From: a virus
DNA: 40,651 nucleotides
Reading direction: 5' to 3' (one strand)
IMG/VR virus record: IMGVR_UViG_3300028840_004707
Location: 1-40,651 of that record
The notes below the pieces were generated by a model, which worked only from the letters and a program-made list of their open reading frames with translations, was not told where the DNA came from and did no database searches. The position numbers and the translations under genes were made by a program. This document shows, one piece after another, positions 1-40,651 of the stretch. The stretch's first letter is position 1. Every line of letters starts with the position of its first letter.

Positions 1-2
1 GG

Positions 3-100
3 TGACCGGGGGCGTAGGGTTTTGCGGGAGGAGGGGTTGGCGTATACGGCGAGTGGGGGCGAGGTTGCGACGAGGAGGGACGAAGGGGGTGGTTGCGAAA
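3..100. repeat. proposed phage left end (attL-like) with transposase-site-like repeats
   Basis: Reading inward from position 3 the sequence starts TG and carries GGGTTTTGCGGG at 17-28. The proposed right end, read inward from 40488, also starts TG and has GGGTTCTGCAGG at the same distance; 17 of the first 26 bases agree. Further GGTT cores follow at 35, 63 and 91, the last three spaced 28 bp. This is the layout expected for a set of MuA-type binding sites. No gene is visible in 1-296. That stretch also holds a 10-bp palindrome (CCCGCGCGGG, 168-177). Only two bases lie outside the proposed end, so a target duplication cannot be tested here. Confidence 0.6.
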
Positions 101-296
101 GTGGAAGAATGTCGCTAGGATCGTGATAGGTGGGCGAGAACGGGCCGAGAGAGGCTCAGGAGGTCATCCCGCGCGGGGTCACATGACGCCTGAGCGGGCC
201 GAACAGGGCATCCAGGCGAAGCAAGCGAAGCGACGTGGGAGGCGTGGACTGCCCGTCACGTGGTGGGTGCCAGATGTGTCACTTGGGCTTTGGCGG

Positions 297-968
297 TCAC
301 CCCGCTCTCCTGGCCGGCTCGGCCGGGTCTCGAGGGAGCATGTCGAGGGCGAGATGGGGTTCGTCGGGCCAGGTGCCCGGCGGCAGGTTCAACTCGGCGC
401 GCAGGGCGGGCCTGAGCTCGCGCGGCACTGGCCGCCGATCCGCCTCCCAAGCCTCGATGGTTCGCTCCGACACATCACATACCTCGGCGATCACGCGTGT
501 GGGGCGATTGCCCCGGTAGCGGCGGATGGTCTCGCCGGGCGTGGGCTGGGTTGTCACACGCATGGCAAGGGCGAGCAGCTTCTCGCGGGTCGGCTTGGAG
601 ATGCGCGCGCCCTCCAGGGCTCGGCGGGCCGTCACGTCGCTCACGCCGGCCTTGTTGGCCAGATCCCAGGCATTCCAGCCATAGGCCATGCAGAGGCGTT
701 TCAACGGGTCTGCAATGCTCGTGTTGTCGAGCAGGGATCCGGCCACCAGGGGCCCGAGGCAGAAAGTTGCACGGTGGCCCAGGCGCCGGAGGAGCTCATT
801 CTGGATTTGGTCGGCGTCGCGGGCGCCGATGCCTGTCAGCTCGAGGCGGCCTGTGAGCACCGGGCCCCCGGCCTGACCCTCCGACTGGATCTGCACGATC
901 AAGCGGGGCCCACCGGTCGCGCCCGAGTGGCGGACCTCGGTCGTGTAGCTGACCTCAGCGCGCAGCAT
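297..968 (-). CDS. double helix-turn-helix regulator, last gene of early operon (Mor position)
   Basis: A 223-residue protein with an N-terminal beta-rich part (about 1-75) followed by two HTH-like segments. One is around 98-135 (DLANKAGVSDVTARRALEG, LacI/XRE-like spacing). The other is around 158-180 (RVIAEVCDVSERTIEAWE). It starts at ATG 968 behind GGGAGGAGA and overlaps the GemA-like gene by 14 bp. In Mu the gene directly after gemA is mor, the activator of middle transcription. This protein is not recognisably Mor/C by sequence, but its position, DNA-binding motifs and the lack of any other activator candidate suggest it may switch on the rightward late operon. That role is inference. Confidence 0.6.
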   Translation of the reverse strand: MLRAEVSYTTEVRHSGATGGPRLIVQIQSEGQAGGPVLTGRLELTGIGARDADQIQNELLRRLGHRATFCLGPLVAGSLLDNTSIADPLKRLCMAYGWNAWDLANKAGVSDVTARRALEGARISKPTREKLLALAMRVTTQPTPGETIRRYRGNRPTRVIAEVCDVSERTIEAWEADRRPVPRELRPALRAELNLPPGTWPDEPHLALDMLPRDPAEPARRAG

Positions 969-1470
969 CGATTGTCTCCTCCCGTGGATAGACGCGGGCC
1001 GCTTTGCGCATGGCCTGGATGGTCAGGTCGGCCTCCTGGCGCGTCAGGGTCTTCCAGAGCTCGGGGCCGGTGTTGCCCCCGGCCTCGTTTCGCCTCAGCC
1101 GCTCGCGTCGCAGGGCCTTGGCGTCGCCGCGCAGGATCACCCGGCAGACGTAGGCCACCGGCCCGATCCGCCACTCCACACGGTCGGCCAGGTCGGTGAT
1201 GTAGCGGGCCTGGGCATCCGTGCACCACTCGCCCGGTGTGGCGGCCAGGCCCCTATCCTTCTCCTCCCGCACGTGCGCGTGGCGGTCGTGATGTTGGCCC
1301 AGGTCGCGCTGCAGGGCGGCGATGGCGCGATCCCAGTCCCTGGGCGTCCAATCGCGCGTGGATGGCTTGCCGGTCAGCTCCTCCTGGAGCCAGTGGCGGT
1401 CTTCCTGGTCAATGCCCGCTTCCCGCAGCAGGGCGAACCAGGTGCGCCTGAGCTTGGCCACGCTGGGCAC
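955..1470 (-). CDS. gemA: GemA-like protein (Mu gp16 / DUF1018 family)
   Basis: A 171-residue basic, helical protein. Its N-terminus (KLRRTWFALLREAG, then LTGKPSTRDWTPRDWDRAIAAL) has the pattern of the Mu gp16/GemA family: a K-x-x-x-x-x-x-L-x-x-x-x-G helix and a 'TGK-S-R-LT--E' turn. In Mu, GemA affects host gene expression and DNA supercoiling during lytic growth. It starts at GTG 1470, directly abutting the stop of the upstream zinc-ribbon gene and preceded by GAGGAGGT. It sits between Gam and the terminal HTH regulator, the same order as in Mu. Family call is fairly secure; molecular function in this phage is not shown by the sequence. Confidence 0.72.
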   Translation of the reverse strand: MPSVAKLRRTWFALLREAGIDQEDRHWLQEELTGKPSTRDWTPRDWDRAIAALQRDLGQHHDRHAHVREEKDRGLAATPGEWCTDAQARYITDLADRVEWRIGPVAYVCRVILRGDAKALRRERLRRNEAGGNTGPELWKTLTRQEADLTIQAMRKAARVYPREETIDAAR

Positions 1471-1764
1471 CTATGTGACCTCCTCGATGGCCCGCTCCCT
1501 TTTTGCCCAGCACCCCAGACACCAGAAACGGTTTAGGATCGCATCACCGTGGCAATCCGGGCCGATAGGACCGCCACCACAACCAGGGCATGTATGCGAC
1601 AAATCGAGATCTTGGCCGGTCTTTCTGGCTATCTGTGCCAGCTTGAATCCACAGACTGGGCAGACCGGCGGGCGTTTGCGAGTGTAGCCAGGGCTATAGT
1701 GGTGCACATAGCCACAGAGGCTGCACCCCCACGGGATCGTGCGAACGAGTGCAATAGTGCTCAC
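1471..1764 (-). CDS. small zinc-ribbon protein
   Basis: A 97-residue protein with three CxxC pairs that could form rubredoxin-like or zinc-ribbon knuckles: CSLCGYVHH, CPVCGFKL and CPGCGGGP, followed by a late CLGC. The open frame extends upstream to 1821. The GTG at 1764 is preferred because it makes a 4-base GTGA overlap with the Gam gene and follows GAGGAGG. It probably binds nucleic acid or acts as a small regulator, but nothing more specific can be said. Zinc-ribbon proteins of this size are common in early operons of Mu-like phages. Confidence 0.6.
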   Translation of the reverse strand: MSTIALVRTIPWGCSLCGYVHHYSPGYTRKRPPVCPVCGFKLAQIARKTGQDLDLSHTCPGCGGGPIGPDCHGDAILNRFWCLGCWAKRERAIEEVT

Positions 1765-2303
1765 GCCGCCTCCTCGCCGATGCGGTCGGCCACGCTCTGG
1801 CGGTCGACCTCGTACCACCAATCCTCGCCGGCGCGGACCAGGCGCAGCCCCGCCTCGCGCAGATCCGTCTCCTCGATTGTGCCGGCGTCCATGGCCGCCT
1901 TGATGGCCGGCTTGTCCGGCTCCAGGCGCCTGCGCACCAGGTCGTCGAATCCGCGCAGCTGCAAGATCTTCGCGGCGGCGTCCATGCTCACGCCCTTCTG
2001 CGCCGAGACCCGATCCCCCTGCTTGCGCCAGCCCACCTTGCCGAAGATAGTCTCGACGCTCTTGCGCCCCTTGGGCAGCAGGTCGGCCCGGCTGTCCTCG
2101 CAGGCCACGCGCAGGTCGCGGGCCAACTGCTCGATCACGGTGCGCCTGGTCTCCAGGCGGCCGGCGAATCGCTTCTTCACCCGGTCGATGTCCTGGTTCA
2201 TCTCCATCTCGAGGGCTTCGAGCTTCAGCTCCTCGCGCCCGAGCTCGTAGAGCCGGCGGGCCAGCTCCTCGCGGTCAAGCGGCTGTGCTTTGGCTTTGCG
2301 CAT
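1761..2303 (-). CDS. gam: Gam-like host-nuclease inhibitor (Mu Gam family)
   Basis: A 180-residue protein with the Mu Gam layout. A long N-terminal antiparallel coiled-coil (about 12-75, LARRLYELGREELKLEALEMEMNQ...) is followed by a small domain with the family-typical KSVETIFGKVGWRKQ segment near 80-95 ('K--ET-FG--GWRK') and a C-terminal RAGEDWWYEV strand. Gam is the phage relative of bacterial Ku; it binds double-stranded DNA ends and protects them from exonucleases such as RecBCD. It lies in the early operon between a zinc-finger gene (29-bp overlap) and the zinc-ribbon gene. Length matches Mu Gam (174 residues). Confidence 0.88.
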   Translation of the reverse strand: MRKAKAQPLDREELARRLYELGREELKLEALEMEMNQDIDRVKKRFAGRLETRRTVIEQLARDLRVACEDSRADLLPKGRKSVETIFGKVGWRKQGDRVSAQKGVSMDAAAKILQLRGFDDLVRRRLEPDKPAIKAAMDAGTIEETDLREAGLRLVRAGEDWWYEVDRQSVADRIGEEAA

Positions 2304-2505
2304 CGACTTCCTCCCCTCGTTGTCTGATGTAGGCGTCTACTTCGGCCTCCAGGTGCGGGTAGCAGCCTGGGGCCAGGTCGCGCAGACTGGCCAGCAGGTT
2401 CACGGCCGACCTGAGCAGCGGATCGCGCGCACGTCGCCGGTGGCGCGGGCTGTGCTTGTGCCCATCCCAATCCTCTACTTCGCAGCGGCAGAGACCGCAG
2501 TACAT
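2275..2505 (-). CDS. small C2H2-type zinc-finger protein
   Basis: A 76-residue protein beginning MYCGLCRCEVEDWDGHKHSPRHRR. The C-x2-C at residues 3-6 and histidines about 10-17 residues later form a plausible C2H2 finger of the type found in U1-like/matrin fingers, followed by a basic stretch. ATG 2505 follows CTGGAGG. The gene overlaps the end of the membrane-protein gene by 31 bp and the start of gam by 29 bp, so all three are probably translationally coupled. Function unknown; nucleic-acid binding is a guess from the finger. Confidence 0.6.
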   Translation of the reverse strand: MYCGLCRCEVEDWDGHKHSPRHRRRARDPLLRSAVNLLASLRDLAPGCYPHLEAEVDAYIRQRGEEVDAQSQSTAA

Positions 2506-2762
2506 GGCGTTGCCTCCAGGGGTTCGGGTCCCAGGTGCCGGGCCCAGAGGTTGAACAGGACGGCCAACAGGATCATGGCCAGGAAGGCCAGGAGGAGGAT
2601 GCCGCCGATCTCGGCGGAGTCCTCGACGTCCCGGCCGGTGCGGCCCTGTCCGCCCCGGATGCCGGAGGGCGTGTCGCCGGGGCGGCGGTCGGGGGCCGGC
2701 CAGAGTCTGGGCGGCCCGGTGCCCGGAAGCCCCTTGCGTCTATAGGTGTGCCTTCCGCACAT
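2475..2762 (-). CDS. small single-pass membrane protein
   Basis: A 95-residue protein with a basic, proline-rich N-terminal half and one clear transmembrane helix near residues 53-75 (IGGILLLAFLAMILLAVLFNLWA). The frame is open to 2888, but the upstream part lies inside the repeat array. ATG 2762 is chosen because it follows TAGGGAGG and starts just after the stop of the repeat-protein gene. It is an early-operon gene, so a role in exclusion of other phages or modification of the host membrane is possible, but there is no direct evidence. Confidence 0.55.
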   Translation of the reverse strand: MCGRHTYRRKGLPGTGPPRLWPAPDRRPGDTPSGIRGGQGRTGRDVEDSAEIGGILLLAFLAMILLAVLFNLWARHLGPEPLEATPCTAVSAAAK

Positions 2763-2775
2763 GGTCAATGCCTCC

Positions 2776-3300
2776 CTACAAGGTGAGAGATCGCTCAGCC
2801 CTAATGGTTCGCTCCCTATCTTTGGCTCGCTCGTCCCCTTTGGTTCCCTCTTGGACGGTGGCTCGCTCTTGCACGTTGGTTCCCGCATGTTTCATGGCTC
2901 GCTCCGGTGAATTGGTTCCCTCCGCCCTCGTGGCTCGCTCATCATTCTTGGTTCCCGCGTAAGCCCTGGCTCGCTCGAGGTTTTTGGTTGCCTCGTGCGC
3001 AATGGCTCGCTCAATCCCCGTGGTTCCCTCTATCGTCGTGGCTCGCTCCGCCTGCCGGGTTCCCTCCGCCCCTATGGCACGCTCCTGGGGCCTGGTTCCC
3101 TCTGCACCTTTGGCTCGCTCGACGCCGGTGGTTCCCGCGCGGAAGATGGCTCGCTCATGACTGCTGGTTCCCTCGTGCAGCCTGGCTCGCTCGCCGCCAC
3201 TGGTTCCCTCGAACACCATGGCTCGCTCACGGACGCTGGTTCCCGCATGTGTCCTGGCTCGCTCTGAACCGCTGGTTCCCTCTCGCCTTTTGGCTACCAC
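2776..3300 (-). CDS. protein made of thirteen 12-residue repeats (GTxxxERAxxxE)
   Basis: A 174-residue protein consisting almost wholly of a 12-residue repeat G-T-x-x-x-E-R-A-x-x-x-E/A, about thirteen to fourteen copies, with no other domain. Fixed residues are few and the x positions vary freely. It could form a long solenoid or charged coiled rod. GTG 3300 overlaps the stop of the upstream gene (GTGGTAG) behind a weak AAAGG. It is the only minus-strand frame that fits the operon spacing, ending 13 bp before the next start. All other frames over the array are open too because of the repeat, so coding is supported by context rather than proven. No family is recognised. Confidence 0.5.
   Translation of the reverse strand: MVAKRREGTSGSERARTHAGTSVRERAMVFEGTSGGERARLHEGTSSHERAIFRAGTTGVERAKGAEGTRPQERAIGAEGTRQAERATTIEGTTGIERAIAHEATKNLERARAYAGTKNDERATRAEGTNSPERAMKHAGTNVQERATVQEGTKGDERAKDRERTIRAERSLTL
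2788..3300. repeat. 18-bp-periodic tandem array, about 28 half-units
   Basis: On the plus strand a GG dinucleotide starting GGYTCGCTC or GGTTCCCTC/GGTTCCCGC recurs exactly every 18 bp, from 2806 to 3292 (27 steps of 18 bp). The two versions alternate, giving a 36-bp super-repeat that matches the 12-residue protein repeat on the minus strand. Each 9-bp conserved core is followed by about 9 unrelated bases. A degenerate unit precedes it at 2788. Phasing is perfect, without a single indel. Confidence 0.95.
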
Positions 3301-4127
3301 ACCTTTGGCTCGGGCGGCGGCACGTAGTGAGCGTGCCCCTGGTGCGCGACGGCGTAGGGCGCCGGCGGCGCTTCCCCGCGGATCAGCTTGCCCACCTCGA
3401 AGTAATGGGCCAGGAACATCTTCACGGCGTAGCGTTTGGCGCGCATGTGCAGGTGCCCGTCCGGCAGCTTGCCCTCGGCGTAGATGGCCGCCTGGGCGTG
3501 CTTGGGCCGGTCTTTCAGCATGCGGGCGGCCTGCTCGGCGTAGGCCCCTGCCTCGTTCTGCTTCTGCTCATAGACCTTCCGCTCGGCGTAGAGGTGGCCG
3601 TAGAATGCGTCCTCGTGGCCTGACACCTTGACGAAGCTCTCGCCCATCTTCCAGCAGAGCGTCTTAAGCTGTGCGTTATGGGGGCGTTTCTGCCCCCGCT
3701 CCCACTTTCTCGTGGGGTCCAGGCCGGCGAAGGCCCAGATGCTGCCCGCCGTCCGGGCGCGGTCCAGGTCGATGTGCGCCAGCAGGCCGGCGGCGATCAC
3801 CGGGCCGATGCCCTTCTGCGCCCTTGCCCATTCGCCCAGGGGCGACTGGCGGCTGTAGACGTCGAGGGCGGACTTGACCATGCGCTCGAGGTCGGCGGCT
3901 GCGTCGCCCAGGCGCTCCAGTATGGCGTGGGGTTCGCCCGTCTCGCCGAGCGCGCGGATCTGGTTCCCGGCGCGGATGCGGCGCTTCTGCATCGAGTAGT
4001 ACGTGTCCACGAGGAATCGGGCCTCGGCCTCGGACATCTTCGCCGCGGCCTCGCGGAGGTCGCGTCGCAGGCTCCGGAGATCTTCGCGGTCATCCAGCAC
4101 GTCCAGCACGTCTACGCTTGCTGCCAT
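3294..4127 (-). CDS. IS110/IS116 C-terminal-domain-like protein (helix-hairpin-helix)
   Basis: A 277-residue protein. The N-terminal half (1-100) is a long helical region. It is followed by GIGPVIAAGLLAHIDL (about 106-121) and then SIWAFAGLDP and NAQLKTLCWKMGE. This is the pattern of the IS110/IS116/IS902 transposase C-terminal domain (Transposase_20): a helix-hairpin-helix, an 'AGLDP' turn and an 'N-LR--L' helix. The DEDD catalytic domain of IS110 enzymes is not visible. So this is probably a stand-alone, structure-binding relative and not an active transposase. It starts at ATG 4127 behind CAGGAGAG. It is a stable early-operon gene, not an inserted element. Confidence 0.6.
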   Translation of the reverse strand: MAASVDVLDVLDDREDLRSLRRDLREAAAKMSEAEARFLVDTYYSMQKRRIRAGNQIRALGETGEPHAILERLGDAAADLERMVKSALDVYSRQSPLGEWARAQKGIGPVIAAGLLAHIDLDRARTAGSIWAFAGLDPTRKWERGQKRPHNAQLKTLCWKMGESFVKVSGHEDAFYGHLYAERKVYEQKQNEAGAYAEQAARMLKDRPKHAQAAIYAEGKLPDGHLHMRAKRYAVKMFLAHYFEVGKLIRGEAPPAPYAVAHQGHAHYVPPPEPKVW

Positions 4128-4140
4128 CGTGCTCTCCTGA

Positions 4141-4251
4141 TTAGAGGTAGCCGCCGGGCGACTCGGGCCGCGCTGGTCGCGCCGCGGCCTGATCGCGCGT
4201 GAGCGAGCCGTGTGGATGAGGCTGCGCCATCGCCCGGCGGGTTTGTGTCAT
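4141..4251 (-). CDS. tiny ORF, 36 residues, unknown
   Basis: A short ORF that fills the only gap between two early genes. It starts at ATG 4251 behind GAGGGAG and ends with TAA at 4141-4143, 13 bp before the next start. The peptide (MTQTRRAMAQPHPHGSL..., basic and proline-rich) resembles nothing I know. The good ribosome site and tight packing make translation plausible. Confidence 0.35.
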   Translation of the reverse strand: MTQTRRAMAQPHPHGSLTRDQAAARPARPESPGGYL

Positions 4252-4262
4252 GAGCGGCTCCC

Positions 4263-4565
4263 TCAGAACAGTTGGGCCTGGACCTTGCGGCCGTCCAGGA
4301 TGTCGCGCACCACGCGCTCGTAGCCGGCCGCGATGGCGTAGCGGTGCACGCGCCGGCGGCTGGGCGTCGTGTGCGAGAGCGTGCACGTGAGGGCCCGGTT
4401 GGGGTCCTCAACGCCCATGTTCTCGAGCAGGCAGCGGGCCGAGGCGACGTCCGAGTGGACGGCCAGGCTGCCGGTGTGCTCATGGATCTCGGCCGTCGTG
4501 GCGCTCCAGCCGTGGCGGCGCAGGGCGCGCAGGACGGCCATGCCGGCGGGTCGGCTCCAGTGCAC
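4263..4565 (-). CDS. small basic protein, possibly winged-helix
   Basis: A 100-residue protein. The order of helices in residues 8-60 (MAVLRALRRHGWSATTAEIHEHTGSL..., VASARCLLENMGVED) followed by a hairpin-like TCTLSHTTPSRRRVHRYAIA looks like a winged-helix DNA-binding fold, but this is a judgment by eye. GTG 4565 follows GGAGGATT and lies 3 bp after the MuB-like stop, so the two are probably coupled. Function unknown. Confidence 0.5.
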   Translation of the reverse strand: MHWSRPAGMAVLRALRRHGWSATTAEIHEHTGSLAVHSDVASARCLLENMGVEDPNRALTCTLSHTTPSRRRVHRYAIAAGYERVVRDILDGRKVQAQLF

Positions 4566-4568
4566 GGG

Positions 4569-5522
4569 TCAATCCTCCAGGCTGGTCGGCATGAGCTGGT
4601 TGAAGGCCTCGGCGATGCCGTGGGCGCTGAACTCGCCGCCGTTCGTGCGCTGCGCCGCGACCAGGGCGGCCCGGCAGCGGCGGGCGCTGCCGCAGGATCC
4701 GTCGATCAGCACGCGCAGGGCGTCATCGTCGAGCTTGAACTGACTGGCGATCATCTCCAGGTCGGCGGACGGGGCCTCCGGCACGGTCTCGGTGTAGTCG
4801 ACGCGCCCGAGGAACTGGTTGATTGTGCTCGAACGGCGCGCCCGCAGCTTGTCCAGATAGGCGGGCGTGCAGACGATGACCAGGCCGATCCCGGCCTCGT
4901 CGCGGATGATCCGCAGGCTCTGCAGGGCGGACTCGGTCATGTAGTCCGCCTCGTCGATGATCAGCAGGCGGTCGGTCCCCCCCAGGGTCTCGACGAGGGC
5001 CTGGCGGAGGGCCAGGATGCTGCTGCTGCTGATGCTGATGGCCAGCCGCCCGGCGATCACCTTCAGGAGCGCAGCCGCGCTGGCTCCCGGCCCGGCCACC
5101 ACGTAGACGGCGTCCGGCTCGCTGTCGCAGTAGTGCTGCACGGCCATGGTCTTCCCGACGCCGGTGCCCCCCATGATGAGGGCCACCGCACGCTCGACCT
5201 GGGCCAGGCGCAGCACATCTTCAACGCGCTCGGCCACACTGGTCGAAACGAAGTCCGGCTGCACGGGCATGTGGGTGCGCAGGCTCTCGCGCCGGATCTG
5301 CCGCTGCATCTTGGCGATCCAGTCGGTGGGGTCGGCCGGGTAGTCGAAGCGGAGCAGGCGGTTCAGCACGGTGACGCTGCAACCGAGCACGCGGGCGCCG
5401 CGCCGCTCGCTCCAGCCCTTCTTGTCCATCAGCTTGCGGAACTCCCCGAGCTGGCGCTTCACGGGGTCGGTGTAGAGTTCCTCCAGCGGCTTGCGGCTCT
5501 TGGGTCGACCGGGTCCGGCCAT
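4569..5522 (-). CDS. B: MuB-like AAA+ ATPase, target-DNA activator of transposition
   Basis: A 317-residue ATPase with an N-terminal HTH-like region (about 36-60, GWSERRGARVLGCSVTVLNRLL). It has Walker A GGTGVGKT (118-125) and Walker B LLIIDEAD (186-193), then a small C-terminal helical domain. MuB proteins form ATP-dependent filaments on DNA, choose the target site and stimulate MuA strand transfer. Length agrees with Mu B (312 residues) and it lies directly after the transposase, 21 bp away, as in Mu. ATG 5522 is preceded by CAGGAGAG. Call is secure at family level. Confidence 0.92.
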   Translation of the reverse strand: MAGPGRPKSRKPLEELYTDPVKRQLGEFRKLMDKKGWSERRGARVLGCSVTVLNRLLRFDYPADPTDWIAKMQRQIRRESLRTHMPVQPDFVSTSVAERVEDVLRLAQVERAVALIMGGTGVGKTMAVQHYCDSEPDAVYVVAGPGASAAALLKVIAGRLAISISSSSILALRQALVETLGGTDRLLIIDEADYMTESALQSLRIIRDEAGIGLVIVCTPAYLDKLRARRSSTINQFLGRVDYTETVPEAPSADLEMIASQFKLDDDALRVLIDGSCGSARRCRAALVAAQRTNGGEFSAHGIAEAFNQLMPTSLED

Positions 5523-5543
5523 GCTCGCTCTCCTGAGCTCGGG

Positions 5544-7715
5544 TCATTCCGCCAGTCGGACGACGCCGTCCTTGTCGACGTGGCGGTCGGAGTAGATCGT
5601 TCGCCGCCGAGGGGGCGGCTCGGGTTTCTTCGGTTCGTCCAGCTTGGCGACGGTTAGCTCGCGCGGCTTCGGCGGGGGGGCCTGGCGGGCCGTCTCGAGG
5701 CGCTGCTGGACGGCGCGGTGCGCGCCGAAGGGATCCTTGCCGTCGACGGGGCAGGCGCCCTTGACGCCGGCGGCCCACTCGCGGATGAACCGTCGCTGGG
5801 CCTTGCGCGCGGCGCCGACGACATGATTCGCCTCGCCCCACTCGCCGTAGAGGGCCTTGTCGACCTCAGCCACACTGATGCAGCGGCCGTCGCCGGGGTA
5901 GACCAGGATGGTCTGGGGCTCGCCGGGATCCCACAGCACGTCGACGCGCAGGCCGCTATAGATGGCCAGCTCGTCGCTGATGTAGAAGTGGCCGTCCAGC
6001 AGAATGCGGCCCTGGCGGATCTTGACCTGGCGCAGGTCCTGGAGCAGGAAGGCCAGGGTCTGCGGATCGGGGCGGCGCGGCAGAACATCCTTATAATAGG
6101 CAGCCGGGGGTAAGCGCCGGCTGCCGACCGGGTGCCCCTGGTTCCATTCGCGAATCATGGCTCCGAGCCGGTCGACGTACTCGTCGGCCGTCAGCAGCCC
6201 GCCGCGCACCAGTTCGTCGCGCAACTTCTCGGGTTTGCGCGTCGTGCGGTTCGCCGTCCAGCCGGGCAGCAGGTTCTCGTAGCGGCGCGCGAAGGCGCCG
6301 AACAGCGATTCGATGTATTTCGACCAGCTCGAGTAGGGCAGTGTCGTAACGACCAGGACGCCGAGCTGCTCCCAGACCGTGCTGCCCTCGACGTCGGGCG
6401 GCATGAGGGCGGGCGCCCGGCCAGCGGATTGCATCTGGCTCATGTCCAGGGTCGGGCCGTCCAGGCGGCCGGCGGTGAACTCCTTGCCGTTGTCGCGCAT
6501 CCAGTGCGCGGGCAGGCCCCAGTCGAGGATGGCCTGGCGGAGCATGTGGCAGACGGTGGCGGCGGTCGGCTGCGTGCTGAAGCGCCAGCCGACGAAGGCT
6601 CCGCTGGCCACGTCGACCGTGACGGTCCACCAGAGGCGACGGACGCTGCAGCAGTGCTTGCGCAGCTCGCCGCTGCCGCAGGGACAGAGGGCGTTGCGGA
6701 CCTTGCTGGGCCAGCCGGCGCCCCGGCCGTCCGAGACCAGGACCATCGTGTCGGCCAGGCGGTGGTCGCTGGCCCACCAGCCGTTCGCGCCGGCGGCCTC
6801 CAGATCGCGCACGACCTTGGCCTCGTGCTGCTCCTGCCAGGCGCGCGTTCCCTCGCGAGCCATCACCTTGACCTGCGGCGGCACGGCGCGCTCGATGAAG
6901 CGGCGGATCGTGGTCGGGTGCGGCTGCTCGATCCGGTGCGCGCGGCAGTACGGCTCCACGACGCGCTCATAGATTTGGGCCACGCTGTAGCGGCCCTGAT
7001 AGGCATAGGCGTCCAGGATCTGCCGCTGGAGTTCGTCCGGGATCACGCGGGACTCGCCCCGATGGCAGTGCCAGGCGGGCATGAGCCCGGCCCAGCCGTA
7101 GGCTTCGACCGCGGCTTGCCACTTGCGCATCGTGCGGCGGGACACGTCATATTCCTCAGCCACGCGCTCGCGGGCGGCCTGCACCTGGCCGTATTCCGCC
7201 TCGGCCAGCAGTGAGCGCAGGCGACTCACGGCGCGGAAGCGTCGCTCGTACTCCCGGACGTGGGTGTCGAGGCCCATTCGCCGCAGGGCGGGCAGGTCGG
7301 GCAGCCCGTCCGGCGTGATGGGGATGTGCTCGGGCAGATGCGCGGGGCGGTCGAGGGGGCCGGCGTCGAAGAGCGCGAGCTGGCCGGGGGATTGGTCCGG
7401 GCGGACCTGGGGGCGTGCAGCGCTCGTCGCCGAGGTGGTGGAATCCAGGGATTCGGCGTGGTTTGACAAAGGAGGGCTGCAGGGAGATTGTGCCCGGTGG
7501 GGCCCGCCCGGATCGGCGTCATTAGTACGTACAATAGGCTCGGGCTGGCGGCGAGCCTGGACGGCGTCCAGGGGGATCTTGTGGATGGGGCGTCCGTTGC
7601 GGGCCCGCTCGCCTATGCAGAATCTGGGAAGCTCGCCCGTCTTGACCAGGGCCTGAATGCGCCGCCTTGTCACGCCGAGCAGGTCGGCGGCTTCGTCGTA
7701 GGACAGGTAGCGCAT
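5544..7715 (-). CDS. A: MuA-type DDE transposase with SEC-C-like zinc insertion
   Basis: A 723-residue transposase. The N-terminal 30 residues are a MerR-like HTH (MRYLSYDEAADLLGVTRRRIQ). A second HTH lies around 180-200. The RNase H-like core carries D317 (ASDHR), D408 (MRDNGKEF) and E469 (SKYIESLF) as the probable catalytic triad, followed by a Mu-type C-terminal beta-barrel region. Between the first two aspartates lies CPCGSGELRKHCC (344-356), a SEC-C-like zinc motif; spacing D317-D408 is 91 against 67 in MuA. The frame is open upstream to 7928. ATG 7715 is preferred because it overlaps the previous stop (TGATG) and begins the HTH. It catalyses integration and replicative transposition. 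Confidence 0.93.
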   Translation of the reverse strand: MRYLSYDEAADLLGVTRRRIQALVKTGELPRFCIGERARNGRPIHKIPLDAVQARRQPEPIVRTNDADPGGPHRAQSPCSPPLSNHAESLDSTTSATSAARPQVRPDQSPGQLALFDAGPLDRPAHLPEHIPITPDGLPDLPALRRMGLDTHVREYERRFRAVSRLRSLLAEAEYGQVQAARERVAEEYDVSRRTMRKWQAAVEAYGWAGLMPAWHCHRGESRVIPDELQRQILDAYAYQGRYSVAQIYERVVEPYCRAHRIEQPHPTTIRRFIERAVPPQVKVMAREGTRAWQEQHEAKVVRDLEAAGANGWWASDHRLADTMVLVSDGRGAGWPSKVRNALCPCGSGELRKHCCSVRRLWWTVTVDVASGAFVGWRFSTQPTAATVCHMLRQAILDWGLPAHWMRDNGKEFTAGRLDGPTLDMSQMQSAGRAPALMPPDVEGSTVWEQLGVLVVTTLPYSSWSKYIESLFGAFARRYENLLPGWTANRTTRKPEKLRDELVRGGLLTADEYVDRLGAMIREWNQGHPVGSRRLPPAAYYKDVLPRRPDPQTLAFLLQDLRQVKIRQGRILLDGHFYISDELAIYSGLRVDVLWDPGEPQTILVYPGDGRCISVAEVDKALYGEWGEANHVVGAARKAQRRFIREWAAGVKGACPVDGKDPFGAHRAVQQRLETARQAPPPKPRELTVAKLDEPKKPEPPPRRRTIYSDRHVDKDGVVRLAE

Positions 7716-7939
7716 CAGGCGCGCCTCCGGCCGTCGTCGCCCTCGCCGTGGCAGGCGAGGTAAGCATGGACGCTCTCGTGGCGGACGCGGAACTGCCGCA
7801 CGAGGCGGATCGCCTCGAGCTCGCCCCGGCCGATCAGGTTGCGGATGGTCTGGAGCGAGCATCCGATAGCCTTTGCCGCTTCGGACGTGGTGAGCCAGGG
7901 GCCTTCCGGCGCGCCACAGGTGCTGCACAGCTTGTTCAT
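7715..7939 (-). CDS. small helix-turn-helix (excisionase/MerR-type) protein
   Basis: A 74-residue protein. A short CSTCG start is followed by LTTSEAAKAIGCSLQTIRNLIGRGELEAIRLVRQFRVRHESVHAYL, the classical helix_turn_helix_17/excisionase pattern. ATG 7939 overlaps the previous stop (ATGA) and follows GGGAGGAGAAG; it abuts the transposase start by one base. It likely binds DNA near the switch region or phage ends. The longer open frame to 8215 is a shadow of the upstream gene. Confidence 0.7.
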   Translation of the reverse strand: MNKLCSTCGAPEGPWLTTSEAAKAIGCSLQTIRNLIGRGELEAIRLVRQFRVRHESVHAYLACHGEGDDGRRRA

Positions 7940-8172
7940 GCTGCCTTCTCCTCCCGTTCGAGCAGGATCACGTTGGCGGCGTCCAGGATCTCCCGGAGCA
8001 GCCGCTGGCTGATGGGCCGGCCGGTCAGGTCGGCGCGGACGGCCATGCGCACCGCCGCCGGCCCGCTGCCCCGGAGGCGGGCGATGTCGCGGTAGCGGAT
8101 GTCGTAGCGGGCCATGTAGGCGCGGACCGTGGCCGGCGTGATGGGCGCTGGGGGGTTGACAGTTTGGGGCAT
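7936..8172 (-). CDS. first early gene, small Ner/Cro-like DNA-binding candidate
   Basis: A 78-residue protein with an HTH-like middle: TVRAYMARYDIRYRDIARLRGSGPAAVRMAVRAD, then ISQRLLREILDAANVILLE. It is the first gene of the leftward operon and faces the repressor gene, the place held by ner in Mu, which turns down early transcription. It starts at ATG 8172 behind GAGGATACCGGAA, about 30 bp downstream of the expected transcription start. The HTH is degenerate and the Ner role is inferred from position. Confidence 0.6.
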   Translation of the reverse strand: MPQTVNPPAPITPATVRAYMARYDIRYRDIARLRGSGPAAVRMAVRADLTGRPISQRLLREILDAANVILLEREEKAA

Positions 8173-8278
8173 TTCCGGTATCCTCGCTGCCTGTGCTTAA
8201 TCGAACAGCCGCCATGATACAGCCTGACTGGAGTCATGTCAAGCGATCAATTGGTTTTTTTCAAGCGAGGCGGACTGG
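8173..8278. promoter_or_regulatory. divergent repressor/early operator region
   Basis: This is the intergenic region between the Ner-like gene and the CI-like repressor. It holds two direct copies of TCAAGCGA (8239-8246 and 8261-8268, 22 bp apart) and a CATGA...TCATG inverted repeat (8213-8236 region). The first TCAAGCGA overlaps the -35 box of the leftward promoter, so a protein bound there would block early transcription. No convincing rightward promoter for the repressor is visible. Confidence 0.55.
8214..8242 (-). promoter_or_regulatory. early leftward promoter
   Basis: On the minus strand: TTGACA (8242-8237), a 17-bp spacer, and TATCAT (8219-8214). This is close to the sigma-70 consensus with ideal spacing, and points at the transposition operon starting at 8172. 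Confidence 0.8.
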
Positions 8279-8647
8279 ATGAACATCGGGGACCGGTTTC
8301 GTGACTTGATTGAGGCCTTGGGCCTATCGCAGAAGGCACTGGCTGAGGAGTACGGCTGCTCCCCCCAAAACATCAATAACATCCTGAAGGGGCAGGCCGT
8401 CTCGCATGATCTGCAGGTGTTTCTGGCGCATCATTACAGCGTCAACCTGAACTGGCTGCTGACGGGGCGCGGCCCTATGTTTCTAACAGAGCGCCAGGCG
8501 GCGGCCATCGCGGAGGCGCCCGCTACTTATGAGGTAATGAGCGACACACAGTTGCTTCTTGAGTTGGCTCGGCGGCTTGGCGCTCGACCTGTTAATGGCC
8601 CGAAAGGCGAGCCCGGCGCCGCGGAGGGGCCGGAGGATGGGGAGTAG
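8279..8647 (+). CDS. c: CI-like phage repressor (XRE HTH)
   Basis: A 122-residue protein with an XRE-type HTH (LSQKALAEEYGCSPQNINNILKGQAV, about 16-42). It then has the HHYSVNLNWLLTGRGPMF segment (about 61-78), which is characteristic of the CI-repressor N-terminal family found in Mu-like and P2-like phages. The C-terminal 40 residues are charged and low in complexity; no peptidase domain is present, so it cannot be a self-cleaving LexA-type repressor. It is divergent from the early operon and probably holds lysogeny by binding the TCAAGCGA repeats just upstream. The ribosome site is weak (GAGGCGG). The membrane nuclease gene follows 31 bp later and may be co-transcribed in the lysogen. Confidence 0.85.
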   Translation: MNIGDRFRDLIEALGLSQKALAEEYGCSPQNINNILKGQAVSHDLQVFLAHHYSVNLNWLLTGRGPMFLTERQAAAIAEAPATYEVMSDTQLLLELARRLGARPVNGPKGEPGAAEGPEDGE

Positions 8648-8678
8648 GTCGTCTCTCTCGCAAGGAAGGGGACGACGG

Positions 8679-9272
8679 ATGAAGACGCGATGGGCGTTGG
8701 TCGGTCTTGGGCTGGCGTGCTGCCTGGTGCTCGGCGCGTACGGCACCTGGATTGTGCTCGACTCAGCAGCAGAGGCGGCGAAGCGCGCGCGAGCTGACGC
8801 CGCCCAGGCCCAGGCCGAGGCCGCAGCAGCGGCAATGCAGCAGGAAGTTGGGCGAGCCCTCTACGAGGCGGGCGCCGGGATCCAGCAACTCGCTGACGAT
8901 CTCCGGGCGCAAAGCGCCGACCGTGCCGCGCGTGACCGGGCCGAGGCGGACCGCATGGTGCGGGAGGCCGATGCCCGGTTCGAGGTCGCGCTGGAGGGCT
9001 TGCGGAGCACGACCGAGCGGGTTAGGGCGGATCGCTCGCCCTACCGGGTCAGGCGGGTGATTGACGGCGACACGCTTGAAATCGTCGATAACGGTGGGAT
9101 CCGGACACGCGTGCGGCTGCGGCGCATCGACGCGCCCGAGATGGATGAACCGGGCGGGGCCGAAGCGAAGGCGGGCCTGGAGGCCCGCCTGCTCGGGAAG
9201 CGCGTGAAAGTGACTCCCTACGCCCGCGACCGCTACGGGCGCTTGATCGCCGACGTGGAGCCGGCGATGTAG
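8679..9272 (+). CDS. membrane-anchored SNase-like (thermonuclease) protein, short at C-terminus
   Basis: A 197-residue protein. One N-terminal transmembrane anchor (about 6-27) is followed by an alanine-rich coiled-coil (30-115) and a staphylococcal-nuclease fold domain from about 121. Catalytic residues match S. aureus nuclease: IDGDT (128-132), R146, E154 in DAPE, and R188 in YGR. The protein ends right after YGRLIADVEPAM, so the last strand and helices of a full SNase domain are missing. ATG 8679 follows AGGAAGGGG. It lies 31 bp after the repressor gene, so it is likely expressed by the prophage. The nuclease would face the periplasm if the anchor inserts N-in. Superinfection exclusion is a reasonable guess. 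Confidence 0.75.
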   Translation: MKTRWALVGLGLACCLVLGAYGTWIVLDSAAEAAKRARADAAQAQAEAAAAAMQQEVGRALYEAGAGIQQLADDLRAQSADRAARDRAEADRMVREADARFEVALEGLRSTTERVRADRSPYRVRRVIDGDTLEIVDNGGIRTRVRLRRIDAPEMDEPGGAEAKAGLEARLLGKRVKVTPYARDRYGRLIADVEPAM

Positions 9273-9430
9273 GCCTCGATCTTCTCGCGGGCCATCGGGC
9301 TCGGCTTGACCTTGCCGGTCTCCCATCGGTGCACGGAGCCCGGAGAGACGCCCATCTTCATGGCGGCCTGGGGGAGCGTCATGCCCCTCGCCTCGCGAAC
9401 CTGTCTCAACCTCTTTCCAACGTCTTCCAT
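9233..9430 (-). CDS. small XRE-family regulator
   Basis: A 65-residue protein that is nearly only an XRE HTH: VGKRLRQVREARGMTLPQAAMKMGVSPGSVHRWETGKVKPSP. ATG 9430 is preceded by GGGGGA. It converges on and overlaps the end of the nuclease gene by 40 bp, so either one could affect the other by transcriptional interference. It lies 95 bp downstream of the two-gene cargo operon and may be its last member and autoregulator, though a separate promoter cannot be excluded. Confidence 0.7.
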   Translation of the reverse strand: MEDVGKRLRQVREARGMTLPQAAMKMGVSPGSVHRWETGKVKPSPMAREKIEAYIAGSTSAIKRP

Positions 9431-9525
9431 GTCTTTTCCCCCTTCGCTGTGTTGCTCCCTGCACGATCCGGGGCTGGTGCTGCATGCGAGGGAGCGAGCC
9501 CCGCACTAAGTATGGCCGATCTTCC

Positions 9526-10119
9526 TCAGGCGAGGCCGGCCAAGTCGGGGCGCCCTCGATTGATGGCTGCCCCGAAATCAATGCCCGGCAGCTCCACGAT
9601 TTCTACGCCCAATGCGCGCAGGGCCTCCACCTCATCGAGGGCGGGCTGTATGAGTGCCCGTGCCTGCGCCTCGGTGGCGGGGGGATCGCCTGGCAAATCG
9701 ATCTTCTTGATCCAGCCCTTCTGGGGGTGGACCAATTCGAGGAAAGCCATCGGCACGCCATCGGCATAGATATCCCCGAACCGGTAGCCGCGCGCCTTGA
9801 GCTCATGGCGAATATCGTAGGCCTGGGCGCATTCGATCTCGGCATAGGGCGGCCGATACGGTCTCGCGCGCGCATCGGCTGCGGCCTTGATGGCTGCCCG
9901 ATGATCGGCTTGCGCGCGGCCATACTCGCGCCAGGTCGATTCATCTGTGCTCATCGCCGCATGACACCACCGCTCGCTATGCCCGGTCATGTCGAGATGA
10001 ACAATCCGGGGCCGGATGCGCATGATCTCCCGGTGCGCCAGTGAGGCCTCGGCCTCGGCCTGCTGTGCGGCGCGCTCAGGATCATAGGCCGGGACTATCC
10101 TGATGTAGGCCCTGGGCAT
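9526..10119 (-). CDS. unknown cargo protein
   Basis: A 197-residue protein without recognisable family. The N-terminal third is helical and charged (PERAAQQAEAEASLAHREIMRIR). The middle contains YAEIECAQAYDIRHELKARGYRFGDIYADGVPMAFLELVHPQKGWIKKI, which looks like a small alpha/beta module. The C-terminal end is helical. ATG 10119 follows GAGAGGAGGAA and lies 3 bp from the stop of the upstream gene, so the two form an operon. Codon use looks less GC-extreme than in the late genes, fitting acquired cargo. Defence or exclusion roles are possible from the place next to the repressor, not from sequence. Confidence 0.6.
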   Translation of the reverse strand: MPRAYIRIVPAYDPERAAQQAEAEASLAHREIMRIRPRIVHLDMTGHSERWCHAAMSTDESTWREYGRAQADHRAAIKAAADARARPYRPPYAEIECAQAYDIRHELKARGYRFGDIYADGVPMAFLELVHPQKGWIKKIDLPGDPPATEAQARALIQPALDEVEALRALGVEIVELPGIDFGAAINRGRPDLAGLA

Positions 10120-10122
10120 GGA

Positions 10123-10893
10123 TCATTCCTCCTCTCGATCAGTAGCCGCATGGTGGGCTAAGCGCTGCGCGGCCTCGATGATATCGGCCGCTGCGGCCGC
10201 CGTGTACCGTCTGCCCGACACCCACCACGCCTGATACCAAGTATCACCCAGACTGTGGCCCACGACGTACATGTAGTGCCGCCCGCCACCGAGGTCGTAG
10301 CAGATTTCGGTGAGTGCGCCGACCGTGATGGTGCCCACGTATGCTCCCGCGGAGAGGGCATCAGCCGCGTAGTGGATCTCGGCTCCCTGCTCGCGCAGGA
10401 CCATCTCGATATCCGAGTCCTCCAACGCTCCGTACCCGGCCGAGCGGATGCGGCATGCGATGACTGCGTGCCCATCGCGATCCACCCTGAGCTGGTCCAC
10501 CTCGGGAGTGATGGGATCGGAGCATGGGGGTGTAGCATCGAGGCGCTGCCCGCCGGAGCGGGCCTCCCTCTGTGCGCGCAGATTGGCATCGATGCGCGCC
10601 CACGTGGCGGCATCGGCCGCCACCTGCTCTGCGTGAGTGGCATATGGTATGGCCCAGCCTGCGGCTATGATCGCCTGGCGGGCGGAATCGGGTACGCCGC
10701 TCCAGGTGAGTATCTGCACATCGGGGCTGGTGCGCGCGCGGAGCGTGGCCATGTCGCGGATCACATCGCCGAATCCCCAGTAGAGTCTCGCCCCGCCATC
10801 TGGATCGATGCGCCAGTAACAACTGGAGGTGCAGCGGCCCGCATCCTCGGTCCACGTCAGCGTCCCGCCATATGTCGGCTCCTCCGCCATCAT
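10123..10893 (-). CDS. unknown cargo protein, first gene of leftward cargo operon
   Basis: A 256-residue protein of unknown family. Residues 5-80 alternate short strands and helices (YGGTLTWTEDAG, YWRIDPDGGARLYWGFGDV, VQILTWSGVPDSARQAIIAAGW). The C-terminal half holds a second strand-rich part (GGGRHYMYVVGHSLGDTWYQAWWVSGRRYTAAAAADII). The frame is open to 10938, but that ATG would lie at the transcription start of the promoter just upstream. ATG 10893 behind CAGGAGGGAAGG is therefore preferred; a second ATG follows immediately. Pairs with the next gene. Confidence 0.6.
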   Translation of the reverse strand: MMAEEPTYGGTLTWTEDAGRCTSSCYWRIDPDGGARLYWGFGDVIRDMATLRARTSPDVQILTWSGVPDSARQAIIAAGWAIPYATHAEQVAADAATWARIDANLRAQREARSGGQRLDATPPCSDPITPEVDQLRVDRDGHAVIACRIRSAGYGALEDSDIEMVLREQGAEIHYAADALSAGAYVGTITVGALTEICYDLGGGRHYMYVVGHSLGDTWYQAWWVSGRRYTAAAAADIIEAAQRLAHHAATDREEE

Positions 10894-10944
10894 CCTTCCC
10901 TCCTGCTTGAGTTGCCCGTTTGTCCCTCTCCGTTTCATGCCTAT

Positions 10945-10973
10945 ATCTTACCAGATGGCATGGCATCTGTCAA
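10945..10973 (-). promoter_or_regulatory. cargo-operon promoter with operator-like dyad in the spacer
   Basis: On the minus strand: TTGACA (10973-10968), 17 bp, TAAGAT (10950-10945). The spacer contains the dyad AGATG-x-CATG-x-CATCT, so a regulator bound there would block the polymerase. The small XRE protein of the same region is the natural candidate. Confidence 0.72.
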
Positions 10974-10992
10974 GAGGGAATCCGGAGTTTTT

Positions 10993-11022
10993 TTGTGAAC
11001 GCGCAAGATTCTTGCATACTTT
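10993..11022 (+). promoter_or_regulatory. candidate rightward (late-side) promoter
   Basis: TTGTGA (10993-10998), 18 bp, TACTTT (11017-11022). The spacer holds the inverted repeat GCAAG-ATT-CTTGC (11003-11015). It is weaker than the two leftward promoters and might need an activator. Confidence 0.35.
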
Positions 11023-11098
11023 GCGCCGGGAGCAACGGCAGCAAAACACGGCGCATCTGGGCTGTGGTAGGCTCGCACCCATCTATATCGGGTTGTGC

Positions 11099-11133
11099 CC
11101 GGTCAGAACCGGCTCTGAGCCGGTCCGAACCGG
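11099..11133 (+). promoter_or_regulatory. tandem dyads upstream of the late operon
   Basis: Two copies of CCGGT-N4-ACCGG (11099-11112 and 11120-11133), 21 bp apart, i.e. on the same face of the helix. Between and overlapping them lies ACCGGCTC-T-GAGCCGGT (11108-11124), which could also fold as a hairpin. It sits 40 bp before the first late gene and looks like a binding site for a dimeric HTH activator or repressor. Confidence 0.55.
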
Positions 11134-11172
11134 GCCGCGAGACCTGCCACAGATTGGAGGCGCGTTCGCGAC

Positions 11173-11628
11173 ATGGCCGGATCCCGGCAGTCGCTCCTAC
11201 CGCAGGCGCGGGCGCTGTACGCAGCCGGCTCGACCATCGATGAGGTGGCCGAAGCCCTCGGCGTGAGCCCCGGCACGCTGTACCGCTGGAAACGCGGGGA
11301 CGCCGAGACGTCGGCCGATTGGGATGCCCGCCGCGAGACCCGCCGCCGCAAGGATCCCCACGCGCTCATCACGCTGCTGGAGACCCGCCTGATCCAGGTG
11401 GCCGAGAGCCAGGACATGGAGCCCGGCGCCTGGGCCGACGTGCTGCAGAAGGTCTCGAACGTGCTGGAGAAGGTGCGGGCGCGTGTGGGCGACCTCTCCA
11501 CGACCCTTGGCACTCTCCACGAGTTTGCCCTCTGGGCGGCGGAGCAGGCGACCGACGAGGACCTGGCCGTGCTGCGCCGCCTGATCGAGGCGTACCTCTC
11601 CCACCTCAAGCGGAGCCACCTGCCATGA
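11173..11628 (+). CDS. terminase small subunit-like protein (DUF1804-type)
   Basis: A 151-residue protein starting with an HTH (LLPQARALYAAGSTIDEVAEALGVSPGTLYRWKRGDAE, about 8-44) and followed by long helices. An N-terminal HTH with 'TLYRWK' and a following 'DWD-RR' segment is the pattern of the DUF1804/terminase-small-like proteins of Mu-like phages. These recognise phage DNA and recruit the large terminase. It is the first late gene, four genes before the large subunit. ATG 11173 lies about 12 bp from a GGAGG, longer than usual. The family call is by pattern. Confidence 0.65.
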   Translation: MAGSRQSLLPQARALYAAGSTIDEVAEALGVSPGTLYRWKRGDAETSADWDARRETRRRKDPHALITLLETRLIQVAESQDMEPGAWADVLQKVSNVLEKVRARVGDLSTTLGTLHEFALWAAEQATDEDLAVLRRLIEAYLSHLKRSHLP

Positions 11629-11915
11629 TCTGGATCCAGCTCGTGTTCTCGGCCCTGTCCGCCCTGGCGGGCGGATTCATCGGGGGCTGGACGGTCGCCT
11701 ACCGGCTCGGGTCGTGGCGTCAGCGCGTCGAGGATCGCCTGAGCCACGCGGAGCGGCGACTGGAGAAGGGGGACAAACCCATCGAAAGGATGCCCGTCCT
11801 GGCCGCGCGGATCGACGTGCTGATCGAGGAGGTGAAGGGGATCAAGGCGGAGCTGCGGCAAGAGCGGAGCCTATTCGTGACGAAAGAGCTCTGTGATCGG
11901 AGGCATGATGGCTGA
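11625..11915 (+). CDS. small membrane/coiled-coil protein (DUF2730-like)
   Basis: A 96-residue protein. One N-terminal membrane helix (MIWIQLVFSALSALAGGFIGGW) is followed by a charged coiled-coil (about 30-90). Start ATG 11625 overlaps the previous stop (ATGA). Small TM-plus-coil proteins (DUF2730/gp25-like) occupy this place, between the small terminase and later packaging genes, in Mu-like phages. Function is not established; a lysis accessory role is possible. Confidence 0.6.
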   Translation: MIWIQLVFSALSALAGGFIGGWTVAYRLGSWRQRVEDRLSHAERRLEKGDKPIERMPVLAARIDVLIEEVKGIKAELRQERSLFVTKELCDRRHDG

Positions 11916-12147
11916 CAGGGAGGCGGTTGAGAAACTGTTGGTGGAGATTCGGGACCGACGGGAGCAGGCCGAGGCGCAGGCCCGGCACGCGCAGGAGGAC
12001 CTGGTGCGCGAGGCGAGCGGCCTGACGGCCCTGGCGAACGTGGACCCCGGCGTCGTGCGCGCGGCGGCGGACACGTACGCCGGCGCCGTCGAGCGGCTGC
12101 GCGAGCTCGAGCGCTTCGCCCGCGACCTGCGGGCCCTGATCGCATAG
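11908..12147 (+). CDS. small coiled-coil protein, unknown
   Basis: A 79-residue, highly charged helical protein (MADREAVEKLLVEIRDRREQAEAQARHAQ...). Two ATGs (11905, 11908) follow CGGAGG; 11908 has the better spacing. It overlaps the preceding gene by 8 bp. Nothing specific can be said beyond probable coiled-coil. Confidence 0.55.
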   Translation: MADREAVEKLLVEIRDRREQAEAQARHAQEDLVREASGLTALANVDPGVVRAAADTYAGAVERLRELERFARDLRALIA

Positions 12148-12231
12148 CCGGCCCGGCCGGCTGCGGACGTGGGCCATCAGACCGCTGCTTGCGCGGCGGA
12201 TCCGATGGGCAAAAGGCAAGGGAGGATCGAA

Positions 12232-12582
12232 ATGGACGAAGAGACAGGCACGTACATCTGCGACGTCTGCGGCAAGACGTTCGGGACGGCGCAGGGCCTC
12301 AAGGTGCACCAGGCCCGCATGCACGGGCCAAAGCGGACTCGGCGAACGCGACGCGTGGCGCGCCCCGCGCCGACCGGATCCGCCCCGGAACTCCGCGCGG
12401 CCTTCGAGGCGGCGGCCAACGCCCTGGATGAAGCATCCGGGCTGCTGGGGGCCACGTATGACGGGGTTGAGACGATTCTGGCCAAGGTGCACGATCTGCG
12501 CGCGGCCTACATCGGCAAGGCCGTTGACCTGCGCAAGCTGCAGCAGAAGATCGCCGAACTCGACGCCCGACACGAGGAGTGA
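12232..12582 (+). CDS. C2H2 zinc-finger plus coiled-coil protein
   Basis: A 116-residue protein with one textbook C2H2 finger near its start (YICDVCGKTFGTAQGLKVHQ..., C-x2-C-x12-H-x4-H), a basic linker (KRTRRTRRVAR) and a C-terminal helical region (RAAFEAAANALDEASGL..., KAVDLRKLQQKIAELDARHEE). ATG 12232 is chosen for its GGGAGG site. It sits just before the large terminase, the place of Mu gp27-like proteins. A classical C2H2 finger is unusual in phage packaging genes. Confidence 0.65.
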   Translation: MDEETGTYICDVCGKTFGTAQGLKVHQARMHGPKRTRRTRRVARPAPTGSAPELRAAFEAAANALDEASGLLGATYDGVETILAKVHDLRAAYIGKAVDLRKLQQKIAELDARHEE

Positions 12583-12588
12583 GCGCGC

Positions 12589-14142
12589 GTGGCGAAGTGG
12601 AGCCGGCTACATGAGCAGAAACGGCAGCGGATCCTGGAGCTGCTGGACCGCGAGGCCCGGCCGTTCGAGGACTTGTCCGACGAGGCGCGCGACGCCCGCC
12701 GGGCCCTGCCCTTCTTCGAGTGGTGCCGGACGTACCTGCCCCACTACTTCGGGGCGCCCTTCACGCCGGCGCACGAGCGCATGGTGGAGGCGGTGGGCGA
12801 GCCCGGCATGCCCACGTTTGTCTGCGCGTTCCGTGGCTTCGGCAAGAGTGTAATCCTGGCCCTCGCCCGGCCGCTCTGGCGCACGCTGCAACGCAGCGTC
12901 CCCTACTGGCTGTACGGCGCGGCCGTCAGGGATCTGGCCGCCCAGAACATGGACTACGTGCGGATCGAGCTCGAGCACAACCCGCGGATCCGTTGCGACT
13001 ATGGCGAGGCCCTTCGTTGCGACGGCGACGAGGGCGATTGGCTTGTGGAGCTGGGCGCCCGACAGCGCGGCGACGACGGCCGGTGGGCCCTCCAGCACTG
13101 CAAGTTTGAGGCGTTCGGCATCGGCATGAGCCCGCGCGGACGGCGCTCGGGTCCGCACCGGCCGCTGGAGTTTGTGGGCGACGACCTAGAGCACGCCGAG
13201 CTGGCCCGCAACCCGCGGCGCGAGCAGCAATTGTGGGACTGGCTCATGGATGGGGTCTATCCGGCCCTGGAGCCAAAAATCTTCAGATTCACGGTCCTGG
13301 GCACCATGTTCGGGCCGGATTGCATGCTGGAGCGCGCGCGGCGCACGGCCGAGAAGACCGACGACACGGGCCGGCCGCTGGCGCGCTACTTCCGCCGGTC
13401 GGCCCTGGATGAATCGGGCGCCAGCGTCTGGCCCGAGCGCTTCCCCGACGAGGAGCTGAGCCGCACTCGTGCGGTGCAGGGCCTGCGCAACTGGAATCGC
13501 AACTTCGCCCTCACCGCCGACGATCCCAGCAAGCCGTTCCAGCCGGACTGGTTCGGCCGCCGTTATAAGAAGCGCGAGCTGGATCCCGACCAGCTCGACC
13601 GCGTGGCCTTCCTCGACCCGGCCATCAGCGAGGCGCCGACCGGCTGCCCGCGCGCGCTCGTGGTGATTGGCTGCGACCGCAAGACGGGCGAGCGCTACGT
13701 GCTGGACGCCTGGATCAGCCGGGGCTCGCCGTCGGAGATGGTCGACCGGCTGTTCCGCTGCCAGACGCAGCATCGGCCGCGCGCCATCGGCATCGAGGGC
13801 AACGGCGGCTACGCCCTGATCCGGCCGCTGCTGGAGATCGAGGAGGAGCGACGGCGGCTGCGCATCCCTGCCCGCTACGTGCACCATTCGCGGCCCAAAG
13901 ACCTGCGGATCGAGAGCCTCTGCCCCGAGATGGAGACGGGCCGCTGGCTCTGGCCCGAGCACCCGCACGAGGGCATGAAGACACTGATCGATCAGTTCCT
14001 GAGCTACCCGGACGGGTTTGCGGACGGTCCCGACGCGACGGCCGGCTGCACGGAGATGCTGCCCGGCGCCTACCGCCCGGCCTCGACCGACGTGGGCTAC
14101 AAGTCGCTGCGCAAGCGGCGTGACCTGAGCGGGGTCCTCTGA
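12589..14142 (+). CDS. terminase large subunit (Mu gp28-like)
   Basis: A 517-residue packaging motor. The N-terminal ATPase domain has a Walker A-like AFRGFGKS (80-87) and a Walker B-like EFVGDDLEH (194-202). The C-terminal RuvC/RNase H-type nuclease has D343 in AFLDPA and a late DGPDATAGC that supplies further acidic residues. It pumps DNA into the prohead and cuts it when the head is full. GTG 12589 begins 6 bp after the previous stop. It overlaps the portal start by one base (TGATGG). Order and length agree with Mu-like phages. Confidence 0.9.
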   Translation: MAKWSRLHEQKRQRILELLDREARPFEDLSDEARDARRALPFFEWCRTYLPHYFGAPFTPAHERMVEAVGEPGMPTFVCAFRGFGKSVILALARPLWRTLQRSVPYWLYGAAVRDLAAQNMDYVRIELEHNPRIRCDYGEALRCDGDEGDWLVELGARQRGDDGRWALQHCKFEAFGIGMSPRGRRSGPHRPLEFVGDDLEHAELARNPRREQQLWDWLMDGVYPALEPKIFRFTVLGTMFGPDCMLERARRTAEKTDDTGRPLARYFRRSALDESGASVWPERFPDEELSRTRAVQGLRNWNRNFALTADDPSKPFQPDWFGRRYKKRELDPDQLDRVAFLDPAISEAPTGCPRALVVIGCDRKTGERYVLDAWISRGSPSEMVDRLFRCQTQHRPRAIGIEGNGGYALIRPLLEIEEERRRLRIPARYVHHSRPKDLRIESLCPEMETGRWLWPEHPHEGMKTLIDQFLSYPDGFADGPDATAGCTEMLPGAYRPASTDVGYKSLRKRRDLSGVL

Positions 14143-15546
14143 TGGCCACCGACCAACAGATCAGCAAGTGGGCCGACATGCTTGCCACGGGCCGGCTGCG
14201 TCCCGAGACGAAACCGCAGGCCGAGGCCACCGAGAACTGGGGCGGCCGGCGCGTGCAGCGGGAGAGCGATCTGGACGCCCTGACGCCCACGTCGATCAAA
14301 ACGCTGCTGCTGGACGCCGAGAACGGCGACATCGAGGCCCAGTGCGAGCTGTTCGAGCTGATGGAGGAGCGGGACGGCGAGCTGGCGGCCCACCTGCGCA
14401 CGCGCAAGGCGGGCGTGACGCGCTGCGACTGGAGCATCGTGGTCGACCCCAAGACGCCGGACCGCGACGTGGCGGCCGCCGAGCAAAGCGTGGCGCTCTG
14501 CGAGGAGGTTGTGGCGGGGATGCCCGGCATCCAGGACGCCATCTTCGACGCGCTCGACGCCACGGGCAAGGGCTTCAGCGTGCTCGAAATCATGTGGCAG
14601 ATGAGCCGCGCGGAGTGGCGGCCCGTCGATCTGCGCTACCGGCCCCAGCGGTGGTTCGCCCTGGCCGACGACGGGCGGACGTTGCTGATCCGGGGCGACG
14701 TCGGCGCCGACCCCGCCGCGATGAACCCCTACAACTTCATCGTGCATCGCTCCCGCGCCCAGAGCGGATTCGAATGGCGCACCAGCCTGATGCGCAGCTG
14801 CGTGCGGGCCTTCATCGTCCGGCACTACTCCTGGAAGGATTGGATGGCGCTGGCGGAGGTCTACGGCATGCCTCCGCGCATCGGGATCCTGCGCGAGGGC
14901 GTGGCCTGGGACAGCGCCGAAGCGCGCGGGCTCTGGGCGGCCGTCCAGGCCCTCGGCCAGGACTACGCCGCCGTGATCCAGGGCGGCAACGAGATCAACT
15001 TTCCGAGCGCGCAGCACGGCGAGGGGGCCATCTACCAGGCCATTCTGGAGAAGGCCGGGCGCGAGCTGACCATTGCCATTCTGGGCCAGACCCTGACCAG
15101 CGGCGGTGAGGGCGGCGGCTCCTATGCCCTGGGCGAGGTCCACAACCAGGTGCGCTGGGATCTGATCGAGTCCGACGCGAAGGGCCTGGAGCACACGATG
15201 ACGGAGCAGTTCCTGCGGCCCATCGTGCGCCTGAACCGGGGGCCGAACGCGCCGGTGCCGCTGTGGAACATCATCGTTGAGAAGCCCGAGAACCTCCAGG
15301 AGCTGGCGGCGACGATCAAGACGGCCGTCGAGACGGGCATCCACGTGAGCCAGCGGTGGGCGCAGGAGCGCCTGGGCATCCCCGAGCCGGAGCCCGACGA
15401 GGAGCTGATCGTGCCGCCCGCCATGGCGGCCCTTGCAACGCCCGTGCAGGCGGCGAACAACGCCGTTGCAGGCCCCCTGCTCAACGCCGGAATCGACACC
15501 GGATCGGTCCTGAATCAGGGGGTTCGTCTCAGGCTTGAGTCAGGAG
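14142..15546 (+). CDS. portal protein (Mu gp29-like, DUF935); true C-terminus uncertain
   Basis: The first ~465 residues read as a DUF935 portal: VQRESDLDALTPTSIKTLLLDAENGDIEAQCELFELMEERDGELAAHLRTRK, GFSVLEIMW, RPQRWFALADDG, NFIVHRSRA and LGQTLTSGG..GSYALG are family-typical segments. The portal forms the ring through which DNA enters the head. The frame stays open to 16235, but beyond about 15540 it is an arginine/glycine/proline-rich shadow of the next gene. No stop ends the protein where it should. Compared with Mu gp29 (512 residues) the recognisable part is short by about 50 residues. The end given here is a biological boundary, not a stop codon. Confidence 0.85.
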
Positions 15547-16938
15547 TCCACGGCGCGCGTTGCGGATCAACTGCTCCGCACTTTCCGCTCCGGCGAGACG
15601 GCGAACGAGTTTCTGGGGCGGCTGGAGGCGCTGGACCTGGCCGTGCCCGGTGGACAGACCCCGGAGGAGGGGCAGATCAGCGCGGCCCATGCGCGGCTCG
15701 TCGAGCGGCAGAACCGTTACAGCGCGTACGCCGCGGACCGTTGGATCAAGGGCCAGCGGACGCTCGCGCAGAGGCCCTACGGCCAGTACCACACGGCCGG
15801 CGACGAACGCGTCCGGCCCCACCACGCCGCCCTGGACGGCATCGTCAAGCTGCTGACCGATCCGTGGTGGAACAAGTACGCCCCGCCGCGGAAGTTCGGC
15901 TGCCGGTGCACGTTCACCACGCTCGGGCCGGACGAGCTGGAGATGGAGGGCCTGGCCGTGGCGGACGATGCCGAGGAGGCCGCCCGCTACCAGGCCGCCC
16001 TGTTGCTGCAGGACCAGGTCTACGGCGAAGCGGAGTTCAAGGAGGCCGTCCGCCGGCTCAAGCCCGAGATGGCCCGCCGCGAGAACCTGGAGCCGCTCAA
16101 GGCACCGGCGAATCCCGACTGGACTTTCGACCGAAACGACGCCTTCGGGCTCGAGTCCGAGGGCTGGGCCCCGCGCACGGATGCGGGTCATCGCGATGCC
16201 AAGATGCTGAATCGCCTCCCTCGCGTCGGCCTTGATCTGCGCGGTTCGGCGCTTCAAACGCCCGACTTGACAAGCCCCCGTGAACCCCAAGAGGGCCTCC
16301 CGAAACTTCTCAGCGATCTGAATGGCGAACAGATCAGCGAAGTCCATGCGGTCATTGCGGGGTTGCCGGGCTCCAAGTCGAGCGCGGCTGGCGCGAAGAA
16401 CCGACAAGGACTGGAGAAGGCGCTCACCAGCAAGGGTTGGGACGCCGAGCAAGCACATGCTTTGCTGGGCGCCATCGACCGCTGGACGGCCGGGTCCTAT
16501 GACGCGATCCGGCGCGGTACGAGTCAACGCGCGGTCGATATCCAAAACCGGCTACAAGACTTGGCCGTGCGCGGCAAGGATGGCACCGAACTGCATCGGG
16601 GTCTCAACTTCCAGTCGCCCCGAGAGCGGAAGGCTTTTCTAGATGCGTTTGGAAAGGGGGCGAAGGGGGAGATCCCGTTCCTCCAAAGCTTCAGCGAAGA
16701 TGGGCGGGTGGCGGAAGGCTTCGCGGTCAGCGGTTCTGCCGGAGAGTATGGGGTCGTTCTAAAGTTGAAGTCGACCGGCAAGCCGATCCCCGGCCTTGAC
16801 CTACAGAAGCTCAGCACGCTCCCGAGTGAGAAGGAAATCGTGACCCCCGCAGGCTTGCGCTACCAAGCGACCGGACAGCGCAAGCGGAAGATCAGCGGGC
16901 AGGACGTCATCGAGATCACTTTGGAGTTGCTGCCATGA
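15535..16938 (+). CDS. MuF-type minor head protein fused to an ADP-ribosyltransferase toxin domain
   Basis: A 467-residue protein. Residues 1-135 match the C-terminal half of MuF/SPP1 gp7 head proteins: RPYGQYHTAGDERVRPHHAALDGIVKLLTDPWWNKYAPPRKFGCRC. The C-terminal part (about 350-467) has the R-S-E pattern of ART toxins: R355 in ELHRGL, SFS (385-387) and E432-x-E434. MuF-ART fusions are known as phage-encoded polymorphic toxins carried in the virion. The stretch from about 16200 looks less GC-rich with different codon use, fitting a swapped toxin cassette. Oddly, the first ~60 residues of MuF are absent and the only available start is TTG 15535 with a poor ribosome site. Confidence 0.8.
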   Translation: MSQESTARVADQLLRTFRSGETANEFLGRLEALDLAVPGGQTPEEGQISAAHARLVERQNRYSAYAADRWIKGQRTLAQRPYGQYHTAGDERVRPHHAALDGIVKLLTDPWWNKYAPPRKFGCRCTFTTLGPDELEMEGLAVADDAEEAARYQAALLLQDQVYGEAEFKEAVRRLKPEMARRENLEPLKAPANPDWTFDRNDAFGLESEGWAPRTDAGHRDAKMLNRLPRVGLDLRGSALQTPDLTSPREPQEGLPKLLSDLNGEQISEVHAVIAGLPGSKSSAAGAKNRQGLEKALTSKGWDAEQAHALLGAIDRWTAGSYDAIRRGTSQRAVDIQNRLQDLAVRGKDGTELHRGLNFQSPRERKAFLDAFGKGAKGEIPFLQSFSEDGRVAEGFAVSGSAGEYGVVLKLKSTGKPIPGLDLQKLSTLPSEKEIVTPAGLRYQATGQRKRKISGQDVIEITLELLP

Positions 16939-17093
16939 GAGCGGAGACCGGACAGTCGACAGAACTCACCGATGAAGAGCGACTCCGATCAGAAAATGCC
17001 TGGATGCTGGTGGTCGACCAGCCGCTCAGCGTCAAAGGCGCCGCGCGAGGGCGGGTGCCCCTCGAAGACACGGAGGAATCAACCGATGCCTGA
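16935..17093 (+). CDS. small ORF after the toxin domain, candidate immunity protein
   Basis: A 52-residue ORF (MRAETGQSTELTDEERLRSENAWMLVV... start) whose ATG overlaps the toxin stop (ATGA) and is preceded by TTTGGAG at good spacing. It ends 8 bp inside the start of the protease gene. AGA, CGA, TCA and GAA codons in its first half resemble the toxin cassette more than the surrounding late genes. MuF toxins often have an immunity gene directly downstream, so this is the natural candidate. No homology is recognised and it is short for an ART antidote. Confidence 0.45.
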   Translation: MRAETGQSTELTDEERLRSENAWMLVVDQPLSVKGAARGRVPLEDTEESTDA

Positions 17094-18240
17094 ACTGCTG
17101 CTGAACGCCGAGATCCCGGCGGACGTGCCGGACTGGATCATGATCGCCCGCACGGGCACCTGGCGCGGGCATCCGCGCGGTCCGGAGATCATCACGCCGG
17201 AGCGGCTGCGCTCAGCCCTGGACTACTTCGTCCGCCACTTCGCGGCCAACAGCACGGACCTGGTGATCGACTACCACCACGCGACCGTGGCCGTGCCCAT
17301 GCTGGCACAGCGGGCGCCGGCGGCCGGCTGGATCCAGGAGATGGAGCTGCGCGCCGGCGGCGAGGAGCTGTGGGCGCGGGTGCTCTGGACCACCGAGGCC
17401 CGCAACAGCATCGGCGAGCGGGAGTACCGCTACGTGAGTCCGGCGTTCGGCTTCGACCGGCCGGATCGGCTGACCGGCGAGCCGGTGCCGATGCGGATCG
17501 ACCACGTGGCCCTGACCAACACGCCATTCATGACGGAACTGATGGCGTTGAACGCGACGAGCGGCCCTACGGATGGGGCCGCCGACGACGTCTCAAGCGG
17601 AGGAGGCAAGAGCATGCAACTGCTCAGTCTCATCGCAGCGGCTCTCGCACTCGAGCCCGAGCAGGTCGCCTCCAGGCTCGGGCTGGGCGAGGCGCAGGAT
17701 GACAAGGCGGTGGCCGAGGCCATCATGGCCCAATTCGCCGCGCCGGTGGAGGAGGAAGAGGAGGCGCAAGAGACCGTGCCGGAGTCCGTGGCGAACGCCC
17801 TGGGCGTGCAGCCGGACGCCGACGAGACGGCCGTGATGGCGGCGCTGTTCAAGCTGCGGGCGGGCGCCGGTCTGGCGGCCGTGCGCGCCAAGCTCGGCCT
17901 GGCGGCGGACTCGACCGAGGGCGAGGTGCTCAATGCCATCGGCGGGCTGCAGGACGTGCACCGCATGAGCGAGGCGGAAGAGCTGGTGGAGACCGCGGTG
18001 ACCGCCGGCAAGATCCCGCCGGCCCAGCGCGACTTCTGGCTCAACGCGGCGGAGCAAAACCTGGACGCCGCCCGCGCGGCCATCGCGGAGCTGCAGCCGG
18101 TGCTCAACGCGGCCACGGACTTCAGCGGCCGCAGCACGGCCAAAGAGCCTCGCCTGTCCGATACGGATCGGCACGTGGCGGAGGTGCTCGGCATCGACGA
18201 AGGAGGGTTCGCGAGCTTCCTCGCCAAAGAGCGCCGCTGA
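17086..18240 (+). CDS. I: Mu I-like head maturation protease with scaffold region
   Basis: A 384-residue protein. Residues 1-155 correspond to the Mu-like prophage I protease family: GTWRGHPRGPEIITPERLRSALDYF, STDLVIDYHHATV, EMELRAGGEELWARVLWTTEARNSIGEREYRYVSPAFGFD and DHVALTNTPF. The His in DYHHA and a Ser of the YVSPAF region are the probable active-site residues. The rest is a charged helical scaffold (about 177-384). It cleaves scaffold during head assembly. ATG 17086 follows CGGAGGAAT. The long open frame from 16972 is not used. Confidence 0.85.
   Translation: MPELLLNAEIPADVPDWIMIARTGTWRGHPRGPEIITPERLRSALDYFVRHFAANSTDLVIDYHHATVAVPMLAQRAPAAGWIQEMELRAGGEELWARVLWTTEARNSIGEREYRYVSPAFGFDRPDRLTGEPVPMRIDHVALTNTPFMTELMALNATSGPTDGAADDVSSGGGKSMQLLSLIAAALALEPEQVASRLGLGEAQDDKAVAEAIMAQFAAPVEEEEEAQETVPESVANALGVQPDADETAVMAALFKLRAGAGLAAVRAKLGLAADSTEGEVLNAIGGLQDVHRMSEAEELVETAVTAGKIPPAQRDFWLNAAEQNLDAARAAIAELQPVLNAATDFSGRSTAKEPRLSDTDRHVAEVLGIDEGGFASFLAKERR
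17614..18240 (+). CDS. Z: nested in-frame scaffold protein (Mu Z-like internal start)
   Basis: An internal ATG at 17614, in frame with the protease, follows a strong GGAGGAGG site and begins exactly where the protease domain ends (MQLLSLIAAALALEPEQ...). The 208-residue product would be a helical, acidic scaffold (EEEEEAQE stretch). In Mu the scaffold Z is made in the same way from within gene I. The exact domain boundary and the strong ribosome site make this convincing. Confidence 0.65.
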   Translation: MQLLSLIAAALALEPEQVASRLGLGEAQDDKAVAEAIMAQFAAPVEEEEEAQETVPESVANALGVQPDADETAVMAALFKLRAGAGLAAVRAKLGLAADSTEGEVLNAIGGLQDVHRMSEAEELVETAVTAGKIPPAQRDFWLNAAEQNLDAARAAIAELQPVLNAATDFSGRSTAKEPRLSDTDRHVAEVLGIDEGGFASFLAKERR

Positions 18241-18296
18241 CCCAGGGAGCCCGCCCGTAGCCGGCGACAACAAATCGACACAGAGGAGACGGATTC

Positions 18297-18827
18297 ATGA
18301 CAGCTGTAACTCAATCCCGGAACACGTGGTACCAGCACGAGCGCGATACGCTGCTGATCCCGCTGGCGGCCGACGCCGTGGTCTATCCCGGCTGTCTGGC
18401 GTGCGTCGACGGCGACGGCTATCTCGTCGATGCTGACGACGCAGACGGCTACAAGGGATGCGTTCTCGTCGAGAGCGATCCCGACAACCCCGGAAGGGCC
18501 AGCTACGACAATACGGGCGGCTCGGACGGCGACATCCACGTCCTGTGCCGGACCAAGGGGCGGGTCCGCATGAAGCTGTACGGCCGGACCCCGCAGCAGG
18601 ACATGCTGTACGCCAAAGTCTACGTGGTCGACAACCAGACCGTGGCCGTGCACCGCTGGGATGTGACGCACGACATCCAGGCCGGGTTCATCACGAGACT
18701 GCCGGCGGACACGTTGGCCGCCTACCCACTCGCTGACTTCGACAGCGACGAGGTCGAGATCGAGCTCGGTGGGGAACCCTTCGACTGGGGTGACGAGTTG
18801 ACCACGACCACCACGGCACAGGCGTAA
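18297..18827 (+). CDS. head decoration-like protein with Thr-rich C-terminus
   Basis: A 176-residue beta-rich protein placed between the protease/scaffold and the major capsid gene, where decoration or capsid-cement proteins usually lie. Residues 15-130 alternate strands (LLIPLAADAVVYPGCLACVDGDGYLVDA, CVLVESD, VRMKLYGRTPQQDMLYAKVYVVDNQTVAVHR). The extreme C-terminus is DELTTTTTAQA, a Thr tract shared in spirit with the capsid and tail-tube proteins. ATG 18297 follows AGAGGAGA. Family assignment is from position and composition. Confidence 0.6.
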   Translation: MTAVTQSRNTWYQHERDTLLIPLAADAVVYPGCLACVDGDGYLVDADDADGYKGCVLVESDPDNPGRASYDNTGGSDGDIHVLCRTKGRVRMKLYGRTPQQDMLYAKVYVVDNQTVAVHRWDVTHDIQAGFITRLPADTLAAYPLADFDSDEVEIELGGEPFDWGDELTTTTTAQA

Positions 18828-18840
18828 CAATCGGGGCGAG

Positions 18841-18866
18841 GGCCCCGTCGCTCCGGTGGCGGGGTC
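18841..18866 (+). terminator. stem-loop after the decoration gene
   Basis: An 11-bp stem (18841-18851 with 18856-18866, three G-U pairs) and a TCCG loop. No T-tract follows, so it is more likely a partial attenuator or 3'-end stabiliser than a strong terminator. Confidence 0.5.
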
Positions 18867-18901
18867 ACGCGCCCAATCTCTTGCTGGAGGCTAAATGATC
18901 C

Positions 18902-19810
18902 ATGGAGATCACGCTTCAAGCACTGACCAGCCTCTTCCTGGGGCTGAAGAAGATCTATATGGACGCGCTCTCGGAGACCGCCACTCCGGAGATCGGCCGG
19001 CTGGTCTATCAAGATCGAGCCATAACCACAACCGATGAGTATCCCGCCAGCGGGCTGCTCGGCGACCTCGAGGAACACCTCGATGAACTCCACATGATCA
19101 ACATGTGGGAGATGCTCCAGCGGGCCAAGCCGATTCTCTTCGACGGCGCGATCCCGGTCAAGAGGCTGCACATCCTTAACGATCAGATCGGCGTCTACGA
19201 GAACGCGATCCGCGAGCTCGGCGAGGCGACCAAGACGCATCCCTACCGCAACGTGGCCCGCTGCCTCATGAACGGGTTTACCACGGTGTGGCTGCCGGAC
19301 GGGCAGAACATCTTCAGCAATGACCACGCCTGGCCGGGCGGCCAGGGCTGGGACAACCTGGAGCATCTGCCGCTGACGGCGGGCAACTTCGACATCGCCT
19401 GCCAGCACCTGGAGATGCGCGCCAGGCCCGACGGCCAACCATTGGGGATGGTTCCGCGGCTCCTGCTCGTCGGCCCGCTCAACAGGGCCAACGCGGAGAC
19501 CATCATCGAGATGCAGCTGATCGGCGGTGGCAACACCAACCGGCAGTACAAGCGATGCGAGCTACTTGTCGAGCCACGGATCAACACCCTGAACTGGTTC
19601 GTCATCGACGACGAGCGCCCGCCCATCGTGAACGACCTGCGCGAGGGGCCGGCGACAGACTCGCAGATCAGCAACGATTCCGACCATGTTTTCACGCGGA
19701 ATGAGTACCGCTTCAAGGCGTGGGTGAACTACGTCCTGGCCATCCTGCAGCCCTGGCGGATTCAGGCGAGCGACTGGGAGGAAGGCGATACAACCACAAC
19801 GGCCGCCTGA
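18902..19810 (+). CDS. T: major capsid protein (Mu gpT-like)
   Basis: A 302-residue protein that matches the Mu major head subunit family in length and pattern: N-terminal SLFLGLKKIYMDALSE, then TTTDEYPASGLLGDLEEHLDE, RAKPILFDGAIPVKRLHILNDQIGVYENAIRELGEATKTHPYRNVARCL, FSNDHAWPG, and a C-terminal FKAWVNYVLAILQPWRIQ. It forms the icosahedral head. ATG 18902 lies 11 bp after GGAGG; an out-of-frame ATG at 18895 is ignored. The last residues are EEGDTTTTAA, another Thr-rich tail. The gene is flanked by stem-loops on both sides, as expected for a highly expressed cistron. Confidence 0.9.
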   Translation: MEITLQALTSLFLGLKKIYMDALSETATPEIGRLVYQDRAITTTDEYPASGLLGDLEEHLDELHMINMWEMLQRAKPILFDGAIPVKRLHILNDQIGVYENAIRELGEATKTHPYRNVARCLMNGFTTVWLPDGQNIFSNDHAWPGGQGWDNLEHLPLTAGNFDIACQHLEMRARPDGQPLGMVPRLLLVGPLNRANAETIIEMQLIGGGNTNRQYKRCELLVEPRINTLNWFVIDDERPPIVNDLREGPATDSQISNDSDHVFTRNEYRFKAWVNYVLAILQPWRIQASDWEEGDTTTTAA

Positions 19811-19854
19811 CGGCCGTGACTGATGGGAACGGGCAACAGGTGCTCTCCTGAGCC

Positions 19855-19884
19855 CCGGCCCCGCCGTGCAGGCGGTGGGGCCGG
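19855..19884 (+). terminator. stem-loop after the major capsid gene
   Basis: A 12-bp stem (19855-19866 with 19873-19884, one G-U pair) and 6-base loop, very GC-rich, with no following T-tract. Probably an attenuator or mRNA-stabilising hairpin behind the most abundant head protein. Confidence 0.6.
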
Positions 19885-19921
19885 GCCTTGCCCGCACGAC
19901 ACCTGCGACAAGGAGGCCGGT

Positions 19922-20380
19922 ATGTTCATCACGCCCGATCAACTCATCACCCGCTTCGGCGCGGACAACATCGTCCGCCTGAGCGGCGAGAAGCCGGAGA
20001 CCGAAGAGGAGCGGAAAAAGCTCCTCAAGGACCTGGCCGTCACCGTGGCCGAGGCCTGTGCGGCGACCAACTCCATGATCGCCAAACAGATCGCGGCGCC
20101 GGAAGGCGCTGTGGTGCCCCAGGTGCTGCAGCAGCGCGCCGGGGACATCGCCTTCTACCGTCTGCACGTTCTGCTCGGGGCGCCGCTCAGGGGCGCTGTG
20201 CGGACGCCCTACGAGGCGGCCATCGAGCACATAGCCCGGCTGCGCGACGCCGGCGCACGGCTGGAGGCGCCGCCGGCGCCGGAGCCCAAGCCCGCTCCCA
20301 CGGCCAGGCCGAAGGTGAAGCCGAAGGCCTCCGAGCCCGAGGCGAAGCCCGAGACCGGCACGAAGACCGAGGAGGCGTAG
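19922..20380 (+). CDS. head-completion-type protein (diverged gp36/DUF1320-like)
   Basis: A 152-residue protein. Its start MFITPDQLITRFGADNIVRLSGE and AGDIAFYRLHVLLG echo the 'Y-TP-DLI-RFG' and 'DIA-YRL' segments of Mu gp36/DUF1320 proteins, although the middle differs. The last 40 residues are a Pro/Lys/Glu-rich tail. ATG 19922 follows AAGGAGG. The next gene is a clearer DUF1320 member, so this may be a diverged tandem copy or the analogue of Mu gp35. It would act at the head-tail connector. Confidence 0.55.
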   Translation: MFITPDQLITRFGADNIVRLSGEKPETEEERKKLLKDLAVTVAEACAATNSMIAKQIAAPEGAVVPQVLQQRAGDIAFYRLHVLLGAPLRGAVRTPYEAAIEHIARLRDAGARLEAPPAPEPKPAPTARPKVKPKASEPEAKPETGTKTEEA

Positions 20381-20417
20381 GGCCCCCTCCCAAGCATCCG
20401 CATGAGGAGGGCGCCCC

Positions 20418-20846
20418 ATGGCCCATCCTGGCTATTGCACGCAGGACGATCTGGAGGATCGCTACCGGTCCGAGAACCTGACGGCCCTGGCCGACTACGA
20501 CGGCGACGGCGCAGCGGACTCCGACACCGTCGCCAAGGCCATCGGCGACGCCAGCCACGAGATCGACAGCTACCTCCAGGTCAAGTATGCCGTGCCGATC
20601 ACGCCCGCGCCGGACTGCCTCCGCCGCTGCGCGACCACCATGGCCTGGTACTACCTGCGCCTGGGCCGCGAGAGCGTGACGGAGGACGCACAAAAGGCCT
20701 ACGACCGCTGCATCAAGATGCTGGAGGGCATCGCGGCCGGGGAGATCGGCATCGGCGTCGATCCCCTGCCCGCCGAATCGAGCGGCGCGGCCACCGTCCA
20801 CTCCAGCGCGCAGGACCGCCTGTTCGGGAGGGACAAGCCGCTGTGA
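20418..20846 (+). CDS. DUF1320 (Mu gp36-like) head-tail connector protein
   Basis: A 142-residue protein with the family pattern: YCTQDDLEDRYRSENLTALAD, then DASHEIDSYLQVKYAVPITPAPDCLRRCATTMAWYYL. gp36-like proteins are adaptor or head-completion proteins. ATG 20418 follows GAGGAGGG. This ribosome site could pair with an upstream CCCTCC near 20385-20391, which might damp translation. It overlaps the next gene by 4 bases (GTGA). Confidence 0.75.
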   Translation: MAHPGYCTQDDLEDRYRSENLTALADYDGDGAADSDTVAKAIGDASHEIDSYLQVKYAVPITPAPDCLRRCATTMAWYYLRLGRESVTEDAQKAYDRCIKMLEGIAAGEIGIGVDPLPAESSGAATVHSSAQDRLFGRDKPL

Positions 20847-21424
20847 CGGGCATCACGATCAAAACCAACATCCGCAAAGTCGCCCGCGAAATCGCGAAGC
20901 TGGCGGATCGCGTCGAAGACATGGAGCCCGTCGCGGAGGATTTTGGGGCGCACATGGTGCGGAGCTGGACGCTGAAGTTTCCGCGCACGCCGGGCCACGA
21001 GCCCGGCCCGCCGGGCGGTCCGCCGGCGGTGCAGGCGGGCGGCCTCCGCAACAGCCTGACCTATGAGGTCGAGGCCAGAGGCGACCGGGTGCGCGTCGGC
21101 ACGCCGCTCAAGTACGGCGGCATCCTCCACAGGGGCGGCGAAATCCGGCCGGTGCGGCGCCGCGCGCTCACCGTCCCCATCAGCCCGCGCAGTTACGGCA
21201 AGCGGGCGAAGGACTTCGGCGATGCCCTCTTCCGCATCCCGCCAAAGCCGGGCCAGGAACCGGAGGACCTGGGCGTGCTGGCCATCGAGGAGGGCGGCGA
21301 CGTGGTGCCCCTGTTCGCGTTGCGGACGAAGGTGCGGATCCCCGCGCGGCCCTGGGCCCTGATTTATCCCGAGGACTACGACTACCTGGAGCGGCGCCTC
21401 AAGCGCCACGTGGAGGGTGGCTGA
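20843..21424 (+). CDS. G: Mu G-like virion morphogenesis / tail completion protein
   Basis: A 193-residue basic protein with the pattern of phage virion morphogenesis proteins: an N-terminal helix (RKVAREIAKLADRVEDMEPVAEDFGAHMVRSWTLKF), a flexible loop (PRTPGHEPGPPGGPPAVQAGGLRNSLTYEV) and strands ending RIPARPWALIYPEDYDYL, where 'PARP' is a family hallmark. GTG 20843 makes a GTGA overlap with the DUF1320 gene. It helps join head and tail. Confidence 0.75.
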   Translation: MTGITIKTNIRKVAREIAKLADRVEDMEPVAEDFGAHMVRSWTLKFPRTPGHEPGPPGGPPAVQAGGLRNSLTYEVEARGDRVRVGTPLKYGGILHRGGEIRPVRRRALTVPISPRSYGKRAKDFGDALFRIPPKPGQEPEDLGVLAIEEGGDVVPLFALRTKVRIPARPWALIYPEDYDYLERRLKRHVEGG

Positions 21425-21903
21425 TGCCGAATGAGAACTTCCTCACGCGCGGACGTCTGGCCCTGGTCCGCCGGCTCCAGCAGAACGCACTGCTGCTGGA
21501 TCGCATCGCCGAGCCGCACTGGTTCCTGTTCGGTTCCGGCCTGCACAAGCGCGTGATCATCGAGCCGAGCTCGTGCCCCTTCTGTGCCGTCGCGCCGGCC
21601 GAGCAGGAGTGGGATCAGATCAGCAACGCCTTTGTGCAGACCCCGCAGATCCTCCAGGTCGACTTCGGCGTGGTCGGGCAGGACGCCGAGCCGATGGAGG
21701 ACCTGGTGGCCGCGCTGGCCGACGTGGTCCTCGAGGCCAACGAGGATGCCATGGAGCTGGCGAGCGACGGCCTGGCGAGCGTGCAGTCGAGCGGCACGGT
21801 ATGGGAAGCGCGCACGGACAAGGAGGCGGCTCAGTTCATCTGGATCACAACCACGCGGGTGACGCTGCTGTGGAATCGGCGGCGACCGCTCGCCACCACG
21901 TAA
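21424..21903 (+). CDS. tail terminator/minor tail candidate
   Basis: A 159-residue protein coupled to the preceding gene (TGATG). Its composition and order (N-terminal helix, then strands IIEPSSCPFCA, QILQVDFGVVGQ, a helix, FIWITTTRVTLLWN) fit small tail-completion or terminator proteins, and it lies just before the tail tube gene where a terminator is expected. I do not recognise the sequence family. Confidence 0.5.
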   Translation: MPNENFLTRGRLALVRRLQQNALLLDRIAEPHWFLFGSGLHKRVIIEPSSCPFCAVAPAEQEWDQISNAFVQTPQILQVDFGVVGQDAEPMEDLVAALADVVLEANEDAMELASDGLASVQSSGTVWEARTDKEAAQFIWITTTRVTLLWNRRRPLATT

Positions 21904-21918
21904 CCGGAGGAGAGATCG

Positions 21919-22893
21919 ATGCCCGGAGCGATAGGGACCCCCCACCTGGGCGCCCGCCGGCACATACGCATCAGCCAGGAGGCCACGTTCGGGACGGTCA
22001 ACCCCGCTCCGAGCTGGGTCTACGTGCCAATCCTCGAGGACGGCATGAAGCTGAAGGCGACGAGCCCGCGCTACCGCCCCGACACAAACTTCGGCGGCGA
22101 CTACCGTCGCCACGTGCACGTCTGCCACTCGCTGCAGTCGAGCGGCGACATCATCTGCAACCCGTGGCCCGAGGTCACGGGCTACCTGCTGGACATGGCG
22201 CTGGCCCGCACGGCGGCCCACGACCTGAACAGCTATACGGTCGATCACTTCACACCTACGGATCCGCGCCGCTACACAGGCACCGTGATCGACCGGCTTA
22301 CCATCGCCGTCACGGGCACGGGCGACGCCGACGTCCGGCTCACGCTCGGCTGCGTGGCCAAGCTCGAGGCCGAAAACGACGACCTGGAGGAGGCCAGCTT
22401 TACCTACGCCGGCGTGACCCCGGTGCCGTTTATGTTCCGGGACGCTGCGATCCTCATCGGGGCCATCCACCGGATCGACTTGGAGGCGTTCACCATCACG
22501 GTGGAGAACAACCTGGCGCAGGGGCCGAACGTGCAGACAGCCGGGACTGAGCAGGGCACCGTCGGCTACCTGATCGCCCAGCAGCGGGCCATCAGCCTGG
22601 AGCTGACGGAGCTCAACGTCGGCGACACCATCAACGAGGCCATCCGCGACTGCAACCCGCTGGCGTTTGAGGCGCGGTTCAGCCATCCGGACGGGCACAT
22701 GTGGCAGATACAGCTCCCCTACATCTACCCGGAGGAGAGCGACGAGGACGGCACGCCGAGCCAGGTCACCAAGGAAAGCCCGAGGTTCGAGGTCGGCTGC
22801 GACGACGGCGGCTGCGACATCATCTACGGCGTCGACCTGGCCGCTGGCGGCACCACGACCTTGGCCGAGCTGACCACCACGGCGCCGGCCTGA
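21919..22893 (+). CDS. tail tube protein
   Basis: A 324-residue beta-rich protein with the features of siphovirus tail-tube proteins: an N-terminal 'RRHIRISQEATFGTVN' motif (the family's G-E-TFGT pattern), repeated strand segments, and a C-terminal ENNLAQGPNVQTAGTEQ region. It precedes the frameshifting chaperone and tape measure exactly as tail tubes do. ATG 21919 follows CCGGAGGAGAG. The protein ends GGTTTLAELTTTAPA, a Thr-rich tail. A perfect hairpin follows. Confidence 0.78.
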   Translation: MPGAIGTPHLGARRHIRISQEATFGTVNPAPSWVYVPILEDGMKLKATSPRYRPDTNFGGDYRRHVHVCHSLQSSGDIICNPWPEVTGYLLDMALARTAAHDLNSYTVDHFTPTDPRRYTGTVIDRLTIAVTGTGDADVRLTLGCVAKLEAENDDLEEASFTYAGVTPVPFMFRDAAILIGAIHRIDLEAFTITVENNLAQGPNVQTAGTEQGTVGYLIAQQRAISLELTELNVGDTINEAIRDCNPLAFEARFSHPDGHMWQIQLPYIYPEESDEDGTPSQVTKESPRFEVGCDDGGCDIIYGVDLAAGGTTTLAELTTTAPA

Positions 22894-22905
22894 CGTGACG
22901 AGAGC

Positions 22906-22926
22906 GGGGGCGGCCGCGCCGCCCCC
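22906..22926 (+). terminator. stem-loop after the tail tube gene
   Basis: A perfect 9-bp stem GGGGGCGGC / GCCGCCCCC with loop CGC, lying 13 bp after the tail tube stop. No T-tract. Likely an attenuator reducing expression of the downstream chaperone. Confidence 0.6.
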
Positions 22927-22952
22927 ACACCCTTAGCTCAGGAGAGCGACAG

Positions 22953-23477
22953 ATGGGCAAGCAGGACCAACGGCAGCAGGAGCAGATGCTGCATGAGTTT
23001 GGGCGGAGCCTCGAGCGCATGCTGCGCGACGAGGCCGACCGCCTCCCCGACTGGCTGGAGCGCACGGACTGCGTCCGCGCGCAGATCCGCCTGACCGAGC
23101 ACGACCACGCCACCATCCTGGCCCTGTCTCTGGAAGACATCCAGGAGCACGCCAAGGAGCTGATCAGCCTCGTCGAGGGCGCCTTCGACTGGCAGGAGTT
23201 GAGCATCGAGCGGATCGGCCAGGTACTGGACCTGATCAAAGGCGCGCTGGAAGGCGAGCTGATCGACCAGGCGCTGGGCATCGTCGACACGATCCTCACG
23301 CGCGCCATCGAGAGCTGGGAGTTGTCTTCGCTGGTTGGCCCCTACGCGCTCGGGACCATCGGCAAATGCCCGAGCGAGCACGACGCCCCGATCCGGTCAG
23401 CCATTTGGCGTGGCCTACCCCTCTCCGTCGTGCGGCGGCTGGTTGAGGGCGTCCTGATCCACTCGGGAAACTCGTAA
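22953..23477 (+). CDS. tail assembly chaperone (G form)
   Basis: A 174-residue helical, acidic protein between tail tube and tape measure. Tail assembly chaperones of lambda type are made in two forms, and the short one comes from normal reading. Here normal reading ends ...IHSGNS at TAA 23475-23477, directly after a slippery heptamer. ATG 22953 follows CAGGAG. The protein coats the tape measure during tail polymerisation and is absent from the virion. Confidence 0.75.
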   Translation: MGKQDQRQQEQMLHEFGRSLERMLRDEADRLPDWLERTDCVRAQIRLTEHDHATILALSLEDIQEHAKELISLVEGAFDWQELSIERIGQVLDLIKGALEGELIDQALGIVDTILTRAIESWELSSLVGPYALGTIGKCPSEHDAPIRSAIWRGLPLSVVRRLVEGVLIHSGNS

Positions 23478-23686
23478 GGGAGGTCGAGCGGGCGCTGGAG
23501 ACGGGCGCCCCCTCGGGCCTCCTGGAGGAACTGATGCTGGCACGCATGGGACAGCCGGCGGACCGGCGCGCAGCCGTTCTGGCAGCGCAGCTTGTGGGGG
23601 AGCCGCGCTGCTGGATCGAGGCGCTGGCGACGCTGTCGCGTATCGGCAAGCAGGTGATGGAGGGGCTCGATGGCGAAGGACCTTGA
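22953..23686 (+). CDS. tail assembly chaperone, -1 frameshift form (GT form)
   Basis: If ribosomes slip back one base at GGGAAAC (23465-23471), translation continues in an open frame to TGA 23684-23686. This gives about 244 residues. The added 71 residues (starting LVREVERALETG... and ending ...KQVMEGLDGEGP) look like a real helical domain. This region is otherwise a 192-bp gap without a gene, and the extended frame overlaps the tape measure start by 17 bp, as in lambda gpGT. Confidence 0.72.
23465..23471 (+). promoter_or_regulatory. -1 ribosomal frameshift site GGGAAAC
   Basis: The heptamer reads G-GGA-AAC in the zero frame, the canonical X-XXY-YYZ arrangement; after slipping it reads GGG-AAA. 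It lies one codon before the zero-frame stop. Lambda uses the close relative GGGAAAG in the same gene. Confidence 0.8.
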
Positions 23687-25334
23687 GTTCAGCATCGTCG
23701 CAAAGTTCAAGGACCTGGCGTCCAAGGGCATGAATGCCCTGGCCCGCAACGCCAAAACCGCCTTCGTCGGCAAGCGCGGGATCCTCGGCACGCTGGGCCT
23801 GGGCGGCCTGGCCACGGGCGGCATCTTCGGTGTGCTGGTCTCCGGCGCCAAGGTCGCCATGTCGGGCGTGCTGGGCGTCGTGCGCGCGGGGCTCGGCATC
23901 GTGACGGGCGCCGTGCGGGCAGCCATCAACATCGTCACCGGCATCGTGCGGGTCGGGATGCGGGTCGTGACCGGCATCGTGAAAGGGGCGTTCAAGGCCG
24001 TTGCCACGGCCGTGCTGGCGGCGGGCGCCTTCACCGCCTGGCAGTTTGTGAAGGGCATCCGCGAGAACATGAAGCTGGCGGACATCCGCCAGGTGCTGCG
24101 CAAGCTGCTGGGCGACGCGGCGAAGGACGCCGAAAAGTACGCCCGCGACCTGTCCCTCCGCACGCCCTTCACGCCGATGCAGATGCTCCAATCGACCGCC
24201 GGCCTGGCGGCGATCCGCGCCGACTACCGCCGCTTCCTGGGCGACCTGGCCGACTGGGCCGCCGGGGCGTCGGTGCCCCTGGAGCAGATCGTCACGCTCT
24301 TCCAGCGGGCCTACACCGGGCAGTTCGGCGAGGCCATGGAGGGAGCGCGGCGGGCGCTCATTTCCATGCGCGACCTCCAGCGCGAGGGCGCGACCTTCAG
24401 TGGGCAGAACCAGTTTCAGGGCACGCCCGAGCAGTTTGTGGGCTACCTGATGGCGGCCGTGCAGCGGCGCTTCGGCGGCATGGCGGCGACGGCGGCCACC
24501 GTGGGCTCCGGCCCGTGGTCGACCTTCGTCGGGGCCGTGCAGGACCTGCGCGTGCAGCTGACCGAGCCCTGGTATGAGCGGTTCAACAAGGGCCTGAGCG
24601 ACCTGAACGAGTGGCTGATCAAGCTGGTGGGCGGGGACCGGTTCAAGAAGCTGGTCGACTGGAGCGCGAAGTGGGCGGAGGTGGTCGACACGAAGGTGCG
24701 GGCGGCCATCGCGTGGCTGACGGGCATCGACTGGAGCGCCGAGGGCTTCAAGCGGATGCTCGGCTCGATCCGCGAGGGGATTGTGGGTCTGCTGGCCGAT
24801 ATCCAAGCCACCCTGCCGGAGCTCCTGGGGATTATGATGCGGGGTGCAGACGCCATCGCCAAGTACGTGTGGTCGCTCCTGAGCGACCTCATTCGGCGCT
24901 TCGAAACGCAGATCAACAGCACCCTTGACCGCCTTATCGGGGCCGCCAGGCAGCAGAGTGCAGCCCTTCAACAGGGCGCCCTCGGCAGGACCATCGGCGG
25001 CGCCATGCGCGAGAGGGTGCCCGGATGGCTCAGGTGGATCACGCCGGGTGCGAAGGGTGCCGAGTGGCTGTTCGGCGGCAAACTCACGCCGGCCGGCGCT
25101 GCTCAGATGAAGCTGGGCGAGGCGTTCGGGGGCGTGGCGAAGCTCTTGCAAGCGATGCGCACCCAAATGACCGAGATGGCCGGCAACGCGGCCGCCGCCG
25201 AGCAGGCGGCACAGCAGGCGGGCTTCGAGTTCCTCCGCGCTGGAGAGGAAATGAAGGATGAAATCAGAAAGTTGCAGGGCGACTTCCTCGACCTGCGGAT
25301 GCGCTTCAGACGCCTGAGCGAGGCGCGGACCTGA
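23670..25334 (+). CDS. tail tape measure protein (short)
   Basis: A 554-residue protein with an N-terminal DLEFSIVAKFKDLASKGMNALARNAKTAF, then a long hydrophobic, glycine-rich stretch (about 35-125: GTLGLGGLATGGIFGVLVSGAKVAMSG...), and helical remainder with coiled-coil ends. This is the composition of tape measure proteins, which set tail length and help eject DNA. By the usual relation of ~1.5 angstrom per residue the tail would be roughly 80 nm, short for a siphovirus. ATG 23670 overlaps the chaperone extension. Confidence 0.82.
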   Translation: MAKDLEFSIVAKFKDLASKGMNALARNAKTAFVGKRGILGTLGLGGLATGGIFGVLVSGAKVAMSGVLGVVRAGLGIVTGAVRAAINIVTGIVRVGMRVVTGIVKGAFKAVATAVLAAGAFTAWQFVKGIRENMKLADIRQVLRKLLGDAAKDAEKYARDLSLRTPFTPMQMLQSTAGLAAIRADYRRFLGDLADWAAGASVPLEQIVTLFQRAYTGQFGEAMEGARRALISMRDLQREGATFSGQNQFQGTPEQFVGYLMAAVQRRFGGMAATAATVGSGPWSTFVGAVQDLRVQLTEPWYERFNKGLSDLNEWLIKLVGGDRFKKLVDWSAKWAEVVDTKVRAAIAWLTGIDWSAEGFKRMLGSIREGIVGLLADIQATLPELLGIMMRGADAIAKYVWSLLSDLIRRFETQINSTLDRLIGAARQQSAALQQGALGRTIGGAMRERVPGWLRWITPGAKGAEWLFGGKLTPAGAAQMKLGEAFGGVAKLLQAMRTQMTEMAGNAAAAEQAAQQAGFEFLRAGEEMKDEIRKLQGDFLDLRMRFRRLSEART

Positions 25335-25346
25335 CGGGAGGGCGAC

Positions 25347-26135
25347 GTGGCAGCCGGATACTTCAACGATGGCTCGATCAACATCGAGCTCGGCGCGCAC
25401 GTGTTCGCGTCGACCACGGGCTACCGCCGCAACCTGAGCCTGACGCCGCACGGCAGCCCGGCGCGGATCCTGGATTCCGGAGGCGGCACGCAGGAGCTGA
25501 GCGTGAGGGGCCAGCGCCTGCGCGCCAACATGGGCGACGCCGAGCGCTGGATCTACGAGATCCTGCTGGCCCTCGCTACCAGCGACCCCGGCGAGCTGGG
25601 CGTGCAGGACAATCTGGGCAACCAGGCCGTTTTCGGCGACGCCGTCTGCGTCGGGGCCAGCGGCGAGGTGCAGGCCTTTCGTTTCGCGGACGTGCGCTAC
25701 ACCTTCCTGGCCCCCGAGGTCTCGGCGCAGGGCGCGTTCGGCGCGGTGCCGGCCGCGCCCGCTACGTACGGCGGCACGAGCACGGCCCAGAACTACCAGG
25801 TCGACGCCGCCGACGTTGGCGACCACGGCGTCAGCCTCCGAATCGAAATGACGCGCAGCTATCCCCTGCGCGAGATCCCGCGCTGCCGGGGAGCCCGCGC
25901 GAGAGGCCCCGCCAGCAACGCGCGGATCCGCCTGATCGTGACGAGCCACCTGGTCGATACGACCCAGACCATCTGGGAGGCCGTCGAGGCCCTGGTGCGC
26001 GGGATCGGCCCGCGGCACGTCGATCTTACCGGCAACGGCAACACCTACGCCGACGTGCTGCTGGAGAGCGTCCGGCCGGGGCTGACGGACCTGAACCACA
26101 CGGCCATCGAGGCCGAGTTTCTGATGGAGGTGTGA
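25347..26135 (+). CDS. distal tail-like protein
   Basis: A 262-residue beta-rich protein right after the tape measure. It begins AAGYFNDGSINIELGAHVFASTTGYRRNLSLTPHGSPARIL and ends DVLLESVRPGLTDLNHTAIEAEFLMEV. Position and strand content fit a distal tail (Dit) protein that joins tube and hub. Family is not recognised by motif. GTG 25347 follows GGGAGGGCGAC. Confidence 0.55.
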   Translation: MAAGYFNDGSINIELGAHVFASTTGYRRNLSLTPHGSPARILDSGGGTQELSVRGQRLRANMGDAERWIYEILLALATSDPGELGVQDNLGNQAVFGDAVCVGASGEVQAFRFADVRYTFLAPEVSAQGAFGAVPAAPATYGGTSTAQNYQVDAADVGDHGVSLRIEMTRSYPLREIPRCRGARARGPASNARIRLIVTSHLVDTTQTIWEAVEALVRGIGPRHVDLTGNGNTYADVLLESVRPGLTDLNHTAIEAEFLMEV

Positions 26136-26138
26136 GCC

Positions 26139-26396
26139 ATGAGCGACTTGGGCGACTACTGGGAGAACGGCTGCCCCGTGCGGGGCTTCTACCTGATGCT
26201 GGGGGCGGGCGACGCCGGCTCGGCTGCCGCGACGGGCTTCCACGTGCTCCTGTTCGTGGGCTTGCTCGCGCGATGCCTGGCCCGCAGCTTGCCCGGTGGC
26301 ACGCAGCCGCCCTGGGGCCTCTGGCTGGCGGTGCTGGCCGTCACATTCGTCGTCGTGGTGATCGGCAAGATCTGGAGACGCAAGCAACGGGGCTGA
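26139..26396 (+). CDS. small two-helix membrane protein
   Basis: An 85-residue protein with two transmembrane helices (about 31-48, GFHVLLFVGLLARCLA; about 59-78, WGLWLAVLAVTFVVVVIGKIW) and a basic C-terminus KIWRRKQRG. It sits between distal tail and hub genes. Two-helix proteins with a positive end are holin-like, but the place is unusual for a holin. No endolysin is near. Confidence 0.55.
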   Translation: MSDLGDYWENGCPVRGFYLMLGAGDAGSAAATGFHVLLFVGLLARCLARSLPGGTQPPWGLWLAVLAVTFVVVVIGKIWRRKQRG

Positions 26397-26399
26397 CCT

Positions 26400-28970
26400 T
26401 TGGCCGACTGCTCGGTCTACATCGATGGCGTGCTGAACGCCGACGTGAACCTGCACGTCGACTACGTGCAGGCCAGCTACATCGCGCCGTGGGAGGCGGG
26501 CCTGACCTACGCCGGCTGCCACGACGCGCCCACCGGCGTCCGCATGTGGGATGAAGTGCGGATCGAAGAGGGCGGCAGCGTGCGCTTCCGGGGGAACGTG
26601 ACGGTGATCCGGCCCGGCGGCGTGGGCTCAGAGGGCGTCGAGATCATTGCCAGGGGGAAGCGGTTCCGCCTCGAGAACGAACCGGTCCGCATCAACGGGC
26701 GCGGCTATTACATCTGGAATCGCCGGGGCATGCTGTGCACGGATGGCCAGGGCGGCGAGGACTCGCCCGGCGCGGACGGCGGCAAGTGGACGGCCGGCGA
26801 GATCGTGATCGACATCCTGGAGCACGCTCTGGGCCTGCCCGCGCTCGGCTCGGACATCCCCGCCCACCACGGCGACGCCTGCTGCATCGTGGATACCTAC
26901 CTGACGATGGCCGACGTCGCGGGCTACACGGCTGCCGACTGGCTCGCCCTGGACAGCGTCGTCGGCGAGTTTGTGGTGGACAACACGAGCGTGGCCGACG
27001 CGATCAGCCTGCTGGTGGCCCTCAACGGCGGATTCTACGGCTGGTATATCCATCCCAATACGGGGGCACTGGTGCTCCGCGACCTGAACGCCCTGCCCGA
27101 GACCGACATCGAGGCCGGCGAGCACGGCCAGTGGCAGGACGCCGGCGGCACGGACTACCGCCTGCTGGGCAACGAGCTGACCTGGAGCCTGGACGGCGTC
27201 TGCTCCACCATCGCGATCCAGGGCACCGACCGGTTGCAGGAAGAGCAGCCGGCCAACATCGAAGGGACGGGGAATCCCGGCAGCGGCAACCTGGGCGAGC
27301 TCGAACAGGTTGCCGCCCCCTGGCGTGACTGGGATGCCGCCTACCACGCCCTGTGCCAGGAGACCCGCCGCTTCTGCTCCCGCCCCATCGACGACGCCAG
27401 CGCCTACACGCCGCCCGCCGGCTACATGGGCTACAGCTTCACTCCCCGCGTCTACGTGGGCACGGACGCCGGGGCCAAGACGATCTATTCACCCTCCTCG
27501 CACGTCTACCCGACCTGGATGAAGCCCTGCGGCATCATCGGCTTCAACGAGGTGCCCGCGCTCGGAGTCGGCGAGAAACTGTGGGGCTGGTACTGGGCCG
27601 AGATCCCGTTCACCGTCACGGCCGGCCCGGACGGCGACGCCTACCACTGCTACGGCTACGAGCGCACGCGGACGGTCTACGATCCGGCCTTCAAGCACAC
27701 CACGAGCTACCCCCAGGCCGGCGAGGCCGACGACGAGGTGGCCATGGGCATCCTGGCCGAGCGCCTGCTCGAGCTCTACTGCAACGTCCGCCGCCAGGGC
27801 ACGCTGCGCGTCGACGAGGTTGACTTTGCTTCTTACACCCTCAGCCGCCGCTACAACGTCGTCAACCTCGGCCCGCTCGTCTGCGGCGAGGCCAGCACCA
27901 CGGAGGCGCCCGAGTGCACGCTCGATCCCATGACATGGGAGACACTGGCCGTCAATGCCGTTGAGGTCACCTGGGATCTCCGCACCGACACCACGGACAT
28001 CCGCGTGGCGAACACCTTCTTCATGCTCGAAGAGTACTCCGAGCTGAAGCGGCGGCTGGAGATGAACCTGTTCGCCGCGCGCGACCTCGACCTGAGCGAG
28101 GACATCTACGACTGCCAGACGGACGCCCCCGAGATCCACGACGACGGCAGCGAGATCGAGCCCATCACGACGACGGAAGCGCCTCCCGGCACCACGACCA
28201 CCGAGGCCCCCGGCCCGACGACCACCGTTCCCTCTGGGCCGACCACGACCCAGCCGCCCGCCGGCACGACGACCACCGAAGCGCCCGGCACTACGACGAC
28301 CCAGGCCCCGCCCGGCACAACGACGACCGAGGCGCCTGGCACAACGACGACCGAGGCGCCCGGCTCCACGACGACCCAGGCACCGGAGCCCCCGACGACC
28401 ACCACAACGTCGGGCGGCGGCCCCGGCCCCGGCACAACTGAAGCGCCCGGCCCCACCACGACGGAGCCGGCGGGCGGCACCACGACCGAGGCCGGGGGCC
28501 CGACGACAACGGAGCCGGCGGGCGGCACCACGACCGAGGCCGAACCGCCGACCACGACCACGACGGGCTGCCCAGATTCGTGCAGCCTCTGCCCCTACAC
28601 CCTGTGCGTGGACGTGGGCAGCTTCGGTTGCAGCGATGATCCCGAGGACTGCACCAACATCTTCCCGACGGCCGGGCTGATGACGTTCGTCCAAGACGAA
28701 GTCGACCCCTGCGTCTGGTGGTTCGACTCCTCCACCGACACGGCCATCAGTGTCAGCATCCAGTGCGCCCGCTCGGGCAACCTGCCGGGTTGGAGCTTCG
28801 AAGTCAACAACGGGATCTGTGGCAATATCCGCTGCACCTACCACCGGCCAGCCAACAACGATTGCCCCGGCGGCAACTACTCGAACGTCTCGCACCTGAA
28901 CTGCGAGGACCACTGTCCCGGCTCGCTCACGGTCTACAACTGCAACGTCACATCCACGGAGGCCCCGTGA
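26400..28970 (+). CDS. tail hub protein with mucin-like Thr/Glu/Pro linker and Cys-rich end domain
   Basis: An 856-residue tail protein in three parts. Residues 1-585 are a beta-rich hub-like region beginning ADCSVYIDGVLNADVNLHVDYVQASY, with segments such as WDEVRIEEGGSVRFRGNVTVI typical of baseplate hubs. Residues about 588-722 are a low-complexity linker of TTTTEAPG-type repeats. Residues 723-856 form a compact domain with 14 cysteines (CPDSCSLCPYTLC start), probably disulfide-bonded and possibly a receptor or glycan binder. TTG 26400 is the start implied by the frame and has only a weak ribosome site. The protein ends TSTEAP. Confidence 0.72.
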   Translation: MADCSVYIDGVLNADVNLHVDYVQASYIAPWEAGLTYAGCHDAPTGVRMWDEVRIEEGGSVRFRGNVTVIRPGGVGSEGVEIIARGKRFRLENEPVRINGRGYYIWNRRGMLCTDGQGGEDSPGADGGKWTAGEIVIDILEHALGLPALGSDIPAHHGDACCIVDTYLTMADVAGYTAADWLALDSVVGEFVVDNTSVADAISLLVALNGGFYGWYIHPNTGALVLRDLNALPETDIEAGEHGQWQDAGGTDYRLLGNELTWSLDGVCSTIAIQGTDRLQEEQPANIEGTGNPGSGNLGELEQVAAPWRDWDAAYHALCQETRRFCSRPIDDASAYTPPAGYMGYSFTPRVYVGTDAGAKTIYSPSSHVYPTWMKPCGIIGFNEVPALGVGEKLWGWYWAEIPFTVTAGPDGDAYHCYGYERTRTVYDPAFKHTTSYPQAGEADDEVAMGILAERLLELYCNVRRQGTLRVDEVDFASYTLSRRYNVVNLGPLVCGEASTTEAPECTLDPMTWETLAVNAVEVTWDLRTDTTDIRVANTFFMLEEYSELKRRLEMNLFAARDLDLSEDIYDCQTDAPEIHDDGSEIEPITTTEAPPGTTTTEAPGPTTTVPSGPTTTQPPAGTTTTEAPGTTTTQAPPGTTTTEAPGTTTTEAPGSTTTQAPEPPTTTTTSGGGPGPGTTEAPGPTTTEPAGGTTTEAGGPTTTEPAGGTTTEAEPPTTTTTGCPDSCSLCPYTLCVDVGSFGCSDDPEDCTNIFPTAGLMTFVQDEVDPCVWWFDSSTDTAISVSIQCARSGNLPGWSFEVNNGICGNIRCTYHRPANNDCPGGNYSNVSHLNCEDHCPGSLTVYNCNVTSTEAP
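28160..28570 (+). repeat. degenerate Thr/Glu/Pro repeat tract in the hub gene
   Basis: Irregular repeats of ACSACSACSACC-GAG-GCG-CCC type encode TTTTEAPG, TTTTQAPP and TTTEPAGG units. Unit length varies between 8 and 12 residues, so it looks older or more drifted than the tract in the fibre gene. Confidence 0.85.
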
Positions 28971-29374
28971 TGGATCCCGGCGCGTTCCAGGCACGCATCC
29001 GCCGCTGCGCGGCTTGTGAGCACCGGCGCAATGCGCACGCGAGCGTCTGGCGGTGGCCCCGCTGCATCGCGCTCGATAAAGAGCTCGTGCTCGACAACGA
29101 CTTCATGGCCGGGCCGGTCGACAACTGCCCCCTGGGCCTCTGGCGCGACCTGGAGCCGGTCGACCTGGACGCCGAACGCGCGGCCGCAGGGGCGAAGCGT
29201 CTCGTGCGCGAGCGCCAGGTGCTCGGGCCGCTCGTCGCGGCCCTGGTCCGCGGGCTCGACGAGCACGAAATGACCCGCCGCCTGCTGCTGCCGGTGCGGG
29301 CCGGGCTGATTCTGCCGGAGACGGCCGACGCCATCCTCGAGGGAGATATCCAGCCGATGGAGGAGCCGAAGTGA
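28970..29374 (+). CDS. small Cys-rich (zinc-binding?) protein
   Basis: A 134-residue protein whose first 55 residues hold five cysteines (CAACEHRRN, WPRCIALD, VDNCPLGLW), a likely C4 zinc site of the kind often seen in small genes next to phage tail fibres. The rest is helical. ATG 28970 overlaps the hub stop (TGATG), and the end overlaps the glycosyltransferase start by 4 bases (GTGA), so all three are coupled. Function unknown; the coupling suggests a helper for the hub or the transferase. Confidence 0.55.
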   Translation: MDPGAFQARIRRCAACEHRRNAHASVWRWPRCIALDKELVLDNDFMAGPVDNCPLGLWRDLEPVDLDAERAAAGAKRLVRERQVLGPLVAALVRGLDEHEMTRRLLLPVRAGLILPETADAILEGDIQPMEEPK

Positions 29375-31839
29375 GCCGAGAGGACCGCCTGCAGATGTTC
29401 CGGGACGCCGCCGCCGAGGGGCTGCCGGCCGAGAAACCCCGCGCCGCGGAGCCCGAGGGGGGCGCCGGCCATTGCATCTTCGGCTCGCCCTCCCGCACGT
29501 GCCGCCGCAAGGTCGCCTGCCGCCGCCTCGACGCGGTTGTGAGGAGCGTGCCGCGCGAGCGGTGCGCGAGCTGCCCCGAGCGGATCGAGCGCCTCTCCAT
29601 CAGCGCCATCTTCACGGCCTTCAACGAGGGCGAGCAGGTCCGCCAAACCCTGGAGTCGGCCGCCGCGTCCGTGAACGACGCCGAGCTCCAGATCATTCTG
29701 ATCGACGATGCCTCGACGGACGGCTCCTGCGACGGGCGCGACGACTGGAATCTGGGCGATGCCACGCTCACCTACATCCGCCACGACGAGCCCTGGGGCG
29801 TGGGCCGCAGCCGCAACGCCGGGGCCGCCGCCGCGACGGGCCACGTCCTCAGCTTCCACGACGCCCACATGCGGTTCAAGCCGGGCGGGCTGGAGGCGCT
29901 GGCGCACAAAGCCCTCACGACCGAGGCCGTCATCTGCAGCTCCTGCTGCCACTTCAACCAGCAGAAGCCCGGCTACCACGGCTGCTGCGTCTTCTGGAAT
30001 CGCGAGTGCGGCCTCCAGCCCAAGTGGCGGCTCGCCGTGCCTGAACAGCCCTTCGGTCGCGTGCCCGGCATGATGGGCGCGGGCTACGTCATGAGCCGGG
30101 ACACCATCGACCGACTATCCGAGCCCACCGGGCAGCTCTGGGAGGACACCGCCGGCCTTTGGGGCCACAGCGAGGAGGCCCTCGACGTCAAGGCTTTCCT
30201 GCTCGACGTGCCGATCCTGGCCAGTCGGGACGAGTGGATCAGCCACCTGTTTAAGAAGGCGAACCCGATTGCCAAGGCCGGCAAGCAGAAGTGGCGCAAC
30301 ATCACGCGCGCCATGGGCCTGCTGCTGCCTCCGGAGGTCTTCGACCTGCGCTTCCGCGCCTGGTGTGAGAACCGCCTGGGGCAGAAGGAGGTCGCGCGCA
30401 TCCTCCAGGGCATCCAGCCGGTGCCCGTCGACACATGGAAGAGGCCGGTGTCGGAGATCTGGACCCACCTGTGCGGCAAGGGCGCCACCGTGGCCGAGCG
30501 GCATCCGGATCACGAGTGGATGGACGAGGTGGAGGCGGCGGCCCGCGCGCTGCCGGCCGGCGCCCGCGTCCTCTGCTGGCGGCCCGGCGAGGCCCTGCTC
30601 CGCCTGCGCGACCTGGCGCCCGACGCCGCGATCCACGCCATCGAGCTCGACGGCCACCGCTACCGTAACTGGGCCGAGATCTGCAAGGCCACGGAGATCA
30701 AGCTCGAGCAGATCTCGCTCGACAAGGACTATGTCGAGCGCCCGCGCCTCTGGGCCGACCGCGACGCCAGCCCCTACGACCTGGTCCTCGTCGGGGGCGA
30801 GCTGCAAGGGGAGTGCAGGGCCGTTGCAGAGGGCCTGGTCCGGCCCGGCGGACGCATCATCATGCACCCGGCCGCTGACCGCCGGCAGATCGAGCACGAG
30901 CAGATCAAGAAGGAGAAGAAGCGAATCGAGCACCAGCTCAAGAACCGCGCGAAACAGCGCCGGGCGTCCGGCCACGCCCGTGCGCAGACCGCCGCCCCGG
31001 CCGTGCCACAACAGCCGCCCGTTGGGCCTTCGGCGGGCGGCGCGTCCTCCCGTGCGGACGGGGCGGCCCCCCTCGTGACGGTGCTGCTGCTGAACTGGGG
31101 CCGGCCCGACAACATCGGCCCCATCCTGGACCGCCTGGCGGCCCAAACCGTGCCTCTGACTGTCTACGTCTGGAACAACGGCAACCCGCTGCTCTTCCAC
31201 CAGGACGGCGGCGAGGGCGTCCCCCTCGAAGAGCACCCGCTCGTGGGGCTGCACCTTCAGTCCAGCGTCAACGAGCGCTGCTGGCCGCGCTGGCTCCTCG
31301 CCGGCCTGGCCACCACGCCCTACGTCTGCACGCACGACGACGACCTGCTGCTGGGCGACGTGCGCGTGCTCGAAGATGCCGTCGAGGCGCACCGGACCAA
31401 GTGCCCGGACGGCGTCGTCGGCTTCTTCGGCGTCGAGCGCATCGACGGCCGGCCCTTCCGCGCCTGGCGCCACATCAACGGGACCAAGAACCAGCAGGAC
31501 CGCCGCGTCGACTTTGTCAAGGGCCGTTTTATGCTGCTCCGGCGCGAGCTGCTTCAGCGTGTGCCCCTGGTCAACCCGCCCTTTGATCAGGTGCCGCCCA
31601 CCGAGCGGCTCGGCGACGACATCAACGTCTGCCTCTCGATCACGGGCGGGCGCGCCGGCGGCTGCCTGATCCCCGGCGAGCTCGGCAAGCGCTGGCGCGA
31701 GCTTAAGACCCAGTACAAGGGGCGGGCGCTGTGCACGAAGCGCGGCCACTACGAGCGCCGAGGCGAGGTGTTCGAGCGGCTGCGCGCCTGGCAGGGCCTC
31801 CAACGCGAGACCCAAGAGATCCTGGAGGTAAGGACATGA
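29371..31839 (+). CDS. three-part glycosyltransferase: GalNAc-T-like GT, methyltransferase-like middle, second GT
   Basis: An 822-residue fusion. After a Cys-rich start (35-70) comes a GT-A domain: SISAIFTAFNEGEQV (76-90), DDASTDGS (112-119), D-A-H (164-166), and GMMGAGYVMSRDTID...WGHSEEALDVK (233-274). The D-x-H metal motif and the 'WG-ENLE' equivalent are hallmarks of polypeptide GalNAc-transferases (GT27-like). Residues 395-500 look like a degenerate Rossmann methyltransferase (AIHAIELDGHRY, YDLVLVGGE). A charged linker leads to a second GT-A domain (568-780) with THDDDLL (654-660). It is translationally coupled to the hub operon. Its most likely substrate, by inference, is the Thr-rich tracts of the neighbouring tail proteins. 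Confidence 0.72.
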   Translation: MSREDRLQMFRDAAAEGLPAEKPRAAEPEGGAGHCIFGSPSRTCRRKVACRRLDAVVRSVPRERCASCPERIERLSISAIFTAFNEGEQVRQTLESAAASVNDAELQIILIDDASTDGSCDGRDDWNLGDATLTYIRHDEPWGVGRSRNAGAAAATGHVLSFHDAHMRFKPGGLEALAHKALTTEAVICSSCCHFNQQKPGYHGCCVFWNRECGLQPKWRLAVPEQPFGRVPGMMGAGYVMSRDTIDRLSEPTGQLWEDTAGLWGHSEEALDVKAFLLDVPILASRDEWISHLFKKANPIAKAGKQKWRNITRAMGLLLPPEVFDLRFRAWCENRLGQKEVARILQGIQPVPVDTWKRPVSEIWTHLCGKGATVAERHPDHEWMDEVEAAARALPAGARVLCWRPGEALLRLRDLAPDAAIHAIELDGHRYRNWAEICKATEIKLEQISLDKDYVERPRLWADRDASPYDLVLVGGELQGECRAVAEGLVRPGGRIIMHPAADRRQIEHEQIKKEKKRIEHQLKNRAKQRRASGHARAQTAAPAVPQQPPVGPSAGGASSRADGAAPLVTVLLLNWGRPDNIGPILDRLAAQTVPLTVYVWNNGNPLLFHQDGGEGVPLEEHPLVGLHLQSSVNERCWPRWLLAGLATTPYVCTHDDDLLLGDVRVLEDAVEAHRTKCPDGVVGFFGVERIDGRPFRAWRHINGTKNQQDRRVDFVKGRFMLLRRELLQRVPLVNPPFDQVPPTERLGDDINVCLSITGGRAGGCLIPGELGKRWRELKTQYKGRALCTKRGHYERRGEVFERLRAWQGLQRETQEILEVRT

Positions 31840-32693
31840 CGATCCGACTGATGTTGCTTCTGACGCTGGTCTCGGCCGTCGGATGCACGTGGATCCGCGC
31901 GGGGCGCTCGGTGGCCACGCGCTCGAGCGAGACGACGCACCCCACGGTCGACACGGATCGGCGCGTGACAATCACGGTCTGGCAGCCGGGGCCGGGCCCC
32001 GTCGAGCTGGGCGACCTGCCCGATCTGCCGGAGGCCGTGCCCGCCAGCCTGGGCGACGTCGTCCTGGGGGCCGTGCGCGAGGCCCTGCGGCCGGCGGTCA
32101 CGGTGGAGGCCACGTGCCGCGAGCAGAGCCAGGGCGGCGGGGCCGCCAGGCGCGAAGCGGCTACAGCCCAGGGGGCCACCATTCTGACGCCGGAAGCCCC
32201 CGAGAGCCTGGACACCTCTGCTCCCCCGGTGAGCCTGCCGTCCGGCCCGGAGGCCGGTGGAGGGGAATCGCCCGTGAGCTTCTGGGAGCGCGCCCGTTCG
32301 ACGGGCAGCAACCCGCTCTTTGTGATGGGCGGCCTGGCCGTGCTGGCCGGCACGCTCGTGCTGGTCTGGCTCAAGCAGGTCTGGACGGGCCTGGGGCTGG
32401 CCGCCGGCGGCGCGGCGCTCATCGCGGCCGGCGTGCTGGTGGACCGATACCCCTGGGTCGCGCTCGCGGTCCCCCTGGTCGGCCTGGCGGCCGTCGTCTG
32501 GTTCCTACTGGCCAGGCGGAAAGGGCGGGACACCTGGACGGCTCTGCGCGCGATTGTTGTGGGTGTGGAGGAGGCGGAGAAGGTAGAGGCGGGCACCAAG
32601 CGCGAGATCGCGGCGGCCGCCACGGCCGTGGGCAAGAAGCGGGTCGACGCCGTGGTCGACGCCATCAAAAAGGAGGCCGGGCTGGAGGCATGA
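31836..32693 (+). CDS. lipoprotein with three membrane helices
   Basis: A 285-residue protein. It starts with a lipoprotein signal peptide (MTIRLMLLLTLVSAVGC, lipobox VGC at 15-17), followed by a polar region and three membrane helices (about 156-235: PLFVMGGLAVLAGTLVLVW, LGLAAGGAALIAAGVLV, WVALAVPLVGLAAVVWFLL). The C-terminus is a charged helix. ATG 31836 overlaps the glycosyltransferase stop (ATGA) and follows GGAGGTAAGG. A lipoprotein that also spans the membrane could be a lysis factor (spanin/holin-like) or an exclusion protein. Other open frames upstream are shadows. Confidence 0.6.
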   Translation: MTIRLMLLLTLVSAVGCTWIRAGRSVATRSSETTHPTVDTDRRVTITVWQPGPGPVELGDLPDLPEAVPASLGDVVLGAVREALRPAVTVEATCREQSQGGGAARREAATAQGATILTPEAPESLDTSAPPVSLPSGPEAGGGESPVSFWERARSTGSNPLFVMGGLAVLAGTLVLVWLKQVWTGLGLAAGGAALIAAGVLVDRYPWVALAVPLVGLAAVVWFLLARRKGRDTWTALRAIVVGVEEAEKVEAGTKREIAAAATAVGKKRVDAVVDAIKKEAGLEA

Positions 32694-32694
32694 C

Positions 32695-32829
32695 GTGCGC
32701 GCGACCGGCATATGGATGGCGGCCTGCTGTTGGGCGGCCCTGCTGGGCCTGCTGGCCCTGGCGACCTGGGCGGCCGTGCACTTCGACGACTGGCTCGTGA
32801 CCTGGATCACGATGCTGGAAGGACTCTAA
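32695..32829 (+). CDS. 44-residue single-pass membrane peptide
   Basis: A short ORF, GTG 32695 to TAA 32827-32829, with GGAGG six bases before the start. It encodes MRATGIWMAACCWAALLGLL... with one long membrane helix (5-27) and an acidic end. It lies between the lipoprotein stop and the fibre start, with one base on one side and none on the other. Pairing with the lipoprotein suggests a lysis or membrane role. Confidence 0.5.
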   Translation: MRATGIWMAACCWAALLGLLALATWAAVHFDDWLVTWITMLEGL

Positions 32830-34272
32830 GTGGCGGATCTGAGCCTCAACACCCCCGAAGCGCTCACGACCGACCAGGAGCGGTACGAGTGGCTGGAGGT
32901 CCTGCGCGAGAAGGCGCGCAGGGACCGCAACCAGCGCTGCGCGGCGATGAACCCCGCCGACGCCCTGGAGTGGGAACGCCGTGAGTTCCTGCCCCGCAAC
33001 CGGGCGATTTCGCGCGAGATCGTGCGCCTGCGCCACGCCCTGTGGCCCCTGGCCGAGCGGGCGCGGGACGAGGCGGAGCCCTCGCCGTGGCTGGGGCAGA
33101 AGGCCCAGACCCGCGAGCTGCGGGACGATTCCGCGGCGTTGCAGAGCATCGACCTGGCCACGGTATTCGCCGGCAGCGCCCAGGCGCGGGAGTTGGCCGA
33201 CCCATACGAAGACTTCACCACCTACACCAAGCAAGACACGAACGGCCGGCTCGACATAGCCCAGAATACGATCACGTTTACGGGCCTGACGCGCGCCGAG
33301 GACTGCTGGGTCTACGAGGCGGGCCACACCTTCGGCTCGACGTTCGAGCATCACCTCGACAGCCAGGTCACGGATTACGACGGGCCAGATGGCATCGCCG
33401 TGATTTGGGCGGTTGCCAACAGCGTGGACAATGCATATAGGTGGAACACGAACTGGGAAGAAGCCGTGTACCTCCGCTGGTATCAGGCGAATCCCATACT
33501 CTACGTGCGCGAGACGGAGGACGGCGACAACGACCAGACTGTCGCCTTTGGGCGCGATACCTGGGCATATGTCCAGATCGACCGCGACGGCAACGATTGG
33601 GATATACGCATCTACACGGGCTCGCACGGCGGCGTCCTGTGGGATACGCTGACCATCGCCACGCAGGACAACCGCACCTACTCGACCATTTTTGCCATCA
33701 ATACCCACAACAGTGGGGCGCCCAACCCGCTCAGCGGGCAGGTGGCGAACCTGGACCTGAACGAGGCGGCGGCTACGACGACCACGACCACCGAAGCGCC
33801 GCCGCCCACGACCACCACGACTGAGGCCCCTCCGCCGACGACCACGACGACCGAGGCGCCGCCTCCTACGACCACCACGACCGAGGCCCCGCCGCCAACG
33901 ACCACCACGACCGAAGCACCTCCGCCGACAACCACCACGACCGAAGCGCCGCCGCCGACAACCACCACGACCGAAGCGCCGCCGCCCACGACCACCACGA
34001 CCGAGGCCCCGCCCCCAACGACCACCACGACCGAGGTGCCGCCGCCGACAACCACCACGACCGAAGCAGCTCCGCCGACGACCACCACGACCGAGGCGCC
34101 GCCGCCCACGACCACGACGACTGAGGCGCCGGGGCCAACCACAACCGAGGCCGGCGGCGTCGGGCCGGTCCTGGAGGCCACGAAGGAGGCGCCGCTCATC
34201 GAGGCCACCGTGCCCGCGCACCGTCTGGCCGTCAGCTACGGGCCACCGTCCATCGCCGAGACCATTCCATAG
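32830..34272 (+). CDS. tail fibre-like protein with lectin-like domain and perfect TTTTTEAPPP repeats
   Basis: A 480-residue protein. Residues 1-115 are helical and charged, probably the virion attachment part. Residues about 120-310 are a jelly-roll/concanavalin-like region (DPYEDFTTYTK..., ITFTGLTRAEDCWVYEA, WAYVQIDRDGNDWDIRIYTGSHGGVLWDT), typical of carbohydrate-binding LamG-type folds. Residues 315-440 are about twelve near-perfect 10-residue repeats TTTTTEAPPP. A short end follows (VGPVLEATKEAPLIEATVP). GTG 32830 follows the previous stop directly. It is likely a receptor-binding protein on a mucin-like stalk. Confidence 0.68.
   Translation: MADLSLNTPEALTTDQERYEWLEVLREKARRDRNQRCAAMNPADALEWERREFLPRNRAISREIVRLRHALWPLAERARDEAEPSPWLGQKAQTRELRDDSAALQSIDLATVFAGSAQARELADPYEDFTTYTKQDTNGRLDIAQNTITFTGLTRAEDCWVYEAGHTFGSTFEHHLDSQVTDYDGPDGIAVIWAVANSVDNAYRWNTNWEEAVYLRWYQANPILYVRETEDGDNDQTVAFGRDTWAYVQIDRDGNDWDIRIYTGSHGGVLWDTLTIATQDNRTYSTIFAINTHNSGAPNPLSGQVANLDLNEAAATTTTTTEAPPPTTTTTEAPPPTTTTTEAPPPTTTTTEAPPPTTTTTEAPPPTTTTTEAPPPTTTTTEAPPPTTTTTEAPPPTTTTTEVPPPTTTTTEAAPPTTTTTEAPPPTTTTTEAPGPTTTEAGGVGPVLEATKEAPLIEATVPAHRLAVSYGPPSIAETIP
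33774..34150 (+). repeat. 30-bp tandem repeat encoding TTTTTEAPPP
   Basis: About twelve copies of a 30-bp unit (ACSACSACSACGACC-GAR-GCN-CCNCCNCCN). Differences are mostly synonymous third-base changes (GAA/GAG, GCG/GCC/GCA, CCG/CCC/CCT). One copy has EVPPP and one EAAPP. Length change by slippage is likely. Confidence 0.93.
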
Positions 34273-34284
34273 GAGCACGCACAG

Positions 34285-34662
34285 ATGCTGGACTACACGC
34301 GCAACGAGTGGGGCGACATCGTCCGGGGCTCCATGTGGCCGCCGGCCGAGGACCCCTTCACCATCGAGCTGACGAACACCAACGGCTGGCCCGCCGGAGC
34401 CGACGCCTGGACGTGGGAGGTGATCCTGTCGCGCATCCGCGCCGGCGGCACGGCCGACCTGGTCCTCACGGCGTCCGCCAGCGTCGACGGCAACGTCATG
34501 ACGCTGGAGTTCAACGCCACCGGTGCCGAGACCGCCGGTCTGCCCGGCAGCGGCCGCACAAAGTTCCGCGTTGACGTCCGAAGCGACAACGCGGGCGAGA
34601 CCAGCTACTACGACGTGCTCCAGGGCTTCGCCTGGGTGCGCGATCCCGTGGGAGAAGCCTGA
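34285..34662 (+). CDS. small beta-sandwich tail protein
   Basis: A 125-residue protein that looks like an Ig-like or baseplate-upper type module: DPFTIELTNTNGWPAGADAWTWEVILSRIRAG, VMTLEFNATGAETAGLPGSGRTKFRVDVRSD, YYDVLQGFAWV. It follows the fibre gene and probably attaches to it. ATG 34285 follows AGGAGC. It overlaps the next start (TGATG). Confidence 0.55.
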   Translation: MLDYTRNEWGDIVRGSMWPPAEDPFTIELTNTNGWPAGADAWTWEVILSRIRAGGTADLVLTASASVDGNVMTLEFNATGAETAGLPGSGRTKFRVDVRSDNAGETSYYDVLQGFAWVRDPVGEA

Positions 34663-35057
34663 TGCGTGACCCGGCCTATCAGTGGCGAGACAAACGGACC
34701 CTCCGGCGGGCCCTGCGCTGGGCGCAGCGCAAGCTGCAGATCCGCGACTGGACCATCGAGCTGATCTTTGACGACGCGGTCCTGGCGGAGGCTGACCTGC
34801 GGGGGGTAGCAAAGTATGCGGGCGGGAGCACGCTATGGACTTGGCGCATGCACGGCCTCGTGGGGATCCGTCGCGATCTCTGCGAGAAAGAAGGCGTCGA
34901 TCCAGTCGCTGTTCTCTTCCATGAATGTGCTCACGTCGGCTGCGACCGGTCTTCGCTGACCGACCGCAAGCGGGTCTACAAGGAGGCCACGGAACGAGCG
35001 ATGGCCCGCATTGAGCGACTTCTCTACCAGCTCTATCTCGCGGAGGGCAACGAGTGA
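34662..35057 (+). CDS. small HExxH protein (metallopeptidase-like)
   Basis: A 131-residue protein with HECAH at 87-91 in a helical context (DPVAVLFHECAHVGCD) and a downstream glutamate helix (KEATERAMARIERLL), the pattern of minimal zincin or ImmA/SprT-like metallopeptidases. The N-terminal WAQRKLQIRDWTIELIFDD resembles the strand order of such folds. It is coupled to its neighbours by TGATG and GTGA overlaps. It might process tail proteins or act on the cell surface during entry. Family not assigned. Confidence 0.55.
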   Translation: MRDPAYQWRDKRTLRRALRWAQRKLQIRDWTIELIFDDAVLAEADLRGVAKYAGGSTLWTWRMHGLVGIRRDLCEKEGVDPVAVLFHECAHVGCDRSSLTDRKRVYKEATERAMARIERLLYQLYLAEGNE

Positions 35058-35845
35058 CCGATCAGCTCGAACGACTCCTGCGCACGCACTGGGATGTCCT
35101 GATGATCCTGGACGCCTGCCGGGCGGACGCCCTCCACCGGCTGCGACCCGAAGCGGAGGCCGTCCGCTCGCCCGCCGTTTGCACCAAGCACTGGATCCGC
35201 CGGGTCGTCCCGCGGATCGTCGGCCCGGATGTGACCTACTACTCGGCCAACCCCAAGCCCTGCGGCGAGATCCACCGTGCCCGGCTACCCGTCGACCTGG
35301 TGGACCTATCTGAGCTCCACTGGGGCTACCACAGCGACCTCCAGATCCCGAGCGTGCACCCGCTGGCCGTCAACCTGCGGATCGGCACGGACTGGCAGGC
35401 CGGCCGGCTCCGCGACCGCCGGATCGTCGCCCACTATCTGCAGCCGCATTCCCCCTACATCGGCGCCGTGCCCCTGGCCGTGGGCCGCTGGGGCCGCCAC
35501 AAAGACGGCCTGGGTCACGCCTGCCACGAGCTCGAGCACCCGGACAGAGCCGTCGCGCGCGGTGCTTTGACCTGGGAGCACCTCCGCGAGGCCTACTACG
35601 CCAACCTGGCCCTGGCGCTCGACGCCGCCATGATGCTGGCCGATATGCTCAGCGGCCGACACGTCATCATCACGTCCGACCATGGTGAGCTGCTGGGGGA
35701 AGAGATCGGCGGCAAGCGGCGGTTTGGGCACGAAGAGAACTGGCGTCACGAGAAGCTCTTTGAGGTGCCCTGGCTCGAACGCCGGGGCGGGTCCACGGCG
35801 CCGTCCGTCGAGGAACGCCTGGGCGCCCTGGGCTACCTGGACTGA
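35054..35845 (+). CDS. alkaline phosphatase/sulfatase-superfamily enzyme of the surface-glycan type
   Basis: A 263-residue protein with DVLMILDACRADAL (14-27), YYSANPKP (62-69), HYLQPHSPYIG (127-137) and TSDHGELLGEE (207-217). These are the conserved blocks of a short AlkP-superfamily group found near glycosyltransferases in surface-polysaccharide loci. The metal ligands of the first and last blocks are present, but no sulfatase C-x-P-S-R signature is seen. It may remove or transfer phosphate, sulfate or phospho-alcohol groups on a glycan. GTG 35054 makes a GTGA overlap with the metallopeptidase-like gene. Confidence 0.68.
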   Translation: MTDQLERLLRTHWDVLMILDACRADALHRLRPEAEAVRSPAVCTKHWIRRVVPRIVGPDVTYYSANPKPCGEIHRARLPVDLVDLSELHWGYHSDLQIPSVHPLAVNLRIGTDWQAGRLRDRRIVAHYLQPHSPYIGAVPLAVGRWGRHKDGLGHACHELEHPDRAVARGALTWEHLREAYYANLALALDAAMMLADMLSGRHVIITSDHGELLGEEIGGKRRFGHEENWRHEKLFEVPWLERRGGSTAPSVEERLGALGYLD

Positions 35846-35854
35846 GGAGGCAAC

Positions 35855-36436
35855 ATGAGCGAAAGTCTGACAGACATCTACCCGGCTGGGCGCTATCAGC
35901 AGCGCCGCGCCTATCGGAAGCGCTACCGTCACTTCGCCCAGGCCATGTGGGAGCTGTGGCGGCCGGCCGCCGTCCTGGACCTGGGCTGCGGCGCGGGCTG
36001 GCTCGTCGAGTGGTTTGCCGAGCAGGGCATCCCGACCCTGGGCATCGACGGCAGCGAGGGCGCGTTGCAGGCGGCGTCCGAGGCGGCCCGCCCCGACATA
36101 ATGCTCCGTGACCTGCGCGAGCCGCCGCCGCCCTGGATCGGCGCGCACGAGTTTGTCTGCTCTATCGAGGCTGCCGAGCATATTGAGCCCGAGGCGGAAG
36201 CGGCCTACCTGCGGTGGTTCACGGGAGCACAGCGCATCTTCCTGACCGCGGCTCCGCCCGGTCAGGGCGGACACCATCATGTCAACGAGCAGCCGCCCGA
36301 GCACTGGATCGAGGCGCTGGGCCGGATGGGCTACCGCCACCGGCCCGATCAGACCGAGCGATGGCGGTGCCGCGTGCTGGAGCTCGGCAAGGGCTGTGGC
36401 TGGGTCCGCCGCAACGCCATGTTCTTTACGAGGTGA
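35855..36436 (+). CDS. class I SAM-dependent methyltransferase
   Basis: A 193-residue protein with motif I AVLDLGCGAGWLVEWF (39-54), an acidic end of strand 2 in TLGIDGSEGAL, and FVCSIEAAEHIEPEAEAAYLRWF (about 93-116), the post-motif pattern of small-molecule and sugar methyltransferases. ATG 35855 follows TGAGGAGG. Its place among glycosyltransferases suggests sugar methylation. The target is not shown by the sequence. Confidence 0.8.
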   Translation: MSESLTDIYPAGRYQQRRAYRKRYRHFAQAMWELWRPAAVLDLGCGAGWLVEWFAEQGIPTLGIDGSEGALQAASEAARPDIMLRDLREPPPPWIGAHEFVCSIEAAEHIEPEAEAAYLRWFTGAQRIFLTAAPPGQGGHHHVNEQPPEHWIEALGRMGYRHRPDQTERWRCRVLELGKGCGWVRRNAMFFTR

Positions 36437-36438
36437 GC

Positions 36439-37098
36439 ATGAGTCCGGCCATTCACATCGTCATCCTGGCCTGGCAGCGCTACGCGTACACCTTCGAGAC
36501 GCTCGACAGCCTGTGGCTGAAGAACTTCGCGTTCCGAGGCTTGCACGTCTGGCACGCCCTGGAGCACGGACACCATCCCATGCTGCCGGGCCTGTTCAAG
36601 GGCTTCGGGGTGCCCTGCCTCGCCCGTGCGGAGCGGCCGGCCGGGATCGCCGGCATGTTCGAGGCCGCCCTGGAGGCCATGGCCTGCATCGCATCGGCCG
36701 ACGACCTGGTGCTTGTGCTGGAGAATGACTGGCACTCGGTCCGCCCGATCCCCATCACGCCGATTCGGAGCCTGCTGCAGCGGGGCATCGATGCGGTCTG
36801 GCTTTTCGAGCGCAGGCAGATGCGCATGGGGCGCGACGGTCGGCTCGGCGGGCCGCCGATCCAGTGGCACCAGATCGATCACATGGGCGAGCGCTGGCGG
36901 CTCGGGCGGGCCTGGTGGGGGCATCCGCCGACCGTCTCTCGGCTCGGCTTCGCCCTGGACCTGGTCCGTGGCGCCTCGACGGGTGCCGACTCCCGCCTTC
37001 GCAGCGTCGAGATGGGCTGCCGGGTCGCCTGGCCCGTCGAGCCCGTCTTCACGCACATCGGCAAGCTCAGCTACAAGGGGCTCGGAGGCAAGCGATGA
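36439..37098 (+). CDS. glycosyltransferase-like protein
   Basis: A 219-residue protein with a GT-A-like start (AIHIVILAWQRYAYTFETLDSL) and LVLVLENDWHSV (about 92-103), which looks like an acidic metal-binding edge (E-N-D). A C-terminal FTHIGKLSYKG resembles the end of short phage glycosyltransferases. It lacks an obvious D-x-D. ATG 36439 follows GAGGTGAGC; a GTG six bases upstream is possible. The stop overlaps the next start (ATGA). Confidence 0.6.
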   Translation: MSPAIHIVILAWQRYAYTFETLDSLWLKNFAFRGLHVWHALEHGHHPMLPGLFKGFGVPCLARAERPAGIAGMFEAALEAMACIASADDLVLVLENDWHSVRPIPITPIRSLLQRGIDAVWLFERRQMRMGRDGRLGGPPIQWHQIDHMGERWRLGRAWWGHPPTVSRLGFALDLVRGASTGADSRLRSVEMGCRVAWPVEPVFTHIGKLSYKGLGGKR

Positions 37099-37652
37099 GA
37101 CCGAGGGACCGGATCGTCGATCCGCGCGGGCGCCGCCTGCTCGACGTGCTACCGGGTTGGGCCGCCTGGCGCACATGTCTCTATATCGGGGCCAACACAG
37201 ACCGCTTCCAGCTCTATGGCATGATCGAGCACATGGACGTGACGGTGCTCGAGGTATGGCCCGACTACGCGCGCGAGCTCAGAGCCGATCCGAAGCACAA
37301 GGTGGCGCGGGTGATCGTGGGCGACGTGCGCGAGCTCGACGCGACGGGCGTGTCGGACTTCGCCCCCTTCGACGTGGTGATCTGGTGGCACGGGCCCGAG
37401 CACGTGGGCCGCGTCGAGGCGGAGGATATTCTCTGGCCGGGTAGGAGGGGAGTCCTGGAGCCGTATTGGGAACACGCCCTGGTCGTCGGTTGCCCCTGGG
37501 GCCGGCACGACCAGGGAGCCGTCGATGGGAACCCCCACCAGGAGCACAAGTGGGCGCCGGAGCCCTGGTTCTTCAAGCGTTTGGGGTTTCAGACCCAAAC
37601 GTATGGCCGCAAGGACCACAAAGGCCGCATCACCGCCTGGAGGACGCGATGA
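37095..37652 (+). CDS. SAM-methyltransferase-like protein
   Basis: A 185-residue protein with a Rossmann-type pattern: CLYIGANTDRFQLYGM (motif I-like, without the usual GxGxG), VTVLEVWPDYARELRAD, VIVGDVRELDAT and FDVVIWWHGPEHV. It is similar in plan to small phage methyltransferases and to the middle part of the long glycosyltransferase. Start and stop overlap the neighbours by ATGA. Substrate unknown. Confidence 0.6.
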   Translation: MRPRDRIVDPRGRRLLDVLPGWAAWRTCLYIGANTDRFQLYGMIEHMDVTVLEVWPDYARELRADPKHKVARVIVGDVRELDATGVSDFAPFDVVIWWHGPEHVGRVEAEDILWPGRRGVLEPYWEHALVVGCPWGRHDQGAVDGNPHQEHKWAPEPWFFKRLGFQTQTYGRKDHKGRITAWRTR

Positions 37653-38512
37653 GCACGCGCAAACGCCTGACCGCCATGATCCCCGCGCACAACGACGCCT
37701 ATACCCTCTGGTTCTGCCTCGAGGCGGCCGCGCCGTGGTTTGACCTGATCTTCGTCTGCGACGACGCGTCCATCGACGAGACGCCGGACGTGATCGCCGA
37801 CGCCCGTGCGCGGCACAAGCACATCAAGGCCGTACGCTTTGACGAGCCGATGGGTCGGATCGACGTGCGCGACTGCATGTGCCAGGACGTCGAGATGGAC
37901 TGGCTCTTCTGGATCGACGCCGACGACGTGCTGATGCCCGGCGCCGGCCCGCGCCTCCGCGAGATCGCCGAACGCGGTGCCACCACAAACCTGGGGCTCG
38001 TCGAGCTCTGGGGCGATTGGTTTCATACCACGCAGCGGGTCCGGGCCTACGACCGCTGCCACCTGTTCGTTGACCGCGGCAAACACCACGGCTTCCATTG
38101 GCGTATGGAGCGATCCGGCTGGGACAAGCCGGCGGGCGTCGGGCCGACGCGCGGCAGCGGCCAGCCCCTGTTTTGGCACCTGAAGGGCGTCAAGCCCGAC
38201 TGGCGCCTCGTTGAGCGCTCCGCCTGCACCCGCTGGCAGAAGGCCGGCTGCCCCGGCCGCTGCGATGAATACGCGAAGCTGGCCAAGCGGGCCCCACGGG
38301 ATCTTCACGCGATAGCCCTGAACAAGCTTCTACACAGCCGGCAGGATCACATTCGACGCCTGCCCGTCAGTGTTGCCGAACGCATCGATGAGCTTCGGGC
38401 CTGCCCCTGGGAAACGGGCATCCGGCGCTTCGAAATGGTCTATCGCAACGGCAGACCCGTCGACCGCCTGGACCATGAACCGCACCCAACCGGTATGGAG
38501 GCGGCATCGTGA
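37649..38512 (+). CDS. GT2-family glycosyltransferase
   Basis: A 287-residue GT-A enzyme: RLTAMIPAHNDAYTLWFCLEAAAPWFDLIFVCDDASIDETPDVI (nucleotide-sugar binding part), then MDWLFWIDADDVLMPGAGPRLREI with D-A-D as metal motif. It probably adds one sugar to a growing glycan. ATG 37649 follows CTGGAGG and overlaps the previous stop; it overlaps the next gene by GTGA. The whole stretch 37095-39462 is therefore one tightly coupled group. Confidence 0.78.
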   Translation: MSTRKRLTAMIPAHNDAYTLWFCLEAAAPWFDLIFVCDDASIDETPDVIADARARHKHIKAVRFDEPMGRIDVRDCMCQDVEMDWLFWIDADDVLMPGAGPRLREIAERGATTNLGLVELWGDWFHTTQRVRAYDRCHLFVDRGKHHGFHWRMERSGWDKPAGVGPTRGSGQPLFWHLKGVKPDWRLVERSACTRWQKAGCPGRCDEYAKLAKRAPRDLHAIALNKLLHSRQDHIRRLPVSVAERIDELRACPWETGIRRFEMVYRNGRPVDRLDHEPHPTGMEAAS

Positions 38513-39462
38513 CGGATAAATGGCCCGCCGTGACGTGCCTGTGCCCCACCTACGGGCGGTTCGAGCGCCTACGCGACGCCGTGGCCTGCTTCCTGCTGCA
38601 GGACTACCCCGGCCCGCGCCGCCTGCTCATCTTCAACGACGCCGACCAGGGCATCCGGCTTTCCGACGACATGGAGGAGTTCCTGGGTGCCCCGATCATG
38701 ATGTGGAACCACGTGGCGCGCTTCGCCACGCTCGGACACAAGCGCCAGGCCCTGCTCCAGGCCGCCCAGACGCCGCTTGTGGCGCACTGGGATGACGACG
38801 ACCTGTACCTGCCGTGGCACCTGTCGTGCGCCGTACGCGCGCTCCTGGGCTGCGACGGGGCCGCCTGCGCCAAGGCCCGCGCGGCGTGGTACGCCAAGGG
38901 CCCCCGCGACGGCTGGACGCTCGCCGGCAAGCGATGCAACCTGTTCGAGGGGCAGATGGTGTTCAAGCGCCTGGCCGCCCTAGCCCTCGAGCAACCGGCC
39001 TATCCGCCCTTGCACAGTGGGCAGGCCGCAGCCCTGTGGGCCGAGTTTGGGCGGCTGCGCGTGGCCCATCCCTACCGCCCGCCCACCGAGTGGCTCAGCT
39101 ACGTCTACCGCTGGGCGGACGGCCCCGGCCACGCGAGCCTGGGCAAGAACAAGGTCGGCGCGCCAGGCCTCTTTGCCAAGCAGAACCAGGACTTCGGCGG
39201 CGCGGCGCCCCTGATCAGCGGCCCGGATCCGCTCGCCTGGGCGCGGCAGCGCCTCGCCGTGCAGTTCCGCCACCTGGCCGACGAGATCGAGCGCACCCTG
39301 GGCTCCGACGCCGCCGCCCAGCCGGCGGCCCAGCTCCGGGCCGCGGTAGGTGGCCGGCCCCGAGGAGGCCGGGACACTCTCGCCTCCTCACCGGACTGTG
39401 CCAGCAGCCCGGCCGATGGGGGCCAGCCGCAATCTGACACAACCGGAGCAGTGCAAACGTGA
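38509..39462 (+). CDS. GT2-family glycosyltransferase
   Basis: A 317-residue GT-A enzyme: AVTCLCPTYGRFERLRDAVACFLLQDYPGPRRLLIFNDAD, then AAQTPLVAHWDDDDLYLPWHL with D-D-D-D metal motif, and a C-terminal part that is Pro/Ser/Gly-rich and probably disordered (last ~45 residues). GTG 38509 overlaps the previous stop by GTGA and it overlaps the Dam gene likewise. Donor and acceptor are not predictable. Confidence 0.78.
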   Translation: MTDKWPAVTCLCPTYGRFERLRDAVACFLLQDYPGPRRLLIFNDADQGIRLSDDMEEFLGAPIMMWNHVARFATLGHKRQALLQAAQTPLVAHWDDDDLYLPWHLSCAVRALLGCDGAACAKARAAWYAKGPRDGWTLAGKRCNLFEGQMVFKRLAALALEQPAYPPLHSGQAAALWAEFGRLRVAHPYRPPTEWLSYVYRWADGPGHASLGKNKVGAPGLFAKQNQDFGGAAPLISGPDPLAWARQRLAVQFRHLADEIERTLGSDAAAQPAAQLRAAVGGRPRGGRDTLASSPDCASSPADGGQPQSDTTGAVQT

Positions 39463-40322
39463 CACCAACCGGGGCACTGGGAACGGAAAGGCATGTGAAC
39501 AGCTTCATCGCCTGGATGGGCGGCAAGAGCCGCATGGCAAAGACAATCTGCGCGTTGCTCCCCGAGCACCGCGTCTACGTCGAGGTCTTCGGCGGGGCCG
39601 CATGGGTCCTGTTCAGAAAGGAGTCGTCGCGCGTTGAGATCTACAATGACCTGGACGGCCGTCTGGTGGCCCTGTTCCGCTCAGTCAAGCATCACCCGCA
39701 GGAACTTCTGCGCGAGCTGGACCTGCTGGTGCCCAGCCGCGAGATGTTTGAACTGCTCCGGGACCAACCCGGCCTGACGGAGATTCAGCGCGCCGCGCGG
39801 TTCTACTACGTCCTGACGAGCAGCTACGGGGCGAAGTGCGAGACGCCGGGCAGTTGGAAGGTGCGTCCGCCACGTTTCCACCTGGAGAGCATGGTCGCCC
39901 GAGTTGAGGAGATCCGGGAGCGCCTGAGCCGAGTCTACATCGAGCGCGACGACTTTGCGGGCGTAATCCACCGCTACGATGGCCCGGACACATGCCTGTT
40001 CGTAGACCCGCCCTACCTCGGCTGCGAGGAGTACCGCGTGCCCTTCACGCAGGAGGACCACGAGCGGCTCCGGGAGAACCTGGCGGCCGCCCAGGGCCAC
40101 TGGCTGCTGACATACAACGATCATGCGGACGTGCGGGCCATGTATGAAGGGCAGTACCGGTACGCGGTTGAGGCGCCCTACACCCTCAGCGGCGAGTGGA
40201 AGCCCGGCGAGCAGCTCATCATCACCAACTACGAGCTGACACGCACCCAGCGCAGGCGGGCCGACCGCAAGCTGACCAAGATCCCAGGACCGCGACGAGG
40301 AGGCAGCAAAGGGGACAAGTGA
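39459..40322 (+). CDS. dam: Dam-type DNA adenine methyltransferase (D12 class)
   Basis: A 287-residue enzyme with FIAWMGGKSRMAKTI (SAM motif start), VYVEVFGGAAWVLFRK, IYNDLDGRLVALFRSVKHHP and catalytic LFVDPPYLG, the full set for D12-class N6-adenine methylases. It protects or marks phage DNA, perhaps against restriction. GTG 39459 overlaps the previous stop; a second GTG at 39495 behind GGAAAGG would give a more typical N-terminus. It is the last phage gene. Confidence 0.9.
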   Translation: MTPTGALGTERHVNSFIAWMGGKSRMAKTICALLPEHRVYVEVFGGAAWVLFRKESSRVEIYNDLDGRLVALFRSVKHHPQELLRELDLLVPSREMFELLRDQPGLTEIQRAARFYYVLTSSYGAKCETPGSWKVRPPRFHLESMVARVEEIRERLSRVYIERDDFAGVIHRYDGPDTCLFVDPPYLGCEEYRVPFTQEDHERLRENLAAAQGHWLLTYNDHADVRAMYEGQYRYAVEAPYTLSGEWKPGEQLIITNYELTRTQRRRADRKLTKIPGPRRGGSKGDK

Positions 40323-40488
40323 CCCCCTACTACATGTGGTAGTGCATTCCCCGTGCACGGGCGATGCAGCGTCGTTGAAAACGAGCTGCGCGAACCCGCC
40401 ACGGGGATGGTATGTACTCCGGAGCGCGCTCCTGGCGACATCTGCAAAACCCCACGCACAAACCTGCAGAACCCCGTGCGCGCGACCA
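40323..40488. other. non-coding right end with palindromes
   Basis: I see no gene here. The stretch holds CTACT-ACATGT-GGTAG (40327-40342, near-perfect palindrome) and a second dyad, GCAT-N2-CCCGTGCACGGG-N2-ATGC (40344-40367). Either could be a bidirectional transcription stop without T-tract or a protein site at the phage end. Confidence 0.5.
40440..40488. repeat. proposed phage right end (attR-like), two transposase-site-like repeats
   Basis: Read inward from CA at 40487-40488, two copies of GGGGTTYTGCAG occur (plus strand 40464-40475 and 40442-40453), exactly 22 bp apart. That is the spacing of MuA sites R1 and R2. The outer copy lies at the same distance from the terminal TG as its partner at the left end. 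Confidence 0.65.
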
Positions 40489-40651
40489 CCGGCTGCGCTG
40501 GACTGGCCCGAGGGGCGCTCACGCGCAGCCCCATGGTGGCTCGCAGCGCCAGGAACAACGCAAGGCTGGTCGCTGCCACCCACGCCAGCACGCTCAGCCC
40601 TCCCAATGCCTGGACGCCGAGTTGCCCGAGGCCGCCTCCGAAGAACAGCCC
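40489..40651 (-). CDS. amt: host ammonium transporter, C-terminal fragment (interrupted by phage)
   Basis: Reading leftward from 40651 gives GLFFGGGLGQLGVQALGG..., then LALFLALRATMGLRVS. This is the last extracellular loop, final membrane helix and start of the cytosolic tail of Amt/AmtB proteins (family pattern 'GL--G---QL--Q--G', 'T-GLRVS-EEE-EGLD'). After GLRVSA the expected acidic EEE-GLD tail is missing; the frame runs on into the phage as far as 40229. The N-terminal part lies outside the window. Losing the tail would remove the part that contacts the GlnK regulator. Confidence 0.75.

Follow-up and report, generated by a model that had tools for sequence, protein, structure and literature searches.

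Threonine-Rich Tails in the Window

The window examined in this study, the whole of a viral IMG/VR record of 40,651 bases, encodes a decoration protein, a major capsid protein (MCP) and a tail tube protein that each end in a short threonine-rich tail, together with hub-like and fibre-like proteins containing longer Thr-rich linkers and a cluster of putative glycan genes (Table 1). The hub linker contains about 17 TTT runs, and the same protein has a Cys-rich C-terminal domain. The three tails had been pointed out in an earlier, sequence-only reading of this DNA, and all were confirmed in frame and where that reading had placed them. Its statement that the carriers are otherwise unrelated was also upheld, as the three proteins fall into separate PHROG families (1731, 371 and 290). 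Scanning the window for Rfam families and tRNAs gave no matches.

Table 1. Features of the window, with positions numbered from its first base.
Feature	Position	Strand	Details
Decoration protein (phrog_1731)	18297-18827	+	tail TTTTTAQA at 18801-18824; C-terminus ELTTTTTAQA
Major capsid protein, MCP (phrog_371, Mu gpT-like)	18902-19810	+	TTTTAA at 19790-19807; C-terminus GDTTTTAA
Tail tube protein (phrog_290)	21919-22893	+	TTT at 22852-22860; terminal TTTAPA at 22873-22890; ends GGTTTLAELTTTAPA
Distal tail protein	25347-26135		
Tail hub-like protein	26400-28970	+	Thr-rich linker 28167-28566 (TTTEAPG-like units); C-terminus TSTEAP at 28950-28967
Glycosyltransferase GT1	29371-31839	+	N-terminal polypeptide-GalNAc-transferase-like domain 29512-30360; FHDAHM (DxH) at 29854-29871
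Fibre-like protein	32830-34272	+	(TTTTTEAPPP)n linker 33775-34146; 30-bp unit, 12.3 copies
Conserved glycan-cluster gene	35054-35845	+	weak PglZ match, below cut-off
SAM-dependent methyltransferase, glycan cluster	35855-36436	+	
Second GT2 glycosyltransferase	37466-38512	+	
Third GT2-like glycosyltransferase	38509-39462	+	weak PF00535

An AlphaFold model of the decoration protein has a confident beta core at approximately residues 18-135, and residues 164-176 are mostly predicted at low confidence. Against solved structures, the fold was recovered among capsid decoration proteins, with the best Foldseek matches to those of Sf11, T1, HFTV1, Pam3 and TW1 (probability up to 1.00, E 1.6e-3 at best). 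When the 27 open reading frames (ORFs) of the window were shuffled, TTT within the last 10 residues of three ORFs arose in 1 of 5000 trials; since this test is post hoc, weight was instead placed on the conservation of the tails in relatives picked via other genes.

Distribution of the Tails in Related Phages

No relatives were found when viral contigs were scanned singly with MCP, portal and TerL. The first relatives came from Thr-pattern scans and later ones from a TerL alignment, and those initially picked by their Thr runs (L135, L136/L181 and L062) were consequently left out as independent support. The TerL alignment recovered 14 loci including two of its own seeds, leaving 12 beyond the seeds, and a portal alignment recovered two contigs from Planctomycetota metagenome-assembled genomes (MAGs), which suggests that the hosts belong to this phylum. 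A TerL search of 392 Planctomycetota genomes added G391, a further close relative, along with two distant loci resembling prophages. The sample of relatives includes one near-duplicate pair (L179 and L180). Across the relatives, decoration homologues are approximately 35-40% identical to that of the window (54% in one case), and the N-terminal part of the hub is 51-73% identical.

The decoration tail was present in all 12 TerL-sampled genomes (seeds excluded), in both portal-sampled MAG contigs and in G391, with close relatives showing SPATTTTTAAA, APTTTTTSGA, ATTTTTGQA, APTTTTTTAQA, EPTTTTAGA, TTTTTAAPTTTTS and EPTTTTAGG, among others. The conserved form of the tail is a run of three to six Thr followed by Ala or Gly. 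By the measure of TTT within the last 16 residues, tails were found on the decoration protein (15/15), the tube (9/14, a count that includes one tube, in L178, where the script counted an internal TTT and there is no tail), the distal tail protein (4/11), the MCP (2/17) and the hub (1/3). None were found by this measure on TerL, portal or protease (0/16 each), on the connectors g7 (0/17) and g8 (0/14) or on the glycosyltransferase (0/5). Thr tails are confined to exposed virion proteins. Tube tails in relatives include TTTTTEAP, TTTTTTAAP, TTTTAGE and TTTTTAP, those of the distal tail protein include TTTTTTSA and TTTTTPA, and the hub of one relative ends in TTTTTTLVP.

Among the MCPs, only those of the window, L170 and L172 are tailed, and that of L235 has a reduced form (ATTAAA). 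When the tails of the first three were removed before tree building, these four MCPs grouped in one supported clade (96/98), and the capsid tail was therefore probably gained once. The group inherited the decoration tail from its ancestor. The decoration protein is the constitutive carrier, with additional copies on the capsid, tube, distal tail protein and hub in some lineages. The earlier description of the tails as convergent consequently applies in part: it does not extend to the ancestral decoration tail, and the capsid tail lies within a single clade.

A Glycosyltransferase Linked to the Hub

The gene for GT1 lies directly downstream of the hub gene, and each of the six relatives with contigs extending past the hub has an orthologue close to its hub gene (36-50% identity in the best segment). 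Records that lack a glycosyltransferase (GT) are either short or, to the extent examined, break off within or ahead of the hub. Because the sample yielded no GT-less relative whose downstream region is intact, the association of tails with GT has no internal negative within the family. The longest relatives likewise keep GT B, GT C and the gene at 35054-35845. In the reciprocal direction, a search of viral contigs with GT1 alone yielded eight loci; six had been recovered before, and the remaining two (L227 and G500) are new genomes that both carry Thr tails (2/2). The decoration protein of L227 ends in SPATTTTTAA, and in G500 the tube ends in TTTAAPTTTAAATTTGA, the distal tail protein ends in TTTTETATTTGA, and two tandem decoration paralogues end in TTTTVAATTVAATTTAGQA and (TTEAA)nTTTTTQGG, respectively.

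Casadabanvirus, represented by Pseudomonas phage MP29, provides an outgroup. Its decoration and major head proteins are homologous and their gene order matches; however, these proteins are without Thr tails, and the whole MP29 genome is without a PF00535 glycosyltransferase. The sequence-only reading had proposed comparing the C-termini of homologous proteins in phages with and without the GT genes, and this comparison is clean in the lineage and its outgroup but mixed in unrelated phages (see below).

When the N-terminal domain of GT1 was searched against all solved structures, polypeptide GalNAc-transferases came first (phmmer E 3.4e-6), and a profile of the domain matched ppGalNAc-T2 best in the PDB (E 4e-15). 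The predicted structure of GT1 is of moderate confidence (pLDDT 73, pTM 0.75), and its top 48 Foldseek matches were all polypeptide GalNAc-transferase chains (best E 5.8e-11), with superpositions giving a TM of 0.52-0.61 and an rmsd of about 7-12 A. The motif FHD(A/G)HM is invariant in all seven GT1 sequences; in the alignment it coincides with the DxH metal-binding motif (FLDSHC) of GalNAc-T2. GalNAc-transferases also have a WGGEN catalytic-loop motif, at whose place the GT1 sequences show WG[FH]SE. The neighbouring GT2 at 37466-38512, used as a control, gave no GalNAc-transferase match and was closest to a chondroitin synthase (E 0.003), indicating that the kinship of GT1 goes beyond what any GT2 would give. 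No close homologue of GT1 was found among 50,697 phage records.

Polypeptide GalNAc-transferases start mucin-type O-glycosylation, adding the first sugar to mucins in animals. By profile and fold, the N-terminal domain of GT1 is closest to this family (CAZy GT27; moderate model, TM about 0.55), with which it shares the DxH motif, and there is also a likeness between mucin repeats and the Thr/Ala/Pro/Glu acceptor-like sequences. Identity to GT27 enzymes is about 20%, and, as further differences, GT1 would act in the bacterial cytoplasm and is without a lectin domain, as no Pfam match to a ricin-type lectin was obtained over its 822 aa; a C-terminal domain of this type is common in GT27 but not universal. 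GalNAc-transferases prefer Thr-rich segments with Pro nearby. The motifs TTTEAP and TTTAAP resemble such Thr-rich, Pro-adjacent substrates.

Thr Tails in Unrelated Phages

Thr tails were also observed on major capsid and tail proteins of unrelated phages, often on two adjacent genes. Examples include PTTTTTTTSK on a phrog_29 protein (L027), STTTTA on phrog_422 (L093), GTTTSK on phrog_10 (L115) and TTTTTTAAA on phrog_158 (L145). GT2 genes were detected in 6 of 40 Thr-tailed unrelated records versus 1 of 50 chance-match control contigs, a difference that is driven by the longest records, the two sets being unequal in length and GC. The remaining 34 of the 40, several of them 40-81 kb long, had no detectable GT2, and the GT1 profile found nothing in the unrelated Thr-tailed phages. 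Given that most of these records are without a detectable GT2, Thr tails by themselves are not proof of a phage glycosyltransferase. In the unrelated phages, other enzymes (from the host, or not of the GT2 type) may act on the tails, or the tails may be useful without glycosylation. Literature searches on Thr tails in phages returned nothing relevant.

Proposed Function of the Tails

The suggestion of the sequence-only reading that the tails share a common acceptor role for modification is supported by their restriction to exposed virion proteins, by their maintenance despite divergence of the decoration protein, and by the accompanying conserved GT whose nearest solved relatives are polypeptide GalNAc-transferases. 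On balance, phage-encoded O-glycosylation probably uses the tails and the TTTTEAP linkers as acceptors. The tails would be short, flexible, mucin-like acceptor tags at the particle surface, with GT1 placing the first sugar on Thr residues of the tails and of the hub and fibre TTTTEAP linkers, and the downstream GT2 enzymes and methyltransferase then extending and capping the glycan. A glycan coat of this kind could change how the particle adsorbs, protect it from binding or degradation, or retain it in host mucus or exopolysaccharide.

There are several potential alternatives. The tails may be unmodified flexible spacers or adhesive tails, that is, hydrophilic, protease-tolerant, low-complexity ends that project from shell and tail and act alone in the manner of the interdomain hub and fibre linkers. 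The low-confidence prediction of the decoration tail, as in disordered segments, the variation in tail length and adjoining residues, and the tailed capsid and tail proteins of unrelated phages (L115, L093, L027 and L145), often without detectable GT2, are all consistent with this possibility. However, Gly, Ser, Glu or Pro would serve a spacer equally well, yet Thr runs persist in all homologues, and the linked GalNAc-transferase-like enzyme would be left unexplained; overall, we consider this explanation possible but rather unlikely.

It is also conceivable that the GT cluster modifies phage DNA or a host surface polysaccharide (for example, in O-antigen conversion) and that the Thr tails are unconnected with it. 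Phage GT2s are often employed in this way, and the PHROG families that best match GT1 and GT B, albeit weakly, include GtrB-like O-antigen conversion and beta-1,4-glycosyltransferase families. This explanation appears improbable, as the nearest solved relatives of GT1 are polypeptide transferases, its gene is conserved by the hub among late virion genes, and sampling by GT1 first yields tailed phages only.

Finally, the sequence-only reading had offered a shared DNA-level expansion, in which the tails would arise by slippage or copying of a common Thr-codon repeat without selected function; although tandem DNA repeats make up the hub and fibre linkers (30 bp x 12.3 in the fibre, and 24 bp) and (TTEAA)n occurs inside a decoration tail of G500, this origin is very improbable for the short tails, whose Thr codons are mixed (identical adjacent pairs 42/151 versus 52.2 +/- 5.6 with codons shuffled among runs), whose longest exact DNA matches to the linkers, measured for the three tails of the window, fall within the range of synonymous recoding, and which occur on every decoration homologue and on none of the non-surface proteins. 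The mixed codons and the lack of excess DNA matching to the linkers indicate that the tails are kept at the level of protein sequence.

Comparison with Mycobacteriophage Virion Glycosylation

According to PMC12619734, PMC12363180 and PMC11256854, Freeman et al. (2023, Cell Host Microbe) reported that mycobacteriophages Che8, Corndog and Myrna glycosylate their capsid and tail tube proteins with enzymes of their own, the glycans being placed at the C-termini (PMC12619734, PMC12363180). The phage group described here shares with these phages the possession of phage-encoded glycosyltransferase genes, and it has acceptor-like tails, but its constitutive carrier is the decoration protein. In addition, the Che8 capsid and tail proteins are without Thr runs (ending in NKTGS and YSDGS), Che8 gp110 and GT1 are not detectably similar (hhalign probability 0.2), and the GT1 profile found nothing in the Che8 genome. 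In the region of Myrna that was examined, the tube ends in TTTV, an observation of no firm meaning. Because the Che8 enzymes and C-termini differ, the group was not placed as a member of the mycobacteriophage type; by analogy, it would work like mycobacteriophage virion glycosylation, with unrelated enzymes and different tails. More tentatively, the group may possess a mucin-type O-glycosylation of its own, combining a GalNAc-transferase-like enzyme with dedicated Thr-rich acceptor tails on the decoration, capsid, tube, distal tail and hub proteins, and such tails may be a surface tag that evolved repeatedly on the major capsid and tail proteins of unrelated phages.

For virion protein glycosylation, the documented cases are a few mycobacteriophages, whose sequences do not make the acceptor rule apparent. 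An acceptor that can be read from sequence, together with a linked candidate initiator, would allow virion glycosylation to be predicted from genomes and tested by cloning two genes. If GT1 is a true polypeptide GalNAc-transferase, mucin-type initiation chemistry would occur in phages of bacteria, and the enzyme would provide a cytoplasmic prokaryotic tool for O-glycosylating selected proteins.

Thr tails beyond the window

Phages unrelated to the window's group likewise carry short C-terminal threonine runs (Thr tails) on a protein of the major capsid or major tail type, and three of the loci concerned (L027, L093 and L115) encode a second Thr-tailed protein. In G500, a relative of the window's phage found via the glycosyltransferase GT1, two decoration-protein paralogues lie in tandem (L235:35-823 and L235:847-1434), both with long Thr-rich tails, one of which contains a (TTEAA)n repeat.

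Thr-tailed proteins of unrelated phages and the gene at the end of the window
Feature	Location	Strand
phrog_29, major capsid or major tail protein, C-terminal Thr tail	L027:8480-9523	
phrog_422, major capsid or major tail protein, C-terminal Thr tail	L093:7876-8736	
phrog_10, major capsid or major tail protein, C-terminal Thr tail	L115:3623-4804	(-)
phrog_158, major capsid or major tail protein, C-terminal Thr tail	L145:3088-3603	
DNA methyltransferase, D12-class, adenine-specific (end of record)	window 39459-40322	

Other features of the window

Near the record start lies a degenerate 36/72-bp tandem repeat (3039-3282; TGGCTCGCTC...TGGTTCCCTC). Similarity of the portal ORF (14142-16235) to relatives stops at about residue 434, and its final 260 residues overlap an ORF with homologues (15535-16938), together suggesting a frameshift or missed gene boundary within 14142-16938.

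The C-terminal half of GT1 (30361-31836) gave only weak GT2 signals (PF13641, E 0.02; PF00535, E 0.1) and may hold additional domains; no solved relative of this half was found. The conserved protein at 35054-35845, whose PglZ match is weak and below the cut-off, is possibly an alkaline phosphatase superfamily member. Since its gene is retained beside the glycosyltransferase genes in several relatives, it may decorate the putative glycan.
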